Positions 1 to 64,000 of a stretch of 64,000 bases of DNA are shown piece by piece. How positions within the stretch are numbered: position 1 is the stretch's first letter; every line of letters begins with the position of its first letter. The translations under genes were made by a program, and so were the position numbers. The notes beneath the pieces were generated by a model. The model made no database searches. It was not told the DNA's origin and was given only the letters and a program-made list of their open reading frames with translations. Source of the stretch: Thiobacillus sp. (lineage in GTDB: Bacteria; Pseudomonadota; Gammaproteobacteria; Burkholderiales; Thiobacillaceae); NCBI RefSeq assembly GCF_030696885.1, contig NZ_JAUYRI010000008.1, forward strand, positions 1-64,000, written 5' to 3'.

Positions 1-224
1 GCAAGGGCCACCCCTTGCCAAGCGGCGCAACGCCGCAGACGCGCTTTCTCGCGGCAACCCGAAGGGACGGGCCGATTCGGGCGCATGCCTTTGTCGCAAG
101 CCGCTTGCAGTGAACGACACTGCAGCGCGTCTCGCTTCGCGGCCTGCATCTCGAATCGGCCTCGTCGCGGGCGTGAAATTAGTGTTAACACGCCCTAAGT
201 ATGGCCGACGCTACAATCTTTTGC
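1..224. other. non-coding left edge with inverted repeat
   Basis: No convincing gene is seen. GGCCGATTCG (70-79) and CGAATCGGCC (152-161) form a perfect 10-bp inverted repeat about 70 bp apart. TACAAT at 212-217 resembles a -10 box directly before the chosen ATG at 225, but the nearest -35-like TTAACA (185-190) is 21 bp away, so the promoter is weak. Confidence 0.4.
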
Positions 225-1730
225 ATGGATACCCTGCAAAGCTACGACGAACTCCCCTACGACAGCCTGCCGCTGCCCGAAACCCAGCCGGATTTTCTGG
301 CGGCGGTGGCGAGACTGCATGGCTTCGTTGCCCCGGATCCTGCCCGCGCACGCATTCTCGAGCTCGGCTGCGCGCAGGGCGGCAACCTGATTCCGCTGGC
401 GTGGCGCTGGCCCGAATCCGAGTGCGTCGGCATTGAGCTGTCGCGCGTGCAGGCCGAGGCGGGTGCGGCGTTCATCGAGGCGCTGGGGCTGTCCAATGCA
501 CGGATCCTGCATGGCGATCTCGCCGCGCTGCCGGACGATCTGGGCGAATTCGACTACATCATTGCCCACGGCGTATTCTCCTGGGTGCCGCCTGCCGTTC
601 AGCAGGCCTTGCTCGACGTCTGCCGGCACCATTTGTCGCCGCAGGGTGTGGCCTACGTCAGCTTCAATGTGTCGACCGGCTGGGAAAAGCTGCAGCCGCT
701 GCGCGCCGCGCTGACCGCGCGCACCTCGGCCGACCTCGCGGCCCCCGAGCGTTTCCAGCAGGCGCTGCGCGTGCTGGACGACTTGTCGGTCGAATGGAGC
801 GATCCCGATTTGCTGAAGGAAGTCGCCTATCTGAAGTCGGCCGCGCCGTCCTATCTGTTCCACGAATATCTCGCCGACTTCAACGTGCCGATGACCTTCG
901 GCGAATTCGCGGCGCAACTCGATCAGCACGACCTGCGCTATGTCGGCGAAGCCGGCCCGCGCCGCGCTGTAGTCGAGCTCGAGGACGCCTGGGGCCTGAT
1001 TCCAGAGAGCATGGCCGGCCGCTGGCTGGACGCCGAATCTGCGCTCGACGACGCGCTCGGCACGCGCTTTCGCCGTGCCCTGATTGCACGCACCGATGCG
1101 CCCTGCGCCCAGCCGCCGCAGGCCGCAGCCTTAAGCGGGCTGGCCTTTTATTCCGATCTCGCCAGCAACGAGGAAATCGACCTTGAGGCGGCAACGGAAC
1201 AGGCCTTCGTCAATCCTGCCGGCAATACCTTTCATGTCGCCCTGCCTTGGATGAAGGCGGCGGTGATGGTTTTGTCTGCCGCGTATCCCGGTGCATCGGG
1301 CTATCCGGACCTACTCGGCGCGGCCCGCCAGGTGATGGCCGACTACGGCGTGGCGGACGACACCGATGAGCGCGCCTTCAGCGAAGCCCTGTTCCAGCTG
1401 GTCGCCACCCAGGGCGTCATGGTCACGGTGTGGACCGGCCCAACGGCCGCCGAGCCGGGCGAACGTCCCGCCGCTCATGCGCTGGCGCGACAGCAGGCCA
1501 GCACGCCCGGCTGGGTGGTCAGCGGCGCACGCCATGTCGCGATCGATCTGGACCCGGCGGGCCGGCTGTTGCTGGGCTGGCTGGATGGCCGCCGCACGGT
1601 CGATGAACTCACGCTCCAGATGCAGGCGTCGCTGGCGCGATCGGGCGTGGACCTGCCGCTGGAGCGCTTGCGCGAACCGACATGGCAACAGCTCTGGCTG
1701 TTCGCGCGTCAAGGTTTGCTGATGGCGTAA
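225..1730 (+). CDS. class I SAM methyltransferase with methyltransferase regulatory domain
   Basis: A cytosolic 501-residue protein. Residues about 40-150 form a Rossmann SAM-binding fold with motif I (ILELGCAQGGNLIPLA), an acidic end of strand 2 (CVGIELS) and a FDYIIAHGVFSWV segment. The middle matches the 'methyltransferase regulatory domain' type, and a winged-helix-like C-terminus follows, the layout of the PKMT-like protein-lysine methyltransferase family. The substrate is unknown. An upstream ATG at 201 is possible, but family members start close to the SYDELPYDSLPLPETQPD segment, so 225 was chosen. It stands alone, 330 bp ahead of the sensor kinase, and nothing links it to nitrogen metabolism. 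Confidence 0.82.
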   Translation: MDTLQSYDELPYDSLPLPETQPDFLAAVARLHGFVAPDPARARILELGCAQGGNLIPLAWRWPESECVGIELSRVQAEAGAAFIEALGLSNARILHGDLAALPDDLGEFDYIIAHGVFSWVPPAVQQALLDVCRHHLSPQGVAYVSFNVSTGWEKLQPLRAALTARTSADLAAPERFQQALRVLDDLSVEWSDPDLLKEVAYLKSAAPSYLFHEYLADFNVPMTFGEFAAQLDQHDLRYVGEAGPRRAVVELEDAWGLIPESMAGRWLDAESALDDALGTRFRRALIARTDAPCAQPPQAAALSGLAFYSDLASNEEIDLEAATEQAFVNPAGNTFHVALPWMKAAVMVLSAAYPGASGYPDLLGAARQVMADYGVADDTDERAFSEALFQLVATQGVMVTVWTGPTAAEPGERPAAHALARQQASTPGWVVSGARHVAIDLDPAGRLLLGWLDGRRTVDELTLQMQASLARSGVDLPLERLREPTWQQLWLFARQGLLMA

Positions 1731-1794
1731 GCAGGCGTGCCACTGGCAAGAACGGAAATAACGCAAGGCGCGCGCGCTGTCATTAACGCCTTCG

Positions 1795-1831
1795 TGCCCG
1801 CGCATGGTGCGGTCTGTTCAAGCGTGGTGCG
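1795..1831 (+). promoter_or_regulatory. tandem degenerate NtrC-like sites
   Basis: TGCCCG-N5-GGTGCG (1795-1811) and TGTTCA-N5-GGTGCG (1815-1831) each keep the 17-bp frame and the right half of the NtrC consensus TGCACC-N5-GGTGCA. Their spacing is exactly 20 bp, as in the much better pair in front of amt at 49162. They lie 75-110 bp upstream of the sigma54 element, the usual enhancer distance. The left half-sites are poor, so binding is inference. Confidence 0.45.
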
Positions 1832-1905
1832 TAGTCGAAGGCCGCATGACCGTTCGAATTTTGTCTCCCCAATCAAAACAAAGGCTTGGTCAGCTGCCAG
1901 CAAGC

Positions 1906-1921
1906 TGGAACATCGCTTGCT
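1906..1921 (+). promoter_or_regulatory. sigma54 (-24/-12) promoter of the permease-kinase gene
   Basis: TGGAACATCGCTTGCT matches the RpoN consensus TGGCACG-N4-TTGCW with GG and GC separated by exactly 10 bp. It points toward the hybrid kinase at 2063 and would give a leader of about 130 nt. Confidence 0.7.
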
Positions 1922-2004
1922 TAAAGGGTTCTGGGCATCCGATCGAACCGCACCGCATGTTGGGAGAAAACCATGGCCGGCCAGGACCGCGCAACCAGGC
2001 TCAC

Positions 2005-2052
2005 AGAACGCCGTTCTGGCTGCCGGCGCCCGTGCAGGTTCCCGGCACGGGC
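2005..2052 (+). promoter_or_regulatory. two hairpins in the leader of the hybrid kinase
   Basis: CAGAAC-GCC-GTTCTG (about 2005-2019) and GCCCGTGC (2028-2035) pairing with GCACGGGC (2045-2052) lie back to back immediately before the start codon at 2063. No T-run follows. They could affect translation initiation; no known riboswitch class is recognised. Confidence 0.35.
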
Positions 2053-2062
2053 CCGCTGACGA

Positions 2063-5000
2063 ATGGAACCGATCGCGCAGAACGCTCCGCCCAAGGCGCG
2101 CCAGCGCGTCGTCAAGGTCCGCCGCGACTACAACACCTGGGTCGCCAACGAAACCCTGGAAGATTACGCGCTGCGCTTTACGCCGCGCAGCTATCGCAAA
2201 TGGACCGAGTCGCGAGTGGCCAACACCGCCTTCGGGGCGGCGGCCTTCCTGGTGCTGGAAGCGGTGGGCGCGACGCTGCTGGTGAACTACGGCTTTCTCA
2301 ATGCGGCACTGGCCATTCTCGCCACCGGCCTGATCATCTTTCTGGTGGGCCTGCCGGTGAGCATCTACGCCGCCCGCTATGGGCTGGACATGGACTTGCT
2401 GACGCGCGGCGCGGGCTTCGGCTATCTCGGCTCCACCCTCACGTCTCTGATCTATGCGTCCTTCACCTTCATCTTCTTTGCGCTGGAGGCGGCCATCATG
2501 GCCTACGCTCTGGAGCTGGCGTTCGGCATTCCGCCGGCGTGGGGCTACCTGATCTGCGCGCTGGTGGTGATTCCCATGGTCACCCATGGCGTCACCGTCA
2601 TTAGCAGCCTGCAGACGATCTCCCAGCCCATCTGGCTGGTGATGCTGGTGCTGCCTTTTGTTTTTTTGCTGGCCAAGGAGCCGGGCGCGTTTGCCGGCAT
2701 CGTCGGCTATGCCGGCAACGGCACCGCCGGCTTCGACATCCATCTGTTCGGCGCGGCCATGGCGGTGGGGCTGGCGCTGATCACGCAGATGGGCGAGCAG
2801 GTGGACTACCTGCGTTTCATGCCGGAGCGCACCCCGGCCAATCGTCGCCGCTGGTGGGCCAGCGTGCTGGTGGGCGGCCCCGGCTGGGTGGTGCCGGGCG
2901 TGCTCAAGATGCTGGGTGGCGCGCTGCTGGCCTGGCTCGCCATCAGCCACCTGGTTCCGGTGGATCGGGCGGTGGACCCGAACCAGATGTACCTCATCGC
3001 CTACAGCTATGTGTTTCCCGATTATGGTTGGGCGGTCGCGGCCACTGTCCTGTTCGTGGTGATTTCCCAGCTCAAGATCAATGTCACCAACGCCTATGCC
3101 GGCTCGCTGGCCTGGTCCAATTTTTTCGCCCGCCTCACCCACAGCCATCCCGGCCGGGTGGTGTGGGTGGTGTTCAATATCCTGATCGCGCTGATGCTGA
3201 TGGAGATGGACGTGTTCCAGGCGCTGGGTCGGGTGCTGGGGCTGTATTCCAATGTGGCGGTGGCGTGGATGATGGTGGTGGTGGCCGACCTGGTGATCAA
3301 CAAGCCGCTCGGCCTGTCGCCGCCCGGCATCGAATTCCGCCGTGCCTATCTGTATGACATCAACCCGGTGGGGGTGGGCGCCATGGGCATCGCCTCGGGG
3401 CTATCGGTCGCAGCCTACGTCGGCCTGTTCGGCGACGCGGTGCAGCCCTTCGCCATCTTCATCGCACTGGGCGCGGCGCTGATCTGTTCGCCGCTGATCG
3501 CCTGGCTCACCGGCGGGCGCTACTACATCGCGCGCCACGACATGCCGGCACCCGGTGCCACGCCCGCGTCCACCCTCGGCTGCTGCATCTGCGGCAAGGC
3601 TTACGAAGTCGAGGACATGGCACGTTGCCCAGCCTATCAGGATCACATCTGTTCGCTCTGCTGCACGCTGGACGCGCGCTGCCACGATTTGTGCAAACCG
3701 CAGGCCCGCCTGGGTGAGCAGTGGGCCGCCTTGCTGGAACGCTGCCTGCCCAAGCGGGCGCAGCCTTATCTGGATGCCGGACTGGGCCATTACCTGCTCC
3801 TGATGGCGGGCGTGGTGCCCTTCCTGGTGTTGCTGGTGGGCCTGCTTTACTACCAGGAGGTGCTGGCGCTGGGCGAAGCGGCGGCCTCGCTGCTGCCCGC
3901 CCTGCAGCAGTCCTACCAGCGCGCGTTTGCCGCGTTGCTGCTGGTGTCCGGCGTCGTCGCCTGGTGGCTGGTGCTGACCCACAAGAGCCGCCAGGTGGCG
4001 CAGCAGGAATCCAATCGCCAGACACAGCTCCTGATGCAGGAAATCGATTCCCATCGCCGCACCGACGAACTGCTGCAGAACGCCAAGCAGGTGGCAGAGC
4101 ACGCCAACCAGGCCAAGAGTCGGTACATCACATCGATCAGCCACGAGTTGCGCACGCCGCTCAACAGCATCCTCGGTTATGCCCAGATTCTGGATCAGGA
4201 CGAGACGATCCCGCCCAACCGGCGCCAGGCGATCAACGTCATCCGCCGCAGCGGCGACCACCTGCTGTCGCTGATCGAGGGCACGCTGGATATCGCCCGC
4301 ATCGAAAGCGGCAAGCTCACGCTGAACGTGCGTCCGCTGGACTTTGCCGATTTCATCCAGCAGCTCGTCGGCATGTTCGAGCAGCAGGCGCGGCAGAAGG
4401 GGCTCGATTTTCACTATCTGCCGGAAGGGCCGCTGCCGGCCATGGTGCGCGCCGACGAAAAACGGCTGCGCCAGATCCTGCTCAACATCCTGGGCAACGC
4501 GGTCAAGTTCACCGTCAGCGGCAGCGTGACGCTGCGCCTGCGCCATCAGCGCGAAATGGCTTTTTTCTCCATCGAGGACACCGGCCCCGGCATCACGCCG
4601 GACGAAGTCGGCAACATCTTCGAGCCGTTCTCACGCGGCAGCGCGGCCCACGTCGGCGCAACGGGCGGCACCGGCCTGGGGCTGACCATCGCCCGCATGC
4701 TCACCGACCTGATGGGGGGCGAACTGAGCGTGGTGGGCAGGCCGGGGGAGGGGAGCCGGTTCGATGTGCGGCTCTTCCTGCCGCGGCTGCATGCGGAACA
4801 GCACGTTAAGGATCACCCCCTGGCGCAACGCATCGGCTACGTGGGCATGCGCCGCCGCATCCTGGTGGTCGACAACGAAGCGGTGGATCGGGAACTGCTG
4901 GTCAATATCCTGACCCCGCTGGGGTTCGAGGTGGCCCAGGTGTCCTCCGGGCATGATTGCCTGGCGGCCATTCCCGGTTTTTTGCCCCACGTGATTTTGA

Positions 5001-5482
5001 TGGACCTGGCGATGCCCGGCATGGACGGCTGGGAGACCTTGCGCCGGCTCCGCTCGGGCGGAATGACGGATGCCGAGATCGCCATCATCTCGGCCAACGC
5101 TTTCGAGAAAGGCGCGGACAACGATGCCGGCATCGCCGGCGAAGACTTCATCACCAAACCCTTCCGCGTCGACGAACTGCTGGACTGGCTCGGCAAGCGC
5201 CTGAACCTGGAATGGATCCGTGCGGACATCCCGCGCCAGTCCGCCCCGCCGCCCGGCCTTCCCAGCCAGCCCATGGTGCCGCCCGATGCGGAGCAGGTGA
5301 GCAATCTGCGGGAAATGATCGACTTGGGCTACATGCGCGGCATCCTGAAAAATCTCGACGAAATCGAACAGCTGGACCCGGTTCATGCCGAGTTCGTCCA
5401 GGTGATGCGGGTGCTGGCCCGGCGATTCCAGTTCGAGGCGATGAAAGAAATCCTGCGAAAGAGCACCGATGCCGGCAATTGA
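2063..5482 (+). CDS. NCS1 permease-histidine kinase-receiver hybrid sensor
   Basis: An 1139-residue inner-membrane sensor. Residues about 45-490 are a polytopic domain of NCS1 (purine/cytosine permease) type, including an intact-looking GAGFGYLGS segment. Residues about 505-550 are cysteine-rich (CCICG, CSLCC, CHDLC), possibly metal-binding. Two further membrane helices (about 573-637) precede a HisKA domain with SHELRTPLNS (His near 693), a HATPase_c domain with DTGPGI and GGTGLGLTI, and a receiver (about 930-1045) with phospho-acceptor Asp in VILMDLAMPGMDG. A helical C-terminus follows. The domain order recalls CbrA, where an SLC5 transporter is fused to a kinase. Ligand is unknown; a urea-, purine- or hydantoin-like nitrogen compound is inferred from the neighbouring urea genes and sigma54 promoter. 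The response regulator follows 4 bp downstream. Confidence 0.88.
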   Translation: MEPIAQNAPPKARQRVVKVRRDYNTWVANETLEDYALRFTPRSYRKWTESRVANTAFGAAAFLVLEAVGATLLVNYGFLNAALAILATGLIIFLVGLPVSIYAARYGLDMDLLTRGAGFGYLGSTLTSLIYASFTFIFFALEAAIMAYALELAFGIPPAWGYLICALVVIPMVTHGVTVISSLQTISQPIWLVMLVLPFVFLLAKEPGAFAGIVGYAGNGTAGFDIHLFGAAMAVGLALITQMGEQVDYLRFMPERTPANRRRWWASVLVGGPGWVVPGVLKMLGGALLAWLAISHLVPVDRAVDPNQMYLIAYSYVFPDYGWAVAATVLFVVISQLKINVTNAYAGSLAWSNFFARLTHSHPGRVVWVVFNILIALMLMEMDVFQALGRVLGLYSNVAVAWMMVVVADLVINKPLGLSPPGIEFRRAYLYDINPVGVGAMGIASGLSVAAYVGLFGDAVQPFAIFIALGAALICSPLIAWLTGGRYYIARHDMPAPGATPASTLGCCICGKAYEVEDMARCPAYQDHICSLCCTLDARCHDLCKPQARLGEQWAALLERCLPKRAQPYLDAGLGHYLLLMAGVVPFLVLLVGLLYYQEVLALGEAAASLLPALQQSYQRAFAALLLVSGVVAWWLVLTHKSRQVAQQESNRQTQLLMQEIDSHRRTDELLQNAKQVAEHANQAKSRYITSISHELRTPLNSILGYAQILDQDETIPPNRRQAINVIRRSGDHLLSLIEGTLDIARIESGKLTLNVRPLDFADFIQQLVGMFEQQARQKGLDFHYLPEGPLPAMVRADEKRLRQILLNILGNAVKFTVSGSVTLRLRHQREMAFFSIEDTGPGITPDEVGNIFEPFSRGSAAHVGATGGTGLGLTIARMLTDLMGGELSVVGRPGEGSRFDVRLFLPRLHAEQHVKDHPLAQRIGYVGMRRRILVVDNEAVDRELLVNILTPLGFEVAQVSSGHDCLAAIPGFLPHVILMDLAMPGMDGWETLRRLRSGGMTDAEIAIISANAFEKGADNDAGIAGEDFITKPFRVDELLDWLGKRLNLEWIRADIPRQSAPPPGLPSQPMVPPDAEQVSNLREMIDLGYMRGILKNLDEIEQLDPVHAEFVQVMRVLARRFQFEAMKEILRKSTDAGN

Positions 5483-5486
5483 CCGC

Positions 5487-6395
5487 ATGAACGAGGACGT
5501 CGTCCTGATCGTGGACGATGTGCCCGAGAACCTGTCCCTGCTCTACGACGCGCTGGACGAAGCCGGCTACGCGGTGCTGGTCGCCACCAACGGCGAAAGC
5601 GCGCTGCAGCGCGCGCGCCAGAGCCTGCCCGATGTCATTCTGCTCGACGCCGTCATGCCCGGCATGGATGGCTTCGAGGTGGCCCGCCACCTGAAGGCCG
5701 ACCCGGTCACCGAGCCGATTCCGATCATCTTCATGACCGGGCTGACCGACGCCGAGCACGTGGTGGCGGCGTTTGCCGCAGGCAGTTCCGACTACGTCAC
5801 CAAGCCCATCCGTCCCGCCGAAGTGCTGGCGCGCATTGCCGCCCACGTGCAGAGCGCCCGCCAGACGCAGCAGGCGCGCAGCGTGCTGGATGCCTACGGC
5901 CAGGCCTGCGTATCGATGCGGCCCACCGATGGCGCGCTGCTGTGGCAAACCCCGCTGGCGCGAACCCTTCTGCATAAATATGCCGGCGAGGATGAACACG
6001 GTCTGGTCGCGCGCATCCACGCATGGCTGCACACCGCGCTCACCAAACCCCAACCCCCCGCCCCCCTGGAAATCAGGGGAGACGAAGGCCGCATGGTCTG
6101 CGCCCTGCACGGGCGCACCGAAGAAGGCGAGTGCCTGCTGGTTCTACACGAGGAAAGCGACGTCGCCATCACAAAAGTCCTGGTGGATTCGTTCAAGCTC
6201 ACCCTGCGCGAAGCCGAAGTGCTGTACTGGGTGATCCACGGCAAGACCAACCGCGATATCGGCGACATCCTGGGCATCAGCCACCGCACCATCAACAAGC
6301 ACATGGACAATCTGTTCGAGAAGCTGGGTGTGGAAACCCGGACGGCCGCCGCGGCGCTGGCGATGCGGCGGCTGCAGATGCCGGTGCAGGTGTGA
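5487..6395 (+). CDS. LuxR-type response regulator paired with the hybrid kinase
   Basis: A cytosolic DNA-binding regulator of 302 residues. An N-terminal receiver has DD (LIVDDVPEN), the phospho-acceptor Asp near residue 54 (VILLDAVMPGMDG), a conserved Thr (FMTG) and Lys (YVTKPI). A middle linker follows, then a C-terminal GerE/LuxR helix-turn-helix (LTLREAEVLYWVIHGKTNRD ... SHRTINKHMDNLFEKLGV). Starting at 5487 leaves 4 bp after the kinase stop; the earlier ATG at 5469 would overlap the kinase by 14 bp. The two genes surely form one operon and a phosphorelay. The porin-urt-ure operon beyond the integron is the obvious candidate target, by context only. Confidence 0.88.
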   Translation: MNEDVVLIVDDVPENLSLLYDALDEAGYAVLVATNGESALQRARQSLPDVILLDAVMPGMDGFEVARHLKADPVTEPIPIIFMTGLTDAEHVVAAFAAGSSDYVTKPIRPAEVLARIAAHVQSARQTQQARSVLDAYGQACVSMRPTDGALLWQTPLARTLLHKYAGEDEHGLVARIHAWLHTALTKPQPPAPLEIRGDEGRMVCALHGRTEEGECLLVLHEESDVAITKVLVDSFKLTLREAEVLYWVIHGKTNRDIGDILGISHRTINKHMDNLFEKLGVETRTAAAALAMRRLQMPVQV

Positions 6396-6656
6396 TGAGA
6401 AAGCAATTAGCGGGGGCCTCAGGGCCATGAGAAATGGCAGATCAGTAATTTAGTTGAGCGGTAGAAACTCAGGCTGAGTCCGCAACCCATTCCGGTCATT
6501 CGGTGCGTCCGGGGCGAGCGTCCGGTGGTCGGCCAAAGCGGCCCGTCGTGACGCCCTCGCATTGACGTCAGCTTCATGGCCAAGAGCAGCCAGTGAACTT
6601 GGCCCTAAGCGACATGGAGGACGCTCTTCCTCCAGTCGCGACCAGGAGCGCAAGAT
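6396..6656. other. non-coding region between response regulator and integron integrase
   Basis: No supported gene. GGCC-containing inverted motifs occur around 6412-6430, and a stretch around 6490-6560 is rich in CCGGTC/GGTCGG words similar in flavour to the sequence beyond the last attC (9743-9840). A 67-residue leftward reading frame (6450-6653) has no recognisable feature. This is probably the degraded boundary of the integron. Confidence 0.4.
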
Positions 6657-7626
6657 TCAAAGGCTGTCGAACGGGCTGGCAACGTTCCGCGTCACCTCGA
6701 TCACATGCGTGTAGATCATCGTCGTCTGCAAACTGCGGTGACCAAGCAGCAGCTGTATCGTCCGGATGTCGGTACCAAATGCCAGCAAATGAGTCGCAAA
6801 GGAATGACGCAGGGTGTGCACGCTCGCATGCTTGTGGATCCCGGCTCGATCCCTGGCTTCCCGAAAGGCCCGCTGCACCGTCGAATCCGACGCATGCCAG
6901 CGTGCCAGCCTCCCGCTTTCACCCCACGGACGCAATACCGCAGACGGAAAGACGAACTGCCAGGCCAGCGAAGTCGACGCCGAGGGATATTTGCGGGCGA
7001 GCGCACTGGGTAGTGGAGCCAACCCGGCGCCATGCGACAAGTCCTGCTTGTGCAGCTCCGCCACCCGGAGCAACTGCTGCTTGAGCGGGGCATGCAGCCG
7101 TTCAGGCAAGAGTGTGGTGCGATCCTTGGCCCCTTTTCCGGAACGGACGTTCAGCACCCCACCCGAAAAATCGATGTCCTTGACCCGCAGCGTCATGCAT
7201 TCGTTGACGCGCAAGCCCGCGCCATACATCAGCTCCGCCATCAGTCTGACCACCCCGGTCATCTGCCCGAGGATGGCTTTCACCTCCTCGCGCGCGAGAA
7301 CCACCGGCACCCGGTGACGGCGTTGCACCCGCTTGAGCCCGGCCATCTCGCCCAATGGCTGCTCTAGCACGGAATCGTAGAGAAAGACCAGGGCGTTGAG
7401 CGCCTGGGTTTGCGAGGACGCAGAAAGATGCCGCTCACTCGCCAGATGGTTCAGGAAGGCCTCCACCTCTGGCCCGCCCATCGTGTTCGGGTGGCGCTTC
7501 CCGTGGAAATAGATGAACTTCCGGATCCAGAAACGGTAGCTGTCTTCGGTGCGGGGACTGAGATGCCGGCGGCGGCAGACGATGGAAACTTGATCAAGCA
7601 GGCGGGGGGGTGTCGGTTGACCCCAT
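6657..7626 (-). pseudogene. intI: integron integrase, frameshifted near its start
   Basis: Tyrosine site-specific recombinase that would join cassettes at attI. The long open frame (7481-6657) holds the catalytic residues: Arg in [10 protein letters not shown], Lys in [19 protein letters not shown], the His in LLGHRS and the Tyr in TMIYTHV. It also holds the extra segment typical of IntI between patches ([13 protein letters not shown] ... WQFVFPS). The SAM-like N-terminus continues upstream in the same frame ([20 protein letters not shown] ... [12 protein letters not shown]) with no start codon. A good start (ATG at 7626-7624 behind AGGAG) lies one frame off and ends in TGA after ten codons. 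Removing one C from the C7 tract (complement of 7604-7610) restores a 322-residue IntI of normal length. This could be a sequencing error, an inactivating mutation or a reversible homopolymer switch. Confidence 0.85.
7604..7610 (-). repeat. C7 homopolymer at the intI frameshift
   Basis: Seven consecutive C on the coding strand (G7 on the plus strand) within the first codons of intI. With six C the start codon and integrase frame join; with seven they do not. Confidence 0.8.
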
Positions 7627-7819
7627 GAGGTTCGCTCCTAGTGGTTGAGGGAAAAAATCAGGAGCATAATCCGGAAGCCCTGCGTCTCCTTTTGCATAAC
7701 GTAATAAAGAGACAGCCGGACAAACATCCATATAAGAATCAAGAAGATAGACTATGGAAACGCCTGTCTCTTTATTAAAAAACGTCCGGACCCATGGGTC
7801 TCTATATTAACTGTTAGCC
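7627..7819 (+). promoter_or_regulatory. attI / cassette-promoter region with 14-bp inverted repeat
   Basis: AT-rich spacer between divergent intI and the first cassette. TAATAAAGAGACAG (7692-7705) and CTGTCTCTTTATTA (7764-7777) are perfect inverted repeats 58 bp apart. GCCGGAC (7705-7711) and the palindrome GTCCGGAC (7784-7791) flank or adjoin them. The core-like site GTTAGCC (7813-7819) marks the likely recombination point just before the first cassette ATG at 7823. TATATTAA near 7802-7809 is a possible Pc -10 box; no clear -35 box or LexA box was found. Confidence 0.5.
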
Positions 7820-7822
7820 CCC

Positions 7823-8518
7823 ATGCGCTTACTTGCCGCTGTCCTTGTCGCACCGCTGCTCGGTGGTTGCTTGTCGGTATGCCAAGACGAAACCTTCTTT
7901 CGACCGTCACGCATTACCAATGGACAAGAGGCTGGGCCATGGTCAGGTGATCGAGCGATCGAGTACAAAGCAACGTCAGATCTCGTTGTCCGAGTATGGG
8001 ATTGCAACTACTCAGCAAGCGGCCCCGTAAAGTTGTGTTTCTCGTTCACCCCAGCCCCAGGTAAATCTGTGAGGTTCACGGCGCCCGCATTTCAAATCCT
8101 ATCCGTCAGCGATCAACCGATTAGCACGGCAGTAATTCCACAGCTCAGTTACCAGATATATTTCAAGCTCAACAAAGACGGCACAACCGAACCGACATCA
8201 AACCCCAAAATCGGCGCGTCCGCGCCGGCCGAATCAAAGGAGATCATGCGATCGTCCTACGGCTACCAGACCCGGTATACGTTCCCTGCTACAAGTACGT
8301 TCACAGGAGTTGAAGATACTTTCAACCCGCCGCTGGCCAGATCCCTTTTTGGGAGCTTGGGCTGGCGTAACTACGGCTTCGTATTAGAACCGGCGGGTAT
8401 TGGGCGGGAGGAGTTCAAGATCAAGCTGCCTGCCATTGAGGTTGACGGCGCCCGGCACGAAACAGATGCCCTATTATTTCGGAGAGTTACAGACCGTGTT
8501 TGTCATCCAGGTGTATAG
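7823..8518 (+). CDS. integron cassette 1: predicted lipoprotein of unknown function
   Basis: A 231-residue protein with an N-terminal signal and lipobox ending in LGGC (Cys near residue 16), so it is expected to be lipid-anchored in the envelope. The rest contains no domain I recognise; it is beta-rich in appearance with several Cys in the first 80 residues. The ATG lies 9 bp after the cassette boundary, and the stop codon sits just before attC1, the usual compact layout. Codon use is less GC-rich than in flanking genes, in line with acquisition by transfer. Confidence 0.75.
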   Translation: MRLLAAVLVAPLLGGCLSVCQDETFFRPSRITNGQEAGPWSGDRAIEYKATSDLVVRVWDCNYSASGPVKLCFSFTPAPGKSVRFTAPAFQILSVSDQPISTAVIPQLSYQIYFKLNKDGTTEPTSNPKIGASAPAESKEIMRSSYGYQTRYTFPATSTFTGVEDTFNPPLARSLFGSLGWRNYGFVLEPAGIGREEFKIKLPAIEVDGARHETDALLFRRVTDRVCHPGV

Positions 8519-8605
8519 GGCTAACCCCTCGGTCAAGTTCGTTCCGGCCTTCGGCCTCCACGGGACGCGCCGCAAGCGGCACGCCCCTTACCTCAAACGT
8601 TAGGT
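8519..8605 (+). other. attC site of cassette 1
   Basis: The 87-bp site starts with R''-like GGCTAAC (8519-8525) and ends with GTTAGGT (8599-8605), a perfect GTTRRRY core. The interior contains GGCCTTCGGCC and GCCGCAAGCGGC hairpins and a conserved TCAAG ... CTCAAAC flank. Recombination would occur between G8599 and T8600. Confidence 0.85.
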
Positions 8606-8608
8606 GGC

Positions 8609-9124
8609 ATGAAAACCGCGCACATACTTCGACGAAACATGATGGCAGGCTTGGCCATTGTGCTGCTCTTCCTCTTCGCCGACCTTGTGGAGCCCAAGAG
8701 CCATTTACAGCAAGCGCAGCTATCGTGCGGCGGCAAAGTCACGGTGTTTGCCAATATGGACGCGTGCACTAACGATTCGAGCTATCGAAATCCGGGCTGT
8801 GGCTGTGGACCACTGAAGAATCCATGGTATGCCACCTATCGGTGGGGCCTCATTCCACTACTGGCAAGTTTACTTGGGGCCGCAACCTTAATCGGCTCGC
8901 TCACCAGGCGCCTTGTGTTCCTCAACGGCGCTGTCGTAATAGCTTTGGTTGCACAGTCGTCCACACACGCGCTTTTTAATGAACGCTACTCATCAGTAGA
9001 CCTCGCTTTTAATCTGCTATTTTTTCCGCTCATTGCCGCCGCCTTATGTGTGCTTGTAACAGCATGGTTCACCGTACTTCGATTCAGTGTCAGATGGATA
9101 GGGAGCCGCTCACGTGCCACCTAA
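8609..9124 (+). CDS. integron cassette 2: multi-pass membrane protein of unknown function
   Basis: A 171-residue protein. One N-terminal hydrophobic segment (residues about 13-27) is followed by a short Cys-rich loop (SCGG, DACT, PGCGCG) and then about three more hydrophobic segments (about 84-105, 108-122, 130-155). No family is recognised. It starts 9 bp inside the cassette and its stop codon TAA (9122-9124) lies within the R'' box of its own attC. Confidence 0.72.
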   Translation: MKTAHILRRNMMAGLAIVLLFLFADLVEPKSHLQQAQLSCGGKVTVFANMDACTNDSSYRNPGCGCGPLKNPWYATYRWGLIPLLASLLGAATLIGSLTRRLVFLNGAVVIALVAQSSTHALFNERYSSVDLAFNLLFFPLIAAALCVLVTAWFTVLRFSVRWIGSRSRAT

Positions 9125-9196
9125 CCCGGCGCTCAACCTCGCTCCCTTCGGCCGCTGGACGGCGCTAAAGCGCCGCCGGTTAGCTCTACGTTGGGC
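9119..9196 (+). other. attC site of cassette 2
   Basis: The 78-bp site has ACCTAAC (9119-9125), a perfect RYYYAAC, and GTTGGGC (9190-9196), a perfect GTTRRRY. The centre folds as GGCGCTAAAGCGCC. The crossover point is between G9190 and T9191. Confidence 0.87.
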
Positions 9197-9205
9197 ACCA
9201 CACCT

Positions 9206-9661
9206 ATGAATTCGATTGAGTTCCCCTATTCGGAAGGAAGGCGAACTGACGCTTTCCTTTTCAGCTCCCTCGCGCTAGCCGGCCTTGTTGGTATCAACAA
9301 GCCTCCTGCAGCCGCAGGATTCTTGGCTGCTCTTCTAGTATTAATCTCGATTCTGGGGCTGCTGAAAACTTATCTCGCTCCGCGCCGAGTGACTATTGAT
9401 TCCGCAACAGGCATCGCCACGTTTTCGCCATTGTCATCGCCAGTCAGGCGTTTCTACCGCCCCATTTCAATTCGCGACTACTCAAGCGTTCACGCGCAAA
9501 TGAATAGAAAAGCTAGCTTCGCTACTTACTACTCTGTCGAGCTTTCGAACCACAAGGGCGAGTCAATTTTTATTGTGCGCAAGGTACCGAAATCGCAGGC
9601 CGAGAATGCCTGCGCGTCAATCAGTAGCCTCTTTGGTCTAACGAATCGCGGGGTGGTGTAA
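9206..9661 (+). CDS. integron cassette 3: small membrane protein of unknown function
   Basis: A 151-residue protein with two closely spaced N-terminal hydrophobic segments (about 17-30 and 34-52) joined by a short turn. A soluble domain of about 90 residues follows (LAPRRVTIDSATGIATF ... ENACASISSLFG) that looks like a small beta-barrel with a closing helix, in the style of bacterial PH-like domains; that resemblance is tentative. The ATG at 9206 is preferred over a TTG at 9191 that lies inside attC2. Codon use is AT-richer than in the host genes. Confidence 0.7.
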   Translation: MNSIEFPYSEGRRTDAFLFSSLALAGLVGINKPPAAAGFLAALLVLISILGLLKTYLAPRRVTIDSATGIATFSPLSSPVRRFYRPISIRDYSSVHAQMNRKASFATYYSVELSNHKGESIFIVRKVPKSQAENACASISSLFGLTNRGVV

Positions 9662-9682
9662 TGAATAGCCACAGCCCATCAT

Positions 9683-9742
9683 GCCCAACAAATCATTCAA
9701 GCGGGACGCGCTAAAGCGCGCCCCTTAATTCAAACGTTGCTT
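9683..9742 (+). other. attC site of cassette 3 (last in the array)
   Basis: A 60-bp site. GCCCAAC (9683-9689) is a perfect R'' and the centre GCGGGACGCG ... CGCGCCCC folds well, followed by TTCAAAC. The final core is GTTGCTT (9736-9742), which departs from GTTRRRY in its last bases. Those bases belong to the flank after the last cassette, so decay there is expected. Confidence 0.8.
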
Positions 9743-9927
9743 TGACCGGTAAGTGGCGAAGACCGGTCATATGAAGCGGTCAGCATGACAGGCCGCTCAG
9801 GCCGATGACCCGACGGCCGCGGAGTTTGGCCTGACCGTCTGTTCATAGCCGATTTTCTGTTGGGCAGGGAAAGAACCACCTTTCCCTATTTGTCAGGCAA
9901 GCCTGGATTTCACGATTACGCGACGTG
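9743..9927. other. non-coding right flank of the integron
   Basis: No supported gene. TGACCGGT (9743-9750) and ACCGGTCA (9762-9769) form an 8-bp inverted repeat directly after the array end. GTTGGGC at 9859-9865 resembles an attC core, but no matching RYYYAAC partner is present. Confidence 0.35.
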
Positions 9928-10455
9928 CTATTTCGCCCGCAACCCGCTCCATCCCTTGCCCTTCATGCACAGTAGCAGGCCCTGGGTGGCCGATTGGGTC
10001 TGGCTGTCTGGACGGTGGGCTTCACCCAGTTTCGCCACGCATGCCTCCGTGTCGGTTTTCAGACTGACGGCGCCGCTGCCGGTTTTCCACCATGAGCTCA
10101 CCTTGAAGGTGTCCGTCATCTCGGGCTTTCGTTTCACGGCTGTCGCGGGTTGGGTGGCGCCGGCTGCGTTTTCGATTCTGCGGTCGCTGGGGATGACTGA
10201 GGCTTCCACGACGGGGTCTGCATCCAGGGGCTCCATCCTGCTCAGGTTCTGAACGACCCAGCCATGATCGGCCATGCATTGCTCGACCGTTGCCGGGTTC
10301 GGCCCTTTTTCGCGGCAGGATTTTTTTGCCGCTTCCAGATCGCTTGAAGTAGCGCCGCGCTTGTAGGCAAGCTCGCCGCAGCCGCAGAGCAGCAGGGCAG
10401 CCAGCAGCAGGATGCCGCCGCTGCAATGCGTTTTTGTTTTCGCAAAATCGATCAT
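9928..10455 (-). CDS. predicted lipoprotein of unknown function
   Basis: A 175-residue exported protein with a hydrophobic signal and lipobox ending LLLCGC (residues about 19-27). A segment with spaced Cys follows (KKSCREKG ... VEQCMADHGW), then a C-terminal repeat-like half (TEACVAKLGE ... GLLLCMKGKGW). The two Cys-x(8-15)-Cys blocks recall small DUF-type lipoproteins, but no family is named with confidence. ATG at 10455 was chosen over GTG at 10458. It is transcribed away from the porin and lies between the integron and the urea operon, so it could belong to either flank. Confidence 0.6.
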   Translation of the reverse strand: MIDFAKTKTHCSGGILLLAALLLCGCGELAYKRGATSSDLEAAKKSCREKGPNPATVEQCMADHGWVVQNLSRMEPLDADPVVEASVIPSDRRIENAAGATQPATAVKRKPEMTDTFKVSSWWKTGSGAVSLKTDTEACVAKLGEAHRPDSQTQSATQGLLLCMKGKGWSGLRAK

Positions 10456-10458
10456 CAC

Positions 10459-10677
10459 CCGTCCCGGACGCTTTCGCGTGTGTCATTCAACGCGGCAAAA
10501 GGTAGCACCTGCCCGGGGCATCGGTCACTCGGTCCACCTACGTAAGATGACTTATTTCATCCCCCCAGGCTGCTCGCTAACCTGAGCCCGTGTTCAAAGG
10601 CTTAGGGCGATCGGGCGGCCAGCGTGCAATCGGCCGCTTCGGTTTAGTGACGATAATTCAATCAAAGGGGATGGGAA
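10459..10677. promoter_or_regulatory. divergent intergenic region upstream of the porin-urea operon
   Basis: Contains the start region of the lipoprotein (leftward) and must hold the porin/urt promoter. GATAAT near 10652-10657 may be a -10 box, without a clear -35 box. A strong ribosome site (AAAGGGGATGG) precedes the porin ATG. No good NtrC or sigma54 site was found, unlike the sensor and amt genes. Confidence 0.35.
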
Positions 10678-11808
10678 ATGGCACTTGAAATCAAAAGAAA
10701 TCCGCTGATAGCGGCTGTGGCCGCAGCACTGATGCTGCCGGCTATGCCTGCCTATTCGGGCGGCACGATCACGTTTGGCGAGGACAAGTCGGTCAGCATC
10801 GGCCTCGGAATGCGCGGCAGCTTCAGCAGCGTGGAAGATGCAGCGCCCAACGGCACGTCCCGCTCGCAGAACTTCAGCCTGGACAGCGCCCGCATCTATC
10901 TGTCGGGCTCGTTGAACAAGTACATCAAGGGCATGCTCAACACAGAAAAGGACATCGCCGGCCAAGGTTTTCAGGCCATCGATGCCAACGTCCAGATCGC
11001 GATCACGCCCGGCGTGACGATCTGGGCCGGACGTTTTCTCTCTCCCAGCGACCGCGCCAACATGGCCGGCCCGTATTACTCGCTGGGCGGCGGCTACTGG
11101 TCGGGCATCGCTTCGCGCTACGGCTTCAATGGTGGCTACATCGGGCGTGACGACGGTGTGGCGGTGGTGGGCAGTGTGATGGACGGAAAGCTTGCCTATG
11201 CCTTCGGCGCTTTTGAGGGAAATACCACCTTCAAGATCGCGCCGGTGGCCACTTCAACCTCTACGCACAGGACTGGGTCAGATGGCCTGATGTATGCGGG
11301 TCGGCTGCAGATGGACTTCTGGGATGCGGAGCCGGGCTACTACGGCACCGGCAACTACCTGGGCGGCAAAGACATCCTGGCCATCGGCATCGCCGGACGC
11401 GCCCAGAAGAACGGCGCCTACTCGGCCCTGGCAACCGGAGACTACGCCTCCTACAGCATCGATTTCCTGCTGGAGAAAAAAGGCGTGGGGCCGGGCGCGC
11501 TGTCGATCGAGGCGGCGGGCTACGACTACGACACAGATGACGTGTACCTGATGGAACAGGGACGCGCGTATTCGGCCGGCGTCGGCTACATCTTCGACCA
11601 GAAGGTGGGCTGGGGGCAGGTGCAGCCGTTCGTGCGCTACCAGAAGTTCACGCCCGACAACAACGTCGACACCAAGAAGTACGACGTAGGCGTCAATTAC
11701 ATCATCGACGGCTACAACGCTCAGATCGGCGCTGTGTACTCGAACACGGAAGTGACCGGCGCAAGCGACGTGGATGCCTTCACCGTCGCCATGCAGTTCC
11801 AGTTCTGA
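10678..11808 (+). CDS. outer-membrane porin of the urea locus (FmdC-like)
   Basis: A 376-residue beta-barrel protein. A signal peptide (about 1-26, cleavage near PAYSGG) is followed by alternating polar/aromatic strands and a C-terminal Phe (AMQFQF), the usual outer-membrane targeting end. Position directly ahead of urtA parallels the fmdC porin of amide/urea transport loci in methylotrophs. The inferred job is passage of urea or short amides across the outer membrane. It is separated from urtA by 77 bp and is probably the first gene of the operon. Specificity cannot be read from the sequence. Confidence 0.75.
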   Translation: MALEIKRNPLIAAVAAALMLPAMPAYSGGTITFGEDKSVSIGLGMRGSFSSVEDAAPNGTSRSQNFSLDSARIYLSGSLNKYIKGMLNTEKDIAGQGFQAIDANVQIAITPGVTIWAGRFLSPSDRANMAGPYYSLGGGYWSGIASRYGFNGGYIGRDDGVAVVGSVMDGKLAYAFGAFEGNTTFKIAPVATSTSTHRTGSDGLMYAGRLQMDFWDAEPGYYGTGNYLGGKDILAIGIAGRAQKNGAYSALATGDYASYSIDFLLEKKGVGPGALSIEAAGYDYDTDDVYLMEQGRAYSAGVGYIFDQKVGWGQVQPFVRYQKFTPDNNVDTKKYDVGVNYIIDGYNAQIGAVYSNTEVTGASDVDAFTVAMQFQF

Positions 11809-11885
11809 TCGATCGGCAGGCGCGCAGCTAGTGCCGCGCGTCTCGCTTTGACGCATTTCCCTTTATTTCCACACAGGAGTTCACC

Positions 11886-13157
11886 ATGCAAACCCGTCGT
11901 AATTTTCTGAAAATGACTGTGCTCTCCAGCCTGCTGACCTTGTCAGGCCTTGCCAGCTTCTCCGTGCATGCCGCCGAAACCATCAAGGTCGGCATCCTGC
12001 ATTCGCTGTCCGGCACCATGGCCATTTCCGAAACCGCGCTGAAGGAAACCGCGCTGATGACGATCGCCCAGATCAACAAGTCGGGCGGTGTCATGGGCAA
12101 GATGCTGGAGCCGGTGGTGGTCGACCCGGCTTCCAACTGGCCGCTGTTCGCCGAGCGCTCGCGTCAGTTGCTGTCCAAGGACAAGGTCGATGTGGTGTTC
12201 GGTTGCTGGACCTCGGTGTCGCGTAAATCGGTGCTGCCGGTGTTCAAGGAGCTGAACGGCCTGCTGTTCTACCCGGTGCAGTACGAGGGCGAGGAACTGG
12301 AGAAGAACGTGTTCTACACCGGCGCGGCACCGAACCAGCAGGCGATCCCGGCGGTGGAATACCTGATGAGCAAGGACGGTGGCTCCGCCAAGCGTTTTGT
12401 GCTGCTGGGCACCGACTACGTCTACCCGCGCACCACCAACAAGATCCTGCGCGCCTTCCTGCACAGCAAGGGCATCAAGGACGCGGACATCATGGAGGAG
12501 TACACGCCGTTCGGTCATAGCGACTATCAGACCATCATCGCCAAGATCAAGAAGTTTGCCGGCGAAGGCAAGAAGACCGCTGTGGTGTCCACCATCAACG
12601 GCGACTCCAACGTGCCGTTCTACAAGGAGCTGGGCAACGCCGGCCTGAAGGCGACCGACGTGCCGGTGGTGGCGTTCTCGGTGGGCGAGGAGGAACTGCG
12701 CGGCGTCGACACCAAGCCGCTGATGGGCCACCTGGCCGCCTGGAACTACTTCCAGTCGATCAAGAACCCGACCAACACCGCGTTCATCAAGATGTACCGC
12801 GACTGGGCCAAGTCGCAAAAGCTGCCCAACGCTGACACTGTGGTGACCAACGACCCGATGGAAGCCACCTACATCGGCATCCACATGTGGAAGCAGGCGG
12901 TCGAAAAAGCCAAGTCCACCGACGTCGACAAGGTCATCGCCGCAATGGCCGGCCAGACCTTCAAGGCGCCGTCCGGCTTCGTCGTCAAGATGGACGAGAA
13001 GAACCACCACCTGCACAAGCCGGTGTTCATTGGCGAAGTGAAGGGTGACGGTCAGTTCAACGTGGTGTGGAAAACCAAGGGCCCGATCCGTGCCCAGCCG
13101 TGGAGCCCCTACATCCCCGGCAACGACAAGAAGAAGGACGTGCCCGACAGCAAGTAA
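11886..13157 (+). CDS. urtA: urea ABC transporter substrate-binding protein
   Basis: Periplasmic receptor that delivers urea to UrtBC. It has 423 residues of the type I periplasmic-binding fold used by branched-chain amino acid and amide receptors (KVGILHSLSGTMAISE at the mature start). Conserved UrtA stretches are VFGCWTSVSRKSVLPVFKE, LFYPVQYEGEE and NDPMEATYIG. The leader has a twin-arginine motif, RRNFLKM, followed by a hydrophobic core, so export through the Tat system (tatABC at 47522) is likely. A clear ribosome site (CAGGAG) precedes the ATG. It is first of five consecutive urt genes. Confidence 0.95.
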   Translation: MQTRRNFLKMTVLSSLLTLSGLASFSVHAAETIKVGILHSLSGTMAISETALKETALMTIAQINKSGGVMGKMLEPVVVDPASNWPLFAERSRQLLSKDKVDVVFGCWTSVSRKSVLPVFKELNGLLFYPVQYEGEELEKNVFYTGAAPNQQAIPAVEYLMSKDGGSAKRFVLLGTDYVYPRTTNKILRAFLHSKGIKDADIMEEYTPFGHSDYQTIIAKIKKFAGEGKKTAVVSTINGDSNVPFYKELGNAGLKATDVPVVAFSVGEEELRGVDTKPLMGHLAAWNYFQSIKNPTNTAFIKMYRDWAKSQKLPNADTVVTNDPMEATYIGIHMWKQAVEKAKSTDVDKVIAAMAGQTFKAPSGFVVKMDEKNHHLHKPVFIGEVKGDGQFNVVWKTKGPIRAQPWSPYIPGNDKKKDVPDSK

Positions 13158-13185
13158 GCACGCCTCTGGCGCCCTCGCGAGAGGG

Positions 13186-13231
13186 CGTCATTCCGCTGGG
13201 CGCGAAACGGTTCGCACCCAGCGGAATGACG
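13186..13231. repeat. REP-like palindromic hairpin between urtA and urtB
   Basis: Two 21-nt arms (13186-13206 and 13211-13231) pair at 20 of 21 positions around a 4-nt ACGG loop. The ends CGTCATTCC ... GGAATGACG resemble widely dispersed intergenic palindromes of betaproteobacteria. It could stabilise the urtA message and lower expression of the distal genes. Confidence 0.75.
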
Positions 13232-13246
13232 GATACCGGCCCCACC

Positions 13247-14833
13247 ATGAAACGCCTCCTGCTCACGCTCCTGCTGTTGTTGCTGCCCGCGTCGAACGCC
13301 TTTGCCGCGCTCGACCCTGCGCTAGTACGTCAACTCGCGGCGGAAGAGTCCGACGACAAGATCGCCGCCATCCGGCAGCTCGGCGCCAGCGCCAGCGCGG
13401 ACGCCGCCAAAGTGCTGAAGGCGATGGCCGACGACGAACTGCTGGTTGCCGACGAGGCCGTATTCATTTTCGACGGTGAGCAGGCGGTCGATGCCGCCAC
13501 CGGCGCCGTCATCGACCCGGTTCCAGAAACCTACGAATCCATCACCGTCAACAACCGCCTGCGCTCCGAGCTCGCCAACGCGCTGGCCGCGCTGAAGCTG
13601 TACGACCCCGACCGCGCCGTGCGCCTGGCGGCGGCAACGGAACTGCAGAGCAACGCCGGTATCGGCATGGCGCCCATCCTGGCCGCTGCGATGGCGAAGG
13701 AAACCGACGCGGGAATTCAGGCCTTGCTGAAGCAGGCGCACGCGCTGGCCAACCTTGAAAACCCCGATGCGGCGGCCCGGCTGGCGGCGGTTGAATTGCT
13801 GGCGGACAGCGCGAGTCCGGCGACTCGTGGACTGCTTCTGCCGCTGCTGGATGAAGCCAATGAACCGGATGCCGCGGTGCGCGAAGCCGCCGCGCAGGCG
13901 GTCGATGCGATCGAGGCGCGCCTGGCCTTTGGCGAAATCCTCGGTCAGATATTCAGCGGCCTCTCGCTCAGCAGCATCCTGCTGCTGGCCGCGCTGGGGC
14001 TGGCCATCACCTATGGCGTGATGGGCGTCATCAACATGGCGCACGGCGAGTTGCTGATGATCGGCGCCTATGCCACGTTTTTCACGCAAACCCTGTTTCG
14101 CGCGTATTTCCCGGACTATATCGACTGGTATGTGCTGGCAGCCATCCCGGCCGCTTTCCTCGCCGCCGCGCTAGTGGGCATGCTGCTGGAGCGCACGGTG
14201 ATCCGCCGCTTGTATGGCCGGCCACTGGAAACCCTGCTCGCCACCTGGGGCCTGAGCCTGATTCTGATTCAGGCAGCGCGCATGCTGTTTGGTGCGCAGA
14301 ACGTGGAAGTCGCCAATCCGGTCTGGATGTCGGGCGGCGTCGAGATCATGGCGGGGCTGGTGCTGCCGTGGAACCGCATCGTCATCATCGGCTTCACGCT
14401 GTTCGTGTTGGCGCTGGTGTGGGTACTGATGCAGAAGACGCGGCTCGGCCTGTTCGTGCGCGCCATCACCCAGAACCGGCCGATGGCGGGCTGCGTCGGC
14501 GTGCCGACCGGGCGCGTGGACACGATGGCGTTCGGCCTCGGCGCTGGCATCGCGGGCCTCGGCGGCGTGGCGCTGTCGCAGATCGCCAACGTCGGCCCCG
14601 ACATGGGGCAGGGCTACATCGTCGATTCCTTCCTGGTGGTGGTGCTGGGCGGCGTTGGGCAACTGGCCGGCGCGGTGTGGGCGGCGCTGGGCCTGGGCGT
14701 TGTGACCAAATTCCTCGAAGGCTGGTCCGGTGCGGTGATCGCCAAGATCGTGGTGCTGGTCATCGTCATCGTCTTCATCCAGAAACGCCCGCAGGGCCTG
14801 TTTGCCCTCAAGGGCCGCTTCGTGGACAACTGA
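13247..14833 (+). CDS. urtB: urea ABC transporter permease UrtB
   Basis: An inner-membrane permease of the LivH type, 528 residues. A signal-like N-terminus (MKRLLLTLLLLLLPASNAFA) leads into a periplasmic alpha-helical, HEAT-like domain of about 200 residues typical of UrtB but absent from LivH. The membrane domain follows, with GVMGVINMAHGELLMIGAY and a VVLGGVGQLAGAVWAALGLG region. The start at 13247 was chosen because it begins the signal sequence; earlier in-frame ATGs would run through the palindrome and into urtA. It ends one base before urtC. Confidence 0.93.
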   Translation: MKRLLLTLLLLLLPASNAFAALDPALVRQLAAEESDDKIAAIRQLGASASADAAKVLKAMADDELLVADEAVFIFDGEQAVDAATGAVIDPVPETYESITVNNRLRSELANALAALKLYDPDRAVRLAAATELQSNAGIGMAPILAAAMAKETDAGIQALLKQAHALANLENPDAAARLAAVELLADSASPATRGLLLPLLDEANEPDAAVREAAAQAVDAIEARLAFGEILGQIFSGLSLSSILLLAALGLAITYGVMGVINMAHGELLMIGAYATFFTQTLFRAYFPDYIDWYVLAAIPAAFLAAALVGMLLERTVIRRLYGRPLETLLATWGLSLILIQAARMLFGAQNVEVANPVWMSGGVEIMAGLVLPWNRIVIIGFTLFVLALVWVLMQKTRLGLFVRAITQNRPMAGCVGVPTGRVDTMAFGLGAGIAGLGGVALSQIANVGPDMGQGYIVDSFLVVVLGGVGQLAGAVWAALGLGVVTKFLEGWSGAVIAKIVVLVIVIVFIQKRPQGLFALKGRFVDN

Positions 14834-14834
14834 C

Positions 14835-15937
14835 ATGCGCACCCCGTTCACCATCCGCGTCCTCGCCGCCATGCCCCGCTCGGGCTGGATCGCCATGGGC
14901 CTCTTCGCCGCCATTACGCTGGTGCTGATGCCGGCGCTGCATCTGTTCGTGCCCGAGGGTCATCCCTTCCATGTCTCCAACTACGTGATCACCCTCGGCG
15001 GCAAGATCATGTGCTACGCCATCGTCGCGGTGGCGATGGACCTGGTCTGGGGCTATGCCGGCATCCTGTCGCTGGGGCACGGCATGTTCTTCGCGCTGGG
15101 CGGCTACGCCTTCGGCATGTACCTGATGCGCGGCATCGGAACCGACGGCTCCTACCAGTCGCATCTGCCGGACTTCATGGTGTTTCTGGACTGGAAGGAA
15201 CTGCCCTGGTACTGGGCCGGCTCCGATTCCTTTGTGCTGACGCTGATTCTGGTGCTGGCGGTGCCGTCGCTGGTGGCGTTCGTGTTCGGCTATTTTGCTT
15301 TCCGCTCGCGCATCAAGGGCGTGTACTTCGCCATCATCACCCAGGCGCTCACCTTCGCCGCGATGCTGCTGTTCTTCCGCAACGAAACCGGCTTCGGCGG
15401 CAACAACGGTTTCACTGACTTCAAGCGCATCCTGGGCTACGACATCACCTCGCCGGAAATGCGGGCGACGCTGTTCGCGCTGTCCGCGCTGGCGCTGATG
15501 CTGGCGCTGCTGGCGGGACGCTACCTGGCCACGTCGAAGTTCGGCCGGGTGCTGGCGGCGATCCGCGATGCCGAGTCGCGCGTCATGTTCATCGGTTACA
15601 ACCCGCTGCACTACAAGCTGTTCATCTGGACCTTTTCCGCGATGCTGTGCGGCATCGCGGGTGCACTCTACGTGCCGCAGGTGGGCATCATCAACCCCGG
15701 TGAAATGTCGCCGGCCAATTCCATCGAAATCGCCATCTGGGTGGCGGTGGGCGGGCGCGGCACCCTGATCGGCCCGATCATCGGCGCCGGCCTGGTCAAC
15801 GGCTTCAAGAGCTTCTTCACCGTCGCCTTCCCGGAGTACTGGCTGTTCTTCCTCGGGGCGCTGTTCGTCGGGGTGACGCTGTGGCTGCCCGAGGGCGTGG
15901 TGGGCTTGTGGAAACGCATTAGGGCGCGGGTCGCGGC

Positions 15938-15941
<4 letters not shown>
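14835..15941 (+). CDS. urtC: urea ABC transporter permease UrtC
   Basis: The second membrane subunit, LivM type, 368 residues with about ten hydrophobic segments. Family signatures include DLVWGYAGILSLGHGMFFALGGY, GRVLAAIRDAESR and WVAVGGRGTLIGPIIGAGLVN. It starts two bases after the urtB stop and overlaps urtD by 4 bp (ATGA), so it is translationally coupled. UrtB and UrtC form the urea channel. Confidence 0.94.
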
Positions 15942-16774
<833 letters not shown>

Positions 16775-16777
16775 ACC

Positions 16778-17470
16778 ATGCTGCGTGTGGAGAACCTCAA
16801 CCAGTATTACGGCGGCAGCCACATCCTGCGCGACCTTTCCTTCGAGGCGCCCACCGGCCAGGTCACCTGTCTGCTCGGCCGCAACGGTGTCGGCAAGACC
16901 ACGCTGCTGAAGTGCCTGATGGGACTGGTGCCGGCGAAGACCGGCAGCATGACCTTCGACGGCAGGGACATCACCAACGCGGCCTCCCACGCCCGGGTGA
17001 AAGCCGGCATCGGCTACGTGCCGCAGGGGCGCGAGATCTTTCCGCGCCTGACCGTGGAAGAAAACCTGCGCATGGGGCTGGCGACGAAGCCCGGCGGCAC
17101 GCCGATCCCGGAACGCATCTATGAAATGTTCCCGGTGCTGAAAGCGATGCTGAAGCGGCGCGGCGGCGACCTCTCCGGCGGCCAGCAGCAGCAACTGGCG
17201 ATTGGCCGGGCGCTCGCCTTCGGGCCGAAGCTGCTGATCCTGGACGAGCCCACGGAAGGCATCCAGCCGTCCATCATCAAGGACATCGAACGCGCCATCC
17301 GCATGCTGGCCGAAGAAGGCAGCATGGCCATCCTGCTGGTCGAGCAGTATTACGATTTCGCCCGCTCGCTCGCCGACCAGTACCTGCTGATGGAACGCGG
17401 CGAATTCATCAAGCGCGGCGCCGGCGCCGACATGGACCAGGATGGCGTGCGCGAATTGCTCTCCGTATGA
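16778..17470 (+). CDS. urtE: urea ABC transporter ATPase UrtE
   Basis: LivF-type ATPase, 230 residues. It has Walker A GRNGVGKTT, signature LSGGQQQQLAIGRAL, Walker B LLILDEPTEGIQP and switch region LLVEQYYDFA. The EGIQPSII wording is typical of UrtE. It closes the urt set and is followed 7 bp later by ureD, so transport and hydrolysis genes are likely one transcript. Confidence 0.94.
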   Translation: MLRVENLNQYYGGSHILRDLSFEAPTGQVTCLLGRNGVGKTTLLKCLMGLVPAKTGSMTFDGRDITNAASHARVKAGIGYVPQGREIFPRLTVEENLRMGLATKPGGTPIPERIYEMFPVLKAMLKRRGGDLSGGQQQQLAIGRALAFGPKLLILDEPTEGIQPSIIKDIERAIRMLAEEGSMAILLVEQYYDFARSLADQYLLMERGEFIKRGAGADMDQDGVRELLSV

Positions 17471-17477
17471 TGGGGCG

Positions 17478-18323
17478 ATGGACCTCGCCGAACCGCTTTC
17501 CTCGACCTGGCATGCGCGCCTGTCCCTGGGTTTCCAGCGGCGCGAGGCGGGCACCATTCTCGTCCGCCGCGAACACGTGGGCCCGCTGCGCATCCAGAAG
17601 GCGCTCTATCCGGAAGGCGAGGCCGTCTGCCATGCCATCGTGCTGCATCCGCCGTCCGGCATTGCCGGCGGCGACGATCTGGAAATCGACGTGACGGTCG
17701 GACCGGGTGCCCATGCGCTTTTGACCACGCCGGGTGCCGGCAAGTGGTATCGCAGCGCCGGCGCCTGGGCCAGCCAGCGCCTGGGTTTCACGGTGGAAGC
17801 GCAGGGCGTGCTGGAATGGCTGCCGCAGGAAACCATCGTGTTCGACGCGGCGCACGCAAGCCTGCGCAGCACTGTCGACCTCGCCGCCGATGCGCGCTTC
17901 ATCGGCATGGACGTGCTGTGCCTGGGGCGTCGCGCGTCGGGAGAACAATTCACCGCCGGATCCGTGCATCTCGATACCCGGATCCGGCGGGCCGGGCGGC
18001 CCGTCTGGCTGGAACGGGGTCGGCTGGAGGGCGGGGGCGACCTGCTGAACGCGGCGGCCGGGCTGGCCGGATTCAGCGTCAGCGGGACCTTCCTCGCGGT
18101 GGCGCCCGGCATCGAGCCGGGATTGCTTACGACGTGTCGGGACATTCCCGTGCACGAGGCCGGCGCCCGGCATGGGATTACCGCCTTGCCGGACATCCTG
18201 GTGGCACGTTACCTGGGGCATTCGTCGGAGGCGGCGCGCCAGTGGTTGACTGCCGTGTGGCAGACGCTGTGCCCGGCGCTGATCGGACGCAAGGCACACA
18301 CGCCGCGCATCTGGAACACCTGA
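17478..18323 (+). CDS. ureD: urease accessory protein UreD
   Basis: Nickel-insertion chaperone that binds apo-urease with UreF and UreG. It has 281 residues. Family features include the [14 protein letters not shown] and [11 protein letters not shown] segments and a C-terminal [14 protein letters not shown] end. ATG at 17478 was chosen because it fits the family N-terminus ([14 protein letters not shown]); an upstream in-frame ATG at 17442 would overlap urtE. First gene of the urease set, 10 bp ahead of ureA. Confidence 0.92.
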
Positions 18324-18333
18324 AAGAATCGAT

Positions 18334-18636
18334 ATGGAACTGACCCCGCGCGAAAAAGACAAGCTGCTCATCTTCACCGCCGCGCTGCTGGCGGAACGCC
18401 GCCGCGCGCGCGGCCTCAAGCTCAACTATCCCGAGGCGGTGGCTTTCATCACCGCCGGCATTCTGGAAGGTGCGCGCGACGGCAAGAGCGTGGCCGAACT
18501 GATGAGCTACGGCACCACACTGCTGCAGCGCGACGAGGTCATGGAGGGCGTGCCCGAGATGATCCCGGATATCCAGGTCGAAGCCACCTTCCCCGACGGC
18601 ACCAAGCTGGTGACCGTCCATCACCCGATCATCTAG
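18334..18636 (+). CDS. ureA: urease subunit gamma
   Basis: A 100-residue structural subunit of the urease trimer. The start [20 protein letters not shown] and the ALISA-region equivalents ([30 protein letters not shown]) are family hallmarks. Full length. It is followed by an unusual 155-bp gap before ureB. Confidence 0.96.
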
Positions 18637-18642
18637 AAACGT

Positions 18643-18795
18643 ATGAAAAATCTACTGCGCGTGTCGGATCGAGGTTTGTGCGGTGCTCGCTATTCTCATA
18701 TACAACGTCGTACATTCCGGTCACTGCGCTCCGGACACACCTCGCTGCGACCCGCTCGCTACGATTTCTTCACACGTTTTGAGGAGCCAGCATGA
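18643..18795 (+). CDS. possible 50-residue ORF between ureA and ureB
   Basis: An open frame of 50 codons begins 6 bp after ureA and its TGA overlaps the ureB start (ATGA). The product is Arg-rich with no recognised domain. The end of the frame carries GAGGAG, which serves as the ureB ribosome site, so reading it could simply couple ureA and ureB translation. There is no good ribosome site of its own. It may be spurious. Confidence 0.3.
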
Positions 18796-19097
18796 TCCCA
18801 GGCGAAATGCAGATCGAACCCGGCGAAATCGAACTCAACGCCGGCCACCCCACGCTTACGCTGGTGGTGGCCAACACCGGCGACCGGCCGGTTCAGGTCG
18901 GCTCTCACTATCACTTCTTCGAGGTCAATGACGCTCTGGCGTTTGACCGGGAAGCGGCGCGCGGCATGCGCCTGGACATCGCCGCCGGCACCGCAGTGCG
19001 TTTCGAGCCGGGCCAGACCCGCACGGTGCAACTGGTGGCCTACGCCGGCGCGCGCAAGGTCTATGGGTTTCAGGGCCGGATCATGGGTTCGCTTTAA
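18792..19097 (+). CDS. ureB: urease subunit beta
   Basis: A 101-residue structural subunit. Signatures are [30 protein letters not shown] and [21 protein letters not shown]. Full length, with ribosome site GAGGAG 6 bp before the ATG. With UreA and UreC it forms the (alpha-beta-gamma)3 enzyme. Confidence 0.96.
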
Positions 19098-19110
19098 AGG
19101 AGACAACGAG

Positions 19111-19329
19111 ATGAAACAAAAAACCTTCGCCATGCTTCTGTTTATTTTTTCGCCCTTCGCCTACGCGCATCCGGGCGAACATCACGGCAACATGCTGGAT
19201 GCCGTCGTGCATCTGCTGAGCGAACCGGATCATCTGGCGATGACGCTCATTGCCTTGGTGATCGGCATCGGCGGGGCGCGGATCTATCGTCGCCGTGCTG
19301 CGGCCCGCGCTCAGAACACGCACCGCTAA
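19111..19329 (+). CDS. small exported/membrane protein in the ureJ position
   Basis: A 72-residue protein with a signal peptide (cleavage near FAYA), then a His-rich mature start (HPGEHHG), one hydrophobic segment (LAMTLIALVIGIGGARIY) and a basic tail. A strong AAAGGAG ribosome site precedes it. In Bordetella the HupE-like UreJ lies between ureB and ureC; this protein occupies the same slot and shares the signal plus His-rich start idea, but it is far shorter. A role in nickel handling is a guess. It may be a reduced UreJ or an unrelated small protein. Confidence 0.7.
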   Translation: MKQKTFAMLLFIFSPFAYAHPGEHHGNMLDAVVHLLSEPDHLAMTLIALVIGIGGARIYRRRAAARAQNTHR

Positions 19330-19350
19330 CCCGGCCGCAAGGAGATCGTC

Positions 19351-21102
<1,752 letters not shown>

Positions 21103-21104
21103 CT

Positions 21105-21617
21105 ATGATCGTCATCGAACAACGCGCTCCAGCAAATACACCGGCAACCGAACGCCTGGTGCTGCCCTTCGACCTGCGCTGCAAGTGCCGGCTGCGTACA
21201 CAGCTCGCGAGCGGCGAAGAAGCCGGCCTGTTCCTGGAACGCGGCAGCGTACTGCGCGCCGGCGATCGCCTGCTTGCCAACGACGGCCGCATCGTCGAGG
21301 TGGCGGCCGCGCCCGAGGCGGTGATGGAGGTGCGCAGCGACGACGCCCTGCTGCTGGCGCGCGCCGCCTATCACCTGGGCAACCGCCACGTGGCGGTGGA
21401 ACTGCAGCCGGGGCTGGTGCGCTTTGCGCGCGACCCTGTGCTGGGCGAGATGGTGCGCGGGCTGGGGCTGGCGGTTGTCGAAAACGAAGCGCCCTTCGAC
21501 CCCGAGAGCGGCGCCTATGGCGGCCACGGCGGCCATGCCCATCCACACGGCCACAGCGCCGACGGCGAAGGGCGCGGCCCGCGCATCCACGACATGCTGT
21601 TGCGGGGCGGCCGATGA
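21105..21617 (+). CDS. ureE: urease nickel metallochaperone UreE
   Basis: A 170-residue protein with a peptide-binding N-terminal domain, a metal-binding C-terminal domain (GNRHVAVEL, containing the conserved His) and a His-rich tail (GGHGGHAHPHGH) suited to binding nickel. The ATG lies 2 bp after the ureC stop. The end overlaps ureF by 4 bp. Delivers nickel to the UreDFG-apourease complex. Confidence 0.92.
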   Translation: MIVIEQRAPANTPATERLVLPFDLRCKCRLRTQLASGEEAGLFLERGSVLRAGDRLLANDGRIVEVAAAPEAVMEVRSDDALLLARAAYHLGNRHVAVELQPGLVRFARDPVLGEMVRGLGLAVVENEAPFDPESGAYGGHGGHAHPHGHSADGEGRGPRIHDMLLRGGR

Positions 21618-22282
21618 ACCCGGCCCTGATCCGGTTGCTGCAACTGACCAGCCCGGCCTTGCCGGTCGGCGCCTACTCCTATTCGCAGGGTCTGGAATGG
21701 GTGGTGGAAACCGGCGCGGTGAAGAACGAGGCGACCGCGCTGGCCTGGATCGGCGACTGCCTGGAATTCGGCATTGCACGTTTCGAAGCGGTGTATCTGG
21801 CCCACATGCTGGCCGCCTGGACGCAGGACGACGCGGCCCGGCTCGCGCAACTGGATGACGAATTCACGGCCAGCCGCGAGACCGCCGAACTGCGCGCCGA
21901 GACGGCACAAATGGGGTATTCGCTGGCCCGCCTGCTCACCGATCTGGGCGGCTTTCCGGCCGCATCGCTGGCGGCATTCAAGCAGCCGAGTTTTCCGCTG
22001 GCCTGGAGCTGCGCGGCCGCGGCCTGGCGCATTCCCGCGCAGGATGCCGTCGCCGGCTATCTGTGGGCCTGGGCGGAGAACCAGGTGATGGCAGCAGTGA
22101 AGGCCATCCCGCTCGGACAAACCGCCGGCCAGCGCATGCTGCTGGTCCTGGGGCAGCGCATCCCGGCGCTGGCGGACGCCGCCGCAGCGGCCGACCTCGA
22201 AACCACCTGCAACTACTTGCCAGCTTTTGCCATTGCATCAAGCTGTCACGAAACCCAATACACGAGATTGTTCAGATCATGA
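21614..22282 (+). CDS. ureF: urease accessory protein UreF
   Basis: A 222-residue all-helical chaperone that links UreD to UreG. Family markers are [21 protein letters not shown] near the N-terminus, [10 protein letters not shown] and the C-terminal [14 protein letters not shown]. It overlaps ureE and ureG by 4 bp each, indicating coupled translation. Confidence 0.93.
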
Positions 22283-22893
22283 CCCACCGCTCGCAACCGC
22301 TGCGTGTCGGCATCGGCGGCCCCGTCGGCTCCGGCAAGACCGCGCTGACCCTGGCCCTGTGCAAGGCGCTGCGCGAGCGCTACAACATCGCCGTCGTCAC
22401 CAACGACATCTACACGGAGGAGGACGCGCAGTTCCTGGTGAATAACGAGGCCTTGGCCCCCGAGCGCATCATCGGCGTGGAAACCGGCGGCTGCCCGCAC
22501 ACCGCTATCCGCGAGGACGCCAGCATCAACCTGGAAGCGGTGGACCGGCTCAACAAGCGCTTCCCCGGCCTCGACGTGATCTTCGTCGAAAGCGGCGGCG
22601 ACAACCTGGCCGCCACCTTCAGCCCCGAATTGTCCGACCTGACGATTTACGTCATCGACGTGGCTGCCGGCGAAAAGATACCGCGCAAGGGCGGCCCCGG
22701 CATCACCAAGTCCGATCTGCTGGTCATCAACAAGATCGATCTGGCGCCCATGGTCGGCGCTTCGCTGGACGTGATGGACCGCGACACCAAGAAAATGCGT
22801 GGCGAACGACCGTTTGTCTTCTCGAACCTCAAGACCGGGCAAGGCCTGGCGGACATCATCGCGTTTGTCGAGCGGGAGGGCATGCTGGGCTAG
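22279..22893 (+). CDS. ureG: urease accessory GTPase UreG
   Basis: SIMIBI-class GTPase whose hydrolysis drives nickel insertion. 204 residues with P-loop [10 protein letters not shown], the metal-binding CPH motif in [15 protein letters not shown], switch region [15 protein letters not shown] and NKID. Full length. Last gene of the urease operon. Confidence 0.95.
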
Positions 22894-22993
22894 CGCTTCC
22901 GTTCCGGGAGCAATCGCGTCAAAAGAGAAGCAAGAAACTCGGAATAACCTGCGCACCGACCGCGCGCTGGATTTTTTAACGCGCCTGACCGTC

Positions 22994-23485
22994 TCAGCGT
23001 GGCGCCTGCCAGCAGTTGTTGCTGATCTGCCAGCTCATCGAGAGTTGCTCGCTGGTCGGGTGCAGCACGTATTTGACCCCCATGTAATCCGCACCCTTGC
23101 GCCAGAACATGGCCAGCAGGTTTTTTTCGCCGTTGGCGACGACGCTGGAATAGGGGATGACCTTGAGCGGGTTGCCGTAGAGGTTGGCGTAGTTCGACGC
23201 GATGATGACGAAGTGGCGGAAGGCGGGCGTGACTTCCTGCTCGAACGCCACCAGCCTGTCACTACAGAAGGTGAACAGGAAGCGACGGCCAGCCGGGTTG
23301 GCGGGATAGTCGTAGGCAAACAGGCCGTCGCTGCCGATCGTCAGGGTGCGGTCGAATTTCCAGGTCTTGAGCGCGGCCTCGACTTCCGCACGCGACATGC
23401 CGTTCCTGAATTCACCGACGTCCCAAGCGTGGGATGGCAGCGCAAGAAGTAATCCGGCGAGCAGGGCGCAGAGGCGGGCGTTCAT
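22994..23485 (-). CDS. exported protein of unknown function
   Basis: A 163-residue protein with a signal peptide cleaved near PSHA-WD. The mature part (DVGEFRNGMSRAEVEAALKTW) resembles the small 'SmpA/OmlA-like' starts in which GMSRAEVEAAL introduces a compact domain, but the rest gives no clear family. It contains paired Cys (FTFCSDR, NNCWQ) that could form a disulfide. It lies convergent to ureG and just downstream of a second exported protein gene on the same strand. Confidence 0.65.
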   Translation of the reverse strand: MNARLCALLAGLLLALPSHAWDVGEFRNGMSRAEVEAALKTWKFDRTLTIGSDGLFAYDYPANPAGRRFLFTFCSDRLVAFEQEVTPAFRHFVIIASNYANLYGNPLKVIPYSSVVANGEKNLLAMFWRKGADYMGVKYVLHPTSEQLSMSWQISNNCWQAPR

Positions 23486-23501
23486 CGGTGCGTTGCGGTG
23501 G

Positions 23502-24248
23502 CTATCGGCCGCTGACGGCGCCGAATACTTTTCTCAGCAGATCGCTGCCGGCCTGCATCGGGTTGGCGCGGAGTGCGGCTTCCTTCTCGCCAATCACGGT
23601 GTAGAGCCGGTCGAGCGCCTGCTGGGTGACGTACTGCTCGACACTGGCCTGTTGCTTGTCGATCAGGTTGAATTGCGCGGCCATGCCGGCGTACTGGTTG
23701 TACTGCTGCGCGAGACCGACCTGGTCGGTGGTTGCCTTGACGATGGGGCCGAAGCGTTCGGTGAGGGTGGCTTCGGTTTTATTGCGGAAGAACGCGGTGG
23801 CCGAGGTCTGGCCGCCGGTGAGGATGCCCCGGGCATCTTCCAGCGTCATCGCGCGCACCGCATCGACCAGCAGGGTCCGGGCTTCCGGAACCGCCGCCTC
23901 GGCGGCGCGGTTCATCGACAGCACCAGGTCGTCGGCCTGCTTGCCCATGCCGAACATGCGCATGGCTTTCTCGGCTTTCTGCAGGCTGGACGGCAGCGGG
24001 ATTTTGAGCGCGGCATTGCCGAAGAAACCGTCCTTCTGCCCGAGCTGGGCGACGGCCGCGTCGGCACCGCGGGCGAGCGCCTCTTTCAGGCCGGCGTTGA
24101 TGTCGGCGTTGGACAGCGCGTCGACGCCACTGGCGGCAGGCTGTTCGGCCGGCTTGCCGAGCACGCCCCGCAGCATTTCGTTCCAGTCGATTGCGTGGGC
24201 GGGCAGGGCCAGGGTCAGCCCCGCGGCCAGAATGAGCCAGTGCTTCAT
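23502..24248 (-). CDS. DUF4197 family exported protein
   Basis: A 248-residue protein of unknown function. A signal peptide (MKHWLILAAGLTLALPAHA) is followed by the helical DUF4197 domain with ALSNADINAGLKEALARGADAAVAQLG, IPLPSSLQKAEKAMRMFGMG and YTVIGEKEAALRANP. The ATG at 24248 was chosen because it begins the signal; the open frame extends further upstream into the phoH region. Probably periplasmic. Possibly co-transcribed with the phoH-like gene 22 bp upstream. Confidence 0.82.
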   Translation of the reverse strand: MKHWLILAAGLTLALPAHAIDWNEMLRGVLGKPAEQPAASGVDALSNADINAGLKEALARGADAAVAQLGQKDGFFGNAALKIPLPSSLQKAEKAMRMFGMGKQADDLVLSMNRAAEAAVPEARTLLVDAVRAMTLEDARGILTGGQTSATAFFRNKTEATLTERFGPIVKATTDQVGLAQQYNQYAGMAAQFNLIDKQQASVEQYVTQQALDRLYTVIGEKEAALRANPMQAGSDLLRKVFGAVSGR

Positions 24249-24270
24249 CGCGCGTCTCCTTGGATGAGGG

Positions 24271-25668
24271 TCACAGCACTTCTGCAGCATAGTCTGCCAG
24301 GCGCGAACGTTCGCCGCGCTGCAGCGTGACGTGGCCATTGTGCGGCCAGCCCTTGAAATGGTCGACCACGTAGGTGAGGCCGGAGCTGCCCTCGGTCAGG
24401 TAGGGCGTGTCGATCTGCGAGATGTTGCCGAGGCAGACCACCTTGGTGCCGGGGCCAGCGCGGGTGATCAGCGTCTTCATCTGTTTGGGCGTCAGGTTCT
24501 GCGCCTCGTCGATGATCAGGAACTTGTTGAGGAAGGTGCGGCCGCGCATGAAATTGAGCGACTTCACCTTGATGCGCGAACGGATCAGGTCCTGCGTCGC
24601 TGCGCGGCCCCAGTCGCCGGCTTCGTCGTCGCTCTTGTTCAGCACGTCGAGGTTGTCTTCCAGTGCGCCCATCCACGGCGTCATCTTCTCTTCTTCAGTG
24701 CCGGGCAGAAAGCCGATGTCCTCGCCCACCGGCACGGTGACGCGGGTCATGATGATTTCGGTGTAGAGCTTCTTGTCGAGCACCTGCGCCAGCGCGGCGG
24801 CCAGCGTGAGCAGCGTCTTGCCGGTGCCGGCCTGGCCGAGCAGGGTGACGAAGTCAATTTCGGGGTCCATCAGCACGTTCAGCGCAAAGTTCTGCTCGCG
24901 GTTGCGCGCGGTGATGCCCCAGACGTTGTTCTTGTGGTGCGTGTAATCGCGCACCGTGACCAGCTCCGTCTGCTTGCCTTCGACCAGCACCACCTTGGCG
25001 TACAGCGGGTTGGGACCTTCCTGGAAAACGAACTCGTTGGGCAGCATGCTCGCCACCAGCGGCCCCTTGATGCGGTAGTGGGTGTGGCCGTTGGCCTGCC
25101 ACGATTCCATGCCCTTGCCGTGGCTGTCCCAGAAATCCGGCGGCAGTTCGCGCACGCCGGCGTACAGCAGGTCGGTGTCTTCCAGCACCTTGTCGTTGAA
25201 GTAGTCCTCGGCCGGCAGGCCCAGCGCGCGCGCCTTGATCCGCATGTTGATGTCTTTCGACACCAGGATGACCTGACGCTTGGGATGGTGGCGCGACAGG
25301 AACAGCACCACGCCGAGGATCTGGTTGTCCACCTTGGAGGTCGGCAGGCTCATCGGGATGTCGCCCGTAATCGCCTGCGTCTGCAAAAACAGCTTGCCGG
25401 TGGCGGCGTTGTGGCTGTGCTTGGCAAGCGGCACACCGTCCTCGATCGAATCGAGCGTGCTGACGATCTCGTCGATGAAGCGGCTGGCCTGGCGCGCGTT
25501 ACGCGAGACTTCGGTCATGCCCTTCTTGTGCATGTCGAGTTCTTCCAGCGTGGCGATCGGCACGTAGATGTCGTGCTCTTCGAAGCGGTACAGGCTGGTG
25601 GGATCGTGCATCAGCACATTGGTGTCCAGAACGAACAGCTTGGTCTGCGCGGCGGTTTTTCTCGGCAT
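24271..25668 (-). CDS. PIN domain - PhoH family ATPase (PhoH2 type)
   Basis: A 465-residue cytosolic protein. The N-terminal PIN ribonuclease domain has acidic motif KLFVLDTNVLMHD and VSKDINMRIKA. The C-terminal PhoH P-loop domain has GQAGTGKTLLTLAAA, DEAQNLTPKQMKTLITRAG and CLGNISQIDTPYL. In characterised PhoH2 proteins this fusion acts as an RNA helicase/nuclease. No antitoxin-like partner gene is visible just upstream, so it is probably a stand-alone version. Confidence 0.9.
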   Translation of the reverse strand: MPRKTAAQTKLFVLDTNVLMHDPTSLYRFEEHDIYVPIATLEELDMHKKGMTEVSRNARQASRFIDEIVSTLDSIEDGVPLAKHSHNAATGKLFLQTQAITGDIPMSLPTSKVDNQILGVVLFLSRHHPKRQVILVSKDINMRIKARALGLPAEDYFNDKVLEDTDLLYAGVRELPPDFWDSHGKGMESWQANGHTHYRIKGPLVASMLPNEFVFQEGPNPLYAKVVLVEGKQTELVTVRDYTHHKNNVWGITARNREQNFALNVLMDPEIDFVTLLGQAGTGKTLLTLAAALAQVLDKKLYTEIIMTRVTVPVGEDIGFLPGTEEEKMTPWMGALEDNLDVLNKSDDEAGDWGRAATQDLIRSRIKVKSLNFMRGRTFLNKFLIIDEAQNLTPKQMKTLITRAGPGTKVVCLGNISQIDTPYLTEGSSGLTYVVDHFKGWPHNGHVTLQRGERSRLADYAAEVL

Positions 25669-25831
25669 GGCGTGTCGGCGTTGAGGGATGGGAATGTATT
25701 CATCCTACCTCAAGCGGACGGCGGCTTGTCCAGCGAAAAAAGTAAAGCCGCAACCAGCGAGCCCGGGTGGATCAGGGAGGCGGATTTCCCACTAGAATGC
25801 TCGATTCGGAACCCGTGATTCGGAGTCCTTG

Positions 25832-26215
25832 ATGCGTCGTCGGCTGGCGTGGCTGTGTCTGGTCTGGATGTGGGCGCTGCCGCTTCATGCGCAGGTCGCC
25901 GCGCACATCCTGCTGCAGGATTCGCCGCTGGCCGGGTTTCAGTACCACGCCGGCAAGGCGCTGTGGCCGCAGATGCGGGTGGGCGATGCGCTCACCCTGG
26001 TGCGCGAGCCGGACAATGCGCACGATGCCCGTGCCGTTCGGGTGGAATGGCAGGGCCGCAAGATCGGCTATGTGCCGCGCCGCGAGAATGCGGATGTCGC
26101 GCGCCTGATGGATGGCGGACAGCAGCTGGCGGCCCGGATCACCCGGCTGGCCGAAGTGCGTGATCCCTGGTCGCGCGTGCGCTTCGAGATCCTGATTCCG
26201 CTGCGACCTGACTGA
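25832..26215 (+). CDS. HIRAN-domain protein with signal peptide
   Basis: A 127-residue protein. A hydrophobic leader (about 1-20, ending LPLHAQ) is followed by a HIRAN-type domain: SPLAGFQYHAGKALWPQMRVGD, LVREPDNAHDARAVRVEWQG and KIGYVPRRENADVARLMDGG. HIRAN domains usually bind DNA ends in helicase/repair proteins, so a secreted copy is unusual. ATG at 25832 is preferred to TTG at 25829. Its neighbour 12 bp downstream is an exported sugar-dehydrogenase-like protein. Confidence 0.78.
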   Translation: MRRRLAWLCLVWMWALPLHAQVAAHILLQDSPLAGFQYHAGKALWPQMRVGDALTLVREPDNAHDARAVRVEWQGRKIGYVPRRENADVARLMDGGQQLAARITRLAEVRDPWSRVRFEILIPLRPD

Positions 26216-26227
26216 AAGGAGCTTCCC

Positions 26228-27361
26228 ATGCTGCAATGGAACATGGAGCGATGGAACCTGCTGCGATGGAACATGGTGCGACGGATCGCTTTTTTCCTGC
26301 TGACATTCGGCTGGCAGGTCCCGGCGCAGGCGGACACGCTGCCGCTGGCGCAACTGAAGCTGCCTCCTGGCTTCGAAATCGAGCTGTTCGCCCGCGTCGA
26401 CAACGCGCGACAGATGGCGCTCGGCAAGAACACGCTTTTCGTCGGCAGCCGCCGCGCTGGCAAGGTCTATGCGATTCCGCTACAGGGAAACCGCACACCG
26501 GTGGTGATCGCCGAGGGCCTCAACATGCCGGTAGGCGTGGCTTTTCGCGACGGCGACCTGTACGTGTCGGCGGTCAGCCGGGTGCTGCGCTTCGCCAATA
26601 TCGAAGCGCGCCTGAACACACCGCCGCGGCCCGAAACGGTGAGCGCGGCGTGGCCGACCGAGACGCATCACGGCTGGAAGTTCATCGCCTTCGGCCCCGA
26701 CGGCAAGCTCTACGTACCGGTGGGCGCACCGTGCAACATCTGCGACGCCGGCGTAGACCGCTACGCGACCATCACCCGGCTCGACGTGGACAGCGGCAAG
26801 CTCGAGGTGGTGGCGCGCGGCGTGCGCAACACTGTGGGCTTCGACTGGCATCCGCAGAGCGGCGAACTGTGGTTCACCGACAATGGGCGCGACATGATGG
26901 GCGACGACGTGCCGCCGGACGAGTTGAACCGGCTGGCAAAGCCCGGCCAGCACTTCGGCTACCCGCATTGCCACGGTCGCGCAATCGCCGACCCCGAATT
27001 CGGTCGCGGCCGGCGCTGTGCCGACTTCGTGCCGCCGGTGCAGGAACTCGGCGCCCACGTGGCGGCGCTCGGCATGCGCTTCTATACCGGCAAGGCCTTC
27101 CCCGCGCAGTATCGCAACGCCGTCTTCATTGCCGAACACGGCTCGTGGAACCGCAGCAGCAAGGTCGGCTACCGCGTCAGCGTGGTGCGCATCGAGAAGG
27201 ATCGCGCGGTGAGCTATGAGCCCTTCGTCAGCGGCTGGATGCATGATGAGGACGCCTGGGGCCGCCCGGCCGACGTATTGGTGATGCCCGACGGCAGCCT
27301 CTTGATCTCCGACGACCATGCCGGCGCGATCTACCGCGTTGTCTACCGCGGCCGTTCCTGA
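26228..27361 (+). CDS. PQQ-dependent sugar (sorbosone-type) dehydrogenase-like protein
   Basis: A periplasmic six-bladed beta-propeller of up to 377 residues, family of soluble glucose/sorbosone dehydrogenases. Motifs are LPPGFEIELFARVDNARQMA, MPVGVAFRDGDLYVS, HHGWKFIAFGPDGKLYVPVGAPCN, FTDNGRDMMGDDVPPDELN and EHGSWNRSSKVGYRV. Substrate and cofactor cannot be proved from sequence. The first 45 bases hold three tandem 15-nt repeats, each beginning ATGGAAC. The best signal peptide starts at the later ATG 26273 (MVRRIAFFLL), so the true start may be there. Confidence 0.8.
   Translation: MLQWNMERWNLLRWNMVRRIAFFLLTFGWQVPAQADTLPLAQLKLPPGFEIELFARVDNARQMALGKNTLFVGSRRAGKVYAIPLQGNRTPVVIAEGLNMPVGVAFRDGDLYVSAVSRVLRFANIEARLNTPPRPETVSAAWPTETHHGWKFIAFGPDGKLYVPVGAPCNICDAGVDRYATITRLDVDSGKLEVVARGVRNTVGFDWHPQSGELWFTDNGRDMMGDDVPPDELNRLAKPGQHFGYPHCHGRAIADPEFGRGRRCADFVPPVQELGAHVAALGMRFYTGKAFPAQYRNAVFIAEHGSWNRSSKVGYRVSVVRIEKDRAVSYEPFVSGWMHDEDAWGRPADVLVMPDGSLLISDDHAGAIYRVVYRGRS
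26236..26280 (+). repeat. three tandem 15-nt repeats at the dehydrogenase start
   Basis: ATGGAACATGGAGCG, ATGGAACCTGCTGCG and ATGGAACATGGTGCG run head to tail. They supply several alternative ATG codons and encode a WNMER/WNLLR/WNMVR pattern. Confidence 0.7.
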
Positions 27362-27400
27362 ACGCCGGGCGGGCGGCGGCGGCCTGCTAAAATTGCGCCG

Positions 27401-28090
27401 ATGAAATTGCTTGTTCTCGATACCTCCACCGAATGGTGCTCGGCCGCGCTGTGGCTCGACGGCCGCATCCAGGCGCGGCGGGTGCTGGCCGAACAGCGGC
27501 ACAGTTCGCTGCTGCTGCCGATGGTGGACGATCTGCTGCGCGAATCGGGCCTCGGTTTGCGCCAGCTCGACGGCATCGGCTACGGTGCCGGCCCCGGCTC
27601 GTTCACCGGCCTCAGGATTGCCTGCGCGGTGACGCAGGGCCTGGCGTTCGGCGCCGACCTGCCGGTGGTCGGCGTCTCCACGCTGGAATCGATCGCCGAA
27701 CAGGCGCAGGCGGACAAGGTACTGACCGTGCTCGACGCGCGCATGGCCGAGGTCTACTGGGCAGCCTACGAGCGTGACGCGGCCGGCTGGCGCGCAGTGA
27801 CCGAACCGCAGCTGGCGCTGCCCGAATCGGTGGCGGTGCCGCCCGGCGAGAGCTGGGTCGGCGCCGGCAACGGCTTTGCCGCGCTGGGCGCGGTGCTGCG
27901 GCCGCGCCTGGAAGCGGATCTGGTGCGGATCGATGCCACGCTGATGCCCGACGCTGCGGCGATGGCGCCGCTCGCCGCCGGTGCCTTCGAGCGCGGCGAG
28001 GGCATGGACGCCGCGCTGGCCGCGCCGATTTACCTGCGCGACAAGGTGGCGCTGACGGTGGACGAGCGGCGCGCGAGGCAGCCGGCGTGA
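27401..28090 (+). CDS. tsaB: tRNA threonylcarbamoyladenosine biosynthesis protein TsaB
   Basis: Partner of TsaD in making t6A at position 37 of ANN-decoding tRNAs. 229 residues of the ASKHA-like fold with LVLDTSTEWCSAAL, the YGAGPGSFTGLRIA signature and VLTVLDARMAEVYWA. The end overlaps rimI by 4 bp, a common tsaB-rimI arrangement. Confidence 0.93.
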   Translation: MKLLVLDTSTEWCSAALWLDGRIQARRVLAEQRHSSLLLPMVDDLLRESGLGLRQLDGIGYGAGPGSFTGLRIACAVTQGLAFGADLPVVGVSTLESIAEQAQADKVLTVLDARMAEVYWAAYERDAAGWRAVTEPQLALPESVAVPPGESWVGAGNGFAALGAVLRPRLEADLVRIDATLMPDAAAMAPLAAGAFERGEGMDAALAAPIYLRDKVALTVDERRARQPA

Positions 28091-28557
28091 GCGCGGTCCA
28101 CACGGCGGTTGCGCATCGGATGCGCCCGATGGCCGAGGCCGACCTGCCGCATATCCACCGGATCGAACTGGACAGCTACGACTACCCCTGGACGCCGGGC
28201 CATTTTGCCGATTCGCTGACGGCCGGCTACAGCATGTGGGTGAGCGAGGCGGGCGGCGAACTGACGGGCTATTACGCGATGATGGCGGCGGCCGGTGAGG
28301 CGCACCTGCTCAACCTCGCCATCGCGCCGGCCTGGCGCGGTCACGGCCATGGCCGTCGTCTGCTCGCCCATTGCCTGGCGGGCGCCTGCGACCACAAGGC
28401 GAGCGTGCTCTTTCTCGAGGTGCGCACCTCCAATACCGCCGCGATCGGGCTTTACCACAGCAGCGGATTCGTCGACCTGGCGGTGCGGCGCGGCTACTAC
28501 CCGGCGCGCGACGGCCGCGAGGATGCACTCATCATGCGAAAAGACTTGTCATGCTGA
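28087..28557 (+). CDS. rimI: ribosomal protein S18-alanine N-acetyltransferase
   Basis: GNAT-fold acetyltransferase, 156 residues. It has [16 protein letters not shown], the acetyl-CoA loop in [37 protein letters not shown] and a final DALIMRKDL. It acetylates the N-terminus of S18 in model bacteria. GTG start (28087) coupled to tsaB; overlaps the next gene by 7 bp. Confidence 0.91.
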
Positions 28558-29216
28558 GCCGCGACGACGTCTTCAGCGAACTCGGCATCGGCCCCGTCTG
28601 GCGCCTGCGCGAGACCCCCGCCTCACAGCTTACCGCTGACGCCTCACCGGCCTGCGACTGGGAGCAGCTTGCCGACGCAGTCGCGAACTGCACCCGCTGC
28701 AAGCTCTCCACCACCCGTACCCAGGGCGTGCTCGGCGTCGGCGACCGCAACGCCGACTGGCTGATCGTCGGCGAGGCGCCGGGCGCCGACGAGGACGCGC
28801 AGGGCGAGCCTTTCGTCGGTCAGGCCGGCAAGCTGCTCGACGCGATGCTGGGCGCGATCGGCCTCGCGCGCGGCAACAGGGTCTACATCACCAACGTGCT
28901 GAAATCGCGCCCGCCCGGCAACCGCAATCCCGAGCATGATGAGATCGCCGCCTGCATGCCCTACCTGCTGGCGCAGATCGAACTCATCCGCCCCCGGCTC
29001 ATCGTCGCACTCGGCCGCTTCGCCGCGCAGACGCTGCTGCAGACCGACGAAGCCATCGCCCGCCTGCGCGGCCGCGTGCATCAGTATCAAGGCGTCCCGC
29101 TGATCGTGACCTATCATCCCGCCTACCTGCTGCGCAACCTGCCCGACAAGGCGCGCGCCTGGGAAGACCTGTGCCTCGCCCGCCGCACGTATCAATCCCT
29201 ACCCCCTAGCCCCTAA
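28551..29216 (+). CDS. family 4 uracil-DNA glycosylase (Fe-S)
   Basis: Base-excision enzyme removing uracil from DNA, 221 residues. Family-4 hallmarks are [47 protein letters not shown] and four Cys placed to hold a 4Fe-4S cluster (CTRC, AACMP, DLCLA). The N-terminal 45 residues are a variable extension. The last residues and stop codon (SLPPSP-stop) are read from a CCCCTA-type repeat tract (29204-29229), so the C-terminus may have been reshaped by repeat spread. Confidence 0.9.
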
Positions 29217-29229
29217 ATTCTGGCCCCTA
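29204..29229. repeat. CCCCTAG-type repeat tract at the glycosylase stop codon
   Basis: Iterations of CCCCTA/CCCCTAG straddle the stop codon. The same unit forms the large inverted repeat between tatA and tatB (47738-47854), which marks it as a dispersed family in this genome. Confidence 0.65.
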
Positions 29230-29237
29230 GACCTGCA

Positions 29238-30293
29238 ATGAAACTCCTGCATTCCGCGCTGCGTTTTCGCGTCAATTATTTTTCCGACCTTGGCCGCCAT
29301 CAGGTGGTGATCTGGATGCCCGGCGACACGCCGCCGGTCGATGCCCAGGTCGACGTCGGCCCGAAGATCGAGCACGAGGTGCCGAACGACGTGTTCCGCA
29401 GCGACATCGCGCCGCTGAAGTTCGGGCGTTTCTATCCTTCGCAGCTGCTGCACGCCGACGACGCGCCCGGCCCGATGTTCCGCGTGATGAAGTTGAATGG
29501 CGACAACTTCGTCGCCAATTTCAGCCATCCGCTGCAGGGCCGCATCTTCAGCATCGACAGCGGCAAGAGCGACGTCTCGACCGAGCCGGTCGGCAAGGTG
29601 GAGCAGTTGCTGGAATGGAGCGGCATGGACGCGCAGATGCAGACGCCGACCGACTTCGAGGGGCCGGAAGCGTTCGCCCGCGAGGACGAGACACCGGACG
29701 CCGCGTTCTACGCGCAACCCCGAAAAGTCACCCACGTCGACGCTGTATGTGCGCGCCGCATCCAGGCGCTGTACCGCACCGTGCTGCCGGAAAACGCGCG
29801 TGTGCTCGACCTGATGGCGGGCTGGCGCTCGCATCTGCCGGACACGGTGCAATCCGCCGTCGGCCTCGGCATGAACGCCGACGAACTGGCCGACAACCCG
29901 CAGCTCGCCGAACGCATCGTGCACGACCTCAACGCCGATCCGAAGCTGCCGTTTCCGGATGCCAGCTTCGACGCGGTGGTGTGCACGGTGTCGTTCGAAT
30001 ACCTGATCCAGCCGCACAAGATCGTCGCCGAGGCGCGGCGGGTGCTGAAGCCGGGTGGCATGTTCGTGGTGACGCTGTCGAACCGCTATTTCCCGCCCAA
30101 GGTCATCAAGCTGTGGACCCAACTGCACCCGATGGAGCGCATGGCCTGGGTCGGCTCGCTGATCAAGCAGGCCGGCTTCAAGAAGGTGGAAACCTACGTC
30201 GAGCGCGGCCTCAAGCGGCCGAAGGACGACCGCTACGCCGACACGCTGACCGAATCCGACCCGCTGTTCGCCACCTGGGGCGTGGCGCCCTGA
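29238..30293 (+). CDS. FKBP(SlyD)-like domain fused to SAM methyltransferase
   Basis: A 351-residue protein. The N-terminal half (about 35-120) resembles an FKBP-type prolyl isomerase: EVPNDVFRSDIAPLKFGRFYP and VMKLNGDNFVANFSHPLQGRIFSID parallel the VNGNHPLAG block of SlyD. After a linker, a class I methyltransferase follows: ARVLDLMAGWRSHLP (motif I), FDAVVCTVSFEYLIQPHKIV, RVLKPGGMFVVTLSN. Motif I departs from the usual GxGxG form (MAGWRSH). Substrate unknown; it may act on a nascent or folding protein. It sits between the glycosylase and a phosphoesterase gene. Confidence 0.75.
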   Translation: MKLLHSALRFRVNYFSDLGRHQVVIWMPGDTPPVDAQVDVGPKIEHEVPNDVFRSDIAPLKFGRFYPSQLLHADDAPGPMFRVMKLNGDNFVANFSHPLQGRIFSIDSGKSDVSTEPVGKVEQLLEWSGMDAQMQTPTDFEGPEAFAREDETPDAAFYAQPRKVTHVDAVCARRIQALYRTVLPENARVLDLMAGWRSHLPDTVQSAVGLGMNADELADNPQLAERIVHDLNADPKLPFPDASFDAVVCTVSFEYLIQPHKIVAEARRVLKPGGMFVVTLSNRYFPPKVIKLWTQLHPMERMAWVGSLIKQAGFKKVETYVERGLKRPKDDRYADTLTESDPLFATWGVAP

Positions 30294-30302
30294 TCGGAAA
30301 CC

Positions 30303-30785
30303 ATGGCGCGCACGCTGATCGGGTTGATCGCCGACACCCACGGCCTGCTGCGGCCCGAAGCTGTCGCCGCCTTGCAGGGCTGCGCGCACATCGTCCATGC
30401 CGGCGACATCGGCTCGCGCAGCGGCGAGCCGCGCGGCGTGCTCGACATGCTGGCGCAGATTGCGCCCACGACGGTGGTGCGCGGCAACAATGACCGCGCT
30501 GACTGGGCGACGACGATCCCCTACACGGCGGATATTGAATTCGAACGCGTGCGCATCCACGTGCTGCACATTCTCGACGAACTCGCCATCGATCCTTCCG
30601 CAGCGGGCACGCATGTCGTCGTGTCGGGCCATTCGCACCAGCCTCGCGTGGAAACCCGGGCTGGCGTATTGTTCGTCAACCCGGGCAGCGCGGGGCCGCG
30701 CCGCTTCAGGCTGCCGGTCAGCGTGGCCCGTTTATGGGTGGATGACACGCATGCCGAAGCAGAGCTGGTCACGCTTTTAAAGTAA
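30303..30785 (+). CDS. YfcE/MJ0936-type metallophosphoesterase
   Basis: A 160-residue calcineurin-like phosphoesterase. Metal ligands are visible in LIADTHGLL, HAGDIGSR, RGNNDRADW and VSGHSHQPRVE. Such proteins hydrolyse phosphodiesters such as artificial or cyclic substrates; the native one is unclear. The final NPGSAGPRRFRLPVS is typical. Starts 9 bp after the fusion methyltransferase. Confidence 0.88.
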   Translation: MARTLIGLIADTHGLLRPEAVAALQGCAHIVHAGDIGSRSGEPRGVLDMLAQIAPTTVVRGNNDRADWATTIPYTADIEFERVRIHVLHILDELAIDPSAAGTHVVVSGHSHQPRVETRAGVLFVNPGSAGPRRFRLPVSVARLWVDDTHAEAELVTLLK

Positions 30786-30848
30786 GCTTGTCTGACTGGG
30801 TGCCGGCCGTTTCCGGTACTTCGCATATCTCTTGAGGAGGAGCGCGAC

Positions 30849-31529
30849 ATGTTGAAATGGCTGATGGTGACGTTCATGGCGCTGGCCCTGTCGGGCTGCG
30901 GCTATAACACTTTTCAATCGACCGACGAGGAAATCACGGCGACCTGGGCCGAAGTGCTGAACCAGTACCAGCGCCGCGCCGATCTGGTGCCGAATCTGGT
31001 CAACGTGGTGAAGGGCTACGCGGCGCACGAGGAGAAGGTTTTCCTCGAAGTGACCCAGGCACGTGCCCGTGTCGGCGGCATCCAGGCCACGCCCGAGCTG
31101 GTCAACGACGAGGTGGCGTTCCAGCGCTTCATTGCCGCGCAGGGCGAGCTGACCGGCGCGATTTCCCGTTTGTTATTGGTGGCGGAAAACTATCCGCAGC
31201 TGAAGGCCGACGGCCTGTTCCGCGACCTTCAGGCCCAGCTCGAAGGCACCGAGAACCGCATCACCGTCGCGCGCAACCGCTACATCGATGCGGTGAAGAC
31301 CTACAACGTCACCGTGCGCTCCTTCCCCTCCAACCTCACCGCGATGCTGTTCGGCTACAAGACCAAGCCGAGCTTCACGGTGGAAAACGAGGCGGCGATC
31401 GCCGCGCCGCCCACGGTCGATTTCGGTGCCCCGGCGCCGACCCCGACACCGGCGCCCACGCCCGCTCCGGCGCCCGCTCCGGCGCCCGCCAGCGGCGATT
31501 CGGGTGGCAGTCTGTCGCACGGGTATTGA
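30849..31529 (+). CDS. LemA family protein
   Basis: A 226-residue envelope protein with an N-terminal lipobox (LSGCG) and a helical LemA core: NQYQRRADLVPNLVNVVKGYA, FQRFIAAQGELTGAISRLL, LQAQLEGTENRITVARNRYI and VRSFPSNLTAMLFGYKTKP. The C-terminus is a low-complexity Pro/Ala tail (PTPAPTPAPAPAPAPA). LemA genes usually precede TPM-domain genes as here; function unknown, linked to envelope stress. A GAGGAG ribosome site precedes it. Confidence 0.92.
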   Translation: MLKWLMVTFMALALSGCGYNTFQSTDEEITATWAEVLNQYQRRADLVPNLVNVVKGYAAHEEKVFLEVTQARARVGGIQATPELVNDEVAFQRFIAAQGELTGAISRLLLVAENYPQLKADGLFRDLQAQLEGTENRITVARNRYIDAVKTYNVTVRSFPSNLTAMLFGYKTKPSFTVENEAAIAAPPTVDFGAPAPTPTPAPTPAPAPAPAPASGDSGGSLSHGY

Positions 31530-31536
31530 CACGCCG

Positions 31537-32442
31537 ATGAGGCGACTCGCCGTAACGCGGCTGGCGCATACGATCTTTCGCGGGCTTCGGCCCGCAGAAA
31601 GTCGGAGTCCCCTTGTGGGATTCGGCTTTCTGCTGGCGGCGCTTGCGCTGTCCGCCTGGGCCCAGGTAGCGGTGCCCGAACTCACGCGCCGTGTCACCGA
31701 CCTGACGGCGACGCTAAGTGCCGAACAGACCGGCCAGCTGGAAAACAAACTGGCCGCATTCGAAGCGCAGAAGGGCAGCCAGATCGCGGTGCTGATGGTC
31801 CCCACGCTCGAAGGCGAGGACATCGCGCAATTCGGCATCCGCGTCGCCGAGCAATGGAAAATCGGCCGCGAGAAAGCCGACGACGGCGTGATCCTGATTG
31901 TCGCCAAGGACGACCGCGATATGCGGCTGGAAGTCGGCTACGGGCTGGAAGGCGCGATCCCCGATGCGGTTGCCAGACGGGTGATCGCCGAGGTCATCGC
32001 GCCGCGTTTTCGTGACGAGTCCTATGCCGCCGGCATCGATGCCGGCGTCGATCAACTGATGCGGCTGATCGAAGGCGAGGCACTGCCGCCGCCCGCATCA
32101 GGCCAGGGCGAAGGCGATGATGCGGTGTTTGGCCTGCTCGTCATCGGCGGCGTGGTGGTGGGCTGGCTGCTGTCGGTGCTGATGAGCCGCCCGGCCGCGG
32201 GTGGCCTGGCTGCGCTCGGCAGTGGGGCGATAGGCGCATTCCTGCTCGGGTTCAGTCCGCTGTTGCTGATCATTGGCGGGTTCGTGTTCGCGGCCGTGGC
32301 TTCGGGATTCCGCCAGGGCGGCGGCTGGACCAGCGGCGGCGGGATGGGGCGAGGCGGCGGATTCGGCGGCGGCGGCGGTGGTGGTTCGTGGGGCGGCGGC
32401 GGAGGGGGGTTCGGCGGAGGAGGCGCTTCGGGATCATGGTGA
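31537..32442 (+). CDS. TPM-domain membrane protein (YgcG family)
   Basis: A 301-residue protein. After a leader, the TPM domain (about 40-170) contains VTDLTATLSAEQTGQLENKL, IAVLMVPTLEGEDIAQFGIRVAEQW and VGYGLEGAIPDAVARRVI. Two hydrophobic segments and a Gly-rich tail (GGGMGRGGGFGGGGGGGSWG) follow, a known pattern. The leader is odd: 31580-31633 holds two palindromes in coding sequence. A GTG at 31615 would skip them but leaves a signal without basic residues. The end overlaps the next gene by 7 bp. Confidence 0.85.
   Translation: MRRLAVTRLAHTIFRGLRPAESRSPLVGFGFLLAALALSAWAQVAVPELTRRVTDLTATLSAEQTGQLENKLAAFEAQKGSQIAVLMVPTLEGEDIAQFGIRVAEQWKIGREKADDGVILIVAKDDRDMRLEVGYGLEGAIPDAVARRVIAEVIAPRFRDESYAAGIDAGVDQLMRLIEGEALPPPASGQGEGDDAVFGLLVIGGVVVGWLLSVLMSRPAAGGLAALGSGAIGAFLLGFSPLLLIIGGFVFAAVASGFRQGGGWTSGGGMGRGGGFGGGGGGGSWGGGGGGFGGGGASGSW
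31580..31633 (+). repeat. palindromic sequence inside the TPM leader
   Basis: GCGGGC-TTCG-GCCCGC (31580-31595) is a perfect UUCG hairpin. Directly after, an 18-nt arm at 31594-31611 pairs with a 17-nt arm at 31617-31633 with about three mismatches or gaps. The block is translated as residues about 15-33. Confidence 0.6.
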
Positions 32443-32942
32443 ATTTCAGGCGTGTGCTCAAACATCTGTTCATGCCGCCGGGGGCGTGGCGGCGTGCGTT
32501 TCCGCAGGCCACGCTCGATGCGATCGAAGCTGCGGTCGCATCCAGCGAAACGGGCCACCGCGGCGAGATCCGTTTCGCCATCGAGAACAGCCTGCCCGCC
32601 ACGCTGGCGTGGCGCGGCACCAGCGGCCGCGAACGCGCGATCGAGGTGTTCTCCCACCTGCGCGTGTGGGACACCGAACACAACAGCGGCGTGCTGATCT
32701 ATCTGCTGCTGGCCGACCACGACATCGAGATTGTTGCCGACCGTGGTATCGCCGCGAAGGTGGATCCAGCTGACTGGGAGGCGGTGGCACACTCGATGGA
32801 AGCCGCATTCCGGCAGGGCGATTTCGAGCGCGGCGCGCTCGACGGCATCGCGCAGATCGACGCAATCCTGACGGCACATTTCCCGCCGTCCGGGCATAAT
32901 CCCGACGAGCTGGCGAACCGGCCGGTGATTCTGGGGAGATGA
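32436..32942 (+). CDS. second TPM-domain protein
   Basis: A 168-residue protein with a soluble TPM-type domain: FPQATLDAIEAAVASSETGHRGEI, IEVFSHLRVWDTEHNSGVLIY and DIEIVADRGIAAKVD. No signal or membrane segment is seen, so it is probably cytosolic or peripheral. It overlaps the first TPM gene by 7 bp and ends 1 bp before the nfeD-like gene; the set LemA-TPM-TPM is a recurring betaproteobacterial trio. Confidence 0.85.
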   Translation: MVNFRRVLKHLFMPPGAWRRAFPQATLDAIEAAVASSETGHRGEIRFAIENSLPATLAWRGTSGRERAIEVFSHLRVWDTEHNSGVLIYLLLADHDIEIVADRGIAAKVDPADWEAVAHSMEAAFRQGDFERGALDGIAQIDAILTAHFPPSGHNPDELANRPVILGR

Positions 32943-32943
32943 G

Positions 32944-33351
32944 ATGCAGGCGTTTGTAGCGTGGTGGATTCTGGCGGCGGTACTGGTGGGGGTTGAACTC
33001 ACCAGCGGGACCTTCTATCTGCTGGTGTACGGCCTCGCTGCCGCGGCGGCCGGTCTGGCCGCCTGGCTCGGTGCCGGCGTGCTGGTGCAGTTGCTGACGG
33101 CGGGCGCGATTGCCGTGCTGGGCACGCTGGCGCTGCGCCGCTGGAAACAGTCGACAGCCCATCCGGAATCCAATGTGCAGAACATGGACATCGGCCAGAC
33201 GGTGCAGCTCGAATCCTGGCAGGCGGGTCGCGGCCAGGTCAAATACCGCGGCGCGCTGTGGGATGCCGAAGCCGAATCGGACCGCGTCGACAGTACGCGC
33301 CCGCTGATGATCCGCGCGGTTCGGGGCAATACGCTGGTGCTGGGCAACTAG
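32944..33351 (+). CDS. NfeD-like membrane protein
   Basis: A 135-residue protein with two or three N-terminal hydrophobic segments (about 4-60) and a C-terminal OB-fold (VQLESWQAGRGQVKYRGALWDAEAE). Short NfeD proteins work as partners of SPFH/stomatin proteins, and the SPFH gene follows 41 bp downstream. Confidence 0.88.
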   Translation: MQAFVAWWILAAVLVGVELTSGTFYLLVYGLAAAAAGLAAWLGAGVLVQLLTAGAIAVLGTLALRRWKQSTAHPESNVQNMDIGQTVQLESWQAGRGQVKYRGALWDAEAESDRVDSTRPLMIRAVRGNTLVLGN

Positions 33352-33392
33352 GCGCCGGCCGGCGCACAACATAAACACAATAGGGAGAGCAA

Positions 33393-34322
33393 ATGGATAT
33401 CGTCGCACTGGTCATTCTGGCCGTCATTCTGATCGTCGTCGCCAAGGGCGTTCGCGTGGTGCCGCAGCAGAACGCCTGGGTGGTCGAACGCCTCGGCAAG
33501 TTCCATGCAGTGCTCGCGCCCGGCCTCAATCTGGTGATTCCCTTCATCGACACCGTGGCCTACAAGCATTCGCTGAAGGAAATTCCGCTCGATGTGCCGA
33601 GCCAGGTCTGCATCACGCGTGACAACACGCAGCTGGCGGTCGACGGCATCCTGTATTTCCAGGTCACCGACCCCAAGATGGCGTCCTACGGGGCGAGCGA
33701 CTACATCGATGCGATCTCGCAGCTGGCGCAGACCACGCTGCGTTCGATGATCGGCCGCATGGAAATGGACCGCACCTTCGAGGAACGCGACGACATCAAC
33801 CGCGGCGTGGTGCTGGCATTGAACGAGGCGTCGACCAACTGGGGCGTCAAGGTGCTGCGCTACGAAATCAAGGACCTCACCCCGCCGAAGGAAATCCTGC
33901 ATGCGATGCAGCGGCAGATCACCGCCGAGCGCGAAAAGCGCGCGCTGATCGCCTCGTCCGAAGGCCGCATGCAGGAACAGATCAACATTGCCACCGGCGC
34001 GCGCAATGCGGCGATCCAGGAATCCGAGGGCGAGATGCAGGCGGCGATCAACGTCGCCCAGGGCGAAGCCGAGGCGATCAAGGCGATTGCCGCCGCCAAT
34101 GCCGAGGCGATTGCCCGCGTTGCGCGCGCGGTCGAGTTGCCCGGCGGCATGCAGGCGGTGAATCTGAAAGTGGCAGAAAAATACGTCGAAGCCTTTGCCG
34201 GCATCGCCAAGACCGGCAACACCCTGATCGTGCCGTCCAACATGGCCGATCTGAGCTCGCTGATCGCCGGCGCAATGAGTGTGGTGAAGGCGCAGGGCGG
34301 CAGCGGCGCAGCCAAGGCCTGA
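33393..34322 (+). CDS. SPFH-domain paraslipin (stomatin-like) protein
   Basis: A 309-residue inner-membrane scaffold protein. An N-terminal membrane anchor (IVALVILAVILIVVAKGV) precedes the SPFH domain (VVPQQNAWVVERLGKFHAVL, TVAYKHSLKEIPLDVPSQVC) and the coiled coil rich in Ala/Glu (QIATAEREKRALIASSEG ... NVAQGEAEAIKAIAAANAEA, abridged). Likely forms oligomeric rings with the NfeD partner. A GGGAGAG ribosome site precedes it. Confidence 0.92.
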   Translation: MDIVALVILAVILIVVAKGVRVVPQQNAWVVERLGKFHAVLAPGLNLVIPFIDTVAYKHSLKEIPLDVPSQVCITRDNTQLAVDGILYFQVTDPKMASYGASDYIDAISQLAQTTLRSMIGRMEMDRTFEERDDINRGVVLALNEASTNWGVKVLRYEIKDLTPPKEILHAMQRQITAEREKRALIASSEGRMQEQINIATGARNAAIQESEGEMQAAINVAQGEAEAIKAIAAANAEAIARVARAVELPGGMQAVNLKVAEKYVEAFAGIAKTGNTLIVPSNMADLSSLIAGAMSVVKAQGGSGAAKA

Positions 34323-34330
34323 AGCCGGGT

Positions 34331-34351
34331 CCGGGGCATTTAAGGCCCCGG
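34331..34351 (+). terminator. possible hairpin terminator/attenuator after the SPFH gene
   Basis: CCGGGGC (34331-34337) pairs with GCCCCGG (34345-34351) 9 bp after the stop. No T-run follows, so it may stabilise the transcript rather than end it. Confidence 0.35.
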
Positions 34352-34436
34352 CGCCTGGGCGGCGGCGGGTTCAAGTTCGCGGCATTGCGGACGATATACC
34401 CAATAAGCATAAAAATACGCGCCCGCCGCGACGATC

Positions 34437-35300
34437 ATGATTTGGACCCCCCTTCCGCTGCTGGCCGTTGTGGCGCTGCTCGTGCTGAGCGCGCCTGCGT
34501 TCGCGCGCGCGGGCGGCGAGGTCGAAGCGAAACTGCCCTCCGGAATGGTGGTCGGCGCGAGCTATCATCCGGGCCGCAAGCAGCTGCCGGCGGTGCTCAT
34601 CCTGCATGGCTTTCTGCAAACCCGCGATTTTCCCACCGTGGCCAGCACTATGGATGCGCTCGCGAGCGGGGGCTACACGGTGCTGGCGCCGACATTGTCG
34701 CTGGGGGTGTCGCGGCGCAACAAGAGCCTGCCCTGCGAGGCGCTGCATTTGCATACGCTCGAGGAAGACGCGGAGGAAATTGCATTCTGGGTACGCTGGC
34801 TGATGTCGAAGGGGCATTCGCGCATCACGCTGATCGGCCACAGTTACGGCAATCTGCAGTTGCTTGCCTACCTGGGCCGGAATCCGTCGCCTGTCGTGAA
34901 GCAGTTGCTGATGATCAGCCTGACCGATGTGGAAGCCAAGCAGAGTGCGGCGCAACGCGCACGCTTCGCCCAGGCCTTGCGCGAACGCGTGGCGCGTGGG
35001 GACACCCGCCTGGCCGAAATCGAGTTCGGCCATTGCAAGAAATATGTCAGCCCACCCGCCAGTCTGCTGTCCTACATGAGCATCAGCCGGCAGCGCATCC
35101 TCGACGCGGTGGCGCAGTCCCCGGTTCCGGCCCGGGTCATCATGGGCAGCCTGGATGACCGCATGGGGGTCGGCTGGGTAGAACATCTGCAGGGGCGCGG
35201 CATCGCAGTCAGCGTGATTCCGGGTGCCTCGCACTTTTTCGACAACCAGTTCGAATTCGATCTGCATGAAGTTGTGCTGCAGACCGTGACGGGGCGCTGA
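34437..35300 (+). CDS. exported alpha/beta hydrolase
   Basis: A 287-residue protein with a signal peptide (cleavage near AFARA). The hydrolase core has an oxyanion segment ILHGFLQTRDF, nucleophile elbow GHSYGN (Ser), a possible acid Asp in MGSLDDRMG and His in PGASHFFDNQ. Substrate unknown. It ends 3 bp before the GGDEF-EAL gene and may be co-expressed. Confidence 0.78.
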   Translation: MIWTPLPLLAVVALLVLSAPAFARAGGEVEAKLPSGMVVGASYHPGRKQLPAVLILHGFLQTRDFPTVASTMDALASGGYTVLAPTLSLGVSRRNKSLPCEALHLHTLEEDAEEIAFWVRWLMSKGHSRITLIGHSYGNLQLLAYLGRNPSPVVKQLLMISLTDVEAKQSAAQRARFAQALRERVARGDTRLAEIEFGHCKKYVSPPASLLSYMSISRQRILDAVAQSPVPARVIMGSLDDRMGVGWVEHLQGRGIAVSVIPGASHFFDNQFEFDLHEVVLQTVTGR

Positions 35301-35303
35301 CGC

Positions 35304-37580
35304 ATGCCGCTGGCGTCGATGCGTGCCTGGCTTGCACCGCGGCCGATTGCCCACTACGCGCTGCTGCTACTGTGCGTGCTGGTGGTTTCGCTCGGCGTGC
35401 TCGCGAGCTTCGTTTTCAACGATGCCACGCGCCTGCGCGATCGGATCGCTCAGACCGACCAGACGCTCGCCCATCAGGAACTGGAAGAGGCCGTGTCGCT
35501 GCTGAGCCGGCACGCCCGGGACGCAGCGGCGGCACTCACGCAATGGGATGAGGCGCGCCAGCAACTGGACAACCCGATTTACTACGGCTACTGGCGCAAT
35601 TCGCGTGCGCTGGCTGCAGGGGTGCTGCCCGAAGGCATGGTGGCGGTCGACCTCTACGACTTGCAGGGGCGCAATCTGTCGGCGTTCCCGGAGAAAGAGG
35701 CCAGCATGCCGCCGCAGATCGACCCGCAGGACTTGTCGTCTTTTCTGCAGCGCGAAAGCGGCCGTCATTACCTGTATTTCTTTTTTCCGTTCCACCAGGA
35801 TGCCGGAAAGAAATACCTGAGCGGCTACGCCGGGCTCAAGTTCGATTTCGAGCGCGAGCTCAGGCAGCTGCGTACCTTCCGTTATCTGGATCTGTCGAGC
35901 CTGCATCTGGAAGCCGGCGACGGGGTGCGCATCCCGGTCGACACCCTGGTTTCCGCCATGCGCTTCGAGTCAACCGGCAATCCCGAGACGCGCGAGCTGG
36001 AGGTGCTGGTTACCCGCTCGTTCTATGAAATCGCGCTCATCATCGCGGCCATTTCGCTGATCGGGTATGTCGCGCTGGTGTACGTGGTTGCCAAGCCCTT
36101 GCGGCGGCTGTCGAGCCATATCGATTCGATGCGGCGCGGCCGCAGCCAGGGCCAGCTGCTCGACGACAGCTATCGTGGCATGCTGGCCGTGACCGAACTG
36201 GAAAACGTCCGCCATTCGCTGAACGACTATCAGCACCAGCTCGACGACATGCATGTCAGTCTGGCGCACAAGAACAAGGAATTGTGGACGCTGGCACACC
36301 AGGATCCGCTGACGGGCATCTTCAACCGTCGTGCGTTCGACGACGACTGGCGCGCCATGCTGCGCAGCCATCGCGACACGCCGCAGGGCGTGGCCTTCCT
36401 GCTGTTCGACTGCGATCACTTCAAGCCGATCAACGACACCTATGGACATCAGGTGGGCGATCGCGTGATCGAGGGATTGGCGCTGTCGCTGGGCGGCGCC
36501 CTGAGGGCAGGCGATCGGCTCTACCGGCTGGGCGGCGACGAATTCGCCACGGTCTTGTTTGCCACCGATCCCGAACGCGCCAGGCAGGTGGCGGAGCGTT
36601 GCGTCGAAGACGTGCTGCGTTATGACTTTAACGCCTATGGGGTCAAGGAGCCGGTGCGCGTCAGCGTCGGCATCGCTTGCGTTGAGGAGGCCGATGCCAG
36701 TGTGGACGGTTTGCAGCATCTGCACCGGCAGGCCGATATCGCGATGTACTACGCCAAGCGTCCGGGGCAGGGCAAGATCGCGGTCTATTCGGAAGAAATG
36801 GGCGAAGGCCTGGAGGCGGTGGTGTCGAGCGCCGAAACCAGCGCGGTCTACGAGGCGATGTCGGACCCTAGCCGGCTTGAAATGCATTATCAGCCGGTGC
36901 TGGATCTGTCCACGTCGCGCTTCGATTACTACGAAGCGCTGGTGCGCATCCGCGGGGAACAGGGGCTTGTCATGCCATCCAGCATTTTCCCTGTGGTTGA
37001 GCTACGTGGGCTCGAGTGCGAATTCGACCTTGCCGTACTGGAACGGGTGCGGGCCGATCTGGAGGCGGGGCTTGTACCCGATGGCGCGGGCGTCTCGCTC
37101 AACGTTTCTGGCCCCGGCATCGTCAGTCAGCGCGTCAACGACGCGCTGATGCAGTTCGCGCCCCTGCTGATCACGCACAAACTGGTGCTGGAAGTGACCG
37201 AAACCTCGCTGATCACGCAAATCGCCCAGGCCTCGGCCAATCTGGCCCGCCTGCGCAAGGCGGGATTCATCATCGCACTCGACGATTTCGGCAGCGGCTA
37301 TTCTTCATTGCGTTACCTGTCGAGCATGCCGGTGGATCTGGTGAAGTTCGACATTTCGATGGTGCGCAGCCTGGAAGAATCGGGGCGTCAGGCTGTCTTT
37401 GTCGAAGACCTCGCGCGCATGATCAAGGACGCGGGCTACCGTCTGGTGGCCGAGGGCATCGAATCCGAATCCCTGCTTGCCAAGGTGAGGCAGCTCGGTT
37501 TCTCGCACGCCCAGGGCTTCCATATCGGCCGCCCCGCTGCGCTGAGCCGGCATCCGGAGCCGCAACGCGCCAGCGTCTAG
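35304..37580 (+). CDS. membrane-bound diguanylate cyclase/phosphodiesterase (GGDEF-EAL)
   Basis: A 758-residue cyclic-di-GMP enzyme. A first helix (about 18-40), a periplasmic sensor of about 200 residues (CHASE4-like), a second helix (about 240-262) and a HAMP-like linker precede GGDEF (LTGIFNRRAFDDDW ... LGGDEFATVLF, intact) and EAL (YYEALVRIRGEQG, ETSLITQIAQ, ALDDFGSGYSSL, KFDISMVRSL). Both active-site signatures are kept. The inhibitory-site RxxD is not evident before GGDEF. The environmental signal is unknown. Confidence 0.9.
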   Translation: MPLASMRAWLAPRPIAHYALLLLCVLVVSLGVLASFVFNDATRLRDRIAQTDQTLAHQELEEAVSLLSRHARDAAAALTQWDEARQQLDNPIYYGYWRNSRALAAGVLPEGMVAVDLYDLQGRNLSAFPEKEASMPPQIDPQDLSSFLQRESGRHYLYFFFPFHQDAGKKYLSGYAGLKFDFERELRQLRTFRYLDLSSLHLEAGDGVRIPVDTLVSAMRFESTGNPETRELEVLVTRSFYEIALIIAAISLIGYVALVYVVAKPLRRLSSHIDSMRRGRSQGQLLDDSYRGMLAVTELENVRHSLNDYQHQLDDMHVSLAHKNKELWTLAHQDPLTGIFNRRAFDDDWRAMLRSHRDTPQGVAFLLFDCDHFKPINDTYGHQVGDRVIEGLALSLGGALRAGDRLYRLGGDEFATVLFATDPERARQVAERCVEDVLRYDFNAYGVKEPVRVSVGIACVEEADASVDGLQHLHRQADIAMYYAKRPGQGKIAVYSEEMGEGLEAVVSSAETSAVYEAMSDPSRLEMHYQPVLDLSTSRFDYYEALVRIRGEQGLVMPSSIFPVVELRGLECEFDLAVLERVRADLEAGLVPDGAGVSLNVSGPGIVSQRVNDALMQFAPLLITHKLVLEVTETSLITQIAQASANLARLRKAGFIIALDDFGSGYSSLRYLSSMPVDLVKFDISMVRSLEESGRQAVFVEDLARMIKDAGYRLVAEGIESESLLAKVRQLGFSHAQGFHIGRPAALSRHPEPQRASV

Positions 37581-37591
37581 TGTCGCGACAC

Positions 37592-38809
37592 TTAGTGCAC
37601 CACGTCGTTGCGGTGGCGCAGCCAGATCAGGCTCATCACGCTGCTGATGAACAGGCCGAATACCCAGATGATGGTGTGGATGTGCCATTCGGCACGCACC
37701 ATCAGGGCGTAGGCGCCGGTCAGCACCAGAATGCTGATGTTCTCATTGAAATTCTGCTGGGCGATGGAATGTCCGGCGCCCATCAGTAGGTGGCCGCGAT
37801 GCTGCAGCAGGGCGTTCATCGGCACCACGAAATAGCCTGCCAGAATGCCCGCCAGCAGCAACAGCAGCAGTGCGGGGAACAGGCTTTCGACCCAGATCAG
37901 CGCAATCGGCACGAAGCCCAGGACGATGCCGGCCGGCAGCACGCTGACGGCCCGTTGCAGGCTGACGAAGCGGCCGGCCAGCACCGAGCCGATCGCGATG
38001 CCGAACGCGGTGGCGGCGGTGAGCTGGGTCGCCTGGTCGAGCCCATATTTCAGGTTGAGTGCCGCCCACGCGATGATGAGCAGGCGCAGGGTGGCGCCGA
38101 CGCCCCAGAACAGCGTGGTGACGGCGAGCGACACCTGGCCGAGTGGATCGCGCCACAGCAGGACGAAGCTGTGCCCGAAGTCGCGCAGGATGAACAGCGG
38201 CGAGCTATTGGGCAGCTTGTGGTCGATCGGCAGGCGTGGAATGAACAGGTTGACGAGGGCGGCGGCCAGATACAGGCTGGTGATGAAGACAATGGCGAAC
38301 TTCGGTGCGATCAGCCGGCTGTCCAGCCCGAGGTTGACCAGGATGCCCTCGGCCAGTTGCGGGTTGATCAGCGCGCCGCCGATGATGGCGCCAAGCACGA
38401 TGGCGGCCACCGTGGTGCCCTCCACCCAGCTGTTGGCGACGACCAGCCTTTCGGGCGGTAGCAGTTCGGTGAGGATTCCATACTTGGCCGGCGAATACAT
38501 CGCCGCGCCGACGCCGACGATGGCATAGGCCAGCAACGGATGCAGCCCGGCCAGCATGATCAGGCAGCCGGCGAACTTGACCGTGTTGGCGATCAGCATC
38601 ACCCGACCCTTGGGCTGCGCGTCGGCAAACGGCCCCACCAGGGGGGCCAGTACGATGTAGGCGACGACGAAGACAGTCTGCAGCAGCGGCGAAAACCATT
38701 CTGGCGAGGCAAAGAACACGAGCAGGCCGATGGCGGCGAACAACAGGGCGTTGTCGGCCAGCGCGGACAGGAATTGCGCTACCAGGACGATGTAGAACGC
38801 GCGGTTCAC
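37592..38809 (-). CDS. lplT: lysophospholipid transporter LplT (MFS)
   Basis: A 405-residue inner-membrane flippase with about 12 hydrophobic segments. LplT features are FYIVLVAQFLSALADNALLFAAIG at the start, VGPFADAQPKGRVML, YGILTELLPPERLVVANSWVEGTTV and GYFVVPMNALLQHRG. It normally works with an acyltransferase (Aas), not seen here. GTG start. Divergent from the LysR gene. Confidence 0.9.
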   Translation of the reverse strand: MNRAFYIVLVAQFLSALADNALLFAAIGLLVFFASPEWFSPLLQTVFVVAYIVLAPLVGPFADAQPKGRVMLIANTVKFAGCLIMLAGLHPLLAYAIVGVGAAMYSPAKYGILTELLPPERLVVANSWVEGTTVAAIVLGAIIGGALINPQLAEGILVNLGLDSRLIAPKFAIVFITSLYLAAALVNLFIPRLPIDHKLPNSSPLFILRDFGHSFVLLWRDPLGQVSLAVTTLFWGVGATLRLLIIAWAALNLKYGLDQATQLTAATAFGIAIGSVLAGRFVSLQRAVSVLPAGIVLGFVPIALIWVESLFPALLLLLLAGILAGYFVVPMNALLQHRGHLLMGAGHSIAQQNFNENISILVLTGAYALMVRAEWHIHTIIWVFGLFISSVMSLIWLRHRNDVVH

Positions 38810-38961
38810 GTAGGGATCAGGATCGGCGGAGGCGGCGAGCGGTGTGTAGGGCGGGTGTTGACGGATGTCGAGTCAAAACAGCGGGTTGGCGTCTGACAGG
38901 TTTCAACACGGGCGGGTTTGTGGTTCAATAAAAATCTTTTTTGACCCAGGGACGGGAATTT

Positions 38962-39906
38962 ATGGCCGACCGCAGACTGCAAGTATTCTACACCGTCGCC
39001 AAGCAGCTCAGTTTCACCAAAGCCGCGGATATTCTGTACATGACCCAACCGGCCGTGACCTTTCAGGTCAAGCAGCTGGAAGAGCATTTCAATACCCGAC
39101 TGTTCGAGCGCAGTCACGGCAAGATTTCGATGACGCCCGCGGGCGATCTGGTGCTCGGCTATGCCGAACGCATCCTGGCGCTGACCGGCGAAATGGAAGC
39201 GCGCGTTGGCGAGCTGACCGGGCAGGTGACCGGCCCCTTGATGATCGGTGCGTCCACCACCATCGCCGAGTACCAGTTGCCGCGCATCCTGGGTGAATTC
39301 AAGGAGCGCTTCCCCCAGGTTCAGGCGCGGCTCACCGTGGCCAACTCTGAAACCGTGGCGGCGAAAGTGGCCGACCATTCGCTCGATGTCGGTTTGATCG
39401 AAGCGCCTTCGCACAATCCCAACCTGACCACGCTGGCCTGCTGCGAGGACGAGCTGGTGATGATCTGTGCGCCAGGTCATGCGCTGGCGTCGCATTCGAG
39501 CGTCAACGCGACCGATATCGCCGAGCAGCCCTATGTGTCGCGCGAGCACGGCTCGGGCACGCGCGAGGTGGTCGACGATTTCTTCAAGAACAACGGCGTC
39601 AACCCGGACGACCTGCATATCGAAATGGAGCTGGGCAGTCGTGAGGCCATCAAGGGCGCGGTCGAAGCCAATCTGGGCGTTGCCATCATGTCGGCCTCCA
39701 CCGTCACCAAGGAAATCCAGCTCGGCACGCTGGTCGCGGTGCCGCTGAATCCGCGACTGACGCGTGAACTCTCGATGGTCTACGCGCCGGAAAAATTCCG
39801 CAGCAAGCTGCTCGACGCCTTCATCAGCTTTGTCGAAACCAAATTTCAGCAGTGCAATGTCGACATCGTTTCGATGAAGCGTCCGTTCAAGGGTCGCGGC
39901 CGCTGA
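38962..39906 (+). CDS. LysR-family transcriptional regulator
   Basis: A 314-residue regulator. The N-terminal winged helix (LQVFYTVAKQLSFTKAADIL ... TQPAVTFQVKQLEEHFNTRL) is followed by a LysR substrate domain (LMIGASTTIAEYQLPRILGEF, VADHSLDVGLIEAPS, EHGSGTREVVDDFF). The wording is close to the CysB/CbbR-like group with VTFQVKQLE, but target genes cannot be assigned. ATG at 38962 was chosen over a TTG at 38941. Its TGA overlaps the next ATG (TGATG). Confidence 0.85.
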   Translation: MADRRLQVFYTVAKQLSFTKAADILYMTQPAVTFQVKQLEEHFNTRLFERSHGKISMTPAGDLVLGYAERILALTGEMEARVGELTGQVTGPLMIGASTTIAEYQLPRILGEFKERFPQVQARLTVANSETVAAKVADHSLDVGLIEAPSHNPNLTTLACCEDELVMICAPGHALASHSSVNATDIAEQPYVSREHGSGTREVVDDFFKNNGVNPDDLHIEMELGSREAIKGAVEANLGVAIMSASTVTKEIQLGTLVAVPLNPRLTRELSMVYAPEKFRSKLLDAFISFVETKFQQCNVDIVSMKRPFKGRGR

Positions 39907-40274
39907 TGCGCGACAGCAAGCGCCTGGTATCCATTTTCAGGAGCTTGTCGGAATCGCGGCAGCAGGCCTTGCTCGACTACGCTGAGTTTCTGGCGGGCAA
40001 GGAGGGGGCCGACACCGCTGCTGCTCCGCCTGCCGAGCCCCTGCCGATTCCGCGGCCGGAGCAGGAAAATGTGGTCAAGGCAATTCAGCGCCTGATGCAG
40101 ACCTATCCGATGCTGGAACGCAACCAGATTTTCCATGAAGCATCCGCACAGATGACGCGTCATCTGATCCACGGCGTGGCAGCGGCCGAAGCGATCGACG
40201 AACTGGAACGGATCTTTGCGCGCCAGTATCAGCAGCACCGCGAAGCGCAGCAGTCCGACCCGCAGTCGACTTGA
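39906..40274 (+). CDS. conserved protein of unknown function, coupled to LysR
   Basis: A 122-residue acidic protein with no membrane segment. Helical ends (RLVSIFRSLSESRQQALLDYAEFLAG; MLERNQIFHEASAQMTRHLI) flank a Pro/Ala linker. The start RSLSESRQQALLDYAEFL resembles small DUF2281-like segments. It overlaps the LysR stop by one base. No function can be given. Confidence 0.7.
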   Translation: MRDSKRLVSIFRSLSESRQQALLDYAEFLAGKEGADTAAAPPAEPLPIPRPEQENVVKAIQRLMQTYPMLERNQIFHEASAQMTRHLIHGVAAAEAIDELERIFARQYQQHREAQQSDPQST

Positions 40275-40275
40275 C

Positions 40276-40584
40276 TCAGTCCGGCAGGGCGCTGCCGCAT
40301 TGCCAGCAGCTCAGGAAATTACCGGGATTCGTCTCGCCGCAGTGCGGACAGGCCTTTTCATCGCGCAGCGGCGCATCGCGCAATCCGGCCAGTGCCTCGC
40401 GAGCGCGCGTTTCTTGTGTATCGTCATCCACCCAGATCTCGGGCTGCGCCTGCATGAAGGGCACTTCGCCCAGCGCGCCGGCCACATTGGCGTTGAAGAT
40501 GTGCGTGACGATGCCGAGGCTGGTCAGCGCATCGGCGGCCAGCTGGGCGTCAAGCAAGGTGGGGGCGATGTGGACCCGTTTCAT
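40276..40584 (-). CDS. DUF2007-type protein with zinc ribbon
   Basis: A 102-residue protein. The N-terminal ferredoxin-like DUF2007 domain (VHIAPTLLDAQLAADALTSLGI ... EIWVDDDTQETRAREAL) leads to a C-terminal zinc ribbon (CPHC ... CWQCG). Proposed signal-transducing family; role unknown. Lies 1 bp from the convergent upstream gene and 15 bp from the Fur-type gene. Confidence 0.8.
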   Translation of the reverse strand: MKRVHIAPTLLDAQLAADALTSLGIVTHIFNANVAGALGEVPFMQAQPEIWVDDDTQETRAREALAGLRDAPLRDEKACPHCGETNPGNFLSCWQCGSALPD

Positions 40585-40599
40585 GACGGGTGGGGCGCT

Positions 40600-41019
40600 T
40601 CAGTCGGTGCGGCGGACGCGCACGATCAGGTCGATGCCTTCAGTCACCATGCCGGCCGGCAGCGGCGGCAGGCCGGAAATCTGCACCTGGGTGGCATCGA
40701 TGTCGGACAGCTTGCCGCTGTCGACTTCATACAGGTGGTGGTGCGGACTGGTATTGGGGTCGTAGAACACCTTGCTGGGGTCGACGATGACTTCGCGCAC
40801 CAGGCCTTTTTCCAGGAACAGCTTGAGCGTGTTGTAGACCGTGGCCTTGGAGGTTTCGGAGTGGCGCGTGTTGACGATCGCCATCACCTGGTCGGCTGAC
40901 AGATGCTCCTGCCGCGAAAACAGCGCGTGCGCGATCTCGATCCGCTGATGAGTCGGATTGATGTCGTGGCCGCGCAAAAGGCCGGCCATGTTATCGCGGG
41001 TGTAATGCATGCGTGTCAT
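40600..41019 (-). CDS. Fur-family transcriptional regulator without cysteines
   Basis: A 139-residue metalloregulator. Winged-helix part INPTHQRIEIAHALFSRQEHLSADQV ... SKATVYNTLKLFLEKGLVRE and dimer part with the HHHLYEVDSGKLSDID metal site. No Cys-x2-Cys structural zinc site is present (no Cys at all), so it differs from classical Fur and is closer to Irr/PerR-like members. Start is uncertain among several ATG/TTG codons (41031-41008); 41019 was taken. A perfect ATGAT-A-ATCAT palindrome overlaps these starts. Divergent from hisD. Confidence 0.82.
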   Translation of the reverse strand: MTRMHYTRDNMAGLLRGHDINPTHQRIEIAHALFSRQEHLSADQVMAIVNTRHSETSKATVYNTLKLFLEKGLVREVIVDPSKVFYDPNTSPHHHLYEVDSGKLSDIDATQVQISGLPPLPAGMVTEGIDLIVRVRRTD

Positions 41020-41028
41020 GATAATCAT
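41018..41028. promoter_or_regulatory. Fur-box-like palindrome at the regulator start
   Basis: ATGATAATCAT is a perfect 5-1-5 palindrome matching the core of the Fur/PerR box (TGATAATCATTATCA style). It covers the start codons of the Fur-type gene, so autoregulation is likely. Confidence 0.55.
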
Positions 41029-41149
41029 CAATCTGGACTTTGTCTAATTTCCGGAACAGGTATGAATTTACCTGGCGAATGCCCTGCCGGCCACGGTGGC
41101 ACGCCAAAAAACGGTACAATCTTCGCCAGTCTTTTGGAAACGCAATCCT

Positions 41150-42454
41150 GTGGTTACGCTCACCCGCCTCGATAGCACGCAGCCTGACTTTCAGGCGCGT
41201 CTCACCCGCCTGTTGCAATTCGACGACGCGGCCGATGCCGCCATCGAGCAGACGGTGGCGGCCATCCTGCACGACGTGAAAACGCGCGGTGACGCCGCGG
41301 TGCTCGAATACACCGAGCGTTTCGACCGTCTGCCGGCAGCAACACTGGCCAGCCTGGAACTCGATGCGGCGCAACTGCAGGCCGCACTCGACCATTTGCC
41401 CACCGACACCCGCCAGGCGTTGGAAGCAGCGGCGGATCGCGTGCGTCGCTATCACCAAAAGCAGATTCAGGAATCGTGGACCTACACCGAGGACGATGGC
41501 ACCGTGCTGGGGCAGCAGATCACCCCGCTCGACCGCGTTGGCCTCTACGTGCCGGGCGGCAAGGCCGCGTATCCGTCGTCGGTGCTGATGAACGCGATTC
41601 CGGCCAAGGTGGCGGGTGTCGGCGAACTCATCATGGTGGTGCCGACCCCCGGTGGCGAGCAGAATCAACTGGTGCTGGCCGCCGCCGCGATCGCCGGGGT
41701 GGACCGCGTGTTCACCATTGGCGGCGCGCAGGCAGTGGCGGCGCTGGCCTATGGCACCCAGACCGTGCCGCAGGTCGACAAGATCGTCGGCCCCGGCAAC
41801 GCCTATGTGGCGGCGGCCAAGCGCCGCGTGTTCGGCACCGTCGGCATCGACATGATTGCGGGCCCGTCCGAGATCCTGGTGATCGCTGACGGCAACACGC
41901 CTGCGGAATGGGTGGCGATGGATTTGTTCTCGCAGGCCGAGCATGACGAAATGGCGCAGTCGATCCTGCTGTCGCCCGACGCCGCCTATCTCGATGCGGT
42001 GGCGGCCGCGATCGACAAGCTGATCGAAGAGATGCCGCGCAGCGAGGTGATCCGTACCTCGCTGACCAATCGCGGCGCGCTGATCAAGACACGCGACCTT
42101 GACGACGCGGCGGCGATTTCCAACACCATCGCGCCGGAGCACCTGGAACTGTCGGTGGCCGACCCCGATGCGCTGCTCCCCAAGCTGCGCCACGCCGGCG
42201 CGATCTTCATGGGAAAGAACACCTGCGAGGCGCTGGGCGACTACTGCGCCGGGCCCAACCACGTGCTACCGACTTCGCGCACTGCGCGCTTTTCGTCGCC
42301 GCTGGGGGTGTACGACTTCCAAAAGCGCAGCAGCCTGATCCACGTGTCGCAGGCCGGCGCGCAGACGCTGGGGAAAATCGCCGCCACGCTGGCTTACGGC
42401 GAAGGCTTGCAGGCGCACGCGCGCTCGGCCGAGTACCGTCTGACGCACAAATGA
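41150..42454 (+). CDS. hisD: histidinol dehydrogenase
   Basis: Last two oxidation steps of histidine synthesis. 434 residues starting at GTG 41150, a length typical of HisD. Signatures are [58 protein letters not shown] and [11 protein letters not shown]. An open frame continues upstream to 41096 but would give an atypical N-terminus. TACAAT at 41115-41120 may be the operon -10 box. First gene of the his cluster; hisG is not seen in the window upstream. Confidence 0.94.
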
Positions 42455-42467
42455 GCCGTCCGTCCCG

Positions 42468-43526
42468 ATGAGCAAGTTCTGGAGCGCCGTGGTGCACGGC
42501 CTGACGCCCTATGTACCGGGCGAGCAGCCGAAGCTGGCCAATCTGGTCAAGCTCAACACCAATGAGAATCCCTACGGGCCGAGCCCGAAGGTGCTCGACG
42601 CCGTGCGCGCCGAGGCCGCCGACACGCTGCGCCTGTATCCCGATCCCGGTTCCGACCGGTTGCGCGCCGGCATCGCCGCCTATCACGGCGTGACGCCCGA
42701 TCAGGTGTTCGTCGGCAACGGTTCCGACGAGGTGCTGGCGCATGCCTTCATGGCATTGCTGAAGCACGATCAGCCGATCCTGTTCCCCGACATCAGCTAC
42801 AGCTTCTACCCGGTGTACTGCGGGCTGTACGAGATTGCCCACCGAACGATTCCGCTGACGGACGCGTTCGAGATCCGGATCGACGATTACCGCGTGCCCA
42901 ACGGCGGGATCATCTTCCCCAATCCCAACGCGCCGACCGGGCGCCTGCTGGCGCTGGCGGAAATCGAGCGCCTGCTGGCTGGTAATCCCGATTCGGTGGT
43001 GGTGATCGACGAGGCCTATATCGACTTCGGCGGCGAATCGGCGGTGGGCCTGGCGGCGCGCTATCCGCAGCTGCTGGTGACGCGCACGCTGTCGAAGTCG
43101 CACGCACTGGCCGGCCTGCGCGTCGGCTACGCGATCGGCCAGGCGCACCTGATCGAGGCGCTCAACCGGGTCAAGGACAGCTTCAACTCCTATCCGCTCG
43201 ACCGCTTTGCCCAGGCCGGCGCGCTGGCGTCGATCGAGGACCGCAGCTACTTCGAATCGATCTGCGCCAAAGTGGTGGCGACGCGCACCCGGCTGGTGGC
43301 CGACATGGAAGCGCTCGGCTTCGAGGTACTGCCGTCCGCGGCCAACTTCATCTTCGCTCGCCACCCGGCGCACGACGGCGCAGAACTGGCCGCTGCGCTG
43401 CGCGAACGCAGCATCATCGTGCGCCATTTCAGGAGCCCGGACCGTATCGCGCCGTTTTTGCGCATCACCATCGGCACCGATACGCAATGCGATGCACTGC
43501 TTGCCGCATTGAAAGCGCTGTGCTGA
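42468..43526 (+). CDS. hisC: histidinol-phosphate aminotransferase
   Basis: PLP-dependent aminotransferase, 352 residues. It has [51 protein letters not shown] and the PLP-Lys in [18 protein letters not shown]. Converts imidazole acetol phosphate to histidinol phosphate. 13 bp after hisD. Confidence 0.95.
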
Positions 43527-43576
43527 AAACCTGAGCGGCCTGCTAGAATCCCTTTACAGCCTTATTTCCCGACGCC

Positions 43577-44164
43577 ATGCGTACCGCCCAAGTTACCCGC
43601 AACACCCTCGAGACCCAGATCACGGTCAGTCTCAATCTTGACGGCACCGGCAGCGCCAAGCTGGCCACCGGCGTGCCGTTTCTCGATCACATGCTCGACC
43701 AGATTGCCCGTCATGGGCTGATCGACCTCGACATCGAGGCGCGCGGCGATCTGCATATCGACGCCCACCACACGGTGGAAGACACCGGAATCACCTTCGG
43801 TCAGGCCTTCGCGCAGGCGCTCGGCGACAAGAAGGGCATCCGCCGCTACGGCCATGCCTACGTGCCGCTCGACGAGGCCTTGTCGCGCGTGGTGATCGAC
43901 CTGTCGGGACGCCCGGGGCTGGAATACCACGTCGATTACACGCGTGCGCGCATCGGCGAGTTCGACGTCGATCTGTTCCTCGAATTCTTCCGCGGTTTCA
44001 TCAACCATGCCGGGGTCACGCTGCACATCGACAACCTGCGCGGCATCAATGCGCACCACCAGGCCGAGACGATCTTCAAGGCCTTTGGCCGCGCGCTGCG
44101 GATGGCGGTGGAGCCGGATGCGCGGATGGGCGACGTGCTGCCCTCGACCAAGGGCGCGCTGTGA
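43577..44164 (+). CDS. hisB: imidazoleglycerol-phosphate dehydratase
   Basis: Monofunctional IGP dehydratase, 195 residues, without the phosphatase domain of the enterobacterial bifunctional form. Metal-binding motifs are [27 protein letters not shown]-region equivalents and [25 protein letters not shown] leader without a strong ribosome site. Confidence 0.95.
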
Positions 44165-44203
44165 GCGCAGCTCAAGTTAAAAGCGGCTGCGCGGTGAGCC
44201 CAT

Positions 44204-44223
44204 CGCAGCTCAAGGGAGCTGCG
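44204..44223 (+). promoter_or_regulatory. hairpin enclosing the hisH ribosome site
   Basis: CGCAGCTC (44204-44211) pairs perfectly with GAGCTGCG (44216-44223) around an AAGG loop. The AAGGGAG ribosome site is split between loop and stem, and the TTG start is 2 nt further on. CGCAGCTCAAG also occurs once more at 44166-44176. Confidence 0.6.
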
Positions 44224-44225
44224 TT

Positions 44226-44912
44226 TTGAAGGCGGACATTGCCGTCATCGACTACGGCATGGGCAATCTGCGTTCGGTGTCCAAGGCCATCGAGCATGTC
44301 GCGCCGGCGGCCAGCGTGGTAGTCACCTCCGACCCCGCGGTGATCGCCGACGCCGGCCGCGTGGTGTTTCCGGGGCAGGGCGCGGCGCCCGACTGCCTGC
44401 GCGAAATTGACGCACGCGGCCTGCGCCAGGTGATCGTCGACGCCGCCCGCACCAAGCCCTTTCTGGGGATATGTATGGGCATGCAGGTGCTGTTCGAGCA
44501 CAGCGAGGAAGGTGATACCGCTTGCCTCGGCATCCTGCCCGGCACGGTTCAGCATTTCCCGCACGAGGCGATGATCGACAATCAGGGCAGGAAATTGAAA
44601 GTGCCGCACATGGGCTGGAACAACGTCCATCAGGCGGCCCCGCATCCGCTGTGGGTGGGGATCGAGGAGGGCGCGCGTTTCTATTTCGTGCACAGCTATT
44701 TCGTGCAGCCGACCGCACCTGACGTGATCGCCGGCTTCTCGCACTATCCCTTTCCGTTCACCTGTGCGGTGGCCACGGGGAATATCTTCGCGGTCCAGTT
44801 TCATCCGGAAAAAAGTCAGAACGATGGGCTGACCTTGTTGGGCAATTTTGTAACCTGGAATCCGGGTGCGTCCGATACCGCCTGTGATATGTCCGGCGCT
44901 GCCTGCGCCTAA
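44226..44912 (+). CDS. hisH: imidazole glycerol phosphate synthase, glutaminase subunit
   Basis: Class I glutamine amidotransferase making ammonia for HisF. 228 residues. It has IAVIDYGMGNLRSV, catalytic Cys in FLGICMGMQVLF and the His/Glu pair in AVQFHPEKSQ. The start is a rare TTG at 44226 behind AAGGGAG; no in-frame ATG exists before the conserved GMGN. The last 15 residues extend past the usual end. A hairpin covers the ribosome site. Confidence 0.93.
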   Translation: MKADIAVIDYGMGNLRSVSKAIEHVAPAASVVVTSDPAVIADAGRVVFPGQGAAPDCLREIDARGLRQVIVDAARTKPFLGICMGMQVLFEHSEEGDTACLGILPGTVQHFPHEAMIDNQGRKLKVPHMGWNNVHQAAPHPLWVGIEEGARFYFVHSYFVQPTAPDVIAGFSHYPFPFTCAVATGNIFAVQFHPEKSQNDGLTLLGNFVTWNPGASDTACDMSGAACA

Positions 44913-44942
44913 TTTTTACCAGTACGACCCTGCTGATTAGCC

Positions 44943-45698
44943 ATGTTAATTATTCCTGCGATCGACCTTAAAGACGGCCATTGCGTACGCCTGGAACAAG
45001 GCGAAATGGACAGTGCCACCGTATTTTCCGAGGACCCGGCAGCCACCGCGCGCCGTTGGAAGGAACTGGGTGCGCGCCGTCTGCATCTGGTCGACCTCAA
45101 CGGCGCGTTTGCCGGCAAGCCGGTCAACGACGCGGCTATCCGCTCCATCGTCGATGCGGTGGGCGACGACATGCCGGTGCAGCTTGGCGGCGGCATCCGC
45201 GATCTGGCCACGATCGAGCGCTACCTCGACGACGGCGTGCGCTACGTCATCATCGGCACTGCGGCGGTGAAGAACCCCGGCTTCCTGCACGAGGCCTGCG
45301 ATGCCTTCCCCGGCCACGTGATGGTCGGGCTCGACGCCAAGGACGGCAAGATCGCGGTCGAGGGCTGGTCCAAGATCACCGGTCACGACGTCATCGATCT
45401 CGCCAAGCGCTTCGAGGGCTATGGCGTCGAGGCGGTCATCTATACCGACATCGGCCGCGACGGCATGCTGAGCGGGGTGAACGTCGACGCGACGCAGCGC
45501 CTGGCGCAGGCGCTGTCGATCCCGGTCATTGCCAGCGGCGGCGTCACCAACCTCGACGACGTGCGTGCGCTCTCCACCGTCGCCAAGGACGGCATCATCG
45601 GCGCGATCACCGGTCGTGCGATCTACCAGGGCACGCTCGACTTTGCTGAAGCGCAAAAGCTTGCCGACGAACTGGCGGGTGGCGTGTTCGGCGTTTAA
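44943..45698 (+). CDS. hisA: ProFAR isomerase
   Basis: TIM-barrel isomerase, 251 residues. It has [18 protein letters not shown] (catalytic Asp), the phosphate motif [23 protein letters not shown] and [11 protein letters not shown] ... [11 protein letters not shown]. 7 bp before hisF. Confidence 0.96.
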
Positions 45699-45705
45699 CC
45701 CCCTC

Positions 45706-46461
45706 ATGCTCGCAAAACGCATCATTCCCTGCCTCGACGTCACCCATGGCCGCGTGGTCAAGGGCGTCAACTTCGTCGAGCTGAAGGACGCCGGTGACCC
45801 GGTCGAAATCGCTCGCCGCTACAACGAGGCGGGCGCGGACGAACTGACCTTCCTCGACATCACGGCGTCAAGCGACGAGCGCGACCTGATCCTGCATATT
45901 ATCGAAGCGGTGGCGGCGGAGGTCTTTATTCCGTTGACGGTGGGCGGCGGCGTGCGCGAGGTGGGCGATGTGCAGCGCCTGCTCAATGCCGGTGCTGACA
46001 AGGTCAGTATCAACACGTCGGCGGTATTGAATCCGCAACTGGTCAAAGACGCGTCCGACCGCTACGGTAGCCAGTGCATCGTCGTCGCCATCGATTCCAA
46101 GCGCGTGGGCGACCACTGGGAGGTCTTTACCCACGGCGGTCGCAAGGCGACCGGGCTGGATGCGATCGAGTGGGCGAAGAAGATGGAAAGCCTCGGCGCG
46201 GGAGAACTGCTGCTGACCTCGATGGACCGCGACGGCACCAAGAGCGGCTTCGACCTGGAGCTGACGCGCGCGATATCCGACGCGGTCGACATTCCCATCA
46301 TCGCCAGCGGCGGCGTGGGCAATCTCCAGCATCTGGTCGACGGCGTCAAGGAAGGCCGCGCCGACGCGGTGCTGGCGGCGAGCATTTTCCACTTCGGCGA
46401 ATACGGCATCGACGAAGCAAAGCGCTACATGAAGCAGCATGGCATTGAGGTCAGGCTGTGA
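45706..46461 (+). CDS. hisF: imidazole glycerol phosphate synthase, cyclase subunit
   Basis: TIM-barrel cyclase, 251 residues. It has [60 protein letters not shown] and [11 protein letters not shown]. Works with HisH. It overlaps hisI by 4 bp (GTGA). Confidence 0.96.
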
Positions 46462-46859
46462 GCGACTGGCTCGACGCCGTGAAATGGGACGCGAATGGCC
46501 TGGTGCCCGCGATCGCCCAGGATGCCGTCAGTGGCGAAATACTGATGGTGGCATGGATGAACCGCGAGGCATTGGGAGAGACCGCGCGCACCGGCCGCGG
46601 CGTGTATTTCTCCCGGTCGCGCAACAAACTCTGGCGTAAGGGCGAGGAATCCGGGCATGTGCAGACCGTCAGCGAAATTCGGCTGGACTGCGACAACGAC
46701 GTGGTGCTGCTGAAAATTGAACAGGTGGGCGGCATTGCCTGTCATACAGGCCGGCGATCATGCTTTTTCCAGAAGCTGGCCAAGGATGATCAAGGCGGCG
46801 ATCACTGGATCACGACCGCCCCGGTGCTGAAGAACCCTGACGAGATCTATCAGAAATGA
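46458..46859 (+). CDS. hisI: phosphoribosyl-AMP cyclohydrolase
   Basis: A 133-residue zinc enzyme of the monofunctional HisI type. It has [40 protein letters not shown], the metal motif [10 protein letters not shown] and [13 protein letters not shown] start coupled to hisF; overlaps hisE by 4 bp. Confidence 0.95.
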
Positions 46860-47173
46860 GCGACATTCTCGACCGCCTCGCCGAAACGCTGGAAGCACGC
46901 AAGCAGGCGTCGCCCGACAGTTCATATGTGGCAAAGCTCTATGCCAGGGGTACCGATGCCATCCTGAAGAAGATCGGCGAGGAAGCGACCGAGGTGGTAC
47001 TGGCGGCCAAGGACGACCAGCCCGAAAAGATCATCTACGAAGTCGCCGATTTGTGGTTTCATACCCTGGTATTGCTGGTGCACAAGGGACTGAAACCGGC
47101 CGACGTGTTGAACGAGTTGGCGCGACGCGAAGGATTGTCTGGTTTGGTCGAGAAAGCGAATCGCCATGAGTGA
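46856..47173 (+). CDS. hisE: phosphoribosyl-ATP pyrophosphatase
   Basis: A 105-residue MazG-like hydrolase with [30 protein letters not shown] and [14 protein letters not shown]. It is separate from HisI, unlike the enterobacterial fusion. It overlaps the HIT gene by 8 bp. Confidence 0.94.
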
Positions 47174-47504
47174 GTGCATTTTCTGCAAAATCGTCGCCGG
47201 CGAGATCCCCAGCGGCAAGGTCTACGAAGACGACGAGGTGCTGGCGTTTCACGATATTCATCCGTTTGCGCGGGTGCATTTCCTGATCATTCCGAAAGTG
47301 CACATTGCGACCCTGGCCGATTGCACGCCGGCGCACGAGGGCCTGCTCGGCAGGATGCTGCTGCTGGCGCCGCGTCTGGCGAAGGAACAGGGACTGGACG
47401 CCGGCTTCAAGACGCTGATCAACACCGGGCGCGGCGGCGGTCAGGAAGTGTTCCATATTCACGTTCACGTATTTGGCGGCGGCGATCCCGTTCCGCGCAC
47501 TTAA
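47166..47504 (+). CDS. HIT-family (Hint-type) nucleotide hydrolase
   Basis: A 112-residue purine nucleoside phosphoramidase-like protein. It has [37 protein letters not shown] and the HIT triad in [12 protein letters not shown]. It follows hisE in many betaproteobacteria. 17 bp before tatA. Confidence 0.93.
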
Positions 47505-47521
47505 TTTAAAGGAGAAATAGC

Positions 47522-47737
47522 ATGGGCGCTTTTAGCATCTGGCATTGGCTGATCGTTCTGGTCGTGGTGCTGCTGATTTTCGGCACCAAGAAACTGCGCA
47601 ACATCGGCGGCGATCTGGGCGGCGCAGTCAAGGGCTTCAAGGACGGCATGAAGGACGATTCTCCGAAGATCGGCGAAAAAACCGATCAGGACGGCCGCAC
47701 CATCGACGCCGAGGTCAAGGACAAACAGAATTCCTGA
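47522..47737 (+). CDS. tatA: Sec-independent translocase TatA
   Basis: A 71-residue pore-forming subunit of the Tat exporter. One N-terminal helix ([21 protein letters not shown]), the hinge and an amphipathic helix ([18 protein letters not shown]) followed by a charged tail. An AAAGGAG ribosome site precedes it. Confidence 0.95.
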
Positions 47738-47854
47738 GATTAGGGGTTAGGAGCTAGGATTTAGGGGTTAGGGAGGGGCGCGCTGCGCGCGGCTTCCTTC
47801 CCAGGTCCCCAGCCCTAAATCCTAGCCCCTAGCTCCTAGCCCCTAGCCCCTAAA
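47738..47854. repeat. TAGGGG-type repeat forming a long inverted repeat between tatA and tatB
   Basis: The left arm (47738-47776) is built of TAGGGGTTAGG/GCTAGGATTTAGGG units and the right arm (47811-47853) of their complements. CTAGGATTTAGGG (47754-47766) pairs perfectly with CCCTAAATCCTAG (47813-47825). The centre is a GCGCGC palindrome. The transcript must fold strongly between the two genes. Confidence 0.8.
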
Positions 47855-48334
47855 ATGTTCGACATCGGCTTTACCGAACTCATGGTCATCGGCGTCGTGG
47901 CGCTGATCGTCATCGGCCCCGAACGCCTGCCCAAGGTCGCGCGCACGGCGGGGCACCTGTACGGCCGCATGCAGCGCTACGTGTCGACGGTGAAAGCGGA
48001 CATCAGCAACGAAATCCAACTCGATGAGTTGCGCAAGGCCGGCCAGAGCTTCAGGGAATCGGTCGAGTCGGTGGAAGCCGATGTCCAGCAGCAGGCGACC
48101 GTGGTCGACGAGTACCTGCGCGACGAGGTGAACAACGTCGACAAGGTGGTGAAGGCGATGGGCACGACCGAGGGCGAGCGCCCCGTCACCCAGTCCGCGC
48201 TGCAGCGGCTGGAGGCCGAACAGATGCCGCAGCAAAGCCTGCCGCTCGACGAGCCTGACCAGAATGCGGCCACCGCCCCGCCGGCAGCGGTCGTGGAAAC
48301 AGCGCACGGCGACGCTGCCGGAAAAACCCCATGA
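47855..48334 (+). CDS. tatB: Sec-independent translocase TatB
   Basis: A 159-residue substrate-receptor subunit. The N-terminal helix (MFDIGFTELMVIGVVALIVI) and GPERLPKVARTAGHLYGRMQRYV amphipathic helix are typical; a long charged helical tail follows. The start codon immediately follows the repeat, and its ribosome site lies in repeat sequence. It overlaps tatC by 4 bp. Confidence 0.94.
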   Translation: MFDIGFTELMVIGVVALIVIGPERLPKVARTAGHLYGRMQRYVSTVKADISNEIQLDELRKAGQSFRESVESVEADVQQQATVVDEYLRDEVNNVDKVVKAMGTTEGERPVTQSALQRLEAEQMPQQSLPLDEPDQNAATAPPAAVVETAHGDAAGKTP

Positions 48335-49161
48335 GTTCACCGGAAGATTCCTTCATCTCGCATCTGATCGAAATGCGGGACCGCCTGCTGCGCGCGGTGA
48401 TCGCGGTGGTGGTGCTGTTCGTGCTGCTGTTCCCGTGGGCGCAGGACCTCTATGCGCTGCTGGCCAAGCCGATGCTGGAATCCCTGCCGCAGGGCGGCCA
48501 GATGATCGCCACCGAGGTCACCACGCCGTTCTTCGTGCCGATCAAGGTCACGATGATGACCGCCTTCCTGCTGGCGCTGCCATGGGTGTTCTACCAGGCC
48601 TGGGCCTTCATCGCCCCCGGCCTCTACCAGCACGAAAAACGCCTCGGCGTGCCGCTGGTGATCACCAGCGTGATCCTGTTTCTGCTCGGCATGGCGTTCG
48701 CCTATTTCCTGGTGTTCCCGGTGGTGTTCGGCTTTATCGTCGGCGTCGCGCCCGAAGGCGTGGCGGTGATGACCGACATCGGCAAGTACCTCGACTTCGT
48801 GATGACCCTGTTCCTGGCGTTCGGCATCACCTTCGAGGTCCCGGTCGCGGTGGTGCTGCTGGTGAAGATGGGCATGGTGTCGATTGCCAAGCTGCGCGAG
48901 ATCCGGCCCTACGTCGTCGTCGGCGCGTTCGTCATTGGCGCGATCTTCACCCCACCCGACGTGATTTCGCAGTTCATGCTCGCCATCCCGATGTGGATTC
49001 TGTACGAGTTGGGCATCATCGTCGCGTCGATGATCACCAAACCCAAGCCCGATACCGAAGCCGAGCCCGATTACGCGCCGATGTCGGAATCCGACATGGA
49101 CGCCGAACTGGATCGCATCGAATCCGACCCGTCCGACGCGAAGCCACACGACGTCAAGTAA
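48331..49161 (+). CDS. tatC: Sec-independent translocase TatC
   Basis: A 276-residue receptor subunit with six membrane segments. It has SFISHLIEMRDRLLRAVIAV, the FVPIKVTMMTAFLLALPWVFYQAWAF region and FGITFEVPVAVVLL. The twin-Arg-binding Glu region is intact. Tat completes export of folded proteins, probably including UrtA. Confidence 0.95.
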   Translation: MSSPEDSFISHLIEMRDRLLRAVIAVVVLFVLLFPWAQDLYALLAKPMLESLPQGGQMIATEVTTPFFVPIKVTMMTAFLLALPWVFYQAWAFIAPGLYQHEKRLGVPLVITSVILFLLGMAFAYFLVFPVVFGFIVGVAPEGVAVMTDIGKYLDFVMTLFLAFGITFEVPVAVVLLVKMGMVSIAKLREIRPYVVVGAFVIGAIFTPPDVISQFMLAIPMWILYELGIIVASMITKPKPDTEAEPDYAPMSESDMDAELDRIESDPSDAKPHDVK

Positions 49162-49198
49162 TGCACCCGTGTGGTGCGTTCTGCACCGATGTGGTGCC
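49162..49198 (+). promoter_or_regulatory. tandem NtrC sites upstream of amt
   Basis: TGCACC-N5-GGTGCG (49162-49178) and TGCACC-N5-GGTGCC (49182-49198) match the consensus TGCACC-N5-GGTGCA at 11 of 12 defined positions each. They lie 20 bp apart, on the same helix face, about 55-90 bp upstream of the sigma54 element. They begin directly after the tatC stop. Confidence 0.88.
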
Positions 49199-49244
49199 TT
49201 CCACCGCGTTGTGCTGAAGTCCTTCCCATATAAATCAAGCGCTT

Positions 49245-49267
49245 AAGCGGCAGGAATGCCGCTTGCT
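49245..49267 (+). promoter_or_regulatory. sigma54 promoter of amt, overlapping a hairpin
   Basis: AGGAATGCCGCTTGCT (49252-49267) has GG and GC separated by 10 bp as RpoN requires. The same bases form the hairpin AAGCGGCA-GGAA-TGCCGCTT (49245-49264), which may also act at the end of the tat transcript. Confidence 0.7.
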
Positions 49268-49300
49268 TTAAACAGCCGGCATTCAATCGGGAGCCGGCAA

Positions 49301-50503
49301 ATGGAAGCGCTGAAATCAGGCAGTGACGTATTGTTCGTGTTGTTGGGCGGGATCATGGTGCTGGCAATGCACGCCGGGTTTGCCTTTCTCGAACTGGGTA
49401 CGGTACGCAAGAAGAACCAGGTCAACGCACTGGTCAAGATCCTCACTGACTTTTCCGTATCGACCATTGCCTATTTCTTCATCGGATATAGCGTCGCCTA
49501 CGGCGTCAGCTTCTTCTCCAGTGCCGAGGTGCTGTCGGCAAAAAATGGCTACGACCTGGTCAAGTTCTTTTTCCTGCTGACCTTCGCGGCGGCGATCCCG
49601 GCGATCGTGTCGGGCGGCATTGCCGAGCGCGCCCGCTTCAACCCGCAACTGGCGGCAACGTTTGCGCTGGTGGGGCTGGTGTACCCGTTTTACGAGGGCA
49701 TCGTCTGGAATGGCAACTACGGCTTACAGGATTGGCTGGAAGCCAGTTTCGGCGCGCGTTTCCACGACTTTGCCGGCTCGGTGGTGGTGCATGCGATGGG
49801 CGGCTGGATCGCGCTGCCTGCGGTGCTGCTGCTGGGTGCGCGGCGTGGCCGCTACACCAAGGACGGTATGGTCTCGGCGCACCCGCCGTCCAATATTCCG
49901 TTCCTGGCGCTGGGCGCATGGATCCTGACGGTGGGCTGGTTCGGCTTCAATGTGATGTCGGCGCAGCTGATCGAGGCGGTCTCGGGCCTGGTCGCGGTCA
50001 ACTCGCTGATGGCGATGGTGGGTGGCACGCTCGCCGCGCTGGTGATCGGCCGCAACGACCCCGGCTTCATCCACAACGGCCCGCTGGCCGGACTGGTGGC
50101 CGTTTGCGCGGGGTCCGACCTGATGCATCCGATCGGCGCGCTTGCCACTGGCGTGATTGCCGGTGGGCTGTTCGTGTGGATGTTCATGGTGACGCAGAAC
50201 CGCTGGAAGATCGATGATGTGCTCGGTGTGTGGCCGCTGCATGGTCTGTGCGGCGCCTGGGGCGGCATCGCCGCCGGCATTTTTGGCAGCCAGGCGCTCG
50301 GCGGTATGGGTGGCGTCAGCCTGGCGGCGCAGATCGTGGGCACGCTGGGCGGGGTGGCGGTGGCCGTCGTCGGCAGCCTGGTGGTGTACGGGCTGCTGAA
50401 GCAGGTCACCCGCCTGCGTCTGGATCCGGAAGCGGAATTCACCGGCGCCGACCTCAGCATTCACCGGGTGTCGGCCACCGCCGAGCACGAAACCAACTGG
50501 TAA
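49301..50503 (+). CDS. amtB: ammonium transporter
   Basis: A 400-residue Amt channel with about 11 membrane segments and no signal peptide. It has GGIMVLAMHAGFAFLELGTV, SVVVHAMGGWIALPAVLLLG (pore His), the FGFNVMSAQ segment and the second pore His in GVWPLHGLCGAWGG. ATG at 49301 follows a GGGAG site. No glnK lies next to it, unlike the usual glnK-amtB pair. It is governed by its own NtrC/sigma54 promoter. Confidence 0.94.
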   Translation: MEALKSGSDVLFVLLGGIMVLAMHAGFAFLELGTVRKKNQVNALVKILTDFSVSTIAYFFIGYSVAYGVSFFSSAEVLSAKNGYDLVKFFFLLTFAAAIPAIVSGGIAERARFNPQLAATFALVGLVYPFYEGIVWNGNYGLQDWLEASFGARFHDFAGSVVVHAMGGWIALPAVLLLGARRGRYTKDGMVSAHPPSNIPFLALGAWILTVGWFGFNVMSAQLIEAVSGLVAVNSLMAMVGGTLAALVIGRNDPGFIHNGPLAGLVAVCAGSDLMHPIGALATGVIAGGLFVWMFMVTQNRWKIDDVLGVWPLHGLCGAWGGIAAGIFGSQALGGMGGVSLAAQIVGTLGGVAVAVVGSLVVYGLLKQVTRLRLDPEAEFTGADLSIHRVSATAEHETNW

Positions 50504-50507
50504 GGGA

Positions 50508-51785
50508 TCAGCGGGCCTGCTGTTGCCGCAGGTGACGGCGGCGTTCGCTGCGCAACTGCTCGAGCTGCCGGTCCACCTGCACCACGTCGGGATGCTGGTC
50601 GGTGTATTGCAGCAGCAGCTCGGTGCGCCGGATCCGCAGTTCGACCTGTTTCTTGTCGAGCCCCTCAAGGTAGGGGTCCGCCTTTGCTGGCGGGTTCGAC
50701 GCAGCGGGAGACGGGGTGTCGGCGATGCCGGGCGCGCGCCGGGCGTCCGTGCTGGTTTGCGGCGTTGAGGGTGCATCCATGGACGCCGGCGTATCCGTCG
50801 GAGGTGCAGGCAGAAAATAGTCGACCAGGATGATGCCCACGCCGATCAGCAGCAGCACGCCAAGCGGGGTGCCGAAGGCCAGCGCCGCCAGCAGGCGCGG
50901 CACGCGCTGCGGAGGGGGCACGACGACCGGCAACGGCGCCGGTGCGGCGACGCTCAGCGCGTGCAAGGCCTTGACCAGCGTACGGGCGTCGGGCCGGTTT
51001 TCCGGCTGCTTGTCCAGCATGCACGCCAGCAACTCGTTCAGCCAGGCCGGCAGGCCGGGACGCAGCTGCTCGGCGGGCGGCGGCGTGTCGTTGATGACAC
51101 GGTACACAATCCCGGCCAGGCTTTCGCCGTCGAACGCATACTGGCCGGTGATCATTTCATACAGCACCGCGCCGAGCGAAAAAATGTCCGCGCGCCCATC
51201 GATGTCGCGCCCCATGGCCTGTTCCGGCGACATGTAGCGTGGCGAACCGAGCATCTGCCCGGTCTGGGTGCGGTCGCTGTTGGCGAGGTGGGCGATGCCG
51301 AAGTCGGTCAGTTTGACGCGCCCGTGACGGCCGGTGACGACGACATTGGAAGGTTTGATGTCGCGGTGGATGACCCCGTGCTCGTGGGCAAACGCCAGTG
51401 CGCTGGCCATCTGCGCGGCGGTGTCGAGCGCCAGGTCGAGCGGCAGCGGCCCGCGGTTCATGATGTCGCGCAGGGTGACGCCGGGCAGGTATTCCATGGC
51501 GATGTAGGCCAGCCCGTCGGCTTCGCCCACATCGTAGATGGTCACGATGTTGGGGTGGGAGAGCCGGCCGGCGCTTTGCGCCTCGCGCAGAAATCGCGAT
51601 TCTGCGTCGGCGCCTTCCTGCTGCAACTGCGCGATCGGCACCACCTTGATCGCCACCGTCCGCTCGATCAGCGGGTCGCGTGCGCGGTGCACCGTGCCCA
51701 TCGCGCCCTGTCCGATTTCATCGAGGACTTCGTAGCGGCCAATGTGCAGGCTGGTGGTTTCCTGGGCGTGGTTCAGGGCTGGCAT
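50508..51785 (-). CDS. membrane serine/threonine protein kinase
   Basis: A 425-residue Hanks-type kinase. The cytosolic kinase domain (about 15-275) has GQGAMGTVHRARD, VAIKVV, HRDIKPSNVVV, DFGIAHL and SPRYMSPEQAMG. A Pro-rich linker, one membrane helix (about 307-330) and a short Pro/Ala-rich plus helical outer segment (ELRIRRTELLLQYTDQHPD) follow. No PASTA repeats. Overlaps the SDR gene by 13 bp, so it is part of the leftward squalene cluster transcript. Substrates unknown. Confidence 0.9.
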   Translation of the reverse strand: MPALNHAQETTSLHIGRYEVLDEIGQGAMGTVHRARDPLIERTVAIKVVPIAQLQQEGADAESRFLREAQSAGRLSHPNIVTIYDVGEADGLAYIAMEYLPGVTLRDIMNRGPLPLDLALDTAAQMASALAFAHEHGVIHRDIKPSNVVVTGRHGRVKLTDFGIAHLANSDRTQTGQMLGSPRYMSPEQAMGRDIDGRADIFSLGAVLYEMITGQYAFDGESLAGIVYRVINDTPPPAEQLRPGLPAWLNELLACMLDKQPENRPDARTLVKALHALSVAAPAPLPVVVPPPQRVPRLLAALAFGTPLGVLLLIGVGIILVDYFLPAPPTDTPASMDAPSTPQTSTDARRAPGIADTPSPAASNPPAKADPYLEGLDKKQVELRIRRTELLLQYTDQHPDVVQVDRQLEQLRSERRRHLRQQQAR

Positions 51786-52516
51786 TCGATAATCTGTCCT
51801 CGCACCGCGCGGCTGTCGATGCCCATCAGGTAGAGATACCACGGCATCAGGTCGTCCGCTGTCGGCACGGCATCGGCCGGCAGTCCGGGGTGGGTGCGCG
51901 TGCGCAGCGTGGTGGCCACCTGGCCGGGAATCAAGGTATTGATGCGCAGCGTGCGTTCGGCGTCCAGTTCGTCTGCCCAGATGCGGGTCAGGGTTTCGAG
52001 ACCGGATTTCGCCACCGCGTAGCCGCCCCAATAGGCACTGGGCCGATGGCCGTGCGTTTCGCCGGTGAACACCACCGAAGCGTCGGGCGACTGTCGCAGC
52101 AGTGGCAGACAAGCTCGGGTGAGGGCGAAAGGCGCGATCAGGTTCACCCGCATCAGCGTCTGCCACTGTTCCAGCGTCTGCAGTTCCAGCGGGGTCAGAC
52201 TGTAGAACTGGTGCGCACTGTGCAGCACGCCGTCGAGTCGCTTCAGATGCTGCGCGAGCGTGCCGGCGAGGGTGTCCAGACTGCGATCGTCGGCGGCAGC
52301 CAGATCGTAGGGAAACATCGCCGGCTCGGGCCCGCCGGCCGCAACGATTTCATCGTAGACCGCATCCAGCCCGGCTTCGTTGCGCGCCAGCAGCGCGACC
52401 GTGGCGCCATGGCGTGCAAATGCCAGACTGGCGGCGCGGCCCAGCCCGGTGCTGGCGCCGGTGACCAGGATGACGCGGCCGGCGAGCAGATCAGGAGCGG
52501 GAAGATAGTCTTTCAT
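51773..52516 (-). CDS. short-chain dehydrogenase (YciK-like)
   Basis: A 247-residue Rossmann-fold oxidoreductase. NAD(P) motif TGASTGLGRAAS, the SDR NLIAPF region and catalytic YAVAK. The ELQTLEQWQTLMRVNLIAPF wording is like YciK. Substrate unknown. It overlaps hpnE by 4 bp. Confidence 0.85.
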   Translation of the reverse strand: MKDYLPAPDLLAGRVILVTGASTGLGRAASLAFARHGATVALLARNEAGLDAVYDEIVAAGGPEPAMFPYDLAAADDRSLDTLAGTLAQHLKRLDGVLHSAHQFYSLTPLELQTLEQWQTLMRVNLIAPFALTRACLPLLRQSPDASVVFTGETHGHRPSAYWGGYAVAKSGLETLTRIWADELDAERTLRINTLIPGQVATTLRTRTHPGLPADAVPTADDLMPWYLYLMGIDSRAVRGQIIECQP

Positions 52517-53784
52517 AGCGTTTCAAGGAGCGAGGCGGCCGATTGTACTCCGCTCTGTGTTGCGCTTTCGAGTGTGGCGGGATACTGCCCGGCCGTGTAG
52601 TCGCCCGCCAGGAACAGGCGCGGGTGCGGGGTGGTGACGGCAGGGCGCGGCAGGCCGGGCACGCAGGAATACGTCGCCTGTTTCTCGACGATGCTTTTGC
52701 GCCAGCGTGCGGCACCGGGCTGGGCAATGCGCTGCACCTGTGCCGTGGCCTGGTCCACCCAGTCCGCCGGCAGCTGCGTGGCCGCGCTGGCAACCAGCGC
52801 CAGCAGCCCGGACTGGCCGTGGCTCTGGCCGCGGTCGAACACGAACTGTGCCGGACCATCCGACAACGCATAGAGCGGCTTGGCCAGGCGGAATGCCGGG
52901 TCGTACTGGATGTAGGCAGTGGCGATCGGCTGGTAGTCGTACGTGGCCACCTGCTGGGCAATGGGCTCCAGCGCGGGCACCTGCGCCGCCAGCGCGGGCA
53001 GATGTTGCGGCGCAACGGCGAGGATGGCATGGCTGAAAACCGCCGACTCATCGCGCGTCCCCAGCGTGACGGCATCCGCCGCGGCCGCGAGCGTGGTCAC
53101 CCGGCAGCCCAGCCGAACACTGCCGCCGCGTTCGGTCAGGCGCGCGGCGGCCGGTGCGGGAAACAGCGCGGTCAGATCCTGGCGCGGCAGCAACAGGTCG
53201 CTGTGGCGGTTGCGCCCGCCGAAGGCGGCGCGAAGCACATTGCGGAAGACCTGCGCGCTGGCGATCTCAGGCGGCGTGTTGAGCGCGGACACACACAGCG
53301 GATGCCACAGCAGGCGGTTGAGTTTTTCCGGCTGCGTGGCAGTGAACTGACTGACGCTGCCGTCGAGGGTGTCCTCGGTGCCGCGAATCTGGGTGTGCGC
53401 CCAGCGCGCAGCGGCCAGTTTGTCGCCCCAGCTCAAGCCGCGCGCGCCAAACAATCCCGCGGCGAGATGCAGCGGTGCCGGCAGGCGCGGACAGGCGAGG
53501 CTGAAATCAGGCGGCTGCTCGAGCGTGAGCGGCAGGCGCCACAGGCCCGCCGGCGCCGCGGCGGGACGCAGCCGTTCGATCAGCTCCAGCGTCTGCTCAT
53601 ACGCGCCGAGCAGGATGTGCTGACCATTGTCGAGGGCCTGGCCTTCGAGTTCGACGGCGCGCGCGCGGCCGCCCAGCGTGCGGCTGGCTTCGAACACGGT
53701 GACGGCCACCCCGGCTTCGGCGAGCGTCAGCGCCGCGGCGCAGCCGGCCCAGCCGCCGCCGACGACCGCCACATGCGGCGTCAT
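52513..53784 (-). CDS. hpnE: hydroxysqualene dehydroxylase HpnE
   Basis: FAD-dependent amine-oxidase-fold enzyme, 423 residues, third step from farnesyl-PP to squalene. FAD motif VAVVGGGWAGCAAALTLAEAGVAV, GGRARAVELEGQALDNGQHILLG and a C-terminal LFLAGDYTAGQYPATLESA. ATG at 53784 starts right at the dinucleotide-binding strand. It overlaps hpnD by 4 bp. Confidence 0.9.
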   Translation of the reverse strand: MTPHVAVVGGGWAGCAAALTLAEAGVAVTVFEASRTLGGRARAVELEGQALDNGQHILLGAYEQTLELIERLRPAAAPAGLWRLPLTLEQPPDFSLACPRLPAPLHLAAGLFGARGLSWGDKLAAARWAHTQIRGTEDTLDGSVSQFTATQPEKLNRLLWHPLCVSALNTPPEIASAQVFRNVLRAAFGGRNRHSDLLLPRQDLTALFPAPAAARLTERGGSVRLGCRVTTLAAAADAVTLGTRDESAVFSHAILAVAPQHLPALAAQVPALEPIAQQVATYDYQPIATAYIQYDPAFRLAKPLYALSDGPAQFVFDRGQSHGQSGLLALVASAATQLPADWVDQATAQVQRIAQPGAARWRKSIVEKQATYSCVPGLPRPAVTTPHPRLFLAGDYTAGQYPATLESATQSGVQSAASLLETL

Positions 53785-54626
53785 GGAAACAGCCAGGTCC
53801 GGCTGGCGAGCCACAGCTTGCGCAGCGGCGTGAGCGCCACGCGCGCGCGCAGCACCGGAAAACGGTCGCGCCGGATTTCGTCGAGTAAGGTTCGATAAAT
53901 CGCCGCCATCACCAGGCCCGGGCGCTGCGCGCGGCGCGCGCGGACGGGCAGGGCAGCCAGCGCGCTGTCGTAGTGCATCTGGGCGCGTTCGTACTGGAAC
54001 TGCATCAGCGCCTGGAATGCCGGTGTGTCGCGGCCATTCAGCAGATCGGATTCGTCGACGCCGAAACGCGCGAGTTCGTCCTGCGGCAGATAGATGCGGC
54101 CGCGCCGCGCATCCTCGCCGACGTCGCGGATGATGTTGGTGAGCTGGAATGCCAATCCCAGTTCGTGGGCGTAGCGACGAATCTCGCGCTCGTCCGCGTT
54201 GCGCACGCCGTCGAAGATCGATGCCGCCACTTCGCCCACCACGCCCGCCACGCGGTAGCAGTAGAGGTGAAGCGACTTGAAATCGGGATAACGCGCGGCG
54301 TCGAGATCCATCGCCATGCCGTCGACGATTTCGAGCAGCAGCGCGGCCGGAATGGCACGCCCCTGCGGCGTGTCGGCGAGCGCGCGGGTGGACGGATGCT
54401 GCGGCGCGCCTGCCGCAAAGCGCGCGATTTCATCGCGCCACCAGTCCAGCTTGGCCTCGGCCACCTGACGCTCGTGGCATTCGTCCACCACGTCGTCGAG
54501 CTCGCGGCACAGCGCGTAGAACGCGGTGATCGCGCGCCGTGTGTCCGGCGGCAAAAAGACGAAGCTGTAGTAGAAACTGGAGCCGCTGGCGGCGGCGCGA
54601 TCCTGGCAGTACTGGTGGACATCCAT
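53781..54626 (-). CDS. hpnD: presqualene diphosphate synthase HpnD
   Basis: A 281-residue prenyl transferase of the squalene/phytoene synthase fold joining two farnesyl-PP. Both Asp-rich motifs are present (ELDDVVDEC and RDVGEDARRGRIYLPQDEL), plus SSFYYSFVFLPPDTRRAI and YCYRVAGVVGEVAASIF. The start at 54626 fits the family; 2 bp from hpnC. Confidence 0.91.
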   Translation of the reverse strand: MDVHQYCQDRAAASGSSFYYSFVFLPPDTRRAITAFYALCRELDDVVDECHERQVAEAKLDWWRDEIARFAAGAPQHPSTRALADTPQGRAIPAALLLEIVDGMAMDLDAARYPDFKSLHLYCYRVAGVVGEVAASIFDGVRNADEREIRRYAHELGLAFQLTNIIRDVGEDARRGRIYLPQDELARFGVDESDLLNGRDTPAFQALMQFQYERAQMHYDSALAALPVRARRAQRPGLVMAAIYRTLLDEIRRDRFPVLRARVALTPLRKLWLASRTWLFP

Positions 54627-54628
54627 GG

Positions 54629-55441
54629 TCAATAGATTCCGCGCGCGAGCATGAAAAGCCAGTCCTTTTTCGTCAGTACTGGGCGGTCGTGGAACACGCA
54701 GCCGGGATCGGTATGCAGCTTGCGCAGTATGGTCTCGCCTCCGCGGATGGTGACGCGCAGCTCCAGTCCGACGCGTCCCTTGAGCTGTCGGCCGAGCGGC
54801 GCGCCGGCCTGCAGCAGTTTGCGCGCGCGTTCGATCTGCCGGTGCATCATCGTGTGCCACAGGCCGCGCGTGTCGCCTGCGGCGATCTGCGTTTCACTGA
54901 CGTGGTGGGCGGTGAGTTCGTCCTGCGGCAGGTAGATGCGGTCCTTGCGATAATCGATGGCGATGTCCTGCAGAAAATTGATCAATTGCAGGCTGCTGCA
55001 GATGGCATCGGAATAGGCCAGGTGGCGGGCGTCGCGGTCGCCGTACAAATGCAGCATCAGGCGTCCCACCGGATTGGCCGAGCGGCGGCAATAATCCATG
55101 ACTTCGCCGAAATTGGCGTAACGGGTTTTTTCCACGTCCTGCGCAAACGCCGACAGCAGGTCGCGAAACGGGGCCATCGGAATTGCGTGGGCGCGGATCT
55201 CGGCGGCAAGCGGCCCGAATACCGGGTCGGTCGGCGTCTCGCCGCGCTCGATGCGATCCAGTTCGCTGTGGTAGGCCGCCAGCTGGGTCAGGCGTGCTTC
55301 AGCGGGCACGTCGCCTTCGTCGGCAATGTCGTCCGCGCTGCGTGCAAACCGGTAGATCGCTTCGACCGGCCGGCGCAGCCTTTTCGGCAGCAACCAGGAC
55401 GCAACGGGGAAATTTTCGTAGTGTTCGACCGGCACCGGCAA
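54629..55441 (-). CDS. hpnC: squalene synthase HpnC
   Basis: A 270-residue squalene/phytoene-synthase-fold enzyme of the HpnC subgroup. It has ENFPVASWLLPKRLRRPVEAIY, RSADDIADEGD and QDIAIDYRKDRIYLPQDEL. In the HpnCDE route HpnC turns presqualene-PP into hydroxysqualene. First gene of the leftward operon. No squalene-hopene cyclase is in the window. Confidence 0.9.
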   Translation of the reverse strand: MPVPVEHYENFPVASWLLPKRLRRPVEAIYRFARSADDIADEGDVPAEARLTQLAAYHSELDRIERGETPTDPVFGPLAAEIRAHAIPMAPFRDLLSAFAQDVEKTRYANFGEVMDYCRRSANPVGRLMLHLYGDRDARHLAYSDAICSSLQLINFLQDIAIDYRKDRIYLPQDELTAHHVSETQIAAGDTRGLWHTMMHRQIERARKLLQAGAPLGRQLKGRVGLELRVTIRGGETILRKLHTDPGCVFHDRPVLTKKDWLFMLARGIY

Positions 55442-55550
55442 TAAAAAAACGGAATGGGAATAAAGACTTAGGCGGGATGCCGGTTGGGCTTGGGTGACAG
55501 CATCGCTTTGATTATATTACACTTATTGGTTGGTAGTTTTGCGGCTAGCC

Positions 55551-55635
55551 GCGAGAGTGGCGGAATTGGTAGACGCACTGGATTTAGGTTCCAGCGCCGC
55601 AAGGCGTGGGGGTTCGAGTCCCCCCTCCCGCACCA
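55551..55635 (+). tRNA. tRNA-Leu (anticodon TAG)
   Basis: An 85-nt class II tRNA with D-loop GGTAGACGC, anticodon stem CTGGA/TCCAG around TTTAGGT (TAG), a long variable arm GCGCCGCAAGGCGT, T-arm GGGGG-TTCGAGT-CCCCC and encoded CCA. The acceptor stem GCGAGAG/CTCCCGC has one A4-C69 mismatch. Confidence 0.93.
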
Positions 55636-55684
55636 TCGGTTTTTGCCTTATACCCATCCCTAAAATCAGCCAGGAAGTATTTTG

Positions 55685-56983
55685 ATGCAAGCAAATCTTG
55701 AAGTTCTCGAAGGTCTGGCCCGGCGCCTGGACATCAGCGTGCCCACCGGTCCGCTGGAAACCGAAGTGCAGAGCCGCCTCAAGCGGCTGGCGCGCAACGT
55801 CAAGATGGACGGTTTCCGTCCCGGCAAGGCGCCGCTTGCTGCGGTAGCGCGCCAGCATGGGCCCGGCGTGCGTCAGGAGGTGCTGGGCGAAACCCTGCAA
55901 ACCCGCTTCGGCGAAGCGGTGCAGACCCACCAGCTGAAAATCGCCGGCTATCCGCGCTTCGAGCAGAAAGGCGGCGCCGACAATACGGTCGAAATGACGT
56001 TCAGCGCGCATTTTGAGGTCTATCCTGTAGTGAAGATCGACGACCTGGCCGGTGGTCGAATCAGCCGTCCGGTTGTCGAACTGGCTGACGCCGACGTGGA
56101 CAAGACGCTGAACGTGCTGCAGAAGCAGCGCCGCACCTTCGAGCCGACCGACAAGGCGGCGGCGGAGGGTGATCTGGTCAAATTCGATTACCAGGGCACG
56201 GTGGACGGCGCGGCGTTCGAGGGCGGGCAGGGTGAGGACTTCGCTGCGGTGATCGGCGAGGGGCGGCTGCTGAAGGACTTCGAGCAGAGCCTGGTCGGCG
56301 TCAAGGCGGGGGATAATAAGGGCTTCGACATGAGCTTCCCGGCCGACTATGCTGCCGCGAACCTCGCGGGCAAACAGGCGCACTTCGAGGTGCAGGTCAA
56401 AGCGGTGGAAACTCCGGTTCTGCCGCCGGTGGATGCCGACTTTGCGCGCGCGCTCGGGGTCGAGGACGGCGACGTCGACAAGCTCAAGGCCGAGGTCAAG
56501 GCCAACCTGGAGCGCGAAGTGAAGCGTCGCGCGCAGGCCAAGCTGAAAGAGCAGGCAATGGAACTGCTGCTGCAGAAAAGCTCGCTGGATCTGCCGCAGA
56601 GCCTGGTGGCAATGGAAACCGACCGTCTGATGAAGATGACCGAAGCGGATATGCAGTCGCGTGGGGTTCAGACCATGAAGCTTTCAGCCGATATGTTTAC
56701 TGGACAGGCCGAACGCCGCGTGCGTCTGGGACTGATCCTGGCCGAGATCGTGCAGGCCAATGCGCTCAAGGCCCAGCCCGAGCAGATTCGTACGCTGATT
56801 GCCGAACAGGCAGAAAGCTATGAGGACCCGGTGCAAGTGGTGCAGTGGTACTACCAGAGCCCGGAACGGATGCAGGAGATCGAGTCCCTGGCGCTGGAAG
56901 AGAATGTGGTAGCATGGGTCGCAGGTCAGGCCCAAGTGGAAAACGTGACAACCTCCTTTGAAGATTTGATGGGACGTGCCTGA
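55685..56983 (+). CDS. tig: trigger factor
   Basis: Ribosome-bound chaperone, 432 residues. It has the ribosome-docking segment [17 protein letters not shown] (FRxGxxP signature), a PPIase domain ([27 protein letters not shown]) and a helical C-terminal domain. TTG at 55682 directly before the ATG is less likely. TGATG overlap with clpP couples the two genes. Confidence 0.95.
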
Positions 56984-57639
56984 TGCACATTGATTTTGAA
57001 CACAGTGTTTCCAGCGCCCGGTCCTTTGAGCCGCAGGGCTTGGGGCTGGTGCCCATGGTGGTCGAACAAAGCGGCCGCGGCGAACGCGCCTACGACATCT
57101 ACTCGCGCCTGCTCAAGGAACGGGTCATTTTCCTTGTGGGTCCGGTGAATGATTCAACCGCCAACCTGGTGGTTGCGCAGATGCTGTTCCTGGAGTCGGA
57201 AAACCCCGACAAAGACATCTACCTCTACATCAACTCGCCCGGCGGCTCGGTATCGGCAGGCTTGGCGATCTACGACACCATGCAGTTCATCAAGCCGGAC
57301 GTGTCGACCCTGTGCATCGGTCAGGCGGCCAGCATGGGCGCGTTCCTGCTGACCGCGGGCGCCAAGGGCAAGCGCTACTGCCTGCCCAACTCGCGCGTGA
57401 TGATTCACCAGCCGCTGGGCGGCTTCCAGGGCCAGGCGTCGGATATCGCCATCCACGCCAAGGAAATCCTCTATCTGAAAGCGCGCCTCAACGAGATGCT
57501 GGCCAAGCACACCGGGCAGAGCATTGACGTGATCGATCGCGATACCGATCGCGACAACTTCATGAGCGCGGACGACGCAGTGAACTATGGCCTGGTCGAC
57601 AAGGTGCTGACCAGCCGCATCGAAGCAGCGGGCAACTAG
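56983..57639 (+). CDS. clpP: ATP-dependent Clp protease proteolytic subunit
   Basis: A 218-residue serine protease. Catalytic Ser in [11 protein letters not shown], His in [12 protein letters not shown] and Asp in [15 protein letters not shown]. The N-terminus ([22 protein letters not shown]) is typical. It acts with ClpX, 14 bp downstream. Confidence 0.97.
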
Positions 57640-57653
57640 GCAAGGATATGGGC

Positions 57654-58925
57654 ATGGCAGACAAAGGATCGAGCGACAAACTTCTCTACTGCTCTTTCTG
57701 CGGCAAGAGCCAGCACGAAGTGCGCAAGCTGATTGCCGGACCGTCGGTATTCATTTGCGACGAGTGCGTCGAGCTGTGCAACGACATCATCCGCGAGGAA
57801 ATCCAGCAGGCCGACAGCCAGAAGGGCGCAAGCTCCGATCTGCCGACGCCGCATGAGATCAGCGACATTCTGGATCAGTACGTGATCGGCCAGAGCCAGG
57901 CCAAAAAGGCACTCGCGGTCGCGGTTTACAACCATTACAAACGGCTGCGCAGCAATGCCGGTACCGGCGAAGTCGAACTGGCCAAGAGCAATATCCTGCT
58001 GATCGGCCCGACCGGCTCGGGCAAGACCCTGCTCGCGCAAACCCTGGCGCGTCTGCTGAATGTGCCTTTCGTGATCGCCGACGCGACCACGCTGACCGAA
58101 GCGGGCTACGTGGGCGAGGATGTCGAGAACATCATCCAGAAGCTCTTGCAGAAGTGCGACTACGACGTCGACAAGGCCAAGCAGGGCATCGTCTACATTG
58201 ATGAAATCGACAAGATCTCGCGCAAGGCCGACAACCCTTCGATCACCCGCGACGTGTCGGGTGAAGGTGTACAGCAGGCGCTGCTGAAACTGATCGAGGG
58301 CACCACCGCCTCGGTGCCGCCGCAGGGTGGACGCAAGCATCCGAATCAGGAATTCGTCCAGGTCGACACCAGCAACATCCTGTTCGTCTGCGGCGGCGCC
58401 TTCAGTGGACTGGAAAAAGTCATTCGCGGCCGCACCGAAAAAGGCGGCATCGGCTTCGGCGCGCAGGTCAAGAATGTCGACGAAACCAAGCGCGACGTCG
58501 AACTGCTGCATCAGGTTGAGCCCGAAGATCTGATCAAATATGGTCTGATCCCCGAATTTGTCGGACGTTTGCCGGTCGTCGCAACCCTGGATGAACTGGA
58601 TGAGGCCGCGCTGGTGCAGATCCTGACCGAGCCGAAGAACGCGCTGACCAAGCAGTTCATCAAACTCTTCAAGATGGAAGGCGTCGATCTCGAATTCCGC
58701 GAGGATGCACTGAATGCCATCGCCAAGCGCGCGCTGGCGCGCCGCACCGGTGCGCGTGGCCTGCGTTCGATCATCGAGCATGCACTGCTCGACACCATGT
58801 ACGATCTCCCTTCCCTCAAAGGGGTCGTCAAGGTGGTGGTCGACAACGGGCTGGTGAGCGGTGACGGCAAGCCCTTGCTGATCTATTCGGACGAGGGCGA
58901 GCAGCCGCTGGCTGCAGGCGCCTGA
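57654..58925 (+). CDS. clpX: Clp protease ATP-binding subunit ClpX
   Basis: AAA+ unfoldase, 423 residues. The zinc-binding domain has [14 protein letters not shown] ... CDECVELC, then Walker [16 protein letters not shown], Walker [11 protein letters not shown] and sensor regions ([16 protein letters not shown]). ATG at 57654 is 7 nt from the AAGGA site; ATG at 57648 is only 1 nt away from it. Confidence 0.96.
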
Positions 58926-58959
58926 AGTAAAAATGGCTGATAGGGAACCTGTCAGCCAC

Positions 58960-58985
58960 CTTGATTTCCAAACTATGCCCCCCAA
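58960..58985 (+). promoter_or_regulatory. sigma32-type heat-shock promoter of lon
   Basis: CTTGAT (58960-58965), a 14-bp spacer and CCCCAA (58980-58985) fit the sigma32 pattern CTTGAA-N13/15-CCCCAT. It lies 62 bp upstream of lon, a classical heat-shock gene. Confidence 0.55.
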
Positions 58986-59047
58986 CTGTGGATGAGCGTG
59001 GTTGAAATGCCGCGCATCCTTTCCTCAACACTTACCAGGAAAACATG

Positions 59048-61465
<2,418 letters not shown>

Positions 61466-61486
61466 GCTTTTTCGATCGCATCGCTG

Positions 61487-61515
61487 AATCCCGCGCCAGT
61501 CGCGGGATTTTTTTG
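61487..61515 (+). terminator. rho-independent terminator after lon
   Basis: AATCCCGCG (61487-61495) pairs with CGCGGGATT (61501-61509) around CCAGT, followed by a run of T. It ends the lon transcript. Confidence 0.88.
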
Positions 61516-61535
61516 TCGATTGCCCGGAAAACCGC

Positions 61536-61564
61536 TTGACACAAGGTTTTGCGGATTGTTATAA
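61536..61564 (+). promoter_or_regulatory. sigma70 promoter of the HU gene
   Basis: TTGACA (61536-61541), 17-bp spacer, TTATAA (61559-61564): an almost consensus promoter 49 bp upstream of the HU start. Confidence 0.85.
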
Positions 61565-61612
61565 AAGCGCCCACAGGGTTTTCCTGTGCCACTTTAGTGA
61601 AGGGGACAACAC

Positions 61613-61885
61613 GTGAACAAATCCGAACTGATTGATGCCATCGCCGACTCGGCCGACATTTCCAAGGCTGCTGCCGGTCGGGCGCTCGACGCCGCGGTCG
61701 AGGCCGTGAAAAAAGCGCTGAAAAAAGGCGACATGGTTACGCTGGTGGGCTTTGGCAGCTTCTACGTCGGCAAGCGTGCCGCACGTACGGGCCGCAACCC
61801 GCGCACCGGCGCTGCGATCAAGATCAAGGCCGCCAAGGTGCCGAAGTTCCGCGCCGGCAAGGGTCTGAAAGACGCAATCAACTAA
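61613..61885 (+). CDS. hupB: DNA-binding protein HU
   Basis: A 90-residue nucleoid protein that bends DNA as a dimer. It has [45 protein letters not shown] (DNA-binding arm with the conserved Pro replaced in its usual R-N-P context) and [18 protein letters not shown] start at 61613 behind AAGGGGA. Located after lon as in many proteobacteria. Confidence 0.95.
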
Positions 61886-61904
61886 TAAAAAACGCAATTC
61901 GCAT

Positions 61905-61934
61905 TTGGCAAGACCAGAAGAAATGTTGTAAAAT
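61905..61934 (+). promoter_or_regulatory. promoter of the tRNA pair
   Basis: TTGGCA (61905-61910), 18-bp spacer, TAAAAT (61929-61934), 13 bp before the first tRNA. Confidence 0.6.
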
Positions 61935-61947
61935 TTTGGTCTTTGTC

Positions 61948-62023
61948 GGGTGCTTAGCTCAGCTGGTAGAGCGTCGCCCTTACACGGCGAATGTCGGGGG
62001 TTCGAGCCCCTCAGCACCCACCA
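61948..62023 (+). tRNA. tRNA-Val (anticodon TAC)
   Basis: A 76-nt cloverleaf with acceptor GGGTGCT/AGCACCC, anticodon stem TCGCC/GGCGA around CTTACAC (TAC), T-arm with TTCGAGC and encoded CCA. Confidence 0.96.
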
Positions 62024-62082
62024 GCAGGGTCAAGAATAACAAGCCGTCCGAGTCTGGGCAGCACCGTTTAGCAAGTATCTAG

Positions 62083-62159
62083 GGAGTGGTAGTTCAGTTG
62101 GTTAGAATACCGGCCTGTCACGCCGGGGGTCGCGGGTTCGAGTCCCGTCCACTCCGCCA
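62083..62159 (+). tRNA. tRNA-Asp (anticodon GTC)
   Basis: A 77-nt cloverleaf with acceptor GGAGTGG/CCACTCC, anticodon stem CCGGC/GCCGG around CTGTCAC (GTC), T-arm TTCGAGT, discriminator G and encoded CCA. Confidence 0.96.
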
Positions 62160-62165
62160 ACATCG

Positions 62166-62193
62166 AAAAGGCGAACGCGAGTTCGCCTTTTTT
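62166..62193 (+). terminator. rho-independent terminator after tRNA-Asp
   Basis: AAAAGGCGAAC (62166-62176) pairs with GTTCGCCTTTT (62181-62191) around GCGA and continues into T. It is 6 bp beyond the tRNA. Confidence 0.85.
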
Positions 62194-62315
62194 CATTTGT
62201 GCAATTTGCGTGTCGCCGATTTTCGGTTGTATGCGACTTTTCATCGCAGCAGACGAGACGCGAGACGCAAAGTGCGCGAGAATTCCAACTGACGCAATAA
62301 CCGGAGTAGAAGACC

Positions 62316-64000
62316 GTGCTTGAAGCAATCCGCAATCACGCAAAGGGCTGGGTGGCCAAGATCATTCTGGGCCTGATCGCTGTGACGTTCGCCCTGTTCG
62401 GTGTCGATTCCTACATGTCGGGTGATCGCAGCGGTGGCGTGGTCGCCGAAGTCGGCGACACGGCCGTCTCGCGTGAAGAGCTCACCCGCGAAATCCAGAT
62501 GCAAAGCGAACGCATGCGCGAATCGCTCGGCCCCGCCTTCGACCGTGCCGTCACCGAGACCGCGGAATTCCGCCAGCAGGTGCTCGACAGCCTGGTCGAG
62601 CGCAAGGCCTTGCTGCAGGAAGCGCACAAACTCAAGCTTTATGCACCCGATGCCTACATCGCATCGGTGCTGGCGCAGATCCCCGCATTTCAGCAGGACG
62701 GTGCGTTCTCGCCGCAGCGCTACGAAGCTGTGCTGCGCCAGAATGGCCGCACGCCCGCCCAGTTCGAGAACGAATTGCGACAGTCCTTCATGCTGGAAAC
62801 GATCGCCAGTCCGGTGGCGCTCGGCGCGTTTGCGTCCAATACCGCGCTGACACAGATCGCCCGCCTGGTTGCGCAGCAGCGTGAAATCGCCTGGGCAGAC
62901 ATTCCGGCATCCGCTGTTGCCGCACAGGTTCAGGTGACGCCCGCTGACGTCGAGCGGGAGTACACGGCCAGACGTGCCGAGTACACCGAGCCCGAGCAGG
63001 TGCGCGTCGAGTACCTGACGCTGGACATCGCCAGCGTGGCGGCAGGCATGAACGTGAGCGAGCAGACGGTCGCGGATTACTACGCGGCCAATGCCGCGCA
63101 GTTCGGCCAGCCCGAGCAGCGCAGCGCAAGCCACATTCTGATTGCCGCAGGCAAGGATGCCGATGCGGCCACGCGCGCGCAGGCCAAGGCGAAAGCGACC
63201 GAACTGTTGCAAACCCTGCAGAAAGCCCCGGCGCGTTTCGCCGAACTGGCGCGCAGCGAATCGCAGGACCCCGGCTCTGCCGCGATGGATGGCAGCCTGG
63301 GCAGCTTCGGCCGCGGCATGATGGTCAAGCCGTTCGAGGACGCCGTGTTCAGCATGAAGCCGAACGAGATCCGTGGGCCGGTGGAATCCGATTTCGGTTA
63401 TCACATCATCCGCCTCGACAGCATCGCGGCAGCGCAGACCGCGTCGTTGGCTGCGGTGCGGGGTGCCGTGATTGAGGAGCTGCGGCAGCAGCAGGCGCAA
63501 AAGGCGTTCGCCGAGCTGGCCGAAAACTTCAGCAACCTGGTATACGAAAACGCCGACAGCCTGCAATCCGCCGCTACCGCGGTCAAGCTTGATATTCGGC
63601 AGAGCGGCTGGATGACGGCCAGGGAGGCGCCGGCGCCTTTCAACCACGCGGGTCTGTCGGCTGCGCTGTTCAGTGCGGAGTCGATCAAGTCGAAGCAGAA
63701 CACCGAGGCGATCGAGGTGCAGCCCGGCACCCTGGTGGCGGCGCGCGTGACTGAGCACAAGCCGGCACGGCTGCGGCCGCTGGCCGAGGTGTCGGCAGCC
63801 ATCGAGTCGCAGCTGCGCGCAACGCAGAGTGCCAAGCAGTTGGCGGACAAGGGCCAGGCCACGATCCAGACGCTGGCCAAGGGTGAGGAAGCCGGCCTGA
63901 ACTGGTCGCCGTTTCAGGTGGTGAGCCGCCAGCCTTCGCCCGAACTCGACGCCGCCGGCGTCAAGGCCGTGTTCCGCGTCAACACCGATACGCTGCCCGC
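62316..64000 (+). CDS. ppiD: peptidylprolyl isomerase PpiD (partial, runs off the window)
   Basis: Periplasmic folding factor anchored in the inner membrane. The start is GTG at 62316 ([20 protein letters not shown]), followed by one membrane helix (about 12-30) and the SurA-like N-terminal chaperone domain. The parvulin domain (about 265-370) contains [40 protein letters not shown] and DFGYHIIRL. 561 codons are visible and the frame is open at the window end. No clear purine-rich ribosome site other than GGAGTAGA (62302-62309). Confidence 0.93.

Follow-up and report, generated by a model that had tools for sequence, protein, structure and literature searches.

The 64-kb stretch of Thiobacillus DNA analysed here (the window) encodes a histidine kinase whose sensory part resembles a permease, followed by a LuxR-type regulator, and it raises the question of what such a pair detects and which genes it controls. 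Both urea and formamide serve widely as sources of nitrogen, and the text available from papers on such gene clusters names no dedicated receptor for either of them (PMC2907700, PMC13209695, PMC10781810). Our analysis indicates that the kinase-regulator pair very probably senses urea or a related small amide and in response turns on the genes for urea uptake and breakdown. The features of the window are collected in Table 1; genes were called with a codon-score caller, which replaced a raw six-frame clustering of neighbours that was swamped by antisense ORFs.

Table 1. Features of the window, with the basis of each assignment
Feature	Position	Strand	Basis
Weak candidate sigma-54 promoter upstream of kinase, TGGAACATCGCTTGCT	1906..1921	+	6/7 scored positions, GG-N10-GC spacing
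Permease-fused hybrid sensor histidine kinase, 1139 aa	2063..5482	+	ORF, Pfam kinase/receiver domains, fold search
NCS1-type permease domain, residues ~31-487	2153..3523	+	Fold
Eight-cysteine module C507-C544 (C-x2-C-x11-C-x7-C-x2-CC-x5-C-x3-C)	3581..3694	+	Sequence comparison
Helical region, residues 573-666	3779..4060	+	Helix 574-665 in structure model
HisKA, phospho-acceptor His694	4112..4312	+	Pfam
HATPase_c	4454..4780	+	Pfam
C-terminal receiver, Asp981	4859..5185	+	Pfam
LuxR/NarL-type response regulator, REC + GerE, 308 aa (alternative start 5487)	5469..6395	+	Pfam, possible starts
Predicted operator of response regulator, TACGTAAGATGACTTAT	10539..10555	+	28-bp matrix
-10 box TAACCT	10578..10583	+	Conserved distance from operator
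Porin, first gene of presumed target operon	10678..11808	+	NCBIfam porin_ExtI, 97.6 bits, under cut-off 150
UrtA, urea ABC transporter binding protein	11886..13157	+	TIGR03407, 587 bits, cut-off 492.75
urtB, urtC, urtD, urtE	13226..17470	+	Gene calls; homologues annotated urtB-E in L213
ureD, ureA, ureB	17478..19097	+	Gene calls; urease-annotated homologues in L192, L197, L215 (L215: ureA, ureB)
ureC, urease alpha subunit	19351..21102	+	TIGR01792, 959 bits, cut-off 680
ureE, ureF, ureG (names by sequence reading)	21159..22893	+	Gene calls

Architecture of the kinase and its regulator

The original prediction of a permease fused in a single frame to HisKA, HATPase and receiver domains, with a LuxR regulator downstream, was confirmed by the open reading frame, the Pfam matches and the fold search. 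The kinase has the domains of a hybrid histidine kinase (HisKA, HATPase_c and receiver), and His694, Asn812 of HATPase_c and Asp981 of the receiver are each kept in 99% of sequences (n = 176). Its partner combines REC with a GerE helix-turn-helix, as NarL/FixJ (LuxR-type) regulators do, and lies directly 3' of the kinase in 54 of the 56 phylum-sample loci, the window aside. A sensor module of the same type also sits on another type of kinase near fmdA (locus L147).

Regarding the permease domain, no PF02133 match over the cut-off was obtained in the window kinase or in 53 homologues, and a search of its own genome with this family gave nothing useful; of two stand-alone relatives, L118 reaches 31.8 bits against the cut-off of 23.5, and L104 gives no match. 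No solved relative came out of sequence searches, one of which returned two chance-level matches only. Since these searches were fruitless, a fold search was taken as the route, and it placed the domain closest to solved NCS1 structures, with the SLC5 structures SGLT2 and CHT1 scoring lower. Neither an SLC5 (sodium:solute symporter) nor an Amt family appears among the Pfam matches of the window kinase, whose fold is of the NCS1/LeuT type. The description of the domain as NCS1-type thus holds by fold and fails by Pfam: it is a divergent branch and no formal member of PF02133.

The cysteine module that follows is probably metal-binding, and its eight cysteines are invariant in 59 sequences. Residues 573-666, where the structure model is helical, probably form, by our own reading, two membrane helices and then the start of a coiled coil. 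A Foldseek search with residues 481-756 matched the helices of the GacS and ERS1 kinases, and a RING finger only at E 1.7; the linker gave no match over the cut-off in the Pfam set used, in which a STAC model may be lacking.

Linkage to urea and amide genes

In a sample of 398 genomes of the phylum, 55 of 57 kinase genes (56 loci plus the window) have genes of the fmdA/amiE, urtA-like or urease type within 10 kb, and the two unlinked ones are both at contig ends. Linkage is looser in other samples: urea or amide genes lie within 15 kb in 36 of the 44 kinases of the order sample and within 10 kb in 11 of the 19 of the class sample, the exceptions being L103, L108, L113 (on a 5.7-kb contig), L114-L117 and one of two in L109 (10,018 bp). 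Distances in the phylum, order and class samples were taken from the permease-domain match rather than the end of the gene. Among the 80 closest homologues, 36 are linked, 23 have shortened flanks, and 21 have full flanks and no link. Moreover, across 250 genomes of the order, urtA-like genes are present in 41 of the 43 that have the kinase and in 59 of the 207 that lack it; for ureC the numbers are 40 of 43 and 60 of 207, and a single kinase genome (G427) has neither. The pair is therefore tied to nitrogen genes, as had been proposed.

In relatives, the stretch that separates ureA and the kinase carries sigma-54-like elements in both directions (14/18 and 17/18, versus 0.08 and 0.07 expected). 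Such elements are typical of nitrogen-limitation control, so the kinase-regulator pair seems to be embedded in it. They could also suggest that the kinase reads the internal nitrogen status (ammonium, glutamine or pH) and is built from a permease by chance. This is highly improbable, since the operons that a sensor of that kind accompanies should not change from formamidase to urease between lineages, nor should its operator be confined, on urtA upstream regions, to genomes with a urea-type kinase (see below). The first motif noticed in the ureA group was rejected as a regulator site, being itself a sigma-54 -24/-12 element.

Stand-alone relatives and the ligand

Stand-alone NCS1-like permeases have the permease domain in common with the kinase (46% identity in L118, 53% in L104), but they lack the kinase and carry four of its eight cysteines in a four-cysteine tail: C507, C510, C530 and C533 are retained by 134-136 of 136 sequences, and C534 or C540 occurs in 5 of the 136 only. 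In 14 of 16 places examined they stand beside urease (7) or formamidase/amidase (7) genes; the plasmid cases inspected were six of 521 records, picked among the highest rows so as to cover a range, and L214. In L104, L199, L200 and L201 the stand-alone gene runs divergently to the kinase and heads fmdA-amiE, so that a sensor and a presumed transporter of the same fold are neighbours within a single locus. The stand-alone proteins of urease and formamidase operons are candidate transporters. Many are named 'allantoin permease', 'cytosine permease' or 'purine-cytosine permease family protein' in databases, and those beside urease genes, including Klebsiella and Acinetobacter records, may be urea or amide permeases. 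Bacterial urea uptake systems were counted as three (ABC, Yut and UreI) in the part of a 2010 paper that was available (PMC2868824).

Eight residues of the putative substrate core (E142, Q242, E245, Q246, D248, N340, N343 and Y345) are invariant across 122 aligned kinases and stand-alone permeases of the urea and amide groups. This bears on the possibility that the permease domain binds no ligand and reads the state of a cognate transporter, UrtABCDE or a stand-alone permease. The principle is known from BceAB-S, as far as the text available of PMC11109136 goes, and in 37 of 56 sampled loci the kinase and a urtA-like operon are transcribed away from each other. Such a flux sensor is nevertheless unlikely, because the core is equally invariant in kinases and stand-alone permeases, and because the same type of sensor is found with the four operons with a stand-alone permease just named, where no urt gene lies within the fetched stretch.

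The original prediction had named urea, purines or hydantoins as ligands, and of these urea stood. A nucleobase, hydantoin or allantoin ligand, with the urea genes linked as downstream steps of its pathway, would agree with the NCS1 fold and with the database names of many stand-alone relatives; we consider it very unlikely. Formamidase and aliphatic amidase are found among the neighbours (NCBIfam, 798 and 675 bits) and are not known as steps of purine breakdown, and no purine, hydantoin or allantoin gene was seen in the gene contexts read, an unsystematic reading beside the systematic search for urea and amide genes. In addition, of the nucleobase contacts of CodB, Gln105 aligns with Thr135, Phe204 with Leu239 and Trp108 with Phe138, so that two of the three appear to be replaced in the best, still weak alignment (319-sequence profile against CodB and AllW; hhalign probability 45%, E 2.2e-4, 350 columns), on which we relied solely for these three correspondences. 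Shallow profiles against CodB reached 6-7% probability, and a single global run against CodB alone aligned nothing.

Formamide and other short-chain amides are likely to belong, beside urea, to the ligand class. No residue separated urea-linked from amide-linked kinases in at least four of seven groups, and no permease position did so; the sequence is therefore silent on which amide is sensed. Guanidine was weighed as a ligand and then set aside.

The predicted operator

The regulator's predicted operator has the pattern TACG-N8-CGTA, and its matrix was built from 51 exact sites, with the spacers of L104, L199 and L200 counted twice. The exact pattern occurs in 37 of 46 kinase-urtA divergent spacers, against 0.2 expected, and is absent from 9; other spacers have it in 8 of 12 cases, that is, 5 of 8 distinct ones. 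The operator was found at 26 of 27 held-out loci (all except L044), and of the 30 strong sites in 1.40 Mb, 26 fall no more than 250 bp upstream of urtA or the porin. The window site, upstream of the porin, is imperfect (13.8 bits, versus a median of 24 and a minimum of 15.6 for training sites). It is the sole site of at least 5 bits in the 64 kb, with an equal score somewhere in 10 of 200 simulated windows of that length, and the sole match in the 3.0-Mb genome to a pattern drawn up to include it. Rfam gave no match at 5400-11000.

The operator also tracks the kinase across genomes. It is present in the urtA upstream regions of 0 of 20 kinase-less genomes (taken from 45 with a strong urtA) versus 9 of 20 kinase genomes (taken from 23, with the window, G371 and G589 omitted, and with one stretch, L250, of merely 388 bp). 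These nine are the ones classed as urea-type by context or by place in a tree that omitted 23 'short' rows and the mis-framed row L123; 'urea-type', 'amide-type' and 'fmdD-type' (urtA-like below 55% identity to the window UrtA) are labels of the present analysis, and G529 is unclassed. In six of the nine, kinase and urtA are more than 50 kb apart or on different contigs. The dependence of the operator on the presence of the kinase is, like the architecture, the fold and the gene linkage, a computational observation, and control of porin-urt-ure by the pair, as originally suggested, is very probable.

As for the direction of control, the TA of the -10 box stands at one fixed distance from the operator in 35 of 36 aligned sites (35 distinct sequences, two sites being identical), the window site included, and no -35 consensus is visible in them. 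A repressor relieved by the signal could block the polymerase from a site overlapping the -35 position. This is improbable given the fixed spacing, and an operator at the class II activator position, with no visible -35 consensus, points to an activator.

Proposed mechanism

We consider it likely that the kinase is a transporter-derived receptor ('transceptor') for urea or a small amide which activates porin-urtABCDE-ure through the LuxR regulator. The identity of the ligand, direct binding, the direction of control, the phosphorelay route and the regulator's role as the operator-binding protein are what we infer. The permease domain would bind, in its substrate site, urea in the case of this genome or, more broadly, a small amide H2N-C(=O)-X, and the conformational change would travel via the eight-cysteine module and the helices behind it to the HisKA/HATPase core. 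The phosphate could then reach the regulator directly or via the fused receiver. The phosphorylated regulator would bind a TACG-N8-CGTA site whose centre lies some 43 bp upstream of the presumed transcription start, beside a -10 box that has no recognisable -35 partner, and would activate transcription of the operon.

On a broader view, we are inclined to think, with moderate confidence, that the pair belongs to a large undescribed receptor family for urea and short-chain amides. This family would have a single origin, in the fusion of a kinase to an amide/urea permease that carried a zinc-ribbon-like tail, and would then have been shuttled, together with its operator, from formamidase to urease operons and back; the stand-alone relatives would be an unrecognised class of NCS1-type urea/amide transporters. 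The family offers a testable receptor, regulator and predicted operator on one operon, in many Pseudomonadota.

Comparison with known systems

A search of titles and abstract openings, with most subscription journals and bioRxiv outside it, found no published description of the architecture or function of an NCS1-type permease-kinase. In Dechloromonas aromatica, the kinase VIMSS583663 and the receiver 583664 stand between DraG and UrtA (PMC2907700, Table 4) and appear in the available part of that paper as annotation lines without an assigned function; at 1131 and 308 aa they fit the window pair in size. A urtABCDE-fmdA-amiE cluster with suggested formamide uptake has been described in Pseudomonas (PMC13209695), with no mention of a histidine kinase in the text available, and that of PMC10781810 mentions neither histidine kinases nor two-component systems.

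Mhp1 and CodB, characterised NCS1 transporters, have their fold in common with the window permease domain, and the profile alignment adds the R..FG..GS-type and D(F/Y).RF segments shared with CodB. However, they differ in sequence (14-17% identity in structural alignment) and have neither the cysteine module nor a kinase. In Ks-Amt5, the ammonium sensor kinase of Kuenenia, a nitrogen-compound transporter has likewise been recruited as a kinase sensor, and it binds ammonium without translocating it, according to the available part of PMC5764959. Its domain is Amt and its ligand ammonium, whereas the window kinase has an NCS1-type domain and a predicted urea or amide ligand. In the SLC5-STAC histidine kinases CbrA and CrbS, too, a whole transporter is joined to a histidine kinase and linked with the use of its substrate, and the SLC5 domain of CbrA takes up histidine (PMC13022988, as far as available). 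On the other hand, the window kinase has an NCS1-like transporter instead of SLC5, an eight-cysteine module and helices in the place of the STAC and PAS of CbrA, and a fused receiver as a further difference from CbrA/CrbS; its partner is of the LuxR type, whereas CbrB is sigma-54-dependent, and it is tied to urea and amide operons, as CbrA is to hut.

Kinase and regulator genes

Pfam placed HisKA (residues 684-750), HATPase_c (798-906) and receiver (933-1041) domains in the kinase, and REC and GerE domains in the regulator, which agrees with the original prediction of a HisKA-HATPase-receiver frame followed by a LuxR-type regulator. Its left edge, 1795, lies outside the kinase frame, which begins at 2063, and the 4-bp spacing between both genes holds if the regulator starts at ATG 5487, not at ATG 5469, which overlaps the kinase stop. 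His694, Asn812 and Asp981 were kept in 99% of 176 sequences. The long REC-GerE linker of the regulator (residues about 130-240, no Pfam match over the cut-off) is possibly a PAS-like domain.

Features of the window
Feature	Position	Strand	Remarks
Sigma-54-like candidate	1906-1921		weak; the only one for the kinase-regulator pair
Kinase ORF	2063-5482	+	1139 aa
Regulator ORF	5469-6395	+	308 aa
Integron-like insertion	6657-10458		between regulator and porin operon; now parts the kinase-regulator pair from its presumed target
attC-like repeats	8579; 9716		within the insertion
Predicted operator	10533-10560		13.8 bits (28-bp matrix)
HupE/UreJ-like ORF	19111-19329		72 aa; between ureB and ureC; 20.7 bits, cut-off 23 not reached

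Genomic neighbourhood

A phylum sample of 398 genomes contained 57 kinase genes in 52 genomes, every frame having 894 aa or more. With the window excluded, formamidase/amidase, urtA-like or urease genes were within 10 kb of 54 of the 56 kinases, the two exceptions (loci L186 and L162) having the kinase at a contig end, and the regulator was immediately downstream in 54/56 loci. In the window, urtA is 7.9 kb from the permease-domain match. In an order sample of 250 genomes, urtA-like genes were present in 41/43 kinase genomes versus 59/207 others, and ureC in 40/43 versus 60/207 (Fisher p about 5e-17 and 2e-15, respectively, with genomes treated as independent despite their relatedness); one or the other lay within 15 kb of 36/44 kinase genes. 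The originally proposed tie between the kinase-regulator pair and nitrogen genes is supported. Linkage was weaker in a class sample of 369 genomes (11/19 kinase genes within 10 kb) and among the 80 closest homologues (36 linked, 23 at loci ending short of full flanks, and 21 full-flanked without a link).

Two operon types, which we call amide-type and urea-type, were distinguished. The first, in which a urtA-like gene of divergent type accompanies clustered fmdA/amiE, adjoins 35 of the 56 phylum-sample kinases, and others have true urtA and/or urease genes as neighbours. At locus L104, FmdA and AmiE reached 798 and 675 bits (NCBIfam). At locus L110 the kinase, an fmdA-containing amide-type operon, a porin and true urt genes follow one another. 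Four deep-branching kinases (L126, L127, L116 and L117), the frames of two being about 1400 aa long, had no urea or amide neighbours within the fetched stretch and possibly have a different role. Klebsiella accounts for 340/520 plasmid records bearing the N-terminal part of the kinase, some annotating it as ArcB; at L213 the kinase is divergent from urtABCDE-formamidase.

Predicted operator and promoters

Gapped palindromes were counted in the spacers between the kinase and divergent operons. TACG-N8-CGTA occurred in 37/46 kinase-urtA spacers, against an expectation of 0.2 by shuffling, as well as in 5/8 other distinct spacers. A 28-bp matrix built from spacer sites was tested on 80 homologue loci that supplied no training sites: where the urtA or porin upstream region was available, 26/27 had a site of at least 13 bits (all except L044), and 26 of the 30 such sites in 1.40 Mb sit within 250 bp upstream of urtA or porin. 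Furthermore, urtA upstream regions carried the operator in 9/20 kinase genomes versus 0/20 kinase-less genomes. All nine (G107, G414, G457, G459, G476, G557, G569, G570 and G571) were classed as urea-type by context, tree place or identity to the window; among the other eleven, ten were classed as amide-type and G529 was unclassed. In six of these nine (G107, G569, G476, G570, G414 and G457) kinase and urtA lie on separate contigs or at a distance above 50 kb, so the operator at urtA explains several apparently unlinked kinases.

The spacing between the operator and the TA of a -10 box (mostly TAATCT) is constant in 35/36 aligned sites. It centres the predicted operator at about -43, with no -35 box, which is where a class II activator sits. 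From their co-occurrence, we infer that the regulator is the protein binding it.

The window operator is the only site of at least 5 bits in the 64 kb. Its core ends 123 bp before the porin start, TAACCT is at the conserved distance, and L009, a relative in which porin and urtA come in the same order, carries an almost identical site at an equal distance. Since 10/200 simulated windows contained an equal score, the case rests on position and conservation and not on the score. The window operator is also the single pattern match in the 3.0-Mb genome, the pattern having been written to include this variant. The insertion, which we take to be integron-like and its repeats attC-like, encodes a minus-strand tyrosine integrase (124.6 bits to Phage_integrase, with the match to the N-terminal SAM-like domain starting only at position 45) and four ORFs without Pfam match. 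The HupE/UreJ-like ORF is perhaps a remnant.

Eighteen ureA-kinase spacers of relatives (the L027-L080 group, L102, L138, L178, L179, L182, L184 and L215) presented sigma-54-like elements back to back, toward the kinase in 14 (0.08 expected from shuffles) and toward ureA in 17 (0.07 expected). This may indicate a two-tier control, in which nitrogen limitation would permit the system and an amide or urea would trigger it.

Permease domain and eight-cysteine module

The midpoint root of a tree of 176 permease domains separated 160 kinases from 16 stand-alone permeases (support 99), and operon type (amide against urea), stand-alones included, required 9 changes. It looks, therefore, as if there was a single fusion, with repeated exchange of partner operons. 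No permease position distinguished amide from urea type in at least 4 of 7 groups, and E142, Q242, E245, Q246, D248, N340, N343 and Y345 were invariant in 122/122 aligned rows. The simplest reading of these alignments is one conserved small-amide site. Among the ligands originally proposed, urea is kept; the nucleobase or hydantoin reading is weakened by the formamidase/amidase genes among the kinase neighbours and by a weak alignment in which the CodB nucleobase contacts Gln105 and Phe204 are replaced by Thr135 and Leu239.

The Cys-rich segment originally noted after the permease contains eight cysteines, invariant across 59 diverse sequences with identity down to 30%. When 183 kinases and 136 stand-alones were aligned, C507, C510, C530 and C533 were present in 134-136 of the stand-alones and C522 in 47, whereas no more than 5 had C534 and 5 had C540. 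As four cysteines are shared and C534/C540 mostly missing, the module looks like a zinc-ribbon-like permease tail enlarged in the kinase, and it could bind metal. At L147 (7498-10155) the same permease and module are fused to a different, receiver-less kinase, followed by a receiver-kinase protein and then fmdA; the permease-Cys module itself thus looks like the signal input. The frames of L147 and L149, both near fmdA, are shorter (894 and 899 aa).

The 16 stand-alone places comprise seven in urease operons, seven adjoining fmdA/amiE, one adjoining only the kinase (L214) and one unlinked (L194). In L104, L199, L200 and L201 the stand-alone permease leads fmdA-amiE, divergent from the kinase, with no urt gene within the fetched stretch. 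Many stand-alones are named 'allantoin' or 'cytosine permease' in databases. Those in urease operons are candidate members of one more class of urea permease in bacteria (L118, L198, L202-L204, L192 and L197, Klebsiella pneumoniae and Acinetobacter records among these).

Proposed mechanism and comparison with known systems

The best reading of these sequence comparisons is that urea or a short amide would bind the permease domain, the kinase would then phosphorylate the regulator, and the regulator would activate porin-urt-ure. A Dechloromonas paper (PMC2907700) lists a kinase and a receiver of fitting size beside urtA. A search of open papers found no NCS1-type fused kinase that combines this linker and ligand class with such an operator. 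Transporter-fused kinases are already known, as CbrA and Ks-Amt5, and in CbrA a STAC linker occupies the position of the eight-cysteine module.
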